From Tetraselmis striata (lineage: Eukaryota; Chlorophyta; Chlorodendrophyceae; Chlorodendrales; Chlorodendraceae), in the NCBI GenBank assembly GCA_006384855.1, contig VCJN01003342.1, positions 1 through 64,000 on the forward strand: 64,000 bases of DNA. Direction: 5' to 3'. The translations under genes and the position numbers were made by a program. This document shows positions 1-64,000 of this stretch, piece by piece; the stretch's first letter is position 1, and every line of letters begins with the position of its first letter. The notes beneath the pieces were generated by a model. It was given only the letters and a program-made list of their open reading frames with translations, ran no database searches and was not told where the DNA came from.

Positions 1-49
1 GATATACATAGAGTGTGTATGCAGATACTAAAGTAAACTAAACAAGCGC

Positions 50-110
50 GGTAGTACATCAGGTACTGGTATGAGTTACAAATAAAGGCCAGTAACAAAT
101 TAAAGCCACC
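50..110. repeat. Dispersed repeat fragment left of the retroelement pair
   Basis: The stretch carrying GTACATCAGG...GTACTGGTATGA...CAGTAACAAA recurs at about 6425-6480 and, inverted, at about 43000-43110. It is non-coding. Its copies on both sides of the 150-6365 block show that the retroelements lie in a region already rich in this repeat. Confidence 0.6.
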
Positions 111-149
111 GCAAGAAGCAGTACTCCTTACTGGAATTTGTTCTGAACT

Positions 150-313
150 AGTTTATGTGGTTTCTCTACTTGTACGAGATAGCCCTGGCACGGCGCCCGT
201 AGCGTGCGTGTGCGCGCGCACGATTGCGGGGGCCGGTCAGGGCCACTACCTGCATTCACGGCGGACCGACCGGTCACTCTCCTTTGCTGTGGCACGCTCC
301 ATCGAGCGCACAT
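150..313 (+). repeat. A1 split direct repeat of RT-type element, copy 1
   Basis: Matches A2 (2858-3035) nearly base for base: TTTCTC, CGAGATAGCC, a GCGCGCGCACGATTGCGGGG block, CGGACCGACCGGTCAC and CATCGAGCGCAC all occur in the same order. It starts just after GAACTAGTTTATG, the junction core. Confidence 0.8.
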
Positions 314-335
314 AGTGCCGCGCAGGGTGCCGGTC

Positions 336-2830
336 TTCCGCCATCGTACCATGTACGGTGAGCGTAGCCTTTCGGGCCCCCCCTGGGGAGAAACCCGTTC
401 GTTTGTGTGGTTAATGGACGCGCGCCGCTTGCGACGTGCTAACTACTACCCGCGAACGAGCTGCTGATTACTCGCCCAACGCGAGGAGAGGACGAAGCCG
501 CAGCGCTTCGTCCCCATTCAGTGGAACAAGGTCCAAGCCCTTCGACCAGTGTCGACCAACAGTAACCCCAGGCTGCCCCTTCCTGTGTGGGCATGGCTCA
601 ATCCGTACTGACCCCTACTCGACGTAGGTGTCGCGATGCGCTCCGACTTGGGCGTATGCCGACGCACGCCCGCCTTCTAGTACATATTCGAGTACAAAGT
701 GACAGTACACTGCCAGTGGCCAAGCCAGCGCCTAGTGGCACATGGCTACTCCCACGCCGCGGCACTCCTACTGTGCCGCGCACCGTGGGCCCTGACGCCG
801 ACGCGGCGAGGGCCAGCATCGCGACATATATCGCGCCAATTCATGTACTCCCGACTCCCCCTTTATGATACATCGCGTCCGTCGTAATTTCGGCAACTGG
901 CAAGCCGCTGGTGCGAATCGCAATGTTCTCAACCGGATATCCAGAGGTGTACGCGTTCCTTTCTTGGACGGGCTTGCCCCACCTTCTTTTCATCAGAGGG
1001 TGTCAATGGGGGATGCTACCCCTTCCCGATTGGAGTTTATGGACGGTGAATTGGCTCGCTTCCCGGCCGTTGGCGCAAAATGGTTGTCTATGTTGTTCTT
1101 GGTTCCTAAGCCATGAACAAACAAATGGAGGCTCGTCATTGACCTTCGCCCTATGAACTGCTATTGCGAGACGCGCTATCTTCCGTTCGAGACGCTTTCG
1201 CATTTGCGCAATCTGGCGCGCCCTGGGGACTACATGTTGCAGATGGACCCGCAGGATGGGTGTTACGCGGTTGGAATCGCCCCTGAGGACATGGACTTTT
1301 TCACTATCGATTACCGCGGCACTCAGTACCGACTGGTTGGCCTTCCCATGGGCTGGTCTCTGTCCACCTATTACTTCTGCCAATTCACCAACGTCCTCAC
1401 TAGGGCATTGCCTCGTCACCCGGCTGAAGCAGACGGCACACCTATTCCCCGGCGCCGATTTGGCCTACGCATGTTACCCTACATACATGGACGATTTCAT
1501 GTTACTAGCTCGGACTCAGGCTGAGGCCATATCTGGCAACGTGCATGACTACATCGAACGCCACTTCTCAGGATTTGGTCTATCCGCTGCGCAACCCCAA
1601 CAAGGGCGTGTGGGAGCCCACCCAAAAGCTCGTGCACCTGGGGTTAGAAAATGACACATCGGGGTCGCCTACTCTTCGTGCGCCCGCTGAGAAACTGGCT
1701 GGCATCGGTTGCGCGGCCAAACGCCTAATCCAACGAGCAAAACGCAATCGTCGGTGGCTGCCAGCTCGCTAGTTGGCCGCTCTCGCAGGCAAATGCCAGT
1801 TTCTCTACTTGGCCATCGCCCCTGCACGTTATTTCTACCTCCGTGAGCTGCATGATGTGCTCAAGACGCGCGACTCTTGGTCCGGTCGCGTCAAGCTCAC
1901 CCGCCAGCTCGAACGCGATCTGCAATGGTGGGTGGGCGTGCCAACCCAACACAACGGCCGCCCCATTAACCGCCCCGTCGAAAGCGGATACCTACACGTT
2001 GACATTTCGTCGTACGGTTGGGGTGCCTTTCTGAACGAGCACCATGAAGCTCGGGGGTTTTGGTACGACGATGACCGCACCGCGCACATTACTCTGAAAG
2101 AGCTCAAAGCCGTCCGCTTGGCTATTGAGTCCTTCCTCCCCATGCTCCGTAACCGTCACATCCGCTTGCACGAGGATAACCAAGCGGTTGTCGGCGTCCT
2201 CACCCACCTCACTTCTCGCTCTCCGCGCCTCATGGCTTAGCTACGCAAAACATGGTACCTCATGGACACATACGGCATTACCCTTTCCGTGCGCTACATC
2301 CGTTCTGCGGCAAATATCTGGGATGACCGCCTTAGTCGCGAGGTTGATTGCGACGACTGGCAGTTCAACCCTCGTCGATTCGCCTCGCTCACTACTGAAT
2401 GGGGCGCGTGCACCATCGACCGCTTCGCGACGGCTGAAAACGCCCCCTACCCCGCCACAACGCCCGCTGGCGTGACCCGCGGTGCGAGGCCGTTGACGCC
2501 TTGCGCCTCTCCGACGCTGCATGGCGTTGCGAACGTAACTGGTGTAACCCTCCATGGAACCTTATCGGCGATCTTGTCTCCAAACTGGAGTCCAGCGGTG
2601 CCCCAGCCATCGTCATTCTTCCCTACTGGCCTGACAAAGCTTGGGACCAGCTCCTCTCGGAGATATGCTCTGACCTGCGCTCCTGGAAGCCGCGCCACGT
2701 ACGACCTCTTCATTCCTGGCCGTACTAGCGACCGCCTCCCGTGGGTGCACCCCGCTGGCGTGTCGTCGCCTTCAACATTCCCACCCGTGACCCCCGCCCA
2801 TGGCCTGCTGCGCCCGGCATTTTCTAGTCG
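336..2830 (+). pseudogene. Decayed reverse transcriptase-RNase H-methyltransferase-like polyprotein (copy 1)
   Basis: Reading across frames gives the order of a DIRS-type Pol. The fingers motif WRLVIDLRPMN lies near 1130, MLQMDPQDG near 1233, YRLVGLPMGW near 1327 and the catalytic YMDD box near 1484. RNase H follows: VDISSYGWGAF near 2000, the ELKAV glutamate near 2100, EDNQAVVGV near 2172 and DRLSRE near 2327. A C-terminal block has NPPWNLIGDL near 2550 and PYWPDKAW near 2623, resembling the methyltransferase-like domain of DIRS elements. Breaks seen against the 39-42 kb copy are a frameshift near 1110, another between 1450 and 1500, a TAG near 1770 and a TAG at 2238 where the other copy has GAG. 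No intact product is expected. The N-terminal part (336-1000) has no domain I recognise. Confidence 0.85.
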
Positions 2831-2857
2831 GCAAACCAGACGTTCCTTGTGAAATGT
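2829..2857 (+). repeat. B1 repeat of RT-type element, copy 1
   Basis: The CGGCAAACCAGACGTTCC...GTGAAATG block matches B2 at 3138-3166. It is followed directly by the junction core and A2. Confidence 0.75.
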
Positions 2858-3035
2858 TCTAAACTAGTATATGTGGTTTCTCTATCTACCTGTACGAGAT
2901 AGCCTTGGCACGGCAGCGCCCGCTGCGCGTGTGTGCGCGCGCACGATTGCGGGGGCCGGTCAGGGCCATTACCTGCCTTCACGGCGGACCGACCGGTCAC
3001 TCTCCTTTGCTGTGGCACGCTCCATCGAGCGCACC
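2858..3035 (+). repeat. A2 split direct repeat of RT-type element, copy 1
   Basis: Second copy of A1 (150-313). It also preserves the empty target site for the MITE inserted in the 42-kb element: the same stretch here reads straight from CCTGACC-side to TGAAGGC-side sequence without insertion. An 18-bp C tract (3044-3061) follows. Confidence 0.8.
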
Positions 3036-3137
3036 ACAGCCCGCCCCCCCCCCCCCCCCCCGCCCCCGCCGTGGCTGTGGATTTGTATGCCTGCAAATTC
3101 CTGATTTTCACAACCTGTAACCAGACCTGGCATTCTT

Positions 3138-3166
3138 CGGCAGACCAGACGTTCCTTGTGAAATGA
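3138..3166 (+). repeat. B2 repeat and end of RT-type element, copy 1
   Basis: Repeats B1 (2829-2857) and ends in GTGAAATG. The next bases, ATCTAAACTAGTTTATGGGG, are the beginning of the Gag-YR element, so the two elements abut with no spacer. Confidence 0.75.
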
Positions 3167-3349
3167 TCTAAACTAGTTTATGGGGTTTCCATCCTTGACC
3201 TAACCGCTTTTCAGCTACAAGTGCTGCGCAGTGGTACGGGAGCTAGTAACTGTTGTTGCGCCCTTGTTGGGTGCAGCACGAGTAGACATAAAAGCAGCCA
3301 GAACAGCTGAGCCTGCCATCTTCCAGTTTTCGCTGCGTTCCACGCAGCG
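3167..3349 (+). repeat. A1 split direct repeat of Gag-YR element, copy 1
   Basis: Identical or nearly so to A2 (6061-6244): the stretch from TTTATGGGGTTTCCATCC to CGTTCCACGCAGCG is shared, after which the two diverge. It probably includes the promoter and leader of the gag transcript, whose ATG lies about 110 bp downstream. Confidence 0.85.
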
Positions 3350-3462
3350 ATGTAAAAACTGTCTCGTAACCCGTTGCGAGCAAGGTCACCCCAGGTTGTT
3401 CAAGACCACACCCGGCTCGCCATCCGAGTGTGATATTCTCGTCCGTACGTCCGTGCGTTACT

Positions 3463-4317
3463 ATGTCAGATGGAGAAGAACCCGTCGTTGAGCCGACGCT
3501 TACGTCGTTGCAAGCAGATGTGCGTGCATTGGCTACAGCTGTGGCACAATTGACGGCTCGTGATCGCGCTGTCGATGGAGAAGGGGCACATGGCTCCGGC
3601 TCCGGGCAGCGCTTCGCGGGACAGCCGACAGGCAGCGGGGGAGCCGCAGAGCGCCCCGACTTGCTAGAGCTAGCCCAGAGCGGCCGTGTCGGAGCAAAAT
3701 CCGTGAGTGCCGAGGATGATTACCTCGCGGTGCCAGAGCTACTGCAGAGAGCAGAGTCTGGTTACGAGGCCGTTCGACCGGTCAGCCGAGTGCCTGGACT
3801 TTTCCCGTTGAGCACCGACCTAACGAACGAGTACCTCAAGCAGGATGACCGGCGTCTGCCGGCCCAGGAGGAGTACTTGTGGATGTCGTGTTTCGGGGCT
3901 CACATGGCCGCCCTTTTCGTGGCGCTCGACGAGCTGCTACCTTACGTCCCCACCACTAACCAGGACTTCACCCCCTACCTCGCGAGAGCTCGGAATCACG
4001 CCGAGGCCATCGACAAGGCGTTTCGTTTCCGTCTAGCCTTCCTGCGGAGGCTGAATGAGATCAAGCGTGTGCACGGTGACCAAGGCGTTCTGGATGTGCT
4101 GCGAGCTCAGCATTTTCAGCCCGCTGCGGAGCATCTGGGTTCTGCGATTTTTGGGGACCTGATGAGAGACTACGAGCGTCGTGTCTTCGAGGCGACCGTT
4201 GCCAGCAGTGCCAAGGCGACCGCTACTTCTCGAGTAGCGGCTGCAGCTGCAGGTCGCGGGCGTGGGCGAGGACGTGGTGGTGGACGTGGACGCGGCCGCG
4301 AAGGTGAGCACGAATGA
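3463..4317 (+). CDS. Gag-like protein of YR retroelement (copy 1)
   Basis: A 284-residue ORF from the first ATG (MSDGEEP). The N-terminus is acidic with a possible short coiled coil (LTSLQADVRALATAVAQL), then a Gly/Ser-rich linker, then a helical region of about 150 residues (from PELLQRAESGYEAVRPVS to the LMRDYERRVFEA stretch), and a C-terminal Arg-Gly tail (GRGRGRGRGGGRGRGRE) typical of RNA-binding RGG boxes. No zinc knuckle is visible. Its place ahead of the recombinase and its basic tail fit a DIRS-type Gag that packages the element RNA; this is inferred from position and composition, not a recognised domain. The inverted copy at 28916-29791 is seven residues longer near the N-terminus and otherwise nearly the same, so the frame is under constraint or the copies are young. 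It ends in TGA with the recombinase in the same frame. Confidence 0.75.
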   Translation: MSDGEEPVVEPTLTSLQADVRALATAVAQLTARDRAVDGEGAHGSGSGQRFAGQPTGSGGAAERPDLLELAQSGRVGAKSVSAEDDYLAVPELLQRAESGYEAVRPVSRVPGLFPLSTDLTNEYLKQDDRRLPAQEEYLWMSCFGAHMAALFVALDELLPYVPTTNQDFTPYLARARNHAEAIDKAFRFRLAFLRRLNEIKRVHGDQGVLDVLRAQHFQPAAEHLGSAIFGDLMRDYERRVFEATVASSAKATATSRVAAAAAGRGRGRGRGGGRGRGREGEHE

Positions 4318-4356
4318 TGGCGTGGGGCGCCGCTCGTCGGAGCTGCAGGAGCCTTG
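4312..4356 (+). promoter_or_regulatory. Candidate stop-readthrough site between gag and YR
   Basis: GAA TGA TGG: the gag UGA is followed by 12 open codons joining directly to the recombinase frame. The inverted copy has GAG TGA CGG at the same place and is also open. A same-frame single stop in both copies is what gag-pol style readthrough requires. Reinitiation at the distant ATG is the alternative. Confidence 0.4.
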
Positions 4357-5979
4357 CGAGGCCACCTTTCGGTGACCGCCGCAAAACGCACCCTTGCAGC
4401 TCAACGACGGGATGAGCGCCCTGTGTCAGGACCTGACCCCCCCACCTTACAGACTTCATTTAGACCTTCCTCGGTGCGGCGCTTCTTACAGCTACAGCCG
4501 AGTGCGGCTCAACCATCCGCACACCTGCACATGGCGGCTCAACCATCCGCCTTTCTTACAACCCCATCTCTGCGTTCGTCGGTTGTTACACTACGTGTTA
4601 CAACCGGTTCGCAACGACCAAGTTTCGCGCGTGTACGTTACGCACGGGACAGGCGCTACGAGCGCGACGGGCGCGCGGGGCGGCCCTCTTACCTGAACCT
4701 AGCCCCGCAAACCCGTACTGAAGCTACTGCAAACCCGTCCAGCAACTACCGGCCAACCGCCGGGAACCTAACCGCTGCTGCCGAGTACTTTGCGGACAGT
4801 AGCCGTGCCAGTGGAACTCTGTCAGTAAAACGACGCACTTACGTAATCGACGAGCCCGCAGCTATCGCTCCATGGGCTGCGTCACTGCGATCTCGGCTGC
4901 AGGACGCTTTCGGCTCAGACGAGCTAGGCCAGCGGACGCTGGACCTGCTCTCCAGCTCCCTCAGCGCGCAAACCCTCAAGAGCTACGCCGGCAGACTGTC
5001 TCAGTTCGCTGAGTTCTGCCACGACTCCGAGAACATCAGCCCGCTGGAGGCGACTACTGCTACTGTTGTTCGGTACGTTGCCTGGATCGGGGAGCGAGGT
5101 CACATCGCAGCTAAGTCGCTGCAGCCCTACCTGTCTGCCATCAACACCTTCTTCGAGCTGCACAACCTCGTCCCGATCGCCAAGGACAGCCTACACCTCA
5201 CTTCGGCAAGGCGTGGGTTAATGTTGCGGCAGCGCCGGCTGGACGCTGCCCCCTTGCGTGTCCCTCTGCCTGCGGATGTAGCTTACCGCTTCGTCTCAAA
5301 GGCCGAGCTAATTGTGTCTGCTCCTTATCCAGAGTCCCACCTCGACTACCGAGCCCTCTTGGCTTCGGTTGTCAACTTCCTGTTCTTTGCCAGGGGCCTT
5401 ACTGGCGTCTCCTGTCGAGCGCAAGATGTACATGTCGACACCTACAACATCACCTTGCAGGTCTACCGCGAGAAGGGTCGCGCTGGCCGTCGGGGACCCG
5501 ACGACCTGCGCGTACTGCTCCTTCCGGTGTCCGAGCACCCTCGAGTGGCACGACTCTTACGCTACTTCATCGACAACGTCCAGTCTGTCCCCCTGGTTAC
5601 TGTTGGCTTGGCTGCCTCCAACTTCTGGGCTGTAAATGTGGCTGAGCAGTCAAAACCTTGGACTGCGGCTACGATGTCAGACTGGTTGTCTACAGCCGTC
5701 AACCTAGTCAACGCAGCCCCTCCTGCTGGCACTTCCTGGACTTCACACAGTCTGCGCAAGGGCGCAGCCTCTGCTGCAAACGCCATCGGAGCGCCACTGT
5801 CCCACATCCGCTACCAAGGCGGTTGGGCCACTAACTCCGATGTCGTTTTGGACTACATCGACCCCAACGTTCTTCCTTCTCCTGGCGCGTGGTTCTTCTT
5901 TGGACACATCGCCCCCCTCCGCCACTTCCAAGTCCAACAGGACTCCGCAGCGGTGGCCTTCCCAGTGCCTCCTTCATGA
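4318..5979 (+). CDS. Tyrosine recombinase of YR retroelement (copy 1)
   Basis: Open from the gag stop to TGA at 5979. The first in-frame ATG is at 4531, so either translation starts there (about 482 residues) or the frame is entered by readthrough of the gag UGA. From about 4900 it has the SAM-like core-binding region (LGQRTLDLLSSSLSAQTLKS, SPLEATTATVVRYVAWIGER) and then the phage-integrase catalytic fold. HSLRKGA at 5746 is the HxxR box, GGWATNSDVVLDYID holds the likely nucleophile Tyr at 5854, and FARGLTGVSCRAQDV near 5387 probably supplies the first catalytic Arg. The N-terminal 180 residues are Pro/Arg-rich without a known domain. This enzyme class integrates circular cDNA of DIRS, Ngaro and PAT elements without target duplication. 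About a dozen residues differ from the copy at 27254-28915; both are uninterrupted. Confidence 0.9.
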   Translation, partial: WRGAPLVGAAGALRGHLSVTAAKRTLAAQRRDERPVSGPDPPTLQTSFRPSSVRRFLQLQPSAAQPSAHLHMAAQPSAFLTTPSLRSSVVTLRVTTGSQRPSFARVRYARDRRYERDGRAGRPSYLNLAPQTRTEATANPSSNYRPTAGNLTAAAEYFADSSRASGTLSVKRRTYVIDEPAAIAPWAASLRSRLQDAFGSDELGQRTLDLLSSSLSAQTLKSYAGRLSQFAEFCHDSENISPLEATTATVVRYVAWIGERGHIAAKSLQPYLSAINTFFELHNLVPIAKDSLHLTSARRGLMLRQRRLDAAPLRVPLPADVAYRFVSKAELIVSAPYPESHLDYRALLASVVNFLFFARGLTGVSCRAQDVHVDTYNITLQVYREKGRAGRRGPDDLRVLLLPVSEHPRVARLLRYFIDNVQSVPLVTVGLAASNFWAVNVAEQSKPWTAATMSDWLSTAVNLVNAAPPAGTSWTSHSLRKGAASAANAIGAPLSHIRYQGGWATNSDVVLDYIDPNVLPSPGAWFFFGHIAPLRHFQVQQDSAAVAFPVPPS

Positions 5980-6031
5980 CTTGGCGCTACCCCTTCTCCG
6001 TCAATCCACCGCTCTCTACGTTCGCTCAAGA

Positions 6032-6060
6032 CTGGCAAAACCAGACTCAACTTTGAAATG
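6032..6060 (+). repeat. B1 repeat of Gag-YR element, copy 1
   Basis: GGCAAAACCAGAC...TTTGAAATG, identical to B2 at 6336-6364 and homologous to the B repeats of the RT-type element. Confidence 0.85.
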
Positions 6061-6244
6061 ATCTAAACTAGTTTATGGGGTTTCCATCCTTGACCTAACC
6101 GCTTTTCAGCTACAAGTGCTGCGCAGTGGTACGGGAGCTAGTAACTGTTGTTGCGCCCTTGTTGGGTGCAGCACGAGTAGACATAAAAGCAGCCAGAACA
6201 GCTGAGCCTGCCATCTTCCAGTTTTCGCTGCGTTCCACGCAGCG
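6061..6244 (+). repeat. A2 split direct repeat of Gag-YR element, copy 1
   Basis: Copy of A1 (3167-3349), beginning with the core ATCTAAACTAGTTTATG and ending at CCACGCAGCG. The B1/A2 junction reproduces the sequence formed where a circular intermediate is closed. Confidence 0.85.
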
Positions 6245-6335
6245 CCCCCCCTGACTCCGTTTTCCCTCCACGCTTTTCGCTAAACCTTCCTGCCAATTTC
6301 GGCTCTTGACCGTGTAAAACAGCCTGCGCGACCTT

Positions 6336-6364
6336 TTTGGCAAAACCAGACTCAACTTTGAAAT
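6336..6364 (+). repeat. B2 repeat, right end of Gag-YR element, copy 1
   Basis: Repeat of B1 followed by unrelated flanking DNA (TATATCAACAGAG). The 90 bp between A2 and B2 (6245-6335) is found again in the inverted copy at 26902-26995, so it belongs to the element. Confidence 0.8.
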
Positions 6365-6560
6365 GTATATCAACAGAGCAAGCCGCCGCCTAAAAGCGGC
6401 GCCCGCATCATCCCGCACGAAGCGGTACATCAGGAGGTACTGGTGTGAATTACAAAAAGGGCAGTAACAAAACCATCTACTGCTAAAAGTAGTACTAAAA
6501 ATCAACACAGCAAGCCGCCCGCATCCCGCATGCTGAGGCGGGATGTGGATGAGTGATGTG
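6365..6560. repeat. Dispersed repeat with GC-rich inverted repeat
   Basis: Contains two diverged copies of CAACASAGCAAGCCGCC followed by AAAGCGG/GCATCCCGCAT palindromic sequence, and GTACTGGTGTGAATTACAAA. The same modules occur inverted at about 42890-43110. It is non-coding, and looks like a small non-autonomous element or a satellite remnant. Confidence 0.55.
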
Positions 6561-7834
6561 GAATTGTGGATGATGCGCTCAGGGCTCTGAGTCCGGGCCA
6601 CGCGTGCACGTGCACGTGCGTGTGAGGGTACATCAGCAGGTACTGCTGGTACAGGTACGCGCGGCCCGTATCAGCACAACGGCGGCGCGTCGTGTGGACG
6701 GCGGTAGCAGTTGTTGCGGTATAATAGTAAATACCACCGAATGAGAACAGTATGAGAAGCTATGCGATGATGACTCGATATCAAACCGATGGGCCCGGAA
6801 GTAACTGCTACGACGGTCCGTAGCGCGACCCCCCGACCCGCTCTTCCACTCTTTGCGACTGTATGCCGGACCCGCTCCCTCCTCCCGAGGCCCGGTTCCG
6901 CCACACCAAGCCAGCAGACCGCCCACGGAATCCGGAGCGAGCCGGGCCTAGGTCGAGGACATCCCCTCAACGCCCCTCTCTCTGCGCCACGAGTGCTGAC
7001 GAGCGCCGGTTGACGATTATGTGTGCGTCGTATCAGAATATTAAGGTACGGTAAGCCTCCGTTTTAAGGAGGTAAAGAACGACCAGCTCCGACTCTGCCT
7101 GGCCCGCCACTGGCGTGGTGAGTCGTGTCAGAAGTCTGCAAGACTGCGTTCACGCTTTCCGCAGGGTAGGTGAGCAGGGATACGTGTAGGCGGCGCCTTC
7201 GTCTTTGGCATCCGCTGCCGCCTCTGGGAGCCAATCGCGTTGACCCCCCTCGGCTCGCGCTTCTGCGTCCTGTATGTACTTCGAGTGCGGATTTACCCGC
7301 ACCCTTCAGTAGGCGCCGCGCGGATGCTCCGACATGGGGCCCCGTTCCCCTCAGATAACTTGCAGACAAATAATTAGTCCATCGGGGTGGCTGATGCGCC
7401 TCAGCCACCTTTTGTTCTCAATGCGCCCTCCGCGGCTGCCCACACTAGAGGTTACTCTCTCTCCCTCCCCCTTTCCCTCTCCCCCTCTTCCTCTTCCTCT
7501 ATCGCTCTGTCGCTCGCTCTACTTTGACTCGCGCCGCAGCGCCACCAGTTCCGGAAGTCTCCTGTTCGGTTATCACGTCAGTTCACAGCGTGACAAGCGC
7601 TTGAGCGTGACAGCGTGGCGGAAGTATTTGAGCTTGCATGAGCGTTTGCGCTTTTCACTTTGCATGCGCTTGAGCGTTTGCAGCGTGGCAAGCGCCCGAG
7701 TGCTGACCGAGCGCCCGCTGCTCTGCATGCAGGCCAAACGCGTCTCCCTCAACTTGAAGCTGGGTGAGGCGTCCAACCGGTGCAGTCAGTCCGCCTTTGG
7801 AAGGCCATCACTACGGTACACGCCGCTGAACAGG
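6561..7834. other. Non-coding region upstream of the ShK-cyclophilin gene
   Basis: No convincing gene. A GTGCACGTGCACGTGC palindrome lies near 6604, a CT-rich tract at 7455-7520 and clustered imperfect repeats of GCGCTTGAGCGT/GAGCGTTTGCG at 7588-7700. The last two directly precede the gene at 7835 and are candidates for its promoter region; this is inference from position only. Confidence 0.35.
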
Positions 7835-9924
7835 ATGAACAGAAGCGGCGTAGTCATAGCGCTGGTGCTTGCTGGGCTTTCTGCGGCGTATGGGTTGTCG
7901 GAGGAGCAGCTGCAGCAACTGGGATTGGGGACAGGCCCCCCCGAAGGTGCGCGCCGGGCGGTGGCTGCTGCGTCTCCTCAGGGACTCGCGGGGTGGGAGG
8001 GTGCCATCCCTCTTGTGAGCGCTGGCGCGTGCGTGGCCGCGCAGTGCAAGACCACTGCGCCGACAGCAGCAACTACTGCCGGGAGTGGGCGCTGCGGGGG
8101 GAGTGCGACCGGAACCCTAGGTACATGCTGCAGGGGTGCCGGAAGTCGTGCAAGCGGTGCATCCCAAAGCATGTGCGACCCATGCCCCCCCCCCCCCCCC
8201 CCCCTCTCAAAGAAACGCCACCCCCACCGATATGCCTGATGCATCGTGTAGACCTGTGCCTCCTCCTATCTATGCTCCAGACGGACGGCACCCGCAATGG
8301 CGGTATTGAAAGTGAGGTGCATTTTATAAACGTGCGGGCTGACAGCGGGTTGCGATGCTGCAGGAAGACTTGTTTCTGCAGGATTCCAGGCAGATCCGGC
8401 TGCACACCTCGTATGGCACGGTACGAGCCATACGCCCCTGCGGAAGCACGCCATGCATGCCACCGGGAGGCACGCCTTGCTCATTCCACCCACGGTGGCG
8501 CTCATCGACTGCGGTGCCCTGCAGATTGCGATCAACATCTACCGCACCGCGGCCCCGAAGACGACGTACAAGCTGCTGCACATTGCCCAGCGCGGCGCCC
8601 GTGGGTGCACCCGCTGCAAGATCTACCGTGCCGAGGGCAATGAGGTGGTGCGCTGCACTGTCCTTCCCCGATGCCCGCAGTGCCTGCCGCGGCGTGTCGG
8701 TCACTTTCCTCTGGGCACCAGTGCTGACACCGGCGGGATAACGCCGCTCTTTGCTCTGCCCATCACCCCGACAGACCTATGCCTCCGGTCACCACGGGCA
8801 AGGCCTGCTGCAGGGCACCTTTGCCAGCCTCAATGACGCCCCAAGCCTCGAAGGAAACCTGGCAGTGAGGTATGCCAGCGTGTCTCACCAACTAAGACAG
8901 CGGCCGCGTGTACCCATCCCTTTTGATCAGTGCGCTGCTGCCTCCGACTCGGCCGCTGGCGTTGTACTGATAGACGGGCCCCGACACTCGGCCAGGCGAG
9001 GGCATGTGGCGCTGCTGCCCAACACGCGGGAGTTTATCATCGCACTGCGGGATCACCCGGAGTTTGGACTCGCGCACACTGTGTTTGGAGAGGTAACGCC
9101 AATCGCGCCATTAACAACCGGAGGGAAGAGCTCGCCACATGATGGCCCCCCGCGGCCGCTCACCCGCGCTCTCGCTGTGCACCCATGTGCTGCAGATCGA
9201 TGCCCAATCGCAAGCGGTGGTGGATGCCATCGCCGGTCAGCCCGGGAAGGAGTTCAGCCACCCAGTCTACGGAAACCCAATGCGCATTCTGCAAGACGAC
9301 GTGCCCTTCACTGTGGACGCCTTCAAGCCGGGAGCCCCCTCCGCAGCTGACATCCGCAAGGCGGAGAATCTCGCAAGGTGCCCCCCTAATGCCGGCACTG
9401 CCTGCTCATTCACTGCATGACCTGCGGCATCAGCCTGACTCGAGATGCTGTTTGCGGTGGCTCATGTCTGTCGTGATGTCCGCCCCCCCGGCATGAGCAG
9501 GCACCGAGCCACGCACCTCAACATGACCTTGCCAGAAATGAGCGCCAAGGGGATGTTGGATGACCTGGTTGAGACTGGGCTGAACATCACCAGGCTGCTG
9601 GAGTCCGAACAAGCTGCAAGCAGCCCCGCCCCTCCTGCCGCGGATAGGATGGAGCAGGTTGAATCGAATACACAGAGTGCGTCGAGTCCTCACAAACTGT
9701 CTCCCTCAGACGATGAGGTCAATGAGCACAGCACTGGCGGTGAGCTTGCCGTGGGCGCTGCTTCCAGCTCGGGCGCGCAGAAGGGCGCTGGCGACACGCA
9801 AGAAGAGGAGGATCCGGAGGCTGGCGAAGTTCCCCGCAAAGACTACCTGCCACTCAATGCCAAGCATGACATCGCGCATGTGTACACACCCCGCGAAGAC
9901 GTCATCCCCATGGATAAAGCATGA
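7835..9924 (+). CDS. Secreted ShK-domain cyclophilin-like protein
   Basis: Eight exons splice in phase to 404 residues: 7835-7946, 8045-8172, 8364-8420, 8525-8644, 8775-8869, 8996-9092, 9196-9377, 9501-9924. Residues 1-21 form a signal peptide (MNRSGVVIALVLAGLSAAYG). Residues 42-76 form a ShK/SXC module with six cysteines in the pattern C-C-GEC-NPRYM-C-SC-C. From about 81 the chain follows the cyclophilin-like fold: IRLHTSYGT, IYRTAAPKTTYKLLHIAQRG, the family-variant CTRCKIYRAEG, then GLLQGTF, EGNLAVRRGHVALLPNTREF and HPEFGLAHTVFGE. The usual catalytic FHR motif is not obvious, so isomerase activity is doubtful. The C-terminal 140 residues are acidic and low-complexity, ending VIPMDKA. Secretion or the ER lumen is the likely location. 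Alternative exon 3 starts (8364 or 8382) keep the frame. Confidence 0.8.
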
Positions 9925-10708
9925 GGCGTATCTGTACGCTGCTGCAGCTGATTTTTCAAAGAGGACCACGAATTGTCTGACAATATGAGAGCCACTGTGC
10001 GACGGGTTAAAGCGACATGGCGAAAGCAGTACACATGTACACAAGTGCCATGCTGGCGGCGGCGCTACGCGAGTCACCATTAACATGAGTTTGCATCCCG
10101 GCATGCTCTCCATAGCATGTGTGACTGGGTAATAGAACTGCGGTGATAATCTCGCCTCCCTTTGTGTCACGGTCGTGGGGCAATGGTGACGGGTACTCTG
10201 TCATATGCACGAGTATGATGTTTGCCCTGTCGCCATGCTGTTGCTGCGGGTTTGATAGAGGAGAGCGCGGGGGGGGGGGGGGGGGGGGCGGGGGAGGGGG
10301 GTAGGGGTATCATTCCATGCTGTTGGCCGCCTACCCTACCGCCGACCGGATGTTGCGCGGACAGCCTGGCAGTGCTCCTATTTTGTGAGCATCTGCTACC
10401 CCGCGGCCACCCGTGTCCCTAGTGACTCGGTTGCCATCGATACGCATGGTAGGAAAATCTTGCTTGACACGCACGTAGTAGGGAATGTAGGACAGTAGCG
10501 GCTACATACCTGTGTTCATGTTGTCCCCATGTTTCGTGAGTATGTGTGACTGATTGATGATGGCGCTTACCGCAGCCCTTTCCGATCCCGTCGTTCCCCA
10601 ATCCTGCAGGTGATATCGCTAGGACTTCACGGCGTGCGAGCCAACAGACAACATGTAGCATACGCTGGGTCATGCCAGGATGCTGTCATCATGTCATGTG
10701 TTGCGGCA
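9925..10708. other. Intergenic, with 20-bp poly-G
   Basis: No gene seen. A run of 20 G (10269-10288) is followed by CGGGGGAGGGGGG. The first 300 bp probably hold the 3' UTR of the gene ending at 9924. Confidence 0.4.
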
Positions 10709-10903
10709 ATGGGGCAGGTCACACGGCCGGCGGCCTGGGCGCTGGCCCTATTCACAGTGATGCTGCCCAGCGCCGCCATGCCGGACACCATAGGCGGGGA
10801 CTTTGTGGGGCTCTACATCTTTGTGGCGATGCTGCTGTTTCTAATCGCCCCGCCCATACTGCCCGGCTCCGAGTTCACCAAGGGTGGCAACAAGCTCTTC
10901 TAG
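10709..10903 (+). CDS. Possible small single-helix membrane protein
   Basis: A 64-residue ORF from ATG 10709 (MGQVTRPAAW) to TAG. It starts with a hydrophobic leader ending in an AxA-like site (LPSAAMP), followed by one strongly hydrophobic helix (VGLYIFVAMLLFLIAPPILP) and a short polar tail (GSEFTKGGNKLF). The form recalls small organelle-complex subunits, but I do not recognise the family. It may be the last exon of a gene beginning upstream, since possible acceptor sites (GCAG) lie within it. Expression evidence would be needed to trust it. Confidence 0.35.
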   Translation: MGQVTRPAAWALALFTVMLPSAAMPDTIGGDFVGLYIFVAMLLFLIAPPILPGSEFTKGGNKLF

Positions 10904-11439
10904 GGCAACGACAAGGAATACATCCATGCCCAACCGTCTACCACGCAGGTGCGGCGCTGTGCTGCGGCAGGCAGCGGTGAGGATTGGTGGGGAATGGCGG
11001 ATGCAGGTATTCCTCAGGGAGGATCATCAGGGGCGCGGCATGCCGCTAATACCTTGCGTATGATCCGCCCGTTTGCTGCATTTGTAAATGCACTTGGGCC
11101 TGGCGCCGCTTTTCGTAACGACAACCCGTGCATTTCGCGGAGCCATGTCCTCCGTCCTCCCACAGTCTGTCGTGACTGCGCACCAGCATGTGGCCTGTGG
11201 TGCGTGCACGAGGCGGCGCCAATTAAGCAGGTCGACAACGCGTCCAGGCGGATGCCCAGCCTACGACAACGTCCACAGCGGTGTGGCTGAGGATCGCCCG
11301 TAGTTACGGTGCTGAAAATAGATCGCCAGTGGGAGGGCGCCCGTTTGCGTTGCTACACGCCCACCAAGGGCCAGCAACATCACAGCAAACCACACGCGCG
11401 CGCGCACACCCACAAACACACTCACACTCAGTGCTCCCT
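10904..11439. other. No gene recognised
   Basis: Only overlapping low-quality ORFs and a short CA-rich stretch (11400-11430). Confidence 0.3.
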
Positions 11440-11890
11440 CGCCCATTGCAGCACCTCCAGTTGGACTTCTTCTTCTGCAGAGAAGCAGGTGGTGTCATCT
11501 CAGGGGCACCCATGCTGCCTCAAACACCGTCGCACCTCTCGCTGGCCACGAACCGCTGGTTACCGTGGGTTCCTCTTTGCCAGGGGCAGCCATGCTGACA
11601 CACCCACTGCAGCACCTCCCGGTAAACACACTCTGCCAACATGCCCACCTCCTGGGGCAGCCATCCTCCCACGCCTAATGCAGCACATCAAGGTGTCCTG
11701 CCCTCGCCCATTCGCTCCACGGGCGGCATCGTTGCGCGCTGCTCGCCCACTGCAGCGCATTCAGATGGTTTCCACGGACTGCCAAGGAGCAGGTGCGTGG
11801 CCCCAAGGGGAAGCCGTGCCCCCGCGCCTGCAGCAGCACATCGAGGTAGCCTCCGCCGGCTTCCACGGCGCAGGTGGGCAGCGCCTTCCC
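11440..11890. repeat. Degenerate tandem repeats containing CTGCAGCACCTC
   Basis: Variants of CTGCAGCACMTC recur at about 11450, 11606, 11682, 11750 and 11830 with similar surrounding text (GGGGCAGCCATGCTG, GCCCAC). Spacing is irregular (65-150 bp). Long ORFs here are by-products of the high GC content. Confidence 0.4.
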
Positions 11891-14183
11891 TCTTAAGGAT
11901 TAGTTCAGGCAAATCAAAACGCCAACTCTAATGGCCCGGCTATGTGATGTCGGTGGAAGGCGCATGGTACCGGCAGGGTTCTGCATCACCAACCAGCCAC
12001 TTAGTTTCTCTTGGAGCTGTGTCAGGCTGGTCCCACCACTATTCTTGCATGCAGGATGATCGGCACCTGCAGAAGATGCAGTTAGCTGCGTCAGAAAGAG
12101 GCTCATAGAGTACACTGATATCGCTGACTTGTCGCGACGATCCACAATTGACAGCGCGGCTGCCGCTGTGATAAGTTCCCTCTCACGGCAGTCATGTCCA
12201 GCTACGATGCTACGGCGTATGACTCCGACAGACGTTACGCTGAGATGCCCCTTTGCCAGTGCAATGTTCACCTTGAAGAAGAGTGCAAGAAACTACCCCC
12301 CTTGTTCCAGATCATGAAAAAGGCTGCCTTGCGTTTCTGAGACAATCTTGTATTCCTGTGGGGCTGCCGCAGCTTGAGTGGTGGCAGATGTTTCTTGGAT
12401 GGTGGATGTTGCAGTACCGTGGTGTGCTGTGTCTGGGTTCAACTTGAATATCACAGACCGAAGCGATACATCATCATGCCTCAAATGTATACCTGGTTGC
12501 CGTTCTTTGCCTTGAGATAATGTCCAGACTTCACCTCGCTGAGCGACAGTACTGTTGCAGCCATTGGTTTATTGAAGAGCGTGTCCCAGGTGCAGACGTC
12601 TTACACACCAAACCATCTCCAGATAACTGCCTCTGCCCCCGGAGATCACCATATCACAGCTTCAGGCCAAAGATCGTACCGGCAATGACCAAAACCGAGC
12701 ATGTGCGACAGTTGCCTCGGCCATCTCGGGGCAGATGCTGAGCATGAGGAGGGGGCAGTCTTGTGGCAAAGCTTGCCGCTTGTGCTCCACCCCCAAGTGC
12801 TGCTCGATCAGCAACGTTTTGGAAATGTCTGCAGTCTCGTGAAGTACGTAGGTGTCAGCACATTGGTGGGAGTTGAATGCGAGATCGATAGTAGTTCCGC
12901 CTCGCGGCTGGAATTCCGTCCAAAGGCCGGCTTGCAAATGAAGGACGCTGAACGCCGGAGAGCTGCACGTGGATTAAATCAGGGAACATCCTGATGTCAT
13001 TTCGTACAATTACGGCCCCTAGCTTTCAAATCAAACACGGTTCGCATTGCTTGTGGGGGTGATTGGGATCAACTGCTGCCACAATTCTGTCCCAGATTAG
13101 GCACCCAGGCGCAGGGAGCACCTTCACGAAACACGTGCATGTGATGTAGGGCCTTGGCGGCTAGAAGCTCGAGCCAGCCTGCGAATTTCTCGGCGGTATT
13201 TAATCCCTACTCCAAGTGGCATCTCTTGGCAGCCGTCCAGATCCTCCGAAAGTATGACAAGTTGTGGAAGTCTATTTATAGTATAGCTAATACCGCCACG
13301 TCACCCGCCTGTGCGCAACACACATCATTGGATCAAAGGTACTTGCGCACCGTCGCCAGCGCCTCAAGTGGCGAGTCGCTCTCCTGCGCGCTCACGCGCG
13401 GCTCAGACCGCGCAAACGCTTCCAGGCCCAGCCGCGGCGTCGCCTCGGAGCCGCCGTGCAGCGGGAGTGCAGTGGTGAAGGCGCCCAGCACCGCCCGGTC
13501 ACGGTCAAGCGAAAGAGCGAGGTCTTGTCGGTCGCAGAGGTGCGGTTAGATACCGGCGTACCATGCAGCAAGGGGCAGCGTCCCTCCGCCGGCGGATCCT
13601 CCGGCCCCAGCCAGTTGAGCCACCAACTGATGTAACAACAACGCCCGCCGGCTGGATTGCTAGATGCACCCTTCATTGACGAGGCAGACGAGCCGTTTGC
13701 GTGAGAGCAACGGCCGCTCTGCGCTTGTGGTGAGATTGGGCATCAGCGTATATGAGGGGCAATGAGAGGAAAGGAAACAGATGACCGGTTTACATATTTG
13801 AATAATGTGAATTAAATGCGCAACAATGAATGAGCCAGCGGCGTCCATGGAAGGCGAGAAGCTCCTTCCAACAATGATGCTGCCAAAAATCACTTACTGC
13901 AAGCGGACACCTCACACCTGCTTGCCATCCGGCTATACGCAAGCAAAAGCTCGCTGTCTTTAGTTTTGCACGCTATTCCTCTCTGCGAGCAGTACTAGTT
14001 GCTAGTGATGTCACTTACTGTGGTTGGGGCATACGACCCAATAGTTCTGATGAGTGCATTATCGAAAACCGCCGAACTGCTCCGAAACCATATATCGTCC
14101 TGCTGCCTCGCGTAGTCACGGGTAAATGATTATGACGTTTTAACACATATTGTGGTGGACGTCTATTCCCTATTCGGGTGGTT
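11891..14183. other. Stretch without a firm gene; possible reverse-strand exons
   Basis: Reverse-strand frames at 11900-12271, 12293-12484 and 12662-12937 have protein-like composition (for example NIALAKGHLSVTSVGVIRRS and LLIEQHLGVEHKRQALPQDC), and one at about 13340-13560 could be a terminal exon (SPLEALATVRKYL then stop). I could not link them by consistent splice phases, nor recognise a family. Confidence 0.25.
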
Positions 14184-14650
14184 TCCTGATCGCCTTTGCA
14201 TCTAGCTCATGTAACTACATGTAGTCGCTACATACAATTACATGTGCTAGACGCAACATTCAAGAAATCCACACAGAAATCCAGATGGAAATCCAGAAGG
14301 AAATCCAGCTACGGGCCAACAGAAGAAATCCTTTTATTTTACAGTATTATTAAATGGTCCTGCGTGTCTTTTTGTTTTTTCGCCCCCGGGACAGGACTGG
14401 CACCAGTGAAACCCTTGCAGCGTCTCTACGACGGCCGTTTAGGCAGCAATCCAGTTACGGAAAGCCCTGGGTAGGCGACGCTCATTTATAGTCATCAAGC
14501 AAATTGCCGAAGCATTCTGCAAGACTAATTGAAGGTCAATTATGGAATTGTGTCTTCGTGTTGCATCATCGCGCCGCGTGGTCCGCTGTTTATCTTTTTG
14601 GTTACAGGGAGTGTCAAGAGAATGCACGCAAAGTACTGGGGAAGGTCCGC
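14184..14650. repeat. Dispersed repeat, partner of 58530-58805
   Basis: Shares TTTCCTGATCGCC...CTAGCTCATGTAA (14184-14215), the block CGGGACAGGACTGGCACC...GTCTC.ACGACGGCCGTTT (14388-14450) and CAAGCAAATTGCCGAAGCAT (about 14497) with the inverted copy near 58 kb. GGTTACAGGGAG...GAATGCACGCAAAGTACTGG (14602-14642) recurs at 30168-30205. Non-coding. Confidence 0.65.
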
Positions 14651-15503
14651 TGTTGCATCAGCAATTCAGCACATCATGCTCATCTGCTGGCCTCGTCGGG
14701 GGCGCCACTTCGAACGTCGGTCGCGCCTGTGACTTCCGTATCATCAACTTGCTGCTGGTCGCTAGTCCTTGCTACACGCAACCAGCAGGGCTTCACTCGC
14801 CGCACAGCGACCAGCATCCGCGACTCCGGCAGAGAAGCTGCCTGAGTGGTCTCCGCCTTGCGCAGCAGCACGGGGCGGCGCTCGCCAGCCAGCCTAGCGC
14901 GGTAGCCTCGCCCGCGACATGTCGCAGAAACGTAGTGCGATCCGCGACCGCCTGCGGCGCCCCGCGCGCGACCTCGCCATCCCCGGCTTGGAACGAGACG
15001 ACCCGGCGGCGGCACCGCCTCGAATCAGTCGCCGCAGGAGGTGCGCTGGGCTGGCGTGCTGGCGTGCTGAAGAAGCCCGGCTTGGCGCTCAGCCCGGCTC
15101 GGCTTCCTGATGTGCGAGACTCTCGGGGTCCGTCCGGTCAGCCAGGACACTCAGCGTTTTTTTCTTTGGCGAAAAGTTAATACGGCACAGAAGGGACGCC
15201 AGTCAGTCAGTGTCACGCATGAGTCAAGAACGATGGGCCGAATAAGTTTATGTGACAAGGTCCCCTCTATGCATATGTGTTTACTCAACTAGACCTTCTT
15301 ATCCAGCCGGTCCATTGAAGCAGCCGCTAACTCTGTTCAATCACGTTCCTTGAGAAGCTTTCTGAGTGAGGGAAGCGGCGGGCATTATTGATTTTCTTTA
15401 CCACCTTCGCGCGAACCGACAGGACCCTCTCTCTGTCGCCTCCGAGGCGCAGCCCCTCCGACCCCGAGGTGTGTGAGGGGATGGGCGCAAGGCATCAGCC
15501 CCT

Positions 15504-15534
<31 letters not shown>

Positions 15535-15558
15535 TCCCCCCCCCCCCCCCCCCCCCCC
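15504..15558. repeat. Interrupted poly-C tract (28 + 23 C)
   Basis: 28 C, then TCCT, then 23 C. It lies 170 bp before the first exon of the small membrane-protein gene at 15726. Confidence 0.9.
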
Positions 15559-15725
15559 GCATCCCTCACCCCCTCGCAGCCCAGCTAAAGAAAGGCCTTG
15601 TGCGCTATTTTGTTGGAGTCCAGGGCATCGGCGTGGTGTGCTTCAACTCCGCTGTGTCCTCTTCCACGGTAACCCCAACATCCGCCACGCCATGCAGTCC
15701 CCGACGCACCTCAAACGCTCACAAC

Positions 15726-16537
15726 ATGGCGGGATTCAATGTGATCACCCATGCCTGCGGTGGAGCGCCATCTCCCGAGGCGGAACTGAGCCGGGCTAGG
15801 TGCCGGTCGCGCGCGGCAGAGGTCCCCGGGTGACAGCATGGGTGGCTACACGGGCCCTGCGCTCCTCGCGAGCCAACGGTGAGGCCGGCCCCTCTGTGCA
15901 CCTAAATCAGATGCAATCAATGCCGCGGTCGTACGCGGACCACCGGCCCTCATGTGCCCGTGCTTTGTGCTGCAGGATTGAGGGCGAGGCCTCCCCCTCG
16001 TCCCCGCTCCAAGCAAACCTCCGGCAGCGCCTCATGGCAAGTGCTGCAGCGCCTTGAGGGACCAGGGGGGGAGGGGGGCTAGTATGGCCGCATGCTCTGC
16101 TGTGCCCGGGGGGTTGCCACAGCTGAGGGATTGGCCGGCGGGTGCGGTGCAGGCCTCGGAGCGCCCGCAGTTCTCCAAGGAATACGAGCACGAGGCGCCC
16201 AACCGCAAGGCGGCGCCGACCGGCGTCACGGCGGTGGAGTTCACCTGCGTCGCGGTGGGCTTCATGGTAGGCGCTCACGCCCCCATGGCATCACTCGCCC
16301 CCCTGGCTGCTCCACATGCCGCGACTGTCCCCCATTGATGACCTGCACATGTGTTCCTGTGTTCCTGTGTGTGTGGGGGGGTGGATGGGCTTCTGACTAC
16401 CTCTGTGCGCGCGATGATGGCAGATCATGCTGCTCTTCACCTACATGGTGCGCCCTCCCCATCGACCCCACCCCGCATTCCCACCGCCGACCACCGCCTC
16501 CCCACAAATGCGCAGTTGCCGGGACGCAAGCGCTGCT
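15726..16537 (+). CDS. Small tail-anchored-type membrane protein, five exons
   Basis: Exons 15726-15799, 15976-16036, 16123-16266, 16424-16447 and 16514-16537 join in phase to 108 residues and a TGA. The start context is ATGGCGGGA (MAGFNVITHACGG). The only membrane segment is near the C-terminus, GVTAVEFTCVAVGFMIMLLF, split by a phase-0 intron so that a 24-nt micro-exon codes IMLLFTYM; the last exon codes LPGRKRC. The middle is polar (QFSKEYEHEAPNRKAAPTG). The intron after 16036 would be GC-AG. Topology suggests a tail-anchored protein or a single-span subunit of a respiratory or photosynthetic complex. I do not recognise the family. Consistent phases across five exons are the main support. 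Confidence 0.5.
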
Positions 16538-19160
16538 GACGGCCCCGGCGGGTTCGGCTGACCCAGGTGCAACACGCAGTGCGCAGCGGATACCTGCACC
16601 CGCCCCACTCCTCGTTGACGCGCTCGTGACGCGCCTCGCCCGAGTCGCCCGGCTGCCCCCTCCCGCCTGCGGTGATCCAGCCTCGCTGTATACCCGCGCG
16701 GCATCGCGGCGAGCGGCCCGTGCAGCAAGTCGCTCCGCAGGGGGCTCACAGCGAAAGCTCAGCTTAGACCCCCCACCGCCGCGCCTCTACCCCGTCGTGC
16801 TCCAGCTATGCACCGGACACAGCGACACAGGGCATGTGGCACATCCGTCAACTGCATGGCTGCAACGCTGTGGTTTACACGTGCCGCTAGTCGGGATCTC
16901 CGCCCCGCTGCCCGGACCGTGGCCGCACGCAGGGTCAGGTGGGTGGAGGATATGCGCAGGGCACACCGGAACACTTTCAAAGATAACGTAAAATGGTAGC
17001 ACAGACAAAAAAACATTCCTAAGAGACACAGGGCTTTTACCTTCCTTGGCAAGATTTTCATGAGATCATCACACACACCGCACTGCTTTTGCATTATGTG
17101 CTACGACTGTAAGTTAAGGATCCGGGCAGCGACACCGAAACAGATTTGAAATACCTTATAGCCCCAGCATGTCGTCCCTTACCCGCAGGACCCACACTTT
17201 CTCACCTTCACAAGGGCTCCGCAGTTTACCCAACTCGGATGCCGTGATGCCCTCCAACCACCTACCGCTGCATGCGAGGCTCCCCTCCCCCTCCCGCCTC
17301 ATCCTGGGCGGCGCCGCGCTCTGGGTGTCTCGCGGCCCAGCTTCATGGTCTAGGGGTCGCCCACCACGCCCGTGGCATGTGGCCCTTGGAACGCAAAGCC
17401 TCCCCCCACCCGGCCCGGCCCCCTTCCTGGCAGCAGCCCCGGCGGCGCGTTTCCATCAACCACAGCACGGTGTTGGCCCCCCAGGCACGCCTTCACCAAT
17501 CAGCGCAACAACATGATCACAGGGCGCTGTCATTGTGGGCACTCTGCTCAAGGGCCGCCCCCCCTGCATGATGGCACAGCGGCCCATGTTGTTTCATCCG
17601 CCCACCTACCCGAGAACCCAGTCAATTCGAATTACTCACCGCTACGTTCCCGGCACGCTGACGCCCGGCAAGGTTTCGAGTCACACCAGTGATGCGCAGC
17701 AGCGGTTGTGGGTGCAAGTGAGCAAGAAGCGCCGGCGCGCCGCTTGGCGCCGGGGGTGGGGGGGCGCGGCTTTCGGTCTTGACATGCAGAGGGTCCAAAC
17801 GGGGACTACCGATAGCAACGAAGCGTTGATGCCCTTCGTTGGTCCGGGTGTCAGCTGCGCAGCCCGTGGCAAGCCCGCATAGCGACTCAGCTTTGGCAGT
17901 AGGGAGCAAGTCAGCGCACTGCAATTCAACCAAAATTGGGGGGGGTAGGGACGGCTGTCATGGCACCTGCTGGCATCGCCGGCCGCAGCTTGCGCCCGAA
18001 AAGCGCTGTCAAGAACCTGAGTTGGGAGAGGCATACATTGCGTGCGATTTGGAACCCGCCTAGGTGACTAAATTTTCCCAAACTTCGAAGTTTCTTATTC
18101 CTGATGCCAATTTTGAAACTCCGCAGGCCATCTATAACGGCCTGGCTGCATAAACTCGCATGGGGTCGGGCATAGCCTGTAGCATGCAGCCCTCTGAAGG
18201 CCAATAAAGCTGGCACACACCGCTCCACTAGCGCTGGTTGACGGCAGCATATATCGACCGAACTGGCCTGCCAATGTCACTAGTCAGGGCAACCTGCGCC
18301 ATCGCCGGTCCATCTTCTTCATCAGGAGCGCATGTCCTGTGAGGGCGTGACCGCGAACTCGCATAGGGTCTGCCATAGCCCGTAGCATGCAGCCTTCTGA
18401 AGGCCAATGAAGCTGACTAATACGAGTGCCGGTGGCGAGGATGCAGCGCAGGGTATCCCTGGTCGCCGATGAACCTAATGCTGAGATGACTGGACTAGCT
18501 GGACTGGTGGCCGGGTTGTCTCATGGGTTCCTTTTCGTTGCTACCGGCATTTTTGGGTTGTTGGCTCGTTCTTTGTGGACTAGCGTATATTGAGGCAATC
18601 AATATTTCATGTGATGATGTACATTCCGAATGCTGCTGCTGCTGTGGCATTCTGCCACCACTTCTAACAGAATCACTAAATCACAGGGTCACCGGTAAAG
18701 ATGCTGCAGATGAGGGGTACGGGGTGTGTACTATGTCATGATGAACTCAGAGATGACACTTTAAGTACTAGCAGCGATTCGAGTCACAAACACAAGACGA
18801 CAAGCTGCCATCAGCAGCTTGCCATCAGTTGCCTGCATCGCTGTCCCCCCACCAGAGCAATAGCACAGTGATGGCAGTAGTAGGTCAAGAAACACATCGT
18901 GCCACTCCCCAAAAAAAAAAAAAGTTTGCACGACAGGCCTGTGTATACATGCAACTTTGCTTTCGGGTTTGTGCCAGTCCATGCTCCTGGAGGGCCTGTG
19001 CCCCGGATGGAGCATCGACCGGTGCAAACACACCACACATCGACATGCCGCTTTTCGTTTCACTTTAGTCCCGCCAAGGGACACCTACAACTGTCACAAC
19101 ATGTGGCTAGCTAGGGTACAATGTACACTATAGGGCTTGCTAGGGCTTGAAAGCAGCCGT
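16538..19160. other. Mostly non-coding; one possible exon
   Basis: A plus-strand frame at about 17523-17668 (GAVIVGTLLKG, RPMLFHPPTYPRTQSI, THRYVPGTLTPG) after an acceptor-like CACAG could be an exon but lacks identifiable partners. A 13-A run lies at 18910-18922. The rest is unassigned. Confidence 0.25.
18156..18417. repeat. Direct repeat pair of about 58 bp
   Basis: 18156-18213 and 18358-18415 share CTCGCAT.GGGTC, GCATAGCC.GTAGCATGCAGC and CTGAAGGCCAAT.AAGCTG in order, about 85-90 percent alike by eye. Non-coding. Confidence 0.7.
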
Positions 19161-22100
19161 TCACGCCTCCTTCACCAGCTTGGGGTCCGCCAGCTCCACC
19201 AGCAGCCGGCGCACGAGCATCGTCCCGGCGCCCAGCGCCACGCACAGCCCCCATTCCTTGTAGTCGAGCGCAACCGTCTTGAACAGCTCGCCGCCGTACT
19301 GCACGATCGCCCACTGCAGGAGGAACTCGCCGCCGATGATGTAGAGGAAGAACTCGTTGTTGGCGAGGCCCTCAAGCACGTCTACCTCGTCCCCGACCCT
19401 CCGGCAGTTGATCTGCGCCACACGGCGCACGCTGTCAGGTGCTGCCCTCGCCTGGGCCGCAGCAGCACATCGGTCGACAAAGGCGAGCCTAGAGCGACCC
19501 CGAACTACGGGCGCAGAGATAAGGGAATCTTACAACCGATAGCGAGGCCGAGTTCAATGCCGAGGAGGACAGGAGCGGCACGGTGCGACTTGTTGATGTG
19601 CTCGTTCCGGGTCATACGAAGCGTGGGAGCACCGGGGCGGTCGAGGAGCAAACGCCGGCACGGGTCCCAGCACCCGACTTGTTGCGTATAATTGGGTGCG
19701 AGCGTGTGCGTTTATACATGGGGGATTCTTGAATATGGCCAATACATTGCGTCATTAATGGGTTATCAACGTTGTCTGTGAGTTATTTATGTTGTTGCTG
19801 CTCCGGAGGGTGACACTGCGGGTAAGCACTGGCGGCGACTCCGTGACGCGAGTTTTCCTCTGATTTGATGTGGCAACTAGCGTAACATTTCGAGGCGTAC
19901 GCCCTCATCATCAGCAGCGGCTACTGGTACCTGCCTACGCGTGATGGGACGCCGTAAATACGAGTGGCAAAGGAATAACTCATTTGCGGTGTTATTATCA
20001 TCATGCACAACCGCGCCGGCACCCGCAGTGTGCCAGTTTGCAGTCGCCGGCGAGGTTCCGCCCGCACCTGGTTGAAGAGGCTCATCTGCACCAGCGAGTT
20101 GAACACCACCGTGAAGAGCTCCGCCTGGCCCTGCGGGTCGTCAATGTCCAGCCCGAGCAGCGGCCCCCCGGTCGCCAGCAGACCCACCAGTGCCACCATC
20201 TGCGGCACACACAAGCGGCGGCGGCGGTGAGAGGCGACATCCGCCTGCCCAGCGCGCCCTGCCACAGGATGGCAGATTGGCGGCCAATGAGCAGCGATTC
20301 TAGTGCACATTTACGAACTCGGAAAACTCGAGACACTCCAGACAAGACACTTGGTCATGGCGCATCGAAGGGCATCCAAACGTAAATGCCGGGACAGGCA
20401 CGTTGGCGAGTTACAAAGTCCGTATCCGATATTATTGGCGCCCAATGTCCTGGTACCATTAGTCATGTTGACGGCGGACAGCGGATTCGGTTTTGCATAC
20501 CCACCCATCGCCCCTCGACCAGTAGGAACGTCGAGTCCGCGACTCACGGCAGGAACCCAGACAATAAAGCAAGAGCCTCGTACACCCGGAACACCGCGAC
20601 GCCGCGTGGATGTGCGGGGAGGCGGGAGGGAGGAGGGTACCTGGTAGGCGGCCTGGCCGCAGATGTGCTTCAGCACTTTGTTGGTGATCAGCGGCGCCTC
20701 CGCGGAGAACGGCGGCAGCTCCAGCAGCGCGTCCGTCGGCAGCTCCGTGGCGAGCGCCAGGCTGGCGAGGGAGTCCATGATGAGGTTGACCCACAGCATC
20801 TGCACCGCGCCCAGCGGGGAGCGGTGCAGCACGGCGGCGCCCAGCACGGTGATGCCCACCGCCACGATGTTGATGGACAGCTGAAACTGCAGAAACTTGG
20901 TGATGGAGATGTAGACGTTCCGCCCCCACCTGCGCCAGGCCGTGCCCTCGTCACCATGTGGGGGGAGAAGGGGGAAAAGGGGGAGGGGGGAGGGGCGCAT
21001 GGCGGGAGAGGTCCGAACGGGTGCCCACGATTCACTACAAGCAGACGAAGCAGCCTGCGGCGCACCTCACAGCAGAGACGATGCTCGAGAAGGAGTCGTC
21101 CAGGATGACGATGTCCGAGGCGGCCTTGGCGATGCTGGTGCCGCCGTTCATCCCAAAGCCGACGTCCGCGGCTCGGAGCGCGGGCGCGTCGTTCGTCCCA
21201 TCTCCCGTCATCGCCAACACCTCCCGCCTGGCGGCACATCTCAAACTCAGCACACAGCGACGGGGGCCGGCATGGCACCAATACGCCGGTCGCGTGATTA
21301 ATGCGCTCGAAAGCGCCAATGACTCACCGCCCCGATGTTGCCAATCCCGGCCCACTCTGCGTTGCCTGCAGTGCGACATTCCGCAACTGTTAGAGAAATG
21401 TTACATAAAATTTTATCTAACTTAATGCATTTGCGCAATTTGGATCTGATTTAGAGCAAGCAGCAGCTGAAACAGGAGGGCAGATACCCCAATTGCCCAA
21501 AAAAACGAGTTGCTTTACAACATCATGGGCGGAGAGGAGGGGGGGCAGAAGGGGAGGAGGCGATGCCTGGAGTTTCTTCACGATCTCAAACTTGTGCGTC
21601 GGGGTGCATCGCGCCAGCACCCGGACTTGCGGCCACATGCGCGCAAACGCATCCACGTCCGCCGACCCGTCCGCCCGTGTCACTAGATCGTTGAAACGCT
21701 GGGCGTCCATGACTGCATCGGGTCCGTCGTCCGCCTCCAAGATGCCCACCTGGCGCGCGATGCTGGCGCCGGTGGAGGCGTTGTCGCCTGGGACGAGAGG
21801 ACGAGAGGGTAGTGAGGGCACTGAACGCATGTTATGCGACATGCCGGGCTGCATATGGGACGAGCCCTTCCGGATCTCATCCTGGTCTGTGCCAGAGCCA
21901 TCATTTCAGTGGCAACAGTACGCGGGGGCACATGGCAGATGCGAATACTTATCCTTAGTGGTATGGCAAATACCTGTGAGCATCCGGACGGTGATCCCGG
22001 CCTTCTGGCACTGCCGAATGGCGGAGGGCACCTCTGGCCTGATCTGCGCACCGAAATGAACCGCATTTCGCAAATGATAGGCATGAGCAAATCAGTCACC

Positions 22101-25100
22101 GGGATGTGCCTGCTTGATCCATATGTGTGTGTGTGTGTGTGTGTGAGAGAGAAAGAGAGAGAGAGGGGTTGGGCGCCGTGAGGGGGGGGGGGGGGGGAGC
22201 ACAGAAGGGCGCGAGGTGGTGCAGCGAGGCGGTGGCATGGCATTAGCAGTACGCCCGGAGGACGGGTGGGGTGTGGGGGGGTGGGGGGGGGGGGGGGGGG
22301 GGCAGACGCACCGGATCCTGCAGCCCAACGAGCCCCACCAGGACCAGACCCTCCAGCACGGAGTCCTCACCGCAGATGTCTACTGAGCTCCAGCCATGGT
22401 CCTGTCGGTGAGGGCAGACGGAGCAAGCGGGTCAGGCGCGGGGTCAGTCCATTTGTGCGCGGGATGCGTATGGATGAAGCGGTTGCGTGAGGGCAGCGCG
22501 GAGGCGCACCGAGCCGCCGTCCTTGAAGGCCAGCGCGATCACCCTCAGGCTGCTGTCCCCCAGCTGCAGGCTCTCGGCATCCGGCATCGGGACCAGCGCC
22601 CCATCCGCTTGCATCATCCGCGTGCACTTGCGCAGCAGGACGTCGGGAGCGCCTTTCACGTAGAGCCGCCCGCCTTCCCCACCCGATGGCGAATCACCTC
22701 TGCGGAACAGGGTTGGGAAGGGGGCCGATAGAATGTCAGGGCAGTAGGAACCCATTTGGTAAGTACCGCTGTAACTTATCGTGTATGATAATTGCCATGG
22801 TAATTTATCAATGTATTCGATGAACGCAGAATTGCGGCATTCACTTGTAACTCAAGTCAGTGATTCACGAGCAATGCATTATCATTGTCAATCCACATAC
22901 CAGATAATGATCATGGTATTGAGTATTTCACTTATCAGACTATCAGAGTGTTGAGGGATGCCTGAACCAGCCGGGGCGATGTGATGGCTTGTGTGCACAT
23001 AGGGTGACATGACTATCAGAGTGTCCGCCTCTCAGCGCATGACGCGCACTGTGTGGCGCTCAGGTACATCCCTGTGATTCATGCGATGGGTGGGGGCGCG
23101 TACCGCCGGACAGCGAGGCTCCCCATGCACTTGCGCTGGCTGGAGAAGGGGAGCACGGAGGTGGTGGTGAAGCCCTTCCGGACATCCAGCGCGTCGTACC
23201 CCGCGAGGAGTGCCAGCTCCAGCAAGGCCCCCTCCGTCTGGCTGCCCACCCAGCCGCCCTCGCCGGCCTCAGACGCGGGGATGTAGCTCGCCGTGGTGTT
23301 CAGCGCGATGGCCTCCACCAGCGCCGTGCGCAGCTCCCCGCCAGCGCCACCCAGCGGCCCCGAGTGCGGGGACGCCCCATTGCCATCAGCGCGGACGGCT
23401 GCCCCGTCTGCCCCATCCGCCCCCGGCAACAGATTCCAGCTTCTCCCTGCGCGGCACAGACATTGCCAACAGTGTGGGTGCATCTGCCGACCGCCCCGCC
23501 GAGCCATCCCTCGCGTCGCAACCCCATGCATGAGCCAGCTACTGGAGCGATATCGGGCGCGTCAATGGGGTGGGGCAACGGGTGGATGACAGTCGTTGTC
23601 TTTGGACGGAGATATGCCCAACCTCAGGGCACAGCCCCCTTCAGGAGCAAGGTCGGCTCACATGTCCCAAGTCTACCTCACGTATGTAGGCCTGGGGCTG
23701 GCGAATTGTGAGCCCTAAGGGTGCAATATCATGCGGATGGCAGACATAATGCATGTTTCTCTGGTCCTCGACACTAGCGGCAATGTCCTTGTCTGAATGC
23801 CTCCCCGATAAACAACTTAAATTTCATCACGAGTGATACGCTCTCAACTGCGACAAAAAGACCGGTTCCCCACACCGCCTCAGCGCATGGGTGAGGTCCG
23901 ATTAGTACTTTACGGCATGCCAGTCAAGCTTTTGTTGGCAAGGGCTGCTTACCTCCCGCCCACAGCTCCACGGCCGTCATGCGGTTCTGGGTCAGTGTAC
24001 CCGTTTTGTCCGTCAGTATCGTTGTGGCGCAGCCCATGGTTTCGCAGGCGTCCAGCTGCCTCACCTAAGCAGCACCGGCATTCCGCGGTATTGGCATCAT
24101 CAGCAAGCAGATCACTAGCGGCACTCGCACGCGCTGCTCATGGCAGCATGGCGATGGCACCCCCCCCCCCCCCCCCCCCGCCCTCGCTGCGCACCAGGTT
24201 GTTCTCCTGCAGCATCTTCTTCACGCTGAAGGCCAACGCAAGGGTGACTGCGAGCGGCAGCCCCTCGGGCACCGCCACGACGAGCACGGTGATGCCATTG
24301 ATGAGGAAGTCGAGGTACGTGCTGAGGTAGTCCCACGACCAGCTGCTGTGGCCCACGACAAAGGTGTCCCAGGAGAACGCGGTGGACATCAGCAGCCACG
24401 TGAGCAGGGCGGCGCCCAGCCCAAACCGTCCGATGTTGGAGGCCATGACCTCCAGCTTGCTCTGCAGGAGAGTCGTCTTCCTGCTCCCCGTGGCGGCCAC
24501 AAACCCCAGAGTCATCAGTCCAAGCAAACCGGACCCGAACTACTGTTAGCAGAGGCAGCAGGCAGGCAGGTGGGGGAGACCTCATGCCGTCGGAGGGCGC
24601 CTCGGCATCGGAGGAGGATGATTGGCCCTCCGTGGCCAGCAGCGATATGACGCCGCTCTGAGACTTGCTGCCCACGGCAATGACGATGGCCTGCGCGCTA
24701 CCCTCGCTGACCTGTGTGCCAGCCAGCAGCGCACCGCCGCATTAACCTCACGCCTGATCAGCCATACAGTAGGGCTAATTCACAGCCATGTAGGATGCCC
24801 GCCGCAGGCATACCTTTGAGCCCGACAGGATGATCGGCGTGCGCACGGCATCCTTAATAACGTCCTCAGACTCGCCGGTCAAATGCGACTCGTCCACCTG
24901 CAGAGAGCACGGCATGCCGCGGCGTCACCGAGTGCACCCGTAGCTGTGCTGCAGAGGAGGGCGATCCAGCCATCGCAGCGCACTCCGCCTCAGGGACGAG
25001 GGTCGCAGTCACCTTGAGCATGCTGCCCGATGATAGGACGCAATCAGCAGCCAAGATGTCGCCACCCTCGACTACCATGAGGTCGCCGACCAGAAGATCA

Positions 25101-26183
25101 AAGTTGCTCAGCGTGATCTGCGTACCGTTGCGTATCACCCGCACCTGCCACGTGCATTCCGTATCACAACCACCAGCATGTCCAACCTTAGACCGCGTCC
25201 CATGGCTGCAAGCACCTCCACGCGCACAGCGAGGGCTAAGGCCAGTTAAACTTCCGGCATAATAACGCCATGGCCGCGCTCAGCGCTGCCACGATGACAA
25301 AGGACACAGCCCACCCACCTGGACCTCCTCCTTTGCCGCGCTCAGCTCCTGGAACTGGGACTCCTTTTGGTAGTCGTTCACAGCGGTGACGAGCACGACC
25401 ACAGCCACGGAAGCCAGGATGGCCGCCCCCTCCAGGCTGCCGCTGTCGCCGCCCTCGCCCCCAACAAAGTACCCGGTGACCAGCGAGAAGATGCCCGAGG
25501 CGATGAGGGCATACAGCGTCACGTCCTGCGATGGCAAAGGTCGGTGCATCTGTCAGCGGCGAGACGGGCAGGCTCCGTGTGCGCACAGCGTGCCCACATC
25601 CCCGCGGGACGCAGGGCGACCGGAACTCAGAGGGGCGTGCGCGCGGAGAGGGGAGGGGGGGGGGGGGGGGGGGGGGGGGGTGGGGGGTCGGCCTCGCCTG
25701 CAGTGCCTCCCACAGTAGTTCGAGAAAGCTGAGGCTTGTGCTGGCAGGCAGCGTATTCCTGCCGAAATCATCGGCCCGCCTCTCGAGCTCCGCCTCGCTC
25801 TCGCACAGCCCCCGGGTGGCGGACGTCCTAAGGGCCTCCGCCAGGTGTTCCAAGTCGCTCAAGGGGTTTCCCGGGCCGTACACGCCGCCCGGCTCCAGCA
25901 GGCCGCGCTCCGCCACCGCTGCCAGGTCGTCGGCCGACAGGGTCCACACGGCCGATTCGCTACGAGACTTCACAGCGCCCGTCGCAAGCAAGCGGCGCCG
26001 GCCGTGACAAACCTGGCTCGAAAGACACCGTCGTGCGATGGAGCGCCCGAAGGGTGACGGCTGAAGGGGTGGTGGCGGGTGACGGCCGACCCGCCACGAT
26101 GAGCAGTGCGAGTAGGGGCACGCGCGCGACAGTGCCAAGCTGGGCGCGGCAGCCCCGCGGGGGCATACGCTCAGCGGTACCAT
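19161..26183 (-). CDS. ACA: Type IIB P-type Ca2+-transporting ATPase (ACA-like)
   Basis: Seventeen exons join in phase to about 1078 residues: 26183-25698, 25525-25319, 25144-25013, 24897-24814, 24711-24581, 24480-24195, 24064-23953, 23446-23104, 22699-22510, 22401-22312, 22043-21974, 21787-21567, 21365-21328, 21227-21071, 20946-20641, 20199-20068, 19412-19161. It pumps Ca2+ out of the cytosol at plasma membrane, vacuole or ER. Seen: LTGESEDV (actuator), [20 protein letters not shown] (TM4 Ca site), the phosphorylation site [11 protein letters not shown] (Asp about 461), [10 protein letters not shown] (nucleotide binding), [20 protein letters not shown] (about 804) and [20 protein letters not shown] leading into TM5-TM6. 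The C-terminus stops soon after TM10, so there is no animal PMCA-type calmodulin tail; regulation, if any, would be N-terminal as in plant ACAs. The first exon start (ATG 26183) is the least certain part. Introns 1 and 12 use GC donors. Confidence 0.92.
25655..25680. repeat. 26-bp poly-G within first intron of the Ca2+-ATPase
   Basis: Poly-C on the sense strand, just inside the 5' end of intron 1. Confidence 0.9.
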
Positions 26184-26870
26184 CGCTGCTACCTACTGCC
26201 TCCACTCAGTTGCTGTCCAAATGACCGTACAGGTGTTCAGAAATAAGTTTACTGGTCAACGCCGGACATGTGGGTAATATTGGACAAGGGGTTGGTGGCT
26301 GAGGTTGGAAAGGACGCTGTTGGGGGCGAAGCTCCGTAGCTCCCCTTGCGCTGCCATGCTGCGCGATCAAGTTTCGCGGCCATCGGTCCGGGGGATCGAT
26401 CGCCACGTCGGCGCGCGTGACCGACGTGCGTGCTGCCGCCTGCTTCCTGACGAGGCGGGTGCATCCCCATATAGACAGTGGCGCGTGCTGACACGCGCAG
26501 AGGCCGGCGGAGCTGGGCCGCCCACCGCACAGCCCACCCCCAGGTCCCATACAGTAAGTAGAATATGTAGTAGAATACTGTATACGTGAAGCGCAACAGC
26601 AAAAGGGATGAGCGCTATGGTCTAGACAGTTGGCTAAGTAGTAGCTGCAGGCAGGCAGGGAAACAGGTCGGGAGCTGGTGCGGTCGCGAGTCCGCTGCTC
26701 ACTGTCCCATCCTGGAAGATTCTAGACAGAGCCGATGACTGGCTGCTGTGATATATTTTCCAGGTGGTAGTCGTTCGACCGCACAACTCGGTCCGTCGTC
26801 TGACTAAACTCAGTTAAGTACTTAACAACGAATAGCTACGTGAGCTAGCTGCAAGAGGCGATCCATATGT
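26184..26870. other. Spacer between Ca2+-ATPase and Gag-YR element
   Basis: No gene recognised. It should contain the promoter and 5' UTR of the ATPase; no distinct motif was found. Confidence 0.4.
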
Positions 26871-26872
26871 TT

Positions 26873-27201
26873 CAAAGTTGAGTCTGGTTTTGCCAAAAAG
26901 GTCGCGCAGGCTGTTTTACACGGTCAAGAGCCGAAATTGGCAGGAAGGTTTAGCGAAAAGCGTGGAGGGAAAACGGAGTCAGGGGGGGCGCTGCGTGGAA
27001 CGCAGCGAAAACTGGAAGATGGCAGGCTCAGCTGTTCTGGCTGCTTTTATGTCTACTCGTGCTGCACCCAACAAGGGCGCAACAACAGTTACTAGTTCCC
27101 GTACCACTGCGCAGCACTTGTAGCTGAAAAGCGGTTAGGTCAAGGATGGAAACCCCATAAACTAGTTTAGATCATTTCAAAGTTGAGTCTGGTTTTGCCA
27201 G
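26873..27201 (-). repeat. B2-A2-B1 repeats of Gag-YR element, copy 2
   Basis: B2 26873-26901, A2 about 26998-27172 and B1 27173-27201 (plus-strand coordinates) reproduce the right-end arrangement of copy 1, including the unique spacer between A2 and B2. The matching A1 is at 29907-30091. Confidence 0.85.
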
Positions 27202-27253
27202 TCTTGAGCGAACGTAGGGAGCGGTGGATTGACGGAGAAGGGGTAGCGCCAAG

Positions 27254-28915
27254 TCATGAAGGAGGCACTGGGAAGGCCACCGCTGCGGAGTCCTGTTGGA
27301 CTTGGAAGTGGCGGAGGGGGGCGATGTGTCCAAAGAAGAACCACGCGCCAGGAGAAGGAAGAACGTTGGGGTCGATGTAGTCCAGAACGACATCGGAGTT
27401 AGTGGCCCAACCGCCTTGGTAGCGGATGTGGGACAGTGGCGCTCCGATGGCGTTTGCTGCAGAGGCTGCGCCCTTACGTAGACTGTGTGAAGTCCAGGAA
27501 GTGCCAGCAGGAGGGGCAGCGTTGACTAGGTTGACCGCTGTAGACAACCAGTCTGACATCGTAGCCGCAGTCCAAGGTTTTGACTGCTCAGCCACATTGA
27601 CAGCCCAGAAGTTGGAGGCAGCCAAGCCAACAGTAACCAGGGGGACAGACTGGACGTTGTCGATGAAGTGATGCAAGAGACGTGCCACTCGAGGGTGCTC
27701 GGACACTGGAAGGAGAAGTACGCGCAGGTCGTCGGGTCCCCGACGGCCAGCGCGACCCTTCTCGCGGTAGATCTGCAAGGTGATGTTGTAGGTGTCGACA
27801 TGCACATCTTGCGCTCGACAGGAGACGCCAGTAAGGCCCCTGGCAAAGAACAGGAAGTTGACAACCGAGGCCAAGAGGGCTCGGTAGTCGAGGTGGGACT
27901 CTGGGTAAGGAGCAGACACAATTAGCTCGGCCTTTGAGACGAAGCGGTAAGCTACATCCGCAGGCAGAGGGACACGCAAGGGGGCAGCGTCCAGTCGGCG
28001 CTGCCGCAACATTAACCCACGCCTTGCCGAAGTGAGGTGTAGGCTGTCCTTGGCGATCGGGACGAGGTTGTGCAGCTCGAAGAAGGTGTTGATGGCAGAC
28101 AGGTAGGGTTGCAGCGACTTAGCTGCGATGTGCCCTCGCTCCCCGATCCAGGCAACGTACCGAACAACAGTAGCAGTAGTCGCCTCTAGCGGGCTGATGT
28201 TCTCGGAGTCGTGGCAGAACTCAGCGAACTGAGACAGTCTGCCGGCGTAGCTCTTGAGGGTCTGAGCGCTGAGGGAGCTGGAGAGCAGGTCGAGCGTCCG
28301 CTGGCCTAGCTCGTCTGAGCCGAACGCGTCCTGTAGTCGGGATCGCAGTGACGCAGCCCACGGAGCGATAGCTGCGGGCTCGTCGATTACGTAAGTGCGT
28401 CGTTTTACCGACAGAGTGCCACCGGCACGGCCACTGTTCGCAAAGTACTCGGCAGCAACGGTTAGGTTCCCGGCGGTTGGCCGGTAGTTGCTGGACGGGT
28501 TTGCAGTAGCTTCAGTACGGGTTTGCGGGGCTAGGTTCAGGTAGGAGGGCCGCCCCGCGCGCCCTTCGCGCTCGTAGCGCCTGTCCCGTGCGTAACATAC
28601 ACGCGCGAAACTTGGTCGTTGCGAACCGGTTGTAACTCGTAGTGTAACAACCGACAAACGCAGAGATGGGGTTGTACGAAAGGCGGATGGTTGAGCCGCC
28701 ATGTGCAGGTGTGCGGATGGTTGAGCCGCACTCGGCTGTAGCTGTAAGAAGCGCCGCACCGAGGAAGGTCTAAATGAAGTCTGTAAGGTGGGGGGGTCAG
28801 GTCCTGACACAGGGCGCTCATCCCGCCGTTGAGCTGCAAGGGTGCGTCTTGCGGCGGTCACCGAAAGGTGGCCTCGCAAGGCTCCTGCAGCTCCGACGAA
28901 CGGCGCCCCACACCG
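27254..28915 (-). CDS. Tyrosine recombinase of YR retroelement (copy 2)
   Basis: Open from the gag TGA to the stop at 27254, same length as copy 1. It retains the HSLRKGA box, the GGWATNSDVVLDYID tyrosine segment and the SAM-like N-terminal DNA-binding region. Substitutions against copy 1 are scattered (for example RYFID to HHFID, LQVYRE to LQIYRE) and none touches the catalytic boxes. The first in-frame ATG again lies well inside the frame, so readthrough from gag is plausible here too. It would recombine circular cDNA at the TCTAAACTAGTTTATG core, by inference from the element ends. Confidence 0.9.
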   Translation of the reverse strand, partial: RCGAPFVGAAGALRGHLSVTAARRTLAAQRRDERPVSGPDPPTLQTSFRPSSVRRFLQLQPSAAQPSAHLHMAAQPSAFRTTPSLRLSVVTLRVTTGSQRPSFARVCYARDRRYEREGRAGRPSYLNLAPQTRTEATANPSSNYRPTAGNLTVAAEYFANSGRAGGTLSVKRRTYVIDEPAAIAPWAASLRSRLQDAFGSDELGQRTLDLLSSSLSAQTLKSYAGRLSQFAEFCHDSENISPLEATTATVVRYVAWIGERGHIAAKSLQPYLSAINTFFELHNLVPIAKDSLHLTSARRGLMLRQRRLDAAPLRVPLPADVAYRFVSKAELIVSAPYPESHLDYRALLASVVNFLFFARGLTGVSCRAQDVHVDTYNITLQIYREKGRAGRRGPDDLRVLLLPVSEHPRVARLLHHFIDNVQSVPLVTVGLAASNFWAVNVAEQSKPWTAATMSDWLSTAVNLVNAAPPAGTSWTSHSLRKGAASAANAIGAPLSHIRYQGGWATNSDVVLDYIDPNVLPSPGAWFFFGHIAPLRHFQVQQDSAAVAFPVPPS

Positions 28916-29791
28916 TCACTCGTGCTCACCTTCGCGGCCACGTCCACGTCCGCCGCCACGTCCTCGCCCACGCCCGCGACCTGCAACTGCAGCCGCCACT
29001 CGAGAAGTAGCGGTCGCCTTGGCGCTGCTGGCAACGGTCGCCTCGAAGACACGACGCTCGTAGTCCCGCATGAGGTCCCCAAAAATCGCGGAACCCAGAT
29101 GCTCCGAAGCAGGCTGAAAATGCTGGGCTCGCAGCACGTCCAGAACACCTTGGTCACCGTGCACACGCTTGATCTCATTGAGCTTCCGTAGGAAGGCCAA
29201 ACGAAACCGAAACGCCTTGTCGATGGCCTCGGCGTGATTCCGGGCTCTCGCGAGGTAGGGGGTGAAGTCCTGGTTGCTGGAAGGGACGTAGGGCAGTAGC
29301 TCGTCGAGCGCCACGAAAAGGGCGGCCATGTGAGCCCCGAAACACGACATCCACAAGTACTCCTCCTGGGCCGGCAGACGCCGGTCATCCTGCTTGAGGT
29401 ACTCGTTCGTTAGGTCGGTGCTCAAGGGGAAAAGTCCAGGCACTCGGCTGACCGGTCGAACGGCCTCGTAACCAGACTCTGCTCTCTGCAGTAGCTCTGG
29501 CACCGCGAGGTAATCATCCTCGGCACTCACGGATTTTGCTCCGACACGGCCGCTCTGGGCTAGCTCTAGCAAGTCGGGGCGCTCTGCGGCTCCCCCGCTG
29601 CCTGTCGGCTGTCTCGCGAAACGCTGCCCTGAGCCGGAGCCATGTGCCCCTTCTCCATCAACAACGCGATCACGAACCGTCAATTGTGCCACAGCTGTAG
29701 CCAGCTCTCGCAGTAATGAAGACTGGGCCCTCATATCTGCGTGCAGCGACTGCAACGTCGGCTCAGCGACGGGTTCTTCTCCATCTGACAT
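28916..29791 (-). CDS. Gag-like protein of YR retroelement (copy 2)
   Basis: 291 residues from ATG 29791 (MSDGEEPVAEP) to TGA 28916. Domains are as in copy 1: putative N-terminal coiled coil, here longer by seven residues (RAQSSLLRELATAVAQL), a helical core and a C-terminal Arg-Gly tail. The extra residues complete a leucine-rich heptad pattern that copy 1 has lost, so copy 2 may be closer to the ancestral form. The downstream recombinase is in the same frame after the single TGA. Confidence 0.75.
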   Translation of the reverse strand: MSDGEEPVAEPTLQSLHADMRAQSSLLRELATAVAQLTVRDRVVDGEGAHGSGSGQRFARQPTGSGGAAERPDLLELAQSGRVGAKSVSAEDDYLAVPELLQRAESGYEAVRPVSRVPGLFPLSTDLTNEYLKQDDRRLPAQEEYLWMSCFGAHMAALFVALDELLPYVPSSNQDFTPYLARARNHAEAIDKAFRFRLAFLRKLNEIKRVHGDQGVLDVLRAQHFQPASEHLGSAIFGDLMRDYERRVFEATVASSAKATATSRVAAAVAGRGRGRGRGGGRGRGREGEHE

Positions 29792-30163
29792 AGTAACGCA
29801 CGGACGTACGGACGAGAATATCACACTCGGGTGGCGAGCCGGGTGTGGTCTTGAACAACCTGGGGTGACCTTGCTCGCAACGGGTTACGAGACAGTTTTT
29901 ACATCGCTGCGTGGAACGCAGCGAAAACTGGAAGATGGCAGGCTCAGCTGTTCTGGCTGCTTTTATGTCTACTCGTGCTGCACCCAACAAGGGCGCAACA
30001 ACAGTTACTAGTTCCCGTACCACTGCGCAGCACTTGTAGCTGAAAAGCGGCTAGGTCAAGGATGGAAACCCCATAAACTAGTTTAGATCATACATAGTCG
30101 CTATAGTCGCGTCAGCGATAAAATAGCGAAGTACCCGCCGTATTGAATCTTTGAACTTTTTGG

Positions 30164-30445
30164 TTACAGGGAGAGCGTCCGGAGAATGCACGCAAAGTAC
30201 TGGGGGAGGAAAAAGCCTACATTTAAGCAGAACCCTCTTAGCGCCGGGCCGCGGGGCCCGGCGATGCGGCAGGTAATTGACGGCGGTATTGAATCTTTCC
30301 AGCAGCAACTGATGGCAGCATGCAGATAAGTCTTTCCAGCAGCAGCTGATGGCAGCATGCAGATAAGGATAATATTTCTCGTCGAAGAATTGTATATGGC
30401 GACTTTATATTGTATATTGTATATTGTATATTGTATATGGCGACT
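30164..30445. repeat. Dispersed repeat plus two short tandem repeats
   Basis: 30168-30205 matches 14602-14642. 30296-30365 is a 34-35 bp tandem duplication (TTTCCAGCAGCA.CTGATGG...GCAGATAAG). 30404-30436 is a heptamer array (TTGTATA)n, flanked on both sides by TATATGGCGACTTT. Confidence 0.7.
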
Positions 30446-31962
30446 TTTTAGCGACCTACATATAGATGTAGTCGCTATATGCTGCAGAAACAGAACGGGG
30501 CGCAGTACCTGTACTATCTATCTATAGACAAAAATGGCATGATGACTACCAGGGCATCAGGGGAGGTAATGGGGGCCCAAAATAAAATAGGATTCAGTAA
30601 GTTTGTCGGATCGGCATATCGGCCAGTACAACGTGGCCACCATTCCCAACCCACCGATTCACCATGAGACAACCTATCCAAATCAAGAGCCGTGTGGCCG
30701 CCCGTCGTAGGCCATATCAAGCCCTTGCCTACGGCAGATTACGCCAACAGAGGGCCATGAAGTTTGGTGAAGTCGTGGAGTCTGTAGCGAACGACATTAC
30801 GACACATTCCGCATCAGTAGGGACGACGGCACCGAGTCCACCGAGACCTATCCAACGTGTTGATGAAGTTGCAATCCGCCGGCGTCAGCACCCTGCCTCA
30901 GGTATGACACCCATGCGCATACCATAACGCTCGTTTAATACCTTGCAAGGATGATATGTCGTTGTCATGTGATGATTATGTCGACGAGTGTGGGCGGCGC
31001 GGCCGTGCGATGGCGTCTAGCTGTGAATCGGAATTCATTTATTTCTTTTGAAATACTACAACGAAAGTTGGCTGACATGCGCTCCGCGCGGGTCAAAGCC
31101 CTGCCGACCGGCCTCGTCCCGGACTCGAGCAGGCAAGCTTTGCAATGGCCAGGACCGGGAAAAGTCGCAATATCCAGTGAAATTGGTCCAAATACGTTAC
31201 TCGGAAGACCCAATTGATGGGGGGTCAAAACAGCGCTAAAATGGTCGCAATACCGAGTGAAATTTCAACACAGTCTAAAAGTACATGGCCGCCACTGTCG
31301 CGAATTTCGTCGCGATAATCGCCGCGGTCATGCACTATACGATGTAATATTTTACCACAAACGGGTGGCGGCTGGAGGGTCACCCTCTCCCGCCCCAGCG
31401 TAGAGTGAGCCTCACTTTCATAGATTAATGTTTCTTACCTTCTTGCCCCTCTTGCTTGGCCGCCTCGCACTCTACTTTTGGCGTGCGGCGACGGCAACAT
31501 ATGGATGGGGGCGAGACATACCGCCGTGGGGCGGGGGTATTGAAGGGCGTGCTCATGTTATTGGACGATATTGGCCATCTCCCATACCCAAGCGAGGTTG
31601 AGTCGCTCAAGCAAAGAGCCGTGCAAGACGCAGTGGCATGCAACGGGTTCCCTGCATGTTTGGGCAGTATCACCTTAACCTCGTCGTGAGGAAAGTAATG
31701 TGCTGCCTATGTGGACAAATAACTGCGCTTCGGTTCGCGCACAGTTTCCGTGCACCCAAGCGCGAGTACGGGCGGGTGGCACACGCTCCCGTGGCAAGCG
31801 CGTGTTGGAGTCCTTCTCAGACGACGAAGCGACCAACCCGCCTACACATGCCCCTACTCGGCCAAAAACGAGACATACCGCCGTGGCGACGTGAGAATTG
31901 AGGCCGACACGAGCTCGCGTGGGAAGCGCGTTATTGAGTCCGTCCACGACGAGTGACGAGGT
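30446..31962. other. Unassigned region with weak ORFs
   Basis: Plus-strand ORFs at 30664-30927 (basic, SRVAARRRPYQALAYGRLRQ) and about 31456-31689 (LLDDIGHLPYPSEVESLKQR) look partly protein-like but have no recognised family or partner. The segments 31783-31815 and 31907-31945 both code SRGKRVxES followed by acidic residues, and a third related segment lies near 32222. These may be remnants of a transposon protein with internal repeats. Confidence 0.3.
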
Positions 31963-32087
31963 ACCTACACCCACACCCACACCCACACCCACACCCACAC
32001 CCACACCCACACCCACACCCACACCCACACCCACACCCACACCCACACCCGCACCCACACTACCCACACCCACACCCACACCCACAA
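31963..32087. repeat. CCCACA hexanucleotide microsatellite
   Basis: About 20 near-perfect copies of CCCACA/CACACC with two interruptions (CCCGCACCC, CACTACCC). Reading frames through it give Thr-Pro or Val-Gly/Trp-Val repeats that are artefacts of the hexamer. Confidence 0.95.
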
Positions 32088-32999
32088 GCGGCTATGTAGA
32101 AGCGGTAGAAGCGCATCCGGTACACTTAGACGTGCCAAGCGGGAGCAGGATGCAAGGGGAAGCCGTATAGTGGCTGCCCGACGTGTGATACTTTTGACGA
32201 GGTTGCCATTTGACAAAGACCGACGCGAGCTCGCGTGGGAAGCGCATGTTTATTAGAGTCCGTTTGTGACGACGAGGCACGTTCACCTACACATGCACCC
32301 GACACGATACGGCCTCTACCCAAATGCCAACATGTGTAACGACGGCACGAAGTTTATTCCGAATTTTACAAAGAAGCCGTGACAGAATCTTAAAGACGAA
32401 GTTTAGTCGGAGATTTGCTTCCCGGATTCCACATGTCAATGCGTTCCCTATGCAGGGGTGCCAATCCCTTCACCGGGTCGCCTCTAAAGATGGAGTGCCA
32501 ATTTGCGAGTGTAAGGCTTTTTCGAGGTACAGCGTCGGCGGCAATCCTATCGTTTGGGCCACGTTATGAAAGTCCAACACCGACGTATGGCGAGATTGCG
32601 GAACCTCTCCGAAGAATGCCAATAGACCGACTCCGCCACGGTATCATTCCCTCTAGCGTCACCCGACAATGGCGTTCGCGGTCACGGGCGTGGAAGAGGC
32701 CGTGAAAGACTGAGACCCTCGCAAAGGCCAACGGGGAAGAGGCGGAGGTAGAGGGCGCGGTTATACATGATAACATGACACCTCTCCCCAAAAAATCAAA
32801 TTACAACACCCCCTTTTAAGTTAACAATCCTGAAATAGTATTGCGGACTGCAGATACAAATCAATCGCATCGTAACCGTTGATGCCGTCAACCGCAATTT
32901 CGGTGCTCCCGCGGCCGGGGCAGCGGCGTGGCAAGTGCGCGCGGTCGGGGCAGCGGCGCGGTCTATTAGCATTCGGATTGTCATGGGACAAAAGAAGTA
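32088..32999. other. Unassigned region
   Basis: Contains the third copy of the GAGCTCGCGTGGGAAGCGC segment (about 32226). A Gly-Arg-rich frame near 32700-32765 resembles the tail of a Gag-like protein but is not linked to a long ORF. Two GGGGCAGCGGCG repeats lie near 32917 and 32949. Confidence 0.3.
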
Positions 33000-34461
33000 T
33001 GAATGCGCATAGGTTCGGCGATACTATACAAATTGCTAGGCCGTAGCGCTAAAACATGATATTTGCTTACGGTACCGCAGATTGTCGACTTTACGCGTGC
33101 CGTTACTGGCTAGATGGCTGCAGACCTGGTAGTATTCGGCTTTATATCTTTAATTACATCAGGGCTTTCACATAAGCGCACTACAACAGAACTAACAGCA
33201 ACTATGAAAGGTTGCCAGTAGAAGAGAGACTTAAGCCCGAAACCAAGCCCGAAACAAAGCCCGAAACCAATTCGGCTTTATATGTCGTCATATAAGAATT
33301 GCGAAAGCGCATACGCTAGGGTATATTGAACAGATTGCTAGGCCGTATCGCTAATACCTGATACTTGCCTACGGCATGCGCCGCAGATTGTTGCCTTTGG
33401 GAATGCCGTGACCATGCCTAGATGCTTGAATACGTTTTAGTATTCGGCTTTACATATCATACCAGGATTATGAAAGCGCATAGCCTCGGCGATATACTAT
33501 ACAGATTGCTAAGCAGTACCGCTTATACCTTATATTCGCGGCACTACTACGCCGCAGATTGACACGCAATCTACGGCGTTGCACCGCAGATTGCCGACTT
33601 TACGCGGGCCGTATCCGCCTAGATGGCTGAAGACCTTTTACTATTATTCTGCTTTATATGACATGCAAGGATTATGAAAGCTCATAGGCTCGGCGATACT
33701 TTACATATTGCTACGCATTACCGCTTATATCCCATATTTGCTTACGGCACGCCGCAGATTGCTACAGCGCGGCACCGCAGATTGTCGACTTTTTAAGTGT
33801 GCCGTAACTGCCTATATGGCTGCAGACCTTGTAGTATTCGGATGCATGTGAAATGGAAGGATTATTAAAGGGCACAGGCTCGGCGATATACTATACACGA
33901 TTGCTACGCCGTACCGCTTATACACAATGGTCGCTTACAGCACGCCGCAGAATGCTGCAGCGCGGCACCGCAGATTGCCGACTTCCGCGTGCCGTAACTG
34001 CCTAGACGATGGCTGCAGACCTTTCAGTATTGGGCTTTACATCACATACAAGGATAATGAAAGCGCATATTCTCGGCGATACTATACATATTGCTAGGCA
34101 GTACCGGTAAAACCGTAAAACGTGATATTCGCGGCACGCCGAAGATTAACACTGCAGCGCCGACTTTACGCGTGCCGTAACTGCCGAGATGACTGCATAC
34201 CTTTTACTATCTGACTTTATATGACATACAAGGATTATGAAAGCGCACAGGTTTTGTGATACTATACATATTGCTACGCCGTACCGCTTATACCCGATAT
34301 TTTCTTACGGCACGCCGCAGATTATTGTTGCAGCGCGGCACCACAGATTGCCGACTTTGCGCGTGCCGTAACTGCCTAGATGGCTGCAGACCTTTCAGTA
34401 TTCGGCTTGAACATATCACATACAAGGGATATAAAAGCGCATAGCCTGGGCGATACGATAC
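33000..34461. repeat. Satellite array, unit about 190 bp (left part)
   Basis: Successive diverged units carry CTCGGCGATACTATACA, ATTGCTAGGCCGTACCGCT, GCTTACGGCACGCCGCAGATTG, GACTTTACGCGTGCCGTAAC and TAGTATTCGGCTTTATATGA in the same order. The CGGCGATACTATACA box falls near 33013, 33314, 33483, 33689, 33876, 34071, 34254 and 34445; spacing is 183-206 bp over the regular part. Confidence 0.85.
33182..33258 (-). repeat. Inverted copy of the LINE-like fragment end
   Basis: CAGAACTAACAGCAACTATG, AAAGGTTGCCAG and AGAGAGACTTAAGCCCGAAACC correspond, in reverse complement, to 35230-35300. The two lie on opposite sides of satellite units, about 2 kb apart. Confidence 0.7.
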
Positions 34462-35310
34462 GTGGCACGTTGCTCAGGGGGCGACTCCAATCACGCCGCA
34501 CACGAGTGGGCGGCACATGGCCTTTCCGACGTTTGCCACGACGTGAAGTCCGCGCTGGGCGTGCATGGGTGGTCAGATCCTCACGGACCCGTCGGTGCTT
34601 GTTTTTCTTCCGAAGGGCAGCGACGGCCGGCCGGCCGATGTTGGGTTTTTTAAGTATGGTGATATCCGCGGGAACACGGTTGCTGTCGATATCACCATTG
34701 CCCCTATCCTCGGCGTGTCAAGCTCGGATCCAACGACTGCATTGCGGGCTGCAGAGCGCCACAAAATCGAAAAGTATGACGAGGGTGTCCGAAACGCCAC
34801 CGGCATGCTTCGCTTTGTTCCTTTCGCCGTTTCCGAGTTTGGCTCGCTGGCCCCGCACGCTGAGGCCTTCTTGGTGGAGCTCGCGAAAGCTAGCCACACA
34901 CACACACACACACACACACATGCAAAAATATCGGCCAGCTCTTGTCTACGTGGCGCCGCCGTTTCTCCTTGCTCATCAACATGGCACATGCAGACAACGT
35001 TCTTGGCGGGGTCGCGGCCGCGCGCGCGGCACGTGATGGTGCTCTTGCGCCCGCGTCGCGTCGCTCGTCGGCATGTGTTGCTATGACCGGGTCATTGGCT
35101 GCAAGCGTCCTCGCCGCGGCTGATAGCCTACCCCAAGGCGGTGGTCCCTTTGGTTTCTGGCAGCTTGGCGACTTCGCGGTTCCCTTGGCTCCTCCTTGGT
35201 TCTTAGCTCCATGACCTCCTGCTGCTCGACCTTGGTTTCAGGCTTATGTCTCTCTTTTGCTGGCAACCTTTCATAGTTGCTATTAGTTCTGTTTGTATTG
35301 CGCATTTGTT
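34462..35310 (+). pseudogene. 3' end of a LINE-like reverse transcriptase, inside the satellite
   Basis: Frames joined across shifts give the C-terminal tail common in algal, plant and oomycete non-LTR retrotransposons: CSGGDSNHAAHEWAAHGL (Cys-His region), RPADVGFFKYGDIRGNTVAV then DITI, TALRAAERHKIEKYDE, RFVPFAVSEFGSL and, after a (CA)n run at 34904-34920, STWRRRFSLLINMAHADNVL. The polymerase domain itself is missing, so this is a 5'-truncated dead copy. The family assignment rests on this tail only; a YR or Penelope-type source is less likely. It interrupts the satellite and ends near the start of the right-hand units. Confidence 0.6.
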
Positions 35311-35945
35311 AAAGCCATGATGTAGCAAATAGATGTACCATACAGAATGCTAGGCAATATAGTACCGGTGAAACCTTATGCTTGCGGCACGCCCCATTTT
35401 GCTGCAGCACCGCACCGCAGATTGCCGACTTTACGCGTGCCGTAGTAACTGCAGACCTTTTAGTATTCGGATTTATATGACATACAAGGATCAGTAAAGC
35501 GCAAAGGCTCGGCGATACTGTACAGTCAGATTGCCAACCAGTACCGGTGAAACACGCTATTTGCTTACGACACGCCGCAGATTGCCGCAGCGCCGCACCG
35601 CAGACTTACGGGTGCCGTTACCGCCTAGTTGGTTGCAGACCTTGTGGTATTTGGCTTTATATGAGACATAAAGATTGCGAAAGCGCACAGCCTCGGCTAA
35701 ACTATACAGATTGCTAGGCCGTACCGCTAGTTCCTAATATTTGCTTACGGCATTCCGCAGATTGTTGCAACGATGCACCGCAGACTGTTGCGTTTGGGCA
35801 AGCCGTGACCACTTCCTAGATGGCGGCAAGTATATTAGTATGCGGATTGACATGGCACAGAAGGATTATGAAAGCGCATAGCCTCGGCAATTCTATACAC
35901 ATTGCTAGGCCGTAGCGTTATTAACCTTGGTATTTGCGAGGCTTA
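35311..35945. repeat. Satellite array, unit about 190 bp (right part)
   Basis: Continuation of the 33-kb array, with the CTCGGC.ATACTATACA box near 35507, 35690 and 35880. Same orientation as the left part, so the LINE-like fragment was inserted into, or trapped by, one array. Confidence 0.8.
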
Positions 35946-36058
35946 TATTCAGCTACCCCCGCCGTGTGCGCGACATGTGATGGCGAAAGTTCCGAAGAGC
36001 CGGTACAGACTGACCACGAAGGAAGCACGAATTCCGGGCGGAAGGAGCGCCAGGGAAG
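35946..36058 (-). pseudogene. Repeat-borne ORF fragment, split by the hAT element
   Basis: The reverse frame FPGAPSARNSCFLRGQSVPA, ALRNF, SRTRRG aligns with FPGGPSAPTSCFLRGQSV, ALRNF, SRTRRG on the plus strand at 58225-58350. The hAT target site lies inside this ORF; the other part continues at 38840-38870. It is an old transposon-derived protein of unknown type. Confidence 0.5.
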
Positions 36059-37315
36059 GTGCGCACCAAGGCGGTTGGGCTGCAGTCCACTTTCCAGTAC
36101 TGCAGGCTGCAGTCGACATACTGCAGTACTGCAGGCTGCATTGCAGCCTGCAGTAGCACTGAAACTGCTGATTATAGGGAAGGGCGGGACAGTGAAGGGC
36201 AAAGGGGCAGCCATGACGGATGCAAAGGGGCAGCAATCGTGGTGGAAGTTGTAATACATCATTAAATTGCCTACAGAGGGGAAAAGCCTATTGTGTGTAC
36301 AATCCCCCTCGAAAGTCTTAACATGTACGTATCTGTCCAAATCGCCACGTCAGCACCAGCGGCGCCGACCGCCGAGTGGTACAGTGGCGCATTTTTAAGA
36401 TAGAATTAACTTAGAATATTCATCAACGGCTTGAGATGTGATAGGTGGCGGAGGGGGGGCCTGCCTGTTACGCTCGTGATTCCGCTCTGCGCAGGTTCCA
36501 ACCTTGCCGGGGCCCTCGATGGAAATATAACCGAGGGGGGTAGGGGGGGCCCGATGCAAATACAGGAGGGAGGGGGGTCTCCTACAAACCCTCGTACAGT
36601 GGCTTACCGCGCGACCCGCATCCCGATAAAAAAGGCGATGTACTCGCCCCGCGCGGGCGGATTTTCCCCGCTCAGGGGCGCCCGCTAGGCGAAGCCCAAC
36701 AGCATAATATGGGAGCGTATTGATGGCCGGCCCTACCACATACCCTGGACGATTCCCTAGCAGGTGACCATATGGACCCACCCGCTGACTCGGGGGCTGC
36801 ACCTCTGCGCAGTATGGGCTGAAGCCCGGCTCTACCAAGGGCGCATTGAATGCGGACAACAGCTTTCGGTGGGCTGGCTTTTGAGCAAGCCTTTATCGCA
36901 GTATTGGCCGTTTTGCGGGAACTGCTCACTTGCTTGCATGCCGATGGTGGGGAGAGCGCGCCTTTGTGAATGTGCCCTACGATGGTAGAGCTACCTCTTG
37001 GCGTGCATCCGTACAGATACAACACATACACGTGCGATATAAAAATTCGTGCCCTTGTGACATTGGGTTATCAAATTCATTACTAACCCTGAACAATGAC
37101 ACGCACACGTATGGCATTTACAACGAGAGCCCAACAAACGCCACTTAGGGCTCCCCCCACGCATGATGTCGTGTTCACGTATGACACATGGAAGGGCGCG
37201 GCCGGAAACGAAGGTGAGGGCTCATAATGGGCCAATGTACAATTGATGCTTGACAAGGGGGGCAAGACTTTTGTGGGCAGTTGTACATTTGTGTGTCCAA
37301 CGATGATGTCCCAAC

Positions 37316-37616
37316 CAAGGTTGGGCTGCAGTATCTACATCACTGCAGACTGCAGAAACTGCATCATGCAGTTAAGCTACTGCACTGCAGCATGCAGTAC
37401 TTCCCGAAAAGGGGATGCAGTGCAGTTACCCAAAGTGCCCCAAATATATGCTTTTCACTGTCCCGCCCTTCCCTATAATCGCCGGTTCTAGTGCTACGTA
37501 CTGCAGTATGCACTGCAGCCTACAATATTGCAGCATGTTGACTGCATCATGCACTGCAACCTGCAGTACTGCACTGCAGCCCGCAATACTGGAAAGTAGA
37601 CTGCAGCCCAACCCTG
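37316..37616 (-). mobile_element. hAT MITE nested in the hAT element
   Basis: 301 bp with ends CAAGGTTGGGCTGCAG and CTGCAGCCCAACCCTG. Flanking octamers GTCCCAAC and GTTCCAAC match at seven of eight positions. It is the reverse-oriented relative of the MITE at 41943-42285, sharing the inner segment TTTTCACTGTCCCGCCCTTC. Confidence 0.75.
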
Positions 37617-37689
37617 GTTCCAACGCATGCATAGTGAAACACGCGTAAAAAGCATGATGGCAAAAAACTCCTAGCTATAATCCCCCGCC

Positions 37690-38265
37690 TCCTCATCCGA
37701 TGGCTCGGCTCCGTACTGCTCCAACATGGACTCCACCGTTTCCCATTGAATGTGGCTTGCGTCCCCCTCGCCCTCGCCCTCAAGGACCTAGCTGCCTCGT
37801 TGGCTAGCCAATCCTCTCCGCATGGCTTGAGTAGATCCGCCGCCGCGGTGATGAAAGCAGCCTCCCCGCAGTACGACGCCAGTAGCTGCCTGCAGTTGCT
37901 GACCTTGGCATCCAAGTCTCGGCTCTTCTGAGCGAAGACGCAGGCACCCATGTTATCCAGATTCATTCTATTTCTGAAGTGCATGGTGATAATACCAGCA
38001 AGAGAGAACACGCGCTCGCACTCAATATGCGAGCCCGGCTCACATACAGCAATCCTAGCTAATTCAGAGATGAGGGGGAAGGAAGAAGGCGCATACGATG
38101 GTGAACCTGGTTTTCACCGGGGTGATGAACGTTAGCGCTGCCTTGCCAAAGCGGGCGCACACATCGGCGTACAATGTCTTTTTGACTTTGACTTTCGACA
38201 CAACCTTGTGGTGATCTTCTTGACTTTGATGGTATGCGGGTAGGGAGCAGGCAGTCAGCAAACAT
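37690..38265 (-). pseudogene. hAT transposase, C-terminal remnant
   Basis: The reverse strand near 38030-37900 reads IECERVFSLAGIITMHFRNR then MNLDNMGACVFAQKSRDLD, the conserved hAT C-terminal dimerisation block (E-RxFSxAG...RNR...N). Upstream, near 38190-38100, KKTLYADVCARFGKAALTFI followed by TPVKTRF resembles the vkTRW region of the catalytic core, in a shifted frame. N-terminal BED finger and most catalytic acids are absent, and the frame runs into the MITE, so it is inactive. Confidence 0.65.
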
Positions 38266-39221
38266 CAGCCATCAGAAAGGGGGGGGGGCAAAGTCAGCAA
38301 ATGTGTTGTAGTGTGTGTGTGTGTGTGTGGGGGGGGGGGGGACACCACATATGTTTTGGCTTTGATCAGGAGCACAGCTCCGTTGCAGTGCTGTCCTCCG
38401 CCATCGCCTCGTCCGCCATCTCCGCTGCGCCCTGCTTCGCGGCAGACTGGTCTCCCTCCATCATATAATTGACGAAGAGTGACGAGAGGAGGATGACAGG
38501 TAGTGGTGCCTGGGTGAGCGTGAAGTGAGGATAGGTTCGGCTGGTGTGTATGGTCTACTGGTCTGTGCCCCGATGCGGCGCGACGTGTGATGGTACGAGC
38601 GAGTACGGTACGGTGCTATCCGCGGCGCTCCGACCGCCGGAACCGTCGCCATATGGCTTATTATCATTGGCGGGCGCCATCCAAACGTTATACAGTGAGA
38701 TTTGGGGCACTTTGGGTAACTGCGCTGCAGCCCCTTTTCGGGAAGTACTGCAGGCTGCAGTGCATTAGCTTAACTGCAGGCTGCATTTACTGCAGCCTGC
38801 CGTGCAGTCGATACTGATGCAACCCAACCCGGTGCGCACGGCAAGCTACACCGATTTGTCTTAGCATACTGGCATTTTTTCGTAATTCACACCACTACCG
38901 ACCGCATCATCAAGCGGTCGCTGATTCAGCATTTCACAAGGAACGTCTGGTTTTCCGAACAATTCCAGGTCTGGTTACAGGTTGTGAAAATCAGGAATTT
39001 GCAGGCAGACAAATCCACAGCCCGGGGGGGTTGGGCGGGCTGTGGTGCGCTCGATGGAGCGTGCCAAAGTAAAGGAGAGTGACCGGTCTGTCCGCCGTGA
39101 AGGCAGGTAGGGGCCCTGACCGGCCCCCCGCAATCGTGCGCGCGCACACGCGCGCTACGGGCGCTGTGCCATGGCTATCTCGTACATGTAGAGAAACCAC
39201 AAAAAACTAGTCTAGAACATT

Positions 39222-41860
39222 TCACAAGGAACGTATGGCTTGCCGACTAGAAAATTCCGGGCGCAGCAGGCCATGGGCGGGGGTCACGGGTGGGAATGTT
39301 GAAGGCGACGACAGGCTAGCGGGGTGCACCCACGGGAAGACGGTCGCCAGTACGGCAAGGAATGAAGAGGTCGTGGCGCGGCTTCCAGGAGCACATGTCA
39401 GAGCACATCTCTGAGAGGAGCCGGTACCAAGCTTTGTCAGGCCAGTAGGGAACAATCACGATGGCTGGGGCACCACTGGACTCCAGTTTGGAGACAAGAT
39501 CGCCGATGAGGTTCCATGGAGGGTTACACCAGTTACGTTCGCAACGCCACGCAGCGTCGGAGAGGCGCAAGGCGTCGACGGCCTCACACCGCGGGTCACG
39601 CCAACGGGCGTTGTAGCGGGGTAGGAGGGCGTTTTCAGCCGTCGCGAAGCGGTCGATGGTGCAAGCGCCCCATTTAGCAGTGAGCGAGGCGAATCGACGA
39701 GGGTTGAACTGCCAATCGTCGCAATCAACCTCGCGACTTAGGCGGTCCGCCCAGATATTCGCCGCAGAACGGATGTAGCGCACTGAAAGGGTAATGCCGT
39801 GCGTGTCCATGAGGTACCATGTTTTGCGTAGCTCAGCCATGAGGCGCGGAGCGCGAGAAGTGAGGTGGGTGAGGACGCCGACAACCGCTTGGTTATCCTC
39901 GTGCAAGCGGATGTGACGGTTACGGAGCATGGGGAGGAAGGACTCAATAGCCAAGCGGACGGCTTTGAGCTCTTTCAGAGTAATGTGCGCGGTGCGGTCA
40001 TCGTCGTACCAAAACCCCCGAGCTTCATGGTGTTCGTTCAGAACGGCACCCCAACCGTACGACGAACTACATAGTGCATATAGTGTACCATAGTGCACAT
40101 AGTGCACTGTCAACGTGTAGGTATCCGGTTTCGACAGGGCGGTTAATGGGGCGGCCGTTGTGTTGGGTGGGCACGCCCACCCACCATTGCAGATCGCATT
40201 CGAGCTGGCGGGTGAGCTTGACGCGGCCGGACTAAGAGTCACGCGTTTTGAGCACATCATGCAACTCGCGGAGGTAGAAACGGGCAGGGGCGATGCCCAA
40301 GTAGAGAAACTGGCATTTGCCCGCGAGAGCGGCCAAGCAACTCGCGAGCCGGCAGCCACCAACGATTGCGTTTTGCTCGGTGGATTTAGGCGTTTTGCTG
40401 CGCGAGCAATGCCATGGAGTTTCTCAGCAGGCGCACGAAGAGTAGGCGACTTCGATGTGTCAACTTCTAACCCCCGGTGCACGAGCTTATAGGTGGGCTC
40501 CCACACGCCCTTGTTGGGGTTGCGCAGCAGACCAAATCCCGAGAAGTGGCGTTCGATGTAGTCACGTTGCCAGATGGCCTCAGCCTGAGTCCGAGCTAGA
40601 AACAGGAAATCGTTCTTGTACGGTAACATGCGTAGGCCAAATCGGCGCCGGGGAATAGGTGTGCCGTGTGCTTCAGCCGGGTTACGACGCAATGCCCTAG
40701 TGAGGACGTTGGTGAATTGGCGGAAGTAATAGGGGGACAGAGACTAGCCCTTGGGAAGGCCGGCCAGTCGGTACAGAGTGCCGCGGTAATCGACCGTGAA
40801 AAAGTCCTTGTCCTCAGGCGCGATTCCAACCGCGTAAAACCCATCCTGCGGGTCCATCTGCAACATGTAGTCCCTAGGGCGCGCCAGATTGCGCAAATGC
40901 GAAAGCGTCTCGAACGAAAGATCGCGCGTCTCGCAATAGCGGTTCATGGGGCGAAGGTCAATGATGAGCCTCCATTTGTTTGTCGCATGCTTAGGAACGC
41001 TAACCAAGAACAACAGAGACACCCATTTTGCGCAGTTGCCTCGCTCCCATGCCCCGACGGCCAAGAAGCGAGCCAATTCACCGTCCATAAACTCCAATTG
41101 GGCAGGGGTAGCATCCCCCATTGACACCCCCTGATGAAAAGAAGGTGGGGCAAGCCCGTCCAAGAAAGGAACGCGTACACCTCTGGAGATCCAGTTGAGA
41201 ACACCGCGATTCGCACCAGCGGCTTGCCAGTTGCCGAGATTACGACGGACACTATGTCTCATAAAGGGGGAGTCGGGAGTACAGGAATTGGCGCGATGGA
41301 TGTCGCGAGGGGGGCGAGCAAAGCGCCATGTCGCTCTGCTGGCCCTCTCCGCGTCGGCGTTAGAATCCACGGTGCGCGGCACAGTAGGAGTGCCGCGGCG
41401 TGGGAGTAGCCATGTGCCACCGGGCGTTGGCTTGGCCACTGGCAGTGTACGGTCACTTTGTACTCGAATCTGTACTAGACGGCGGGCGTGCGTCGGCATA
41501 TATACGCCCCAATCGGAGCGCATCGCAACACCTACGCCGAGTAGGGGCCAGTACGGATCGAGCCATGCCCACACGGGAAAGGGCAGCCAGCAGGGGTAAT
41601 TGTTGGTCGACACTGGTTGAAGGGCTTGGACCTTGTTCCACTGAATGGGGAAGCGCTGCGGCTTCGTCCCCTCCTCGCGTTGGGCGAGTAATCGGCAGCT
41701 CGTTCGGGGGTAGTAGTTAGCACGTCGCAAGCGGCGCGCGTCCATTAACCACACAAACCCTAACGGGTTTCTCCCCAGGGGGGGGGGCGAAAGGCTTCGC
41801 TCACCGTACATGGTACGATGGCGGAAGACCGGCACCCTACGCGGCAAAATTGCCGCGACT
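39222..41860 (-). pseudogene. Reverse transcriptase-RNase H-methyltransferase-like polyprotein (copy 2)
   Basis: Longer open frames than in copy 1: one from the A1 region to 40744 and one from 40692 to 39316. The first carries KWRLIIDLRPMNRYCETRDL, MLQMDPQDGFYAVGI and YRLAGLPKG, then a TAG at 40744. The second carries IPRRRFGLRMLPYKNDFLFL, RNase H (ELKAVRLAIESFLPMLRNRH, EDNQAVVGV, ADRLSRE) and the NPPWNLIGDL/PYWPDKAWYRLL block. The catalytic YMDD of copy 1 is replaced by YKND, which removes one catalytic aspartate, so this RT is dead even apart from the stop. An inserted CATAGTGCATA tandem (about 40070-40110) also disturbs RNase H. Confidence 0.85.
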
Positions 41861-41942
41861 TTGCTATGGTGCGTGGGCTCGATGGAGCGTGCCACAGCAA
41901 AGGAGAGTGACCGGTCGGTCCGCCGTGAAGGCATGTAGTGGC

Positions 41943-42285
41943 CAGGGTTGGGCTGCAGTCCACTTTCCAGGTACTGCAGGCTGTAGTGCAGGCTGCAATG
42001 CAGGCTGCGGTCAGCATGCTGCAGTACTGCAGGCTGCATGCATGTTGTATTGCAGGTTGCAGTGCAGGCTGCAGTCAACAGGCTGCAGTGCAGGCTGGAG
42101 TAGCACTGAAACTGTTGATTATAGATAGGGAAGGGCGGGACAGAGAAGGGCATATATGTGGGGCACTTTGGGTAACTGCACTGCAGCCCCTTTTCGGGAA
42201 GTACTGCAGGCTGCAGTGCAGTAGCTTAACTGCAGGCTGCAGTTTCTGCAGTCCGCAGTGCAGTAGATACTGCAGCCCAACCCTG
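41943..42285 (+). mobile_element. hAT MITE inserted in the A1 repeat
   Basis: 343 bp bounded by GTAGTGGC (41935-41942 and 42286-42293). Terminal inverted repeats are CAGGGTTGGGCTGCAG and CTGCAGCCCAACCCTG. Inside are many CTGCAG units able to form a long hairpin. The empty site is preserved in the A repeats of the same element family (for example near 2970 and near 260), which proves the insertion. No coding capacity. Confidence 0.9.
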
Positions 42286-42399
42286 GTAGTGGCCCTGACC
42301 GGCCCCCGCCATCGTGCCCGCGTGCACGCGCGCTACGGGCGCCGTGCCAGGGCTATCTCGTACAGGTAGAGAAACCACATAAACTATATATATGGTTTA

Positions 42400-43250
42400 G
42401 AACATATTCATCGGACGAAGAATATATATATACGAATATACCCCGCACTACAAGGATTATGCCTTGTGCCTCGGAGTTGCGGATGCGCTACTGCTGGGCG
42501 GTGTTGCAAAATACCAATTTGAGGAAAGGAATAATCCTTTATATGCTGATAGTGACGATATCTCATACGAACGAGGCGGTATATATGCAGGTAATAATCC
42601 TCATCGACTACAGGGTGTTTCCTATTGCTTTTTCCGGTGATTTCCTGATCGCCTTTTGCAGCTAGCTCATGTAACTGAAACAATGAAAAAAGTTTAATTA
42701 TAATAAGATTTTAATCCTGAAACCTGACGGTGTATATGCTGAGCCTTCACTGATGCTGATGGGCGCGAGGTACCTGCTGTACTCTATGTGCGGCCTATCA
42801 TCGTCTTATTAGTTTATATATGGTTTCCATGTCGAATCATACGTGAGAACCTGTACTTTCGACTACCAAGGGACCAGTAGCGACTACCAGTACTGTTATC
42901 CACACCAGTACTGTTATCCATCCCGCCTTATGCGGGATGCGGGCCGCTTTTAGGCGGCTTGCTGTGTTGATTTTCTAATTCTGGGGAACTGCCATTTTTG
43001 TAATTCACACCAGTACTGTTATAGGCGGCTTGCTGTTGATTTTCTGCTGGTACTACTTTTTGTTTAGTAGGTGGATTTGTTACTGCCCTTTTTGTAATTC
43101 ACACCGGTACTGGTATAGCAACTAGTCGCTACTACCTGTACTAAAAATCACACGCCGCCCTCCGCCCTAGTCGTCGCTAGCGACTACAGGTATTGTTTCT
43201 ACCTGTATTATTTTATGCCCAGTATCGCCTTCTGCTGCTAGCTCATGTAA
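42400..43250. repeat. Dispersed AT-richer repeats
   Basis: Contains CTAGCTCATGTAA (42662 and 43241), shared with 14205 and 58559; a tandem ACCAGTACTGTTATCCA (42888-42922); GTAATTCACACC.GTACTG (43009, 43096); and the CAAGCCGCC/CGGGATGCGGGC palindrome module also at 6365-6560. Non-coding. Confidence 0.6.
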
Positions 43251-43583
43251 TTATATTTTATGCGCAGTAATTCACATGCTGAGTGTACGGAGATATCTGA
43301 TGTACGAAGATACCGGCGGTATATACGAGTAGCGACTCATCGCTGCTCGTACAGTCGCCAGGTGCTCGTAATCCTTACGACAGGCGCAGCGCCACCTGGC
43401 GCGCTTGACAATGACAGCGGTGCAGCCTGGGTGCAGTGCAGTTTTCTTCCACCCGGCCCAGCAGCATATTGCCACTCAGTCCGTCGCGGTCCGTCGCTTC
43501 CACCCGAGCCCAGCAGCAGCGAGAAAAACGGGCTGTAAATCTTTGCTCCTGAAGTCGTAATTCAGAAGTGGGTTGCTGTCTCA

Positions 43584-44863
43584 ATGGCGGGGATGCAGCC
43601 CTGTTGCCTCGCCTCCGCGGCGCCAGCAGCGGCGGCCTTTCCGGTCGAACGGCGGCATCTCGGCACCCCTGCCGGAGGGCACGGTACGGGTAGGGACGTG
43701 TTCGTTTCGGGACCCGCTCGCTCCCGCTGCAGGCACGCTCTCAGCACTACTTTCCGCTATCGATGCCCCCTCGTCGTTGTTCTCGCTACTGCGGGGAAGC
43801 CTAAAGGGCGCGCACGGGAAGGGGACAGCAACTCGGCGTCTGTGCCGCCCACCGAGGAAGCTCTCGGAGGCAGGAAGCCGGCAGCTGATATGGGTTTCGG
43901 AGCACTTGATAGCGTGGCGTTGAGCGAGGAGTACAAGGCCAGGCTGGAGCTTGGCCGGGCCAAACTCGGAGCACTGAGCGTCGATGACTACTACTTCCTG
44001 ACCCATGAAAAGCAGACGCCACCCGACCGCCTCAGCGGCGCCCACGGTCTCGGGTTTCGGTCCGACGAAGAGGCAGCTCGCCGTCCCGACCCACTCGAGA
44101 GCAGCCTCCAGTCGCGTACTTTCCGGCGCGGGACTATCCCCGCCGTGCCCTTGTTGAGGCGTACCACAGCGAGCGATCGTGCCGCACGCAACTTCCTTGG
44201 CGATCTCTCGGATATGCCCCCCTTCCGCCTCGCGGCAAGCCCCGTGGGGGCAAGTGGCGCCCCGCCGATCTGGGGCCCAGGCCGGGCCACGACTGGCCGT
44301 CGGCGCAGGCACACATACCCAAGCTGGAGCCACAGCCAACTCACAGCACTGGCAGAGTGACCGTGTCTTCGTCCAGTGCCACACTGGCCCAAACGGAACG
44401 GACTTTCACAGCGCACGTCCGACAGTGTATGCATGCGGTACAAGTGGGCGACCTGCATACGCGGGTGGGCAAGGAGATGCTGGGTGCCGTGGAGTCCTAC
44501 ACCGATGCACTGCAGCAGCACATGGCCGCCGCTGCCGTGATTTTGATAAAGCGCGCGGAGTCGTACGCAGGACTTGCTGCGGAACAGAGGAAGCGGGGTC
44601 ATCCAGAACAGGCGACAGCCTCCTGGGACGCGTGCTTGGTAGATGCGCGCGCGGCAAGCGACATCGATCCGAAACTGGAGCTTGGGTACTACTACCAAGG
44701 CCTCGCTCTGCACCACTTGGGGAAGGCAGAGGACGCCACTGCCGCCTTTGGTCGTGGCTTGGAGCTCCAGCCGCAACACGAGCAGCTCCGGGCAGGCCTG
44801 CAGGCTGTGCAGACTGGTCAAGACACCCCTCGATGTTCTCCTGGCGGCTCCGCGCACTTGTGA
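43584..44863 (+). CDS. TPR-repeat protein, probably organelle-targeted
   Basis: ATG 43584 opens a frame of 220 codons to a donor at 44244 (CCC|GTGGGG). An acceptor at 44308 (GCGCAG) joins it in phase to the frame ending TGA 44863, giving about 404 residues; other acceptors (44335) are possible. The N-terminus is rich in Ala, Arg and Ser with few acids (MAGMQPCCLASAAPAAAAFP), like a plastid or mitochondrial transit peptide. The C-terminal 150 residues form about three TPR helical pairs: MLGAVESYTDALQQHMAAAA, ASWDACLVDARAASDIDPK and GYYYQGLALHHLGKAEDATA with AFGRGLELQP. TPRs bind partner proteins, and the partner is unknown. The central region (DDYYFLTHEKQTPPDRLSG) matches nothing I recognise. 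Confidence 0.6.
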
Positions 44864-45552
44864 GTGCTTAGCGCGGTTGGGTGTACTTGTACTAGGTACG
44901 CGGACTTGAGAATGCCGCCATTGAAACATAGCTATTTTGGCCTGGATCCGGTGTCCCAAAAGGCTTGAAGGGCCATTGCCAGTCCTCATAACAGCCGCAT
45001 CATCCTCATTTGCGCATTACGGCCTGCATCTCCACACCTACAGTATTTGCCAGGTATCCGCATTTCATCGGGGCAGCAGAAGCGGTACCCGCAGTACAGC
45101 ATTATATGTTGGCGCAAGCATGCATTGGGAGCGCTGTCTAGCATTGATTTCTCCCCTCCCCCGGAAACTACATTTGTCTAGATGACACACACCACAGACA
45201 TTGCATGCACTGTGCAACTTGATGGTGCAGAATAGTTCATTAATTTTGCCCCGCAAGCCCAATGGACTGGCACCATATCAATAATGCACTCAAATGACAC
45301 TATGACCAGCTACAGGACGCTGCACAATAGAGCATGCTCTCACACTGGGGCTGCATCAGAGCGGCGCTTGCGTTTCTGCTGCTATGCACCAGGCACGAAA
45401 TGCTCTGTATATTACACCAGACCAACACCGTCACAATGAGCGCGGCACTTGCCGCCCCAAAGCAGCTACGGGCAGCGTAGGCGTAAGCAACAGAGCTCCT
45501 CTGGTGAGCTGCTCACAGGAGACCGCACGGCAGCCGATTGAGCTTCCGAAGT
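44864..45552. other. Intergenic between TPR gene and EF-Tu
   Basis: No gene seen. Both flanking genes point their 3' ends here, so it should hold two 3' UTRs. Confidence 0.5.
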
Positions 45553-46147
45553 CTACTTGGTGATCTGCAAACAGGCACCAGAATTAGACTAGCTGTACAT
45601 GGCATGGCATGCGGTGGTGTGGTTCCCGCACATCAACAGACGGTCCCGTTGGAGATGGGGACTATCATGTCAAGCAGGGACGAATGATATGGAAGCCCTA
45701 CAATAACACCAACGGGGATTGGTCAGCGCATGGGCGATGGGGATACACAGACATGGCCGCACCTTGGAGACGACTCCCGCACCGACGGTGCGACCACCCT
45801 CGCGGAGGGCAAAGCGGAGGCCCGGCTCCATTGCCACCGGGGTGATCAGCTCGCACTTCAGCGTCACATTGTCACCAGGCATGACCATTTCCGTGCCCTC
45901 GTTGAGGATGATGTTGCCGGTGATGTCAGCGGTTCGGAAGAAGAACTGCGGCCGGTAGTTGGTGAAGAAGGGGGTGTGACGCCCACCCTCCTCCTTGCTC
46001 AGGCAATACAGCTCGGCCTCAAACTCGGTGTGTGGCGTAATGGAGCCAGGTTTGCATGCGACCTGTAGATTCACCAGATGCAGCAGAAATCAGATGCTGT
46101 GTGAGTTTCGGGAGAGCCCCCACACAAGAGGAACAGGCAGATGTGGT

Positions 46148-46178
<31 letters not shown>

Positions 46179-48585
46179 GGGCATGGCAGGGTATCCAGAT
46201 GTAGTCGTGTGAAGCCGCACATCACCTGCCCACGCAGCACGTCCTCCCTCTTCACGCCGCGCAGCAACAGGCCCACGTTCTCGCCGGCCTCGCCGCGGTT
46301 CAACTGCTTCTTGAACATCTCCACTCCGGTGACAGTGGTCTTCATGGGGGTAGCCTGTGCGACACGCCCATGGGATCTCAGCTGAGGCGAGGGGCTATCC
46401 GCGTGCCCAGGTTAGCAAAGTGAGACACTGACGGCCGCACCTTGATTCCCACAAGCTCAATCTCATCGCCAGTCTTCACAACTCCTTGCTCAATACGCCC
46501 AGTCACGACGGTGCCACGGCCCTATGGGAAGACCCACAGAGTGGCTGTCCGATTAGTTGGCTGTGATACCATAGCTGCGAGTGTGCATGGGGACTGTTGG
46601 AGTGCAGGGAAAACGCATGGTGTGTGCGCACACCTGGATGGAGAACACATCTTCAATGGGCATGGAGAAGGTCTTGTCAAGAGCGCGTATAGGGGTAGGC
46701 ACAAAGTCATCCACAGCTTTCATCAGGTTCAGAATGGCTTGCTTCCCTGTAGAGGTTTATGCCATGCACACGATGTGAGGCGTGGAACAAAATATCAATA
46801 TGAATGTGGTAAAGCTTTAGGAGAGGCAATGGTTCCAAAACATACTGAGTCACATAACAGAGTCACATCATCTTGGAGGGCGTACCAATATCATCCTTCT
46901 CTCCGTTCAGGGCGCAGAGGGCAGAGCCGCGGATGATCGGGATGTCGTCACCGGGGAACCTGCGGTGCACCATCACTTTTAGTTGTGACTCTTGAGGGCT
47001 CTGTTCGGCAGCGCAAGTGGCCGGCCAGGGAGGACATCGATAAGAACTGGGGGCTACGGGGGCAGGAAAGGGAGGGGCAACGTACTTGTAGAAGCTGAGG
47101 AGTTCGCGCAGCTCCATCTCCACCAAATCAACCAGCTCCTCATCATCAACAGTGTCGATTTTGTTGAGGAACACGACAAGGCTTGGCACTCCCACCTGAG
47201 TGCACAGATCAGGCCATCAGGCGCAAGTTACGACAGCCACGCCACGGAGCGTGCGGCGCTTGATGCAAACTATCGGGCAGCGGTTGGCGGCATGAATCAC
47301 CTGACGTGCAAGCAGGATGTGCTCACGAGTCTGGGGCATCGGGCCGTCGGCGGCGCTGACCACGAGGATACCGCCGTCCATCTGCGGCAAAAACAAGACA
47401 CCAGGTTATGCGGGTCTGCGGGATAACGCTCGGCGGCATCGCCCTCAGTGTTGAACTGGCAGCTAGTCACCTGAGCTGCGCCAGTGATCATGTTCTTCAC
47501 GTAATCAGCGTGACCGGGGCAGTCCACGTGCGCGTAGTGCCGCTGGTCCGTCTGGTACTCCACTGAGGGAGAAAGACGGGATGTGCGGGCTCAATAAAGC
47601 GACTCTCACCCGCATCGCGTGCATGGCGCCTAAATATTCACGCAGTCCCCGCCCTGCCCGGCCGCCAAGCTGCAGCAGTGTTCGGCAGGCTTATGTCCCC
47701 ACATACCGTGCGCAGTGGAAATCGTGATGCCGCGCGCCCTCTCCTCAGGTGCCTGGAAGATGGAGGGCACACTCGCCATCAGCCACCCCGTCAGCTGAGC
47801 CGGAACACCACAATGCATTGCATCCTGAGGCGTACTCACAGATGTGGCAGCCAGGGAGAGCTCTCACCTTGTCGATTGATGCGAAATCCACCTTGGTTGA
47901 CATGCCCGTCTCAGAAAGCACCTGCACAGAGGCAGAACGTGTATGCACAGCAGACAAGGACACCATTCACCTAGCACATATTCTAAGGGAAACGCAAGTA
48001 ACCCCCGGCCCTCTCTGTGAGGCCTTGCTAGACCCCCAAAAGCTGAAAGCATACATACGGCATCCACACCTTGGTGATGGCGGCTGTCAGAGTGGTTTTC
48101 CCATGGTCCACGTGGCCAATGGTTCCGATGTTGAGGTGCGGCTTGGTGCGGCTGTTGATGTCGTAGTCAGCAAACTGCCTTGTGAACATGCCCCACGCCG
48201 AAGCAGGCACCGCGGTGCTGCAGGGGCAAAGACGAAATGCGGTGTTTAGGCACTTTATCCTGTGCAGTTGAATGATACTATCAAAATTATAGGAGGACTC
48301 CAATACGTGTGGAAGTGAGCGTGGGAGTGAGCTCGTGTGTGAGTCTTCGGGTGTGGGTTTGGGTGTGGGTGTGTGTATGCGTACGAGCCTGCATGGATGT
48401 CGAGGTGGAAGTGGGGGTGGGGCGGGCTTTCGTCCACCAGCCCGATCAAGCCTGCTACTGTCCGGCAAGGCGCGCGCGCATGAGGGCGCCGCCCACCTCA
48501 GGGAAGGAGACATCGAGTGCGCGGCCCCGGCTGCCATCGCCGTCCACGGCTGCGCGAAGCGCCGCGCCAATAGCCTAGACGCCAT
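45553..48585 (-). CDS. TUFM: Mitochondrial elongation factor Tu, nuclear-encoded
   Basis: Thirteen exons join without a break to 442 residues: 48585-48497, 48217-48070, 47921-47868, 47752-47707, 47562-47471, 47381-47301, 47195-47086, 46959-46886, 46746-46634, 46521-46441, 46354-46226, 46062-45763, 45564-45553. It is a GTPase that delivers aminoacyl-tRNA to mitochondrial ribosomes. Residues 1 to about 45 form a basic presequence ([14 protein letters not shown]). GTP-binding boxes are GHVDHGKT (64-71), the DCPGH box and FLNKID in place of the usual NKx[10 protein letters not shown] is the switch I region. Domains II and III follow, including [13 protein letters not shown] and the C-terminal [32 protein letters not shown] and [20 protein letters not shown] match plant mitochondrial EF-Tu better than plastid TufA. 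The last exon is only 12 nt (ITK, stop). All introns are GT-AG. Confidence 0.95.
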
Positions 48586-49699
48586 GCTGCCTCCCTCCTG
48601 CGAAGCGGAATTGTGAAACAACGTTCAGGAATCGCAGGGATCACAACCGCACCGCACTCGGCCTGACTGCTCGGAGTGCCGCTAGCCCCCTGAGCGACGC
48701 ACATATTCGAGTAGTGCGAGCTTCCCCGGCTGTGCGGAACATCTTACGTGATGCTACCGAGCTGCCGCGATGCGGGGCTGTTTCGTACCTGTCTAGCGTG
48801 ATCTAGCGCCCCGGCGGGTTGACTAAGGGGGGTTGGGGCCTTGTTTCTCAGACAAGGGGACTGTTGCCCGGAGGTGTCGGCGTCGCGGAGGGGAAACTGA
48901 TCGGAGGGCTGTCAGCGACCCGCCACGCGGCCACCGGCCGCCAGGCGGGTGGCGGCAGGCGGTTGGCTCTGGCCGCGAGCGCGCGCCTGCTGCGCGTCGC
49001 GTCGCCTATGCGAGCGCGTGTCGGATGACAAGCGCGCATGCCGGTTATCCTTCGTAACATTTCCGTGTAATTTTCGCGTCATGGGCCTCACATAATCGTC
49101 TGGTTATAAATCGACAGAACTCCGTGATTACAACGCCTCTATAATCTTCACCAGACTGATTTCGGACGTGGTTCGTGGCATCCTGTCATCTAAACAGCAC
49201 GCGCGCGCGTCGTCGCCAACCATATCAGCAGCACGGCATGCGAAGTCGTCGTTGACCTACTGCTCCGGCCCGAAGCAAAACCGCCGAAATGTCGTTCCGG
49301 ACGCGAGGGGAGTGCCTTGGCTTGGTTGGTTGGCAGGCAGTTTCGACAAGTAATCGCTACGCCGCAACCGGCGATGCTGGTACCTTGTTGGCGGGTGACA
49401 ATTGAGCTGCTAAGAGATCGGCAGCGTCAGCAGGCTGGGAGAACAGCTGCCACCCTGCGCGCAGCACAGCACGCGACAGAAAAACACGACGAATAATAGC
49501 GGGGAAGCATCGTCCGTCGCGCGCACTCGTACGGGTAGTCGGAACCCCTTAGTTCGTCCCCTTACCACCCATACATCAGCCAAACGACCTATCCCCCCGC
49601 ACGCCCAGTTGTGCCTATCGTTGCCAAGCCGCATTTGAACAACGCAATGCCCATGAGCGCAGAACCCCTGGGGGGCAAGGTATGGTCTGCCCCGTCTGC
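48586..49699. other. Upstream region of EF-Tu; no gene recognised
   Basis: It presumably contains the EF-Tu promoter and 5' UTR. GC-rich to about 49030, then AT-richer. The ORFs are low-complexity and unsupported. Confidence 0.4.
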
Positions 49700-51100
49700 C
49701 TATATATGCAGGGTCGGGTACCTCAGCGGCCTCCAGGTGGAGAGTGGACTGACGAAGCGCCCTGCGGCAAACAACCGGTGTTGCGCTTCCCAGAACGCCC
49801 TGGACAAGCGCATTCCGAAGAGCGGCAAGTATTCTAAAGTAACGAGCGTAGTCAAAAGGTGCCGCGCGAAGAGTCCCAGGCTGCTTGCTGAATGCCGGTC
49901 AGAGTAGGTTCCGTGACTCACTGCTGCGCTTGTGTCCTCCAGCGGGACGTCCAAGAGAGAAAGCACGTGCGGGCCCAGGCTCGAAAACATCCGCTTCCGG
50001 CGCGACGAGAGCGTCCGCCGCATATCCATCAAATATCTCGAGGAGGCTCTGCGCACGGTATCCCGCTGTCGAGATGCACTGCTAGCAAGGGGCAGACTTG
50101 TCGCTCCCCAGGTGCCGCAGTCGTGCCGGGCGCTGTTTGCTGCGCGTGAGCACGTGTTCGCCCCCCCCCCCCCCCCCCCCCCCCCCCCTTCTCCTCTTGT
50201 CTCGGCATGCACCAGGCGACGCTGGATGTGCTGCTGCTGGACATGCGGGACGAAGATGTATTCGAGCAGATGCACATTCGCGGGGGTGATCCCCCAGCGG
50301 ACCATTCGTTGCATGAGCCCCCATAGAAGCTGACGGCTGGGTTGGTCACTTGCCTGCTTGAGAAGGGTGCGAGTATAGTCAAGTGTTTGGCTTGCAACTG
50401 ATGTTCTGTGCACCCATACAGCGAGGAACTATCCTGCCCGGATGCTGTCAAGATCGACCAACCCCTTCACCCCCGAGATCCTGGACCAGGCGAGCCACCC
50501 ACCACCTTCCCATCCCCAACCCATCCCGAAGAAAACACACGTGGCACTGCTCATTTTCAAGGTTTGCCTACCTGGATCGCACTGCACCGATGGCTGATTG
50601 GATGATTGATCGTACTCACCTGGGTGCGCTATACAGCTCAACCGCGAAGAAGAGCTCAAAATCATTGTGATCTACAACGGCGATGAGCGGAAAGCGATGG
50701 TGAGCCGGCACAAACATCCCTCTCAGGAACATCCCTCTCCCTGTCTCATGCCGGCCCGGGGAGGGGGGGGGGGGGGGGGCGGGGGGGGGGGGGGGGGGGG
50801 CGTGGTGGATCCATTGCCCATCCTCAGCAAGCGAGCGTACTGAAGACGTCGCCCTGCTGGCATGCGGTTCCCCAGATGTCGGGCAACATTTTCTTTGAGA
50901 AAGGAGTCGACAACGTATTCGTATTGTCTGCAGGTGCCCCTTCCCCTCCCCCCCAACCCAATCACCACCAGTCGGCACGTCATGTTTCCCACTGGAAGCG
51001 GCGGTGCCAGCAATAGTTGTTGAGCCTGCGCTGTGCGTGGGGCCACAGGCATGAAGGATGTGGTCACTCAGATCCCGTGGATGATGGCCGGCGGAAGTGT
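49700..51100 (-). CDS. Unidentified multi-exon gene
   Basis: Several reverse-strand segments have strong protein character and sit between splice-like signals: about 51055-50955 (APRTAQAQQLLLAPPLPVGN), 50932-50840 (QYEYVVDSFLKENVARHLGN), 50722-50628 (HRFPLIAVVDHNDFELFFAV), 50395-50205 (TLDYTRTLLKQASDQPSRQL, NVHLLEYIFVPHVQQQHIQR) and 50040-49710 (RRKRMFSSLGPHVLSLLDVP, LEYLPLFGMRLSRAFWEAQH). Two introns carry long G/C tracts (50761-50801, 50161-50188). I cannot place it in a family or fix the start and stop. The segments could belong to more than one gene. Confidence 0.4.
50161..50188. repeat. 28-bp poly-C
   Basis: Within a probable intron of the unidentified reverse-strand gene, where it reads as poly-G. 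A second G-rich tract lies at 50761-50801. Confidence 0.9.
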
Positions 51101-51231
51101 GCGCAAGAGCATGCCGATGTAGATGCCGCAGGTGAACGATCAACCGCCGGCCTCATCACTGCGATGGATGTGGGCGGTAGGGGGGCGAGCCCGGCTCCGC
51201 CGGCCGAATCCACTGGTCGTCGGGTACCACC

Positions 51232-51390
51232 GACAATACGGGTGTCGATGCGGTAGTACAAATATATTGCGAATACAAACCTGCCCTGCCTGCCAGAGAT
51301 CAAATGCAGACAAAACCATAGCGAGACTATTTCCAAGGTTCGTCTGGTCGGTGCAAGCAGCCCGATTTGAGGCTCATAGCAGGCGTAAAA
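51232..51390. repeat. Diverged repeat, partner of 52594-52746
   Basis: AGTACAAATATATTGCGAATA, CCAGAGATCAAATGCAGAC, GCGAGACTAT and GCCCGATTTGAGGCTCATAG correspond in order to CAGTACTAAAAACACTGCG, CCAGAGGTCAAATGTGGAC, GCGGGACTAT and GCCCAGTTTAGGGCTTGTAG at 52594-52746. Roughly 70 percent alike by eye. Non-coding. Confidence 0.6.
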
Positions 51391-53454
51391 CACTGCCCTC
51401 GTTTTAGCAGCGACACGCGTTACCACATGTATGCGAAAGGCAACGCGAGCTACGGGCAAGTCCATCGCAGATTTTAAATGTGCTGTGTCTGGTGCTGGAA
51501 CTGCCCACAGAAGGTGTGTAAATGTGTGTCGGGAGAGGGGGGCATCTGGTTTGGGTCCAGAACCGCATTTCAGTGCACATTACCGGAAGGTATTCACCGG
51601 GGGGTGTAGGCCAAGGGGGGTGTAGGCATGTAGCAGGCACGTAGCTCGAGTGGCGCGCTGCACGCCCCACAGTCCCACAACTCCCGCGGCGGGCCTATCC
51701 AACATGGTTGTCTAGGGGGCGCCGGGGGGGGGGGGGGGGGGGGGCACCAAAACCGATATATACCGCCCGCCCCCGGAGTATATGGAGGATAGCTACCACT
51801 CGGAGTTTGCGAACACATTGACGCCGAGACGGGGCAACGCCAGTGCCGAGTCGAATGGGCGGTGGAAACGCTCAGTGAATGCGATATACATCAGCAAAAG
51901 AACGAGGGCTTTGTGGTACAATGGCCACGCTAGAGGACACTTTCAAGGTGGACGCTGTGGCAATCAAGGTCGTGCTGCAGCGTGATTCTGTTTCGGTTTC
52001 GCCCTCGGACCACCGCGCGAAGAAGCAGCGGGCGGGGACGGGCACAATAGACTGCACAAAAATCCTGGCATACACAACTGATATGTTAAAATGATGGCCA
52101 AAAGAGGCCGATGCGAATGGGCGGTCTACTCCGTGCTGCTGTTTTTGCTACAGTCCCTCATCGGATTTGAATAGTTGGGCCGGTGGCCGCTCATCGCCAC
52201 CTCACCCTCCTCCCCTCCCCTCCCTCTGCATAGCATAGTAATGTTCCTCTCTGCTCACAGCACGAGCGGGTCTATGATTACTCACAGTCCTGTTTACTTG
52301 CTGCCGCTGAGCCGACTGGGCGTCTTGCCTTTGCTGGTCGTCAGAAACTGCCAACTGCAGGTGTACAAAGGAGCGGGGCCCAGTCTGCCCGAGGCGGATG
52401 TGATGGATCGTGGTGTGGCATGGGCGTCTCTGCTCCCTCCGCCTCTGCATCCACGTGGACCGCAGTGGCCAGGCACTGGTGTGTACATACATGTAATTGC
52501 GACTGATCGTGGAATCGCCTCCAGGCTGATGACGCCGGGTGCCAGGAAATAAGTGGAGCAAGTGCATAATAAATAAAGCATGCGCGTGCACGCACGGGTG
52601 CTGCCGCAGTACTAAAAACACTGCGAATAGGAACCCGCTGTACCCGCCAGAGGTCAAATGTGGACGAAACAACGGCGGGACTATATCGAATGTGCAGCGA
52701 CTGTTCTTATAGGGTGCTAGGGAGCCCAGTTTAGGGCTTGTAGTCAGGGTTCCTTCTAGGTACATTGGCAGCCGTACGTATTTGTGCCCAGTCGTGTGTA
52801 TATGTTAAGGGATCTGCTCATACGTAGGCAGGCAAGCACCTTTGCCATGTGCATTTGCCTGCTAGCACCTCCCCCTTGGGCATCTTGGCCCCTCCCCTGC
52901 ATCTTCCTGCCGCCGATATCGCACACGACTCGGCAACATATGGCTGTATATGGTAATGGCCCGGGATGCATGACATGAAAGGATTGTTTTGCTGCTTCTG
53001 CCGCTGCGCACGGTGACGGGGAATGTAGTGGCAACGTTCAGGTGCCTTTTTTGTAGTGGCTGCGGATTGAACACAAGCCCATGTTCAACGGTGTGAAGGC
53101 TGCATTTGAATGTATTCCAGATCACACATTCATCATCCGAGACCTGGAATCTGCGATGCGGAATCTATTTGAACAGTTTAAAAAATCGTCGCAGATCGCA
53201 GATGAGCAATCTGTGATGTCACAGATTAGCTGCCAATCTGAAATCTATTCGAATACAGGCTTGGGATTCCATACCCGCTGTGCGCTTTGGCGATGGTACG
53301 TGTGCATGGCATGGTCGATGGAGGGAGGGGGCGGGAGCGTGAATCAAACGCGCATGTCGCATCATGTTGTCTACAAGTACAGTCACCATGCCAACGTGGA
53401 TCCCTCTGTGTTGCCTCCGAGTGTCGGAGTGTGTTGAGCAATCACCGGGTGCCC
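51391..53454. other. Region without a recognised gene
   Basis: Holds a 20-bp poly-G (about 51725-51744), the second copy of the diverged repeat (52594-52746) and a short repetitive stretch built on CAGATCGCAGAT/AATCTG (53145-53255). Nothing else supported. Confidence 0.4.
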
Positions 53455-57294
<3,840 letters not shown>

Positions 57295-57989
57295 CCTGAC
57301 GACTCGACTCGGTGGCTGTCCGGCGGGCGCAGCGTTAGGCTAGCACGCCCCCCGCACGCATGCACCGCTCCGGTTCCCGCTACCTGTACCAGGGGCCTGA
57401 AGCCACCGGAAGTCAGCCCCTGCGTCGCGAGGAGCTCACTCAGCCAGCTTGGTGCCCGGCGGTTTTAGCCGCGTTAGCTGCAGGCGGGTCAGCACTCGCG
57501 TCAGCAGAGGCGCACTGTAGTGACTCGGCGTCGCTTCGTATCTGTGTCGGGGCTGGCCGGCTGGCGTAGGACAATGACTAGGGAGATACAGCACGGGACC
57601 AGGTGACCGTCAGGTGCAAGCACCTGCCCCTCACCCGATGAATCTGCGCTAGAGAATAATGGTCGCAAAATAGTAGAGTTGAAACTACTCACTCCTTAAT
57701 CCGCATCCAGGCTGTACCCTTACAGTGTACATAGTTACATGCGCTAGCTGCAAAAGTACCCGTACCCGTACCCTATCCTGGATTATTACTCTAGCTGGCT
57801 GTACCCTTACAGTCATTCGTACGTGTACGGCACAGCTCGCGTTTATTTTTCATCAGCGCCCCTTCTGCCCTGGCTTGGATGACAGGACTGGCGGCAGCAG
57901 GTAAGGAGTACTGGTACGGCAACTGCCTTCATTTTGGGGCGGGGTCCCCCCTCCCTTCACGGCGCCCTGGATTCTAATGGGAATGGGAA
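57295..57989. other. Upstream region of the PHAF1 homologue
   Basis: No gene recognised. Short repeats GTACCCTTACAGT (57715, 57790) and GTACCCGTACCC (57757) suggest the beginning of the repeat block that follows. Confidence 0.4.
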
Positions 57990-58505
57990 TTTTTTCCAGC
58001 TATGGCGTCGGGCCCTCCCTCACATTGCCTTTTTTGTTGCACATCTATCGCACTCCCGAAATGCTTTGCTCCGCCGGTTGAAGCTTGCCCCCACTCGCAT
58101 TACTCGAATGGGCCAAACGGGTAGGGCGGACCGTTCGTGGTCAGTGCCGGGTATTTTCATGGCAGTGTTTTAGACCAACAGTGTCCGCTTTGACGGTGGT
58201 CTACATCTTCGCGGTGCTGTTGGCTGTGCGCAACTTCCCTGGCGGTCCTTCCGCCCCGACCTCATGCTTCCTTCGTGGTCAATCCGTTTAGGCACTTCGG
58301 AACTTTGTTGCTAGCCAACCTGCTGAGTTCCGCCGTCACCTGTCGCGCACGCGGCGGGGGCTGTTGCAGCGGGCCTCGGCTTGCGTGCATGGTACTTTGG
58401 GCGGCATTCTCTCTGCCGGTGTGCAGATGACCAAGTCTGATGCGTGGGCTCGTGCCCACTCTGCGTCTTCTCATGTTGCTGCTTCCACCTCGCAGTCGCT
58501 GTAGA
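57990..58505 (+). pseudogene. Transposon-derived ORF remnant, relative of 35946-36058
   Basis: Frames broken by stops read VYIFAVLLAVRNFPGG, PSAPTSCFLRGQSV, AEFRRHLSRTRRGLLQRASA then CVHGTLGGILSAGVQMTKSD. The middle part is conserved with the ORF that the hAT element interrupted at 36 kb. The downstream CTAGCTCATGTAA module (58559) also occurs near other mobile elements here. A retroelement Gag-like origin is possible but unproven. Confidence 0.45.
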
Positions 58506-58529
58506 GGACCTTTCTGATTGTCCTTTTTT

Positions 58530-58805
58530 GTGATTTCCTGATATCGCCTTCTCCTGCTAGCTCATGTAATTATCCAACAGTGTCGGAAATTCCACTGCAG
58601 AATGCTTCGGCAATTTGCTTGATGACTAAATCCTTAGAACGAAGCGTCGCCTACCCAGGCAGGCAGGGATTTCCGTAACTGGACTTTTATTACATCAGGG
58701 CTTTCACATACAACCGCCGTAACTGGATTGCTGCCTAAACGGCCGTCGTTGAGACGCTGCAGGGGTTTCACAGGTGCCAGTCCTGTCCCGGGGGCGGGAA
58801 AAAAG
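58530..58805 (-). repeat. Dispersed repeat, inverted partner of 14184-14500
   Basis: Reverse complement of the 14.4-kb block, with a roughly 45-bp extra segment bounded by two CCAGTTACGG copies (CGGTTGTATGTGAAAGCCC...). The extra segment includes TTACATCAGGGCTTTCACATA, which also occurs at 33156-33175 beside the satellite. Confidence 0.7.
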
Positions 58806-59028
58806 AAACAGGTAAGGGTAACGAGGCCCAGAGTAGGTTTATAGTAGGGTACCATTTTGGGGTTATAGGCGGGTTCTATTTTTAATGTACATATTTAAAA
58901 AAAACAGATACCGCCTTGGCGCCATCCCTACACCATATAGCGACTACGGGTACCAGTGCAACATCATGTCTGCCTTCGGCAGTTACGATTAAATGTTATA
59001 TTTTAGGTACCGGATTTCCGGAGAAACT

Positions 59029-59030
<2 letters not shown>

Positions 59031-59062
<32 letters not shown>
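59031..59062. repeat. 32-bp poly-G
   Basis: Longest homopolymer in the window, in non-coding DNA. Confidence 0.95.
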
Positions 59063-59063
<1 letters not shown>

Positions 59064-60989
59064 TCTTTAATTTGGGGTCGAAACTTTCATTTCAGTACTT
59101 AAGCAGTGTTGGGCGGCTGGTGGCCTCAGCTAGGTCTCTCACCGCCGAACCGCGTGCGCTGGCAACGGTATCTATATCATCCAGGCAAACGATACCGTAC
59201 TATAAAGCGGCGACAAACAGCAGGTCAGCGGCAGCATAGCACTACATGGAGGGGTGGATAGGGCCACCATATGGTGGGGTTGCCTTGATGTTCACTGTAA
59301 TTTGCTGATGGTTTCCAAAAAGTGCCCCACCCCCTTCTCCGTTCTATTGCTTGCATATGGCAGGGAACACCCTCCTGCACACAGCCATTCACAGAAAGAG
59401 TTCAGAAAAGTCATGTAAGTGGGACTTTTTATGTAGCTGAGGGCATGTTCTACTAAGTACTGTCAGACCTAATAAAAGACAGTTGAGGGGGCGGAAACTT
59501 GAGGGGGGGGGACCTAAACATAACATTTCACGTATGTTATGCCATATTTCCCGCTGCCACCCGTAAAACTATAAATCAAGGCGCAAGAGCAGGGACGTCC
59601 CAGCCGATGCTGTACTTCTCGGGAACGGGCAGTTGTAATAAAACCAATGCGATCCTATTTGGAAAGAAGAATGAGCATACTGTAGATGCCTGCTGTAGTC
59701 GCTAATATAATTCAGACTACTGTATATGGAAATCGACGACAACTAGCATGAAACAGCATCCATGCACGGCTGCAAATCCAACTAGCGCGGAGTGAGTATG
59801 CGAACAACAGCCGCGCACTGATTGATCCTTCTGCTGCACGCGGTGCACACGCATCCAAAGAAAACCTCCAGCCGTTGGATACGACCAGAGGTACGAGTAC
59901 CATTATCGCGCCGGCAGCAAAAGGATTGTTCTATTACACTGACAGTAATCAATGGATCCCGTGGCTCCGTCGCTGACGGCCATCAGTGGGGTAGTCTGGA
60001 TTTTATATACAGCTCATCGCGCCGTAGCACATCTATACTTTCCATAACACAATTCATTGGAGAGTCCATTCTCACCTGTCATTATTGCCTTCATGGTGTG
60101 CGCTTATGCTAGTGATGCAGCCAGCACATGCCAGTATCACCGCTGATTTGCAGCTACAGTAATACGTATTGCAACAAATGCATGCGCTCGGTGCTGTGCT
60201 GCACGAAGGTGATACCCCCGCCGCGCCTCCGTCTCGTGCCCACACAAGCTTACGTCAACGGACATTCGTGTGTTGATCATGTTTCCCATGATGTGTATCA
60301 TACCAGAAGGGGTCACTGCTAGCCATGAGACACTTTGTCCAAGGAAGACGGCTGCATCTCTCCCTTGCTCGGCGGTAAGTGCGCAATGTGCGCTGCATAC
60401 ATACCCCGGTCAATGGATGGGGGGGGGGGGGGGGGGGGGGGATGGAAATCCAGAAGGCATCGGCCGGAGGTCCGGCCGAAAGTAAGGCGTCATGTGGAGC
60501 CAAAAGCGGGCCCAAAGATCAACTCGGCTTGGGCGGTGGAGAGCGGCAGGTTAGCACGGTGCAATTCAATTTCAATTCCAATGGTGCGCTGAACGTTGGT
60601 GAAAGATTGCTGCCCAGCGGTGTTAGGACAATCGCCGTTATCTCAGGCGCACGTACTGCAGTGGCTTCTTTCATTGCCGGAGAGCATGAATGGGTGCATT
60701 TGCCACCCCCGTTCTCGGACACTCTGCAAAGGAGGCAGCAATGGACCGGGCGTTCAGTGCAGTAGTTGGAAAGTGCCGTCACCGCACTTATTGGGCTCGC
60801 AGTCGCCGGTATATCACTGTTCTTACCACCTCGCAAAGAGAGAAACCCATCTTCATCCTGACATTGCCTCAGCATACACCCACGAATATCACACGAACCT
60901 TCCGACTCGTCGCTAAAAAAACGATTCCCGATTTTCTGACCGCGGATCAATTAACGTTATGGTAGAGGAAACAGATCCGATCCCGGTGG
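59063..60989. other. Region without a recognised gene
   Basis: A poly-G (60419-60440) is present. A reverse frame at about 60600-60480 (IGIEIELHRANLPLSTAQAE) has protein character but no partner; it could be a 3' exon of the RUS-like gene or of another gene. Confidence 0.3.
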
Positions 60990-63750
60990 ACTTAAGGTGC
61001 GCCGGGCAATTGCGCCATTGCGTAAAGGATGCGCGGACATGAATGAGGGGGGGGGGGGGGGGGGGAGGGGGAAGGGGAGGGGGGGGATAGACATGCGCGG
61101 GCTCGGGAGGGGTGTACAACAACGTGGAGTGCGCACCTTCTCAAAACCCGCAAAGTCGCGTTCTGTGGGCCTGTAAGCTGTCTCTGAGAATCTTTTCCGG
61201 TCGTCGTCGGAGGCTGCTCCAGCCTGAAGCTTCCGCGCGTACGCGGCGTGCAGTATCGCAAAACAGGATGTCCCGGGAGGTCGCCTGCTGGTCCAGTGCA
61301 GGACGATGGGCGCCTTATGTGCCGATGCGACTGCGCAGGATGCCACCATTCAGTCCAGGCCCACGCTTGGGGATCGGCGTACCCTGATGTGCCAAATCTC
61401 AATCTGCCAGAGCAGCGCCGCCTCATCAAGCATTGCCTGCGCACCTTCCTCGTATCGCACCAACCTCGCGTGGGCACCGCATAATGTAGTTTTTCCTCTG
61501 CGCAGGCGTGCATGTCGCGGGTTGTCATGCAGGATTCACCAACAGCTCTTGCCACTGCTGGCAAGCTGATGTAAAAACGCCACATGCAACGAGGAGGGCG
61601 GGGGTTCAGGATGGGGGGGAGGGCTTGTCGGACCAGGCCTCGTAGAAATTGCAGGGAGCTTCTCAAGCTCTGCCGACTAGACGCCAAAGACAGAATCGGG
61701 CTAAGTCGCAAGCGGATAGTTCCCGTCGGAACGGACGGCGCAGAAAAGAGCTGCTCCGTGTGCTGACCTGCGTGGTGTCGGCGGTTAAGTAGGCATGACA
61801 AGGGGACGCATGCCCGCCGCGTCGCCAGGGGGTAAGCACATGTTCCGGCCGACCAGTTTGCCCGGCAGATGCGGCGCACATTTCAGTATGGGAGAATGCC
61901 AGAATTCATGCAGGTAAGTCTGGCAAGCGGCAATGCATGGGCGGCGCAGCAAGATACTTCAACCGTTACGTGATATGGTGACGAGATAGACGTTAGTCAC
62001 GGGAATATATTTAATAGCCACTACGCATATTACTCTGTCTCTCATGCGTCACAGCAGTATAGTGCCCGGTTATTGCTGCGGGCACTTCCATTTTTGCCAC
62101 TGTAGCACCAGCACCCGCATCTGTCATCGGCCCACTGCAGTACTTGTAACAATACTCTATACACTGTACGGTCCGTGGTAATCTATCAAAGGACACGGCG
62201 CCCGGGAGGGGGGTGTATATTACTGTTAGCCAGGACGGGAACTGCCTGTGCCTGGTGGATCATTCTAGGGGGCCTGGTGTGCCAAGTAGCGGCCTACCTG
62301 CGGCGTGGATGGGACCTCCCGCTTGCAGACCCAATTGTGCGCAATGATTTCAGCTCGCTCCACATTCATTGTTTTGAGCTCAAACACTCTTCAGCTCGCG
62401 GTTGATAGCGTGCAGATCGCCGATGGTGAGGAGCGGGAACAGCAGCTGCCATGGCAACCATGGGGGACACATGCACAGTCAGCGCGGCATGTGGCCTGTG
62501 GCGGCGCTCATGCCGGGCTGGCATTTGAGCTAAGTGACGTGAGGGCAGGGTGGGTGGGAGGCAGGGACAGGGCGGGTCAAGATGCTGGAGGTGGCGGCAG
62601 CGGCTGAGGAAAGGCTGAGGGGGAGGAGGAGCGGGGGGGGGGGGGGGGGGGGGGGGGGGGCGAGGCAGCCACCAGCGGCAGGGCTTTATTCAGAGCGGCA
62701 TTGTTTCCAAGCAGGCGGCGTATCACCACAACGAGCGCGAGCCCCACATTATCCATGACGACACACTCGCCTGCGCATGCAGCAACGGTGAGCGGAACCA
62801 ACCCACAGCAGGCATGATGCCATGCCCGCTCGCAGCAAGATCAGCCACGGACCTGCGGTTTTGGCGGAGATCTCGGCCATGGTCTCCCCGCACGCAAAGC
62901 TTTTGTGAAACGCGGGCTGCGTGGCGACGTGCGTCGTCAAACCAATGGACTTTCCGACCATCGCGGACGTGGGCGAGGGCAAGAAGTGCTGGGGAAAACG
63001 GCGTCATCATCTCCAGAAAGATGCAGCTTGAATACAACACCGACGACTGGAAAGCGGCATCGCTGCAAAGATAGTTTCCAGGGCCACAGTCATTGGGTCA
63101 GAATGGGGCCAGATGTCGGGAATGACGCGCAAAGGAACTGAGACTTGTGGGTGGAAGGACCGGCGGCAGAAGCCGCCATGCAGTGTAATGCAGTGCAGGC
63201 CAAGGCCATGCCAGGTGGCAACCTTGAGGTCCGAGTCAAAGCCGCTGCCAAAACAGCGCGGCCCACAGAGATGCGGCCCAGCCTCCCCAGCCCGTCCTTC
63301 AGCACCCAATTCAATGTCGCTGCGCCGGCAACGAAGCGCTGCGCCCCGACGCCCACCGCCTGCAGCATGGCCTGCGCGGCAGGGTGAAATCGCATCAGCT
63401 CATCGCCCCTGCATGCCATCGATGATGGGCAGGACTCAGCCCCGATGCCCGCTCAGTGTCACCTGTGTGGAGAGGAATGCTGAGCCATGGACGAGAAACA
63501 CGCGGTGCTTGCGCCTTCCACCTTCGGGCCAGTCACAGCATGCTGATGAGGGTCTGAATGGCCAAGTAGCATGGGGGAGCGCATAAAACTGGGCGCAATT
63601 GAGGCGCACTGGAAGTGAGGGGGCTGCTCCATACCGCGCATGACGGCCAGTAGTCGTCCGTCACAGCGTCGGGGCTCGGGAAGAATGCATCAACCGCACT
63701 TTGCTTGCCAGTTGCGCGAGCTTCGCCATGGATCTCTTGCGCTCCGGAGC
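60990..63750 (-). pseudogene. RUS: RUS (root UVB sensitive, DUF647) family gene with apparent frameshifts
   Basis: Conserved DUF647 blocks appear in order on the reverse strand: MAKLAQLASK, FFPSPDAVTDDYW (63700-63650), AMLQAVGVGAQRFVAGAATL then NWVLKDGLGRLGRI (63382-63280), FGSGFDSDLK (near 63240), LYSSCIFLEMMTPFSPALLA (near 63000), MVGKSIGLTTHVATQPAFHK then SFACGETMAEISAKTA (62960-62857), VVMDNVGLALVVVIRRLLGN (62760-62690), LLFPLLTIGDLHAINRELKS (62445-62386) and MNVERAEIIAHNW (near 62350). A tail block, CFAILHAAYARKL...RDFAGFEK (61265-61135), may end it. Adjacent blocks switch frame by one base near 63715, 63265, 62965 and 62385 without room for an intron. The intron 62857-62777 is clear (AKTA|GECVV). 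RUS proteins are membrane-associated factors in plastid or auxin-related functions; the subtype is nearest RUS6 by eye. Pseudogene or base-call indels cannot be told apart here. Confidence 0.7.
62633..62660. repeat. 28-bp poly-G in the RUS-family gene
   Basis: Falls in an intron, as poly-C on the sense strand, after the ALPLVAA block. A similar G-rich tract at about 61046-61084 follows the last probable exon. Confidence 0.9.
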
Positions 63751-64000
63751 ACCGCGATCATGCACCAGCACAGCGGTGGGCAGTATGAATGGACGGGTGA
63801 AGCGTGAGCAGCAAGCGGCGGCGGCATCGATGCCATCAGGCGGAGGTGCAAGCCACGCGGAGAGCGGAGTGCGGACCTGCAGCGGCGGCAGCGACATCTG
63901 CTCCAAGTCCTTCTGGCTAGCACTGCAAACCTGTCTCCGGTCCATATCAACTCGCGGCCTGCAGCAGAGCGGGACGGCCTCAGGGTGCTGAAACCCACCA

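Follow-up and report, generated by a model that had tools for sequence, protein, structure and literature searches.

A candidate bipartite tyrosine-recombinase retrotransposon in Tetraselmis striata

Can a retrotransposon function when its genes are divided between two elements? The question is raised by a 64,000-nt stretch of Tetraselmis striata DNA (the window), which holds two intact units with Gag and a tyrosine recombinase (YR) and two decayed units with reverse transcriptase, RNase H and a methyltransferase-like domain (RT-RNase H-MT). The two kinds are probably halves of one bipartite tyrosine-recombinase retrotransposon of the PAT/TOC type that complement each other in trans. We also lean, with less confidence, toward an obligately bipartite retrotransposon: two families, neither mobile alone, one providing Gag and recombinase and the other reverse transcriptase, with matched ends, many copies and no undivided master. 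Such a system might be likened to a segmented virus.

Two kinds of unit in the window

An earlier note on this DNA described a 3.0-kb unit with only RT-RNase H-MT and a 3.2-kb unit with only Gag and YR, each present twice in the window. Repeat comparison, tblastn and reading frames bore out this division, and both pairs were recovered with their own A1...B1-A2-B2 split repeats, which are present in all four units (Table 1). For RT unit 1, proposed at 150-3166, the start had to be moved to 141-143, while the end was nearly right, with B2 closing at 3165; the other units had been placed to within a few bp.

Table 1. Positions of the units and their parts in the window
Feature	Position	Strand	Basis
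RT unit 1, A1 - RT-RNase H-MT - B1-A2-B2, decayed	141..3165	+	repeats, tblastn pieces, broken frames/stops
A1 of RT unit 1, start = TTCTGAACTAGTTTATG	141..311	+	repeat comparison
RT-RNase H-methyltransferase-like coding remnants of RT unit 1	820..2824	+	tblastn of P0004/P0003/P0125
B1 of RT unit 1	2826..2856	+	repeat comparison
A2 of RT unit 1	2857..3034	+	repeat comparison
B2 of RT unit 1, flush with A1 of Gag-YR unit 1	3138..3165	+	repeat and junction search
Gag-YR unit 1, A1 - Gag - YR - B1-A2-B2, frames open	3165..6365	+	repeats, alignment, genome searches
Gag-like ORF from MSDGEE, RG-rich tail	3463..4314	+	29% identity to Gag part of joined sister-family model P0193
YR frame of Gag-YR unit 1, recombinase domain roughly at residues 187-553	4318..5976	+	Pfam PF02899 5.6e-8; weak Cre alignment
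B1 of Gag-YR unit 1	6034..6060	+	repeat comparison
A2 of Gag-YR unit 1	6058..6244	+	191 nt shared with A1 without mismatch
B2 of Gag-YR unit 1	6339..6365	+	repeat comparison
Gag-YR unit 2	26868..30088	-	repeats; 96.2% identity with unit 1
YR frame of Gag-YR unit 2, 553 aa	27254..28915	-	ORF, Pfam
Gag frame of Gag-YR unit 2, 322 aa	28916..29884	-	ORF
RT unit 2, A1 interrupted	38930..about 42395	-	repeats, tblastn, alignment
Frame of RT unit 2 with 3' part of RT, RNase H and MT; catalytic motif YKND	39316..40743	-	ORF, Pfam
Frame of RT unit 2 with N terminus and 5' part of RT, closed by TAG stop	40744..42225	-	ORF

The two Gag-YR units (96.2% identity over 3222 bp) both have open frames, for a Gag of 315 and 322 aa and a YR of 553 aa. 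Gag and YR are under purifying selection: in this one pair of copies, dN/dS was 0.038 for YR and 0.13 for Gag, and the YR domain showed 26 synonymous and 3 nonsynonymous changes. The recombinase, found in the Gag-YR unit only, has the direct orientation of PAT/TOC elements, and a weak alignment with Cre spans the HxxR, W and Y positions of Cre. A YR profile gave no match to solved structures at 0.01, and relatives sought among viral contigs and genome contigs were not found. A Pfam search of Gag returned no family, no zinc finger was found in it, and its structure model had low confidence (mean pLDDT 45).

Both RT copies in the window are dead, a point that the earlier note had missed. They are 88% identical over 3062 bp, and their dN/dS of 0.56 derives from two dead copies. 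The coding sequence of unit 1 is scattered in pieces over different frames. Unit 2 has a TAG stop at 40744 and YKND where the T. striata model P0125 has YMDD, and an insert with inverted ends breaks its A1. Elsewhere in the genome, an open RT-unit frame of 760-763 aa without internal stop was present at 29 of the 57 scored loci, which are the best candidates of thousands. The order RT-RNase H followed by a methyltransferase-like domain is that of PAT/TOC elements and occurs in the RT unit only. Its Pfam matches (RT_RNaseH 0.006, Dam 0.0052, RVT_1 0.044) each lie below the curated cut-off; homologues of the protein carry PF00078 and PF17917, and several from metagenomes PF05869.

The related B repeats and common core claimed for both kinds were recovered as about 27 bp shared at the start of A and the end of B, with little else in common. 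In local alignment, the score of the shared A stretch and that of the shared B stretch were each reached in 0 of 5000 base shuffles. The core of family-1 units, as we call these elements, is CTAAACTAGTTTATG. Gag-YR unit 1 starts exactly at the B2 end of RT unit 1, and the stretch 141-6365 was considered as one element. This was rejected, since both units have complete ends of their own and copies of either kind occur singly elsewhere in the window and the genome; the adjacency is therefore read as a neighbouring insertion. The pattern of an RT-kind B followed by a Gag-YR-kind A occurred at five places in the genome, one exact (the window itself) and four with one mismatch. One of the latter, on contig C348, is corroborated by the listing of Gag-YR A starts; the other three, on contigs past that listing, may be internal junctions of RT units. 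The shared ends and the abutting units suggest that the two kinds recognize each other's ends. Core patterns like that of locus L021 and of the L001 kind were each found at two places in the genome.

Copies across the genome

We searched a 224-Mb T. striata assembly of 2903 contigs. Exact A-start words occurred 230 times for the RT kind and 801 times for the Gag-YR kind, and a reversed-word control gave 0. The first 100 places each of these two sets and of the 1958 matches to a general pattern were listed. Among the places listed, A1 and A2 were 2683-3437 bp apart in 31 of 32 RT-kind pairs closer than 12 kb, and 2696-2930 bp apart in 45 of 47 such Gag-YR pairs, with peaks at 2763 bp and about 2895-2925 bp, respectively. 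As to longer spacings, the RT list had one of 9500 bp, whose RT locus, on C943, has its A1 core 9.4 kb upstream; one of 11537 bp, at a single place, was in both the Gag-YR and general lists, and the latter had two more, of 8812 and 10980 bp. The spacings at the places listed across the genome rule out a chance deletion in two local copies, which the earlier note had also dismissed.

The placement of A cores was examined for loci on contigs covered by the lists, which were 39 of the 89 for RT and 10 of the 78 for YR. An RT-kind A2 core lay 104 bp downstream of 27 of the 39 RT loci, and A1 lay upstream of 27 (26 at 2.6-3.3 kb, and one, on C943, at 9.4 kb); both were present at 23 and neither at 8. 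All 10 YR loci had A2 downstream and nine had A1 upstream. For the RT matches on C1006 and C1208, which may represent a single locus entered twice, the next RT-kind core was about 5.7 kb downstream instead of the usual 104 bp. An insertion is the likely cause of this distance, and a joined unit the less likely one.

Protein models alone cannot separate a split unit from one unit with separate frames. When 90 listed RT loci were compared with about 184 listed Gag-YR loci (from 78 YR and 126 Gag loci), none of the former lay less than 15 kb from one of the latter and in line with it; the decayed RT unit 1 of the window, which abuts Gag-YR unit 1 in line, was not among the 90. One convergent RT/Gag-YR pair was 1 kb apart, where 1.5 pairs within 10 kb are expected by chance. 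Gaps of 3-9 bp in 19 Gag/YR pairs leave no room for an RT between; there were 24 same-strand Gag/YR combinations below 12 kb, and the remaining five pair neighbouring units. With flanks scored by search, over a length that the tool leaves unstated, adjacent Gag or YR was found at 0 of 57 RT loci, against 26 of 53 loci in a joined sister family examined with the same tool; these 53 are part of 126 rows, omitting a short YR row and rows whose match was confined to the initial part of the query, and C1173, with overlapping RNase H and YR matches, was not counted.

In the gene models, Gag stood next to YR in 109 of 120 listed YR proteins (120 listed of 351 hits), and none of these 120 contained a match to family-1 RT. 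In one model, P0130, Gag and a truncated YR are combined with RNase H/MT, although no YR stands beside the RT at its best genomic match. Spacings, proximity and the matched flank test thus rule out, for the copies examined, that Gag, YR and RT are separate frames of one unit. The earlier note had named many joined Gag/RT-RH/YR copies with these repeats as the case against a division. Such copies were sought genome-wide and were absent among those listed; no copy examined had Gag, RT-RH-MT and YR within one element. The division of genes between two elements holds for the copies examined; since the searches score only top-ranking candidates out of thousands, and the pattern lists stop after 100 places, an occasional joined copy might have escaped notice.

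The same genome contains joined sister families (families 2 and 3) with Gag, RT, RH, MT and YR, so the division is specific to family 1. A joined sister element had an A1-A2 spacing of 4617 bp, and RNase H/MT was joined to YR in 19 of 21 family-2 gene models, from a search that admitted only proteins of 461-1468 aa and so favoured joined models. At locus L001 a Gag-YR 3' half has a family-3-like exon start upstream of it, an arrangement suggestive of template switching from one family to another. The A core at L001:1032 might have opened a large joined element, a reading that was rejected: the span contains an apparent LTR element, a nested inverted-repeat element and the family-3-like piece. 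RT queries gave no match to L001 at E 1e-4.

Proposed cycle and alternatives

Mutual dependence in trans appears to fit these observations best. One unit, about 2.76 kb from A1 to A2, encodes RT-RNase H with the Dam-like MT domain, and the other, about 2.9 kb, Gag and YR. Both units would be transcribed and both RNAs packaged by Gag from the Gag-YR unit. The enzyme of the RT unit would then copy both RNAs, with the internal B1-A2 block restoring the ends, to yield circles with the junction GAAATG-(A/T)TCTAAACTAGTTTATG, which YR from the Gag-YR unit would recombine into short matching sites. On this model, proteins would be exchanged in trans and neither half would move without the other. Many near-identical copies of both kinds, among the best candidates scored, suggest recent activity of both. 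The A repeat differs at only 1-2 sites between copies, so the likeness of A1 and A2 within copies is a weak sign of reverse transcription.

There might still be an undivided parent, autonomous and with the same ends but rare, missed or unassembled, of which both units are parasitic deletion derivatives. Pairs of autonomous and non-autonomous elements are described for LTR retrotransposons in PMC11302176 and PMC9744471, and the few long A-A spacings, the C1006/C1208 locus and the number of contigs would accommodate such a parent. However, none was found among the non-exhaustive A-start, general-core, proximity and RT-locus listings; spacings between 3.44 and 8.8 kb were absent from the three lists of first 100 places, and so were adjacent Gag or YR genes from the scored RT loci. 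Genes left in a deletion derivative would not be under selection, whereas Gag and YR in the RT-less unit are, which is unexpected for passengers. We consider a persisting parent unlikely.

Dependence could also run one way, with the Gag-YR unit moving by itself as YR-driven DNA, the RT unit borrowing YR, and RT serving only the RNA of the RT unit. The integration enzyme is indeed the YR, and tandem Gag-YR units with a period of about 2916 bp (C2249 and C348) fit a YR acting on circles or resident copies. A Crypton is a YR DNA transposon that has no RT, Gag or split-repeat block; the Gag-YR unit lacks RT, yet it retains a selected Gag and the A1-B1-A2-B2 block typical of retrotransposition. Moreover, exact A cores of the Gag-YR kind outnumber those of the RT kind 3.5-fold, an excess hard to obtain by cut-and-paste alone, and we regard one-way dependence as very unlikely. 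It seems highly improbable that families 2 and 3, and not the partner unit, are the main source of the missing functions. These joined families could supply the proteins, and L001 mixes a family-3-like part with a Gag-YR half. On the other hand, the family-1 A core was absent, within C1-C158, from the 4 contigs bearing 5 listed family-3 loci and from the 10 kb around 3 family-2 loci; the joined element L008 has unrelated ends, and family-1 RT and YR frames are open in many copies. Two halves that depend on each other in trans remain our preferred explanation.

Implications and comparison with known systems

If this reading is true, two defective halves form one working system at high copy number, and how cooperation between selfish elements evolves and how segmented genomes arise can be tested within one algal genome. 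It raises the questions of what keeps separately moving halves in step, why recombination does not rejoin them and how cheaters stay out. A further lesson would be that calling elements that lack genes dead can overlook active systems. Among open-licence papers, where absence is a weak sign, we found none on bipartite or two-component retrotransposons and none on Tetraselmis with DIRS retrotransposons; in the open-licence literature on non-autonomous DIRS elements, no title was on point.

In multipartite viruses, genes that complement each other lie on segments that move separately and share ends; the T. striata segments, in contrast, are integrated in the nuclear genome and are not a virus. 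TOC1 and TOC2 of Chlamydomonas and SIRE are non-autonomous derivatives of YR retrotransposons with shared ends; non-autonomous TOC elements may be the nearest precedent, as the earlier note proposed. The kinetoplastid SIRE is described in PMC6681497 as a short truncated version of VIPER, whereas both T. striata parts encode proteins, with Gag and YR under selection.

The partnerships in PMC11302176 and PMC9744471 pair a complete retrotransposon with a defective one. In wheat RLG_Cereba/RLG_Quinta and RLG_Wilma/Sabrina/WHAM, the ends match and one family supplies Gag to others (PMC11302176, PMC9744471). As described there, these are LTR elements of which one partner encodes everything, as in Cereba/Quinta; the T. 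striata units are YR elements, and neither kind does so in the copies examined. Barley BARE2, likewise, lacks a protein that is presumably borrowed from BARE1, but a single gene was lost in one partner, without a complementary split (PMC9744471).

Comparison with algal elements follows their description in PMC4157794. Kangaroo, a PAT element of the green alga Volvox carteri, likewise has split direct repeats and an MT, but it is a single element with an inverted YR and internal repeats between MT and YR (PMC4157794). The TOC3/PAT-like DIRS-order elements of Chlorophyta share with the T. striata units the A1-B1-A2-B2 split direct repeats, RT-RNase H with MT, a direct YR and a Gag without zinc finger; they carry Gag, RT-RH-MT and YR in one element, whereas T. 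striata has them on two (PMC4157794).

Anatomy of the four window units

Repeat and similarity searches bore out the two RT (RT-RNase H-MT) units and two Gag-YR units that the earlier note had claimed. In similarity searches, all four have A1, an interior and then B1-A2-B2. The Gag-YR units are 96.2% identical over 3222 bp, with A repeats that are identical in unit 1 (191 nt) and 99% alike in unit 2, and their Gag and YR frames are open. A domain search of the YR frame gave a SAM-like domain and an integrase match below threshold. A weak alignment with Cre spans the HxxR, W and Y positions. The best protein match of this frame is a gene model of the chlorophyte Tetraselmis striata (100% identity, 80% query coverage), and T. 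striata models make up nearly all of the 120 matches listed. The RT units, 88% identical, are both dead: frames are broken in unit 1, and unit 2 carries a TAG, the catalytic motif YKND and an insert.

Units and neighbouring features of the window
Feature	Position	Strand	Basis or remark
Gag-YR unit 1	3165-6365	+	repeat and similarity searches
Gag-YR unit 2	26868-30088	-	repeat and similarity searches
RT unit 1	141-3165	+	repeat and similarity searches
RT unit 2	38930 to about 42395	-	repeat and similarity searches
A-type repeat of the kind in L008 (joined element)	26585-26835		adjoins Gag-YR unit 2; ~89% identity to L008 repeats
Putative hAT-like DNA transposon	37314-38816		inverted ends AGGGTTGGGCTGCAG; presumed hAT from the look of its coding remnant
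Short relative of this transposon	about 41945-42290		inserted within A1 of RT unit 2; GGCCACTAC-like target duplication
Short interspersed repeat	50-110, 6420-6520, 42900-43110		beside several insertions, possibly a preferred target; recurs in loci L006, L010, L011, L026
Clustered diverged direct repeats	32977-35954		85-109 bp, spacing mostly 180-380 bp; satellite-like
Inverted pair, 92 nt	14369-14460 and 58717-58808		both arms match places in loci L005 and L008

Selection and shared ends

The dN/dS between the two Gag-YR units is 0.038 for the YR domain, from 26 synonymous and 3 nonsynonymous changes, and 0.13 for Gag. YR residues 1-186 gave 0.78, near neutral, as expected if they are spacer or intron. 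For the window RT copies the value was 0.56, as would be predicted for dead copies of genes under past constraint. A frame of 760-763 aa is open and stop-free at 29 of the 57 scored RT loci, and many RT loci had equal scores among the best candidates of the genome search, which points to recent spread.

When Gag-YR unit 1 was compared with both RT units, the two kinds had 27 bp in common where A begins and a 48-bp stretch across the B1-A2 junction (83% identity, E 6e-8). Matches beyond these ends reached at most 25 bp at E 0.005-0.017, others being worse, and look like chance. None of 5000 shuffles reached the A score, and none the B score. The two kinds thus agree in their recombination sites and hardly anywhere else. 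The B2 end of RT unit 1 is the exact start of Gag-YR unit 1. This abutment would be the product expected of a recombinase recognising the RT unit core, and a single case could be coincidence. Genome-wide, the junction word occurs once exactly (the window case) and at four places with one mismatch, of which the one on contig C348 is backed by an independent list of A starts.

Separation of RT from Gag and YR in the genome copies examined

The genome searched has 224,097,584 bases in 2903 contigs, the window lying on contig 2695. RT-kind A starts occur at 230 places, Gag-YR-kind starts at 801 (reversed-word controls, 0 each) and the common core at 1958. Same-strand spacings below 12 kb were taken from the first 100 listed places of each kind. 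For the RT kind, 29 of 32 were 2683-2802 bp (others 3073, 3437 and 9500); for the Gag-YR kind, 45 of 47 were 2696-2930 bp (968, 11537); and for the common core, 28 of 31 were 2012-2949 bp (8812, 10980, 11537). No spacing from 3.44 to 8.8 kb was present in these three lists. L008 (8731-3773, minus strand) is a decayed joined Gag-RT-RH-MT-YR element of another family, with its own A1...B1-A2-B2 ends, unlike the family-1 (split-family) core. Its Gag, RT, RNase H/MT and YR matches lie between A repeats 4617 bp apart, so a joined unit is expected at ~4.6 kb or more. At the C1006/C1208 locus an RT-kind core lies ~5.7 kb downstream of the RT matches. Tandem Gag-YR units with a period of ~2915-2924 bp occur on contigs C2249, C348 and C2200, as a recombinase would be expected to produce from multimers or from copies already in place.

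RT coding matches lie inside RT units and YR matches inside Gag-YR units. On the listed contigs, 27 of 39 RT loci are followed by the A2 core at a distance of 104 bp and 27 are preceded by A1 (both, 23; neither, 8); A2 lies downstream of all 10 YR loci and A1 upstream of nine. Among listed loci, 90 of RT and about 184 distinct ones of Gag-YR gave one pair within 15 kb, convergent and 1 kb apart, with 1.5 pairs expected by chance within 10 kb; Gag/YR pairs with a 3-9 bp gap numbered 19. Decayed RT unit 1 of the window, which is collinear with a Gag-YR unit, stands outside these 90. With the chimeric gene model P0130 (Gag joined to an incomplete YR and to RNase H/MT) as query, Gag or YR stood beside RT at 0 of 57 scored loci, the query matching by its RNase H/MT part only. 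When a joined sister protein served as query in a search of this kind, 26 of 53 loci had YR no more than 3 kb downstream. Spacings, proximity and the 0/57 count thus gave no copy joining RT-RNase H and YR with family-1 repeats among the copies examined, in agreement with the earlier note's division over two elements; these searches cover the top-scoring candidates and the first places of each list, so rare joined copies may exist beyond them, or at the spacings of 8.8 kb and above and the C1006/C1208 locus.

Among protein models, Gag is present in 109 of the 120 listed family-1 YR proteins, and none of the 120 matches family-1 RT; they include one with a short piece of RNase H from another family and one with an RVT_1 domain that gives no match to family-1 RT. 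The family-1 RT models make up six listed clusters, of which one has 77 members, and are without Gag and YR, P0130 being the sole exception among those listed. In sister family 2, RNase H/MT is joined to YR in 19 of 21 YR-bearing models, several also with Gag, in a search with length limits that favour long proteins. In an RT tree, family 1 falls among relatives from T. striata and from metagenomes, and its closest neighbours are not firmly resolved.

A probable two-partner cycle and known systems

These parts and ends, their separation in the copies examined and the selection seen for Gag and YR most probably reflect a PAT/TOC-like cycle shared between two partners. Both units would share packaging, one RT would copy the RNAs of both, and one YR would integrate the circles of both; the two halves would then need each other, as the earlier note proposed. 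Locus L001 (1024-9952) is a nest in which a family-1 A core stands with an LTR-like element (repeats 1647-2240 / 4296-4595 + 5626-5925) that encloses an inverted-repeat element, with an exon start like that of joined family 3 and with a Gag-YR 3' half. This chimeric copy suggests that templates from more than one family can come together.

A search of the open-licence literature found no paper on point for a two-component retrotransposon. In wheat, two papers describe Quinta as supplying Gag to complete Cereba (PMC11302176) and Sabrina and WHAM as placed with complete Wilma (PMC9744471). In those pairs one partner is complete, whereas in the T. striata copies examined neither unit is. A further source gives PAT elements MT and split direct repeats, Toc3 a direct YR and no zinc finger, and Kangaroo an inverted YR (PMC4157794). 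The defining PAT gene set lies within a single element and is found in neither unit among the copies examined, so neither alone is a full PAT element. Together, on the evidence of their sequences, an RT unit and a Gag-YR unit would work like one.
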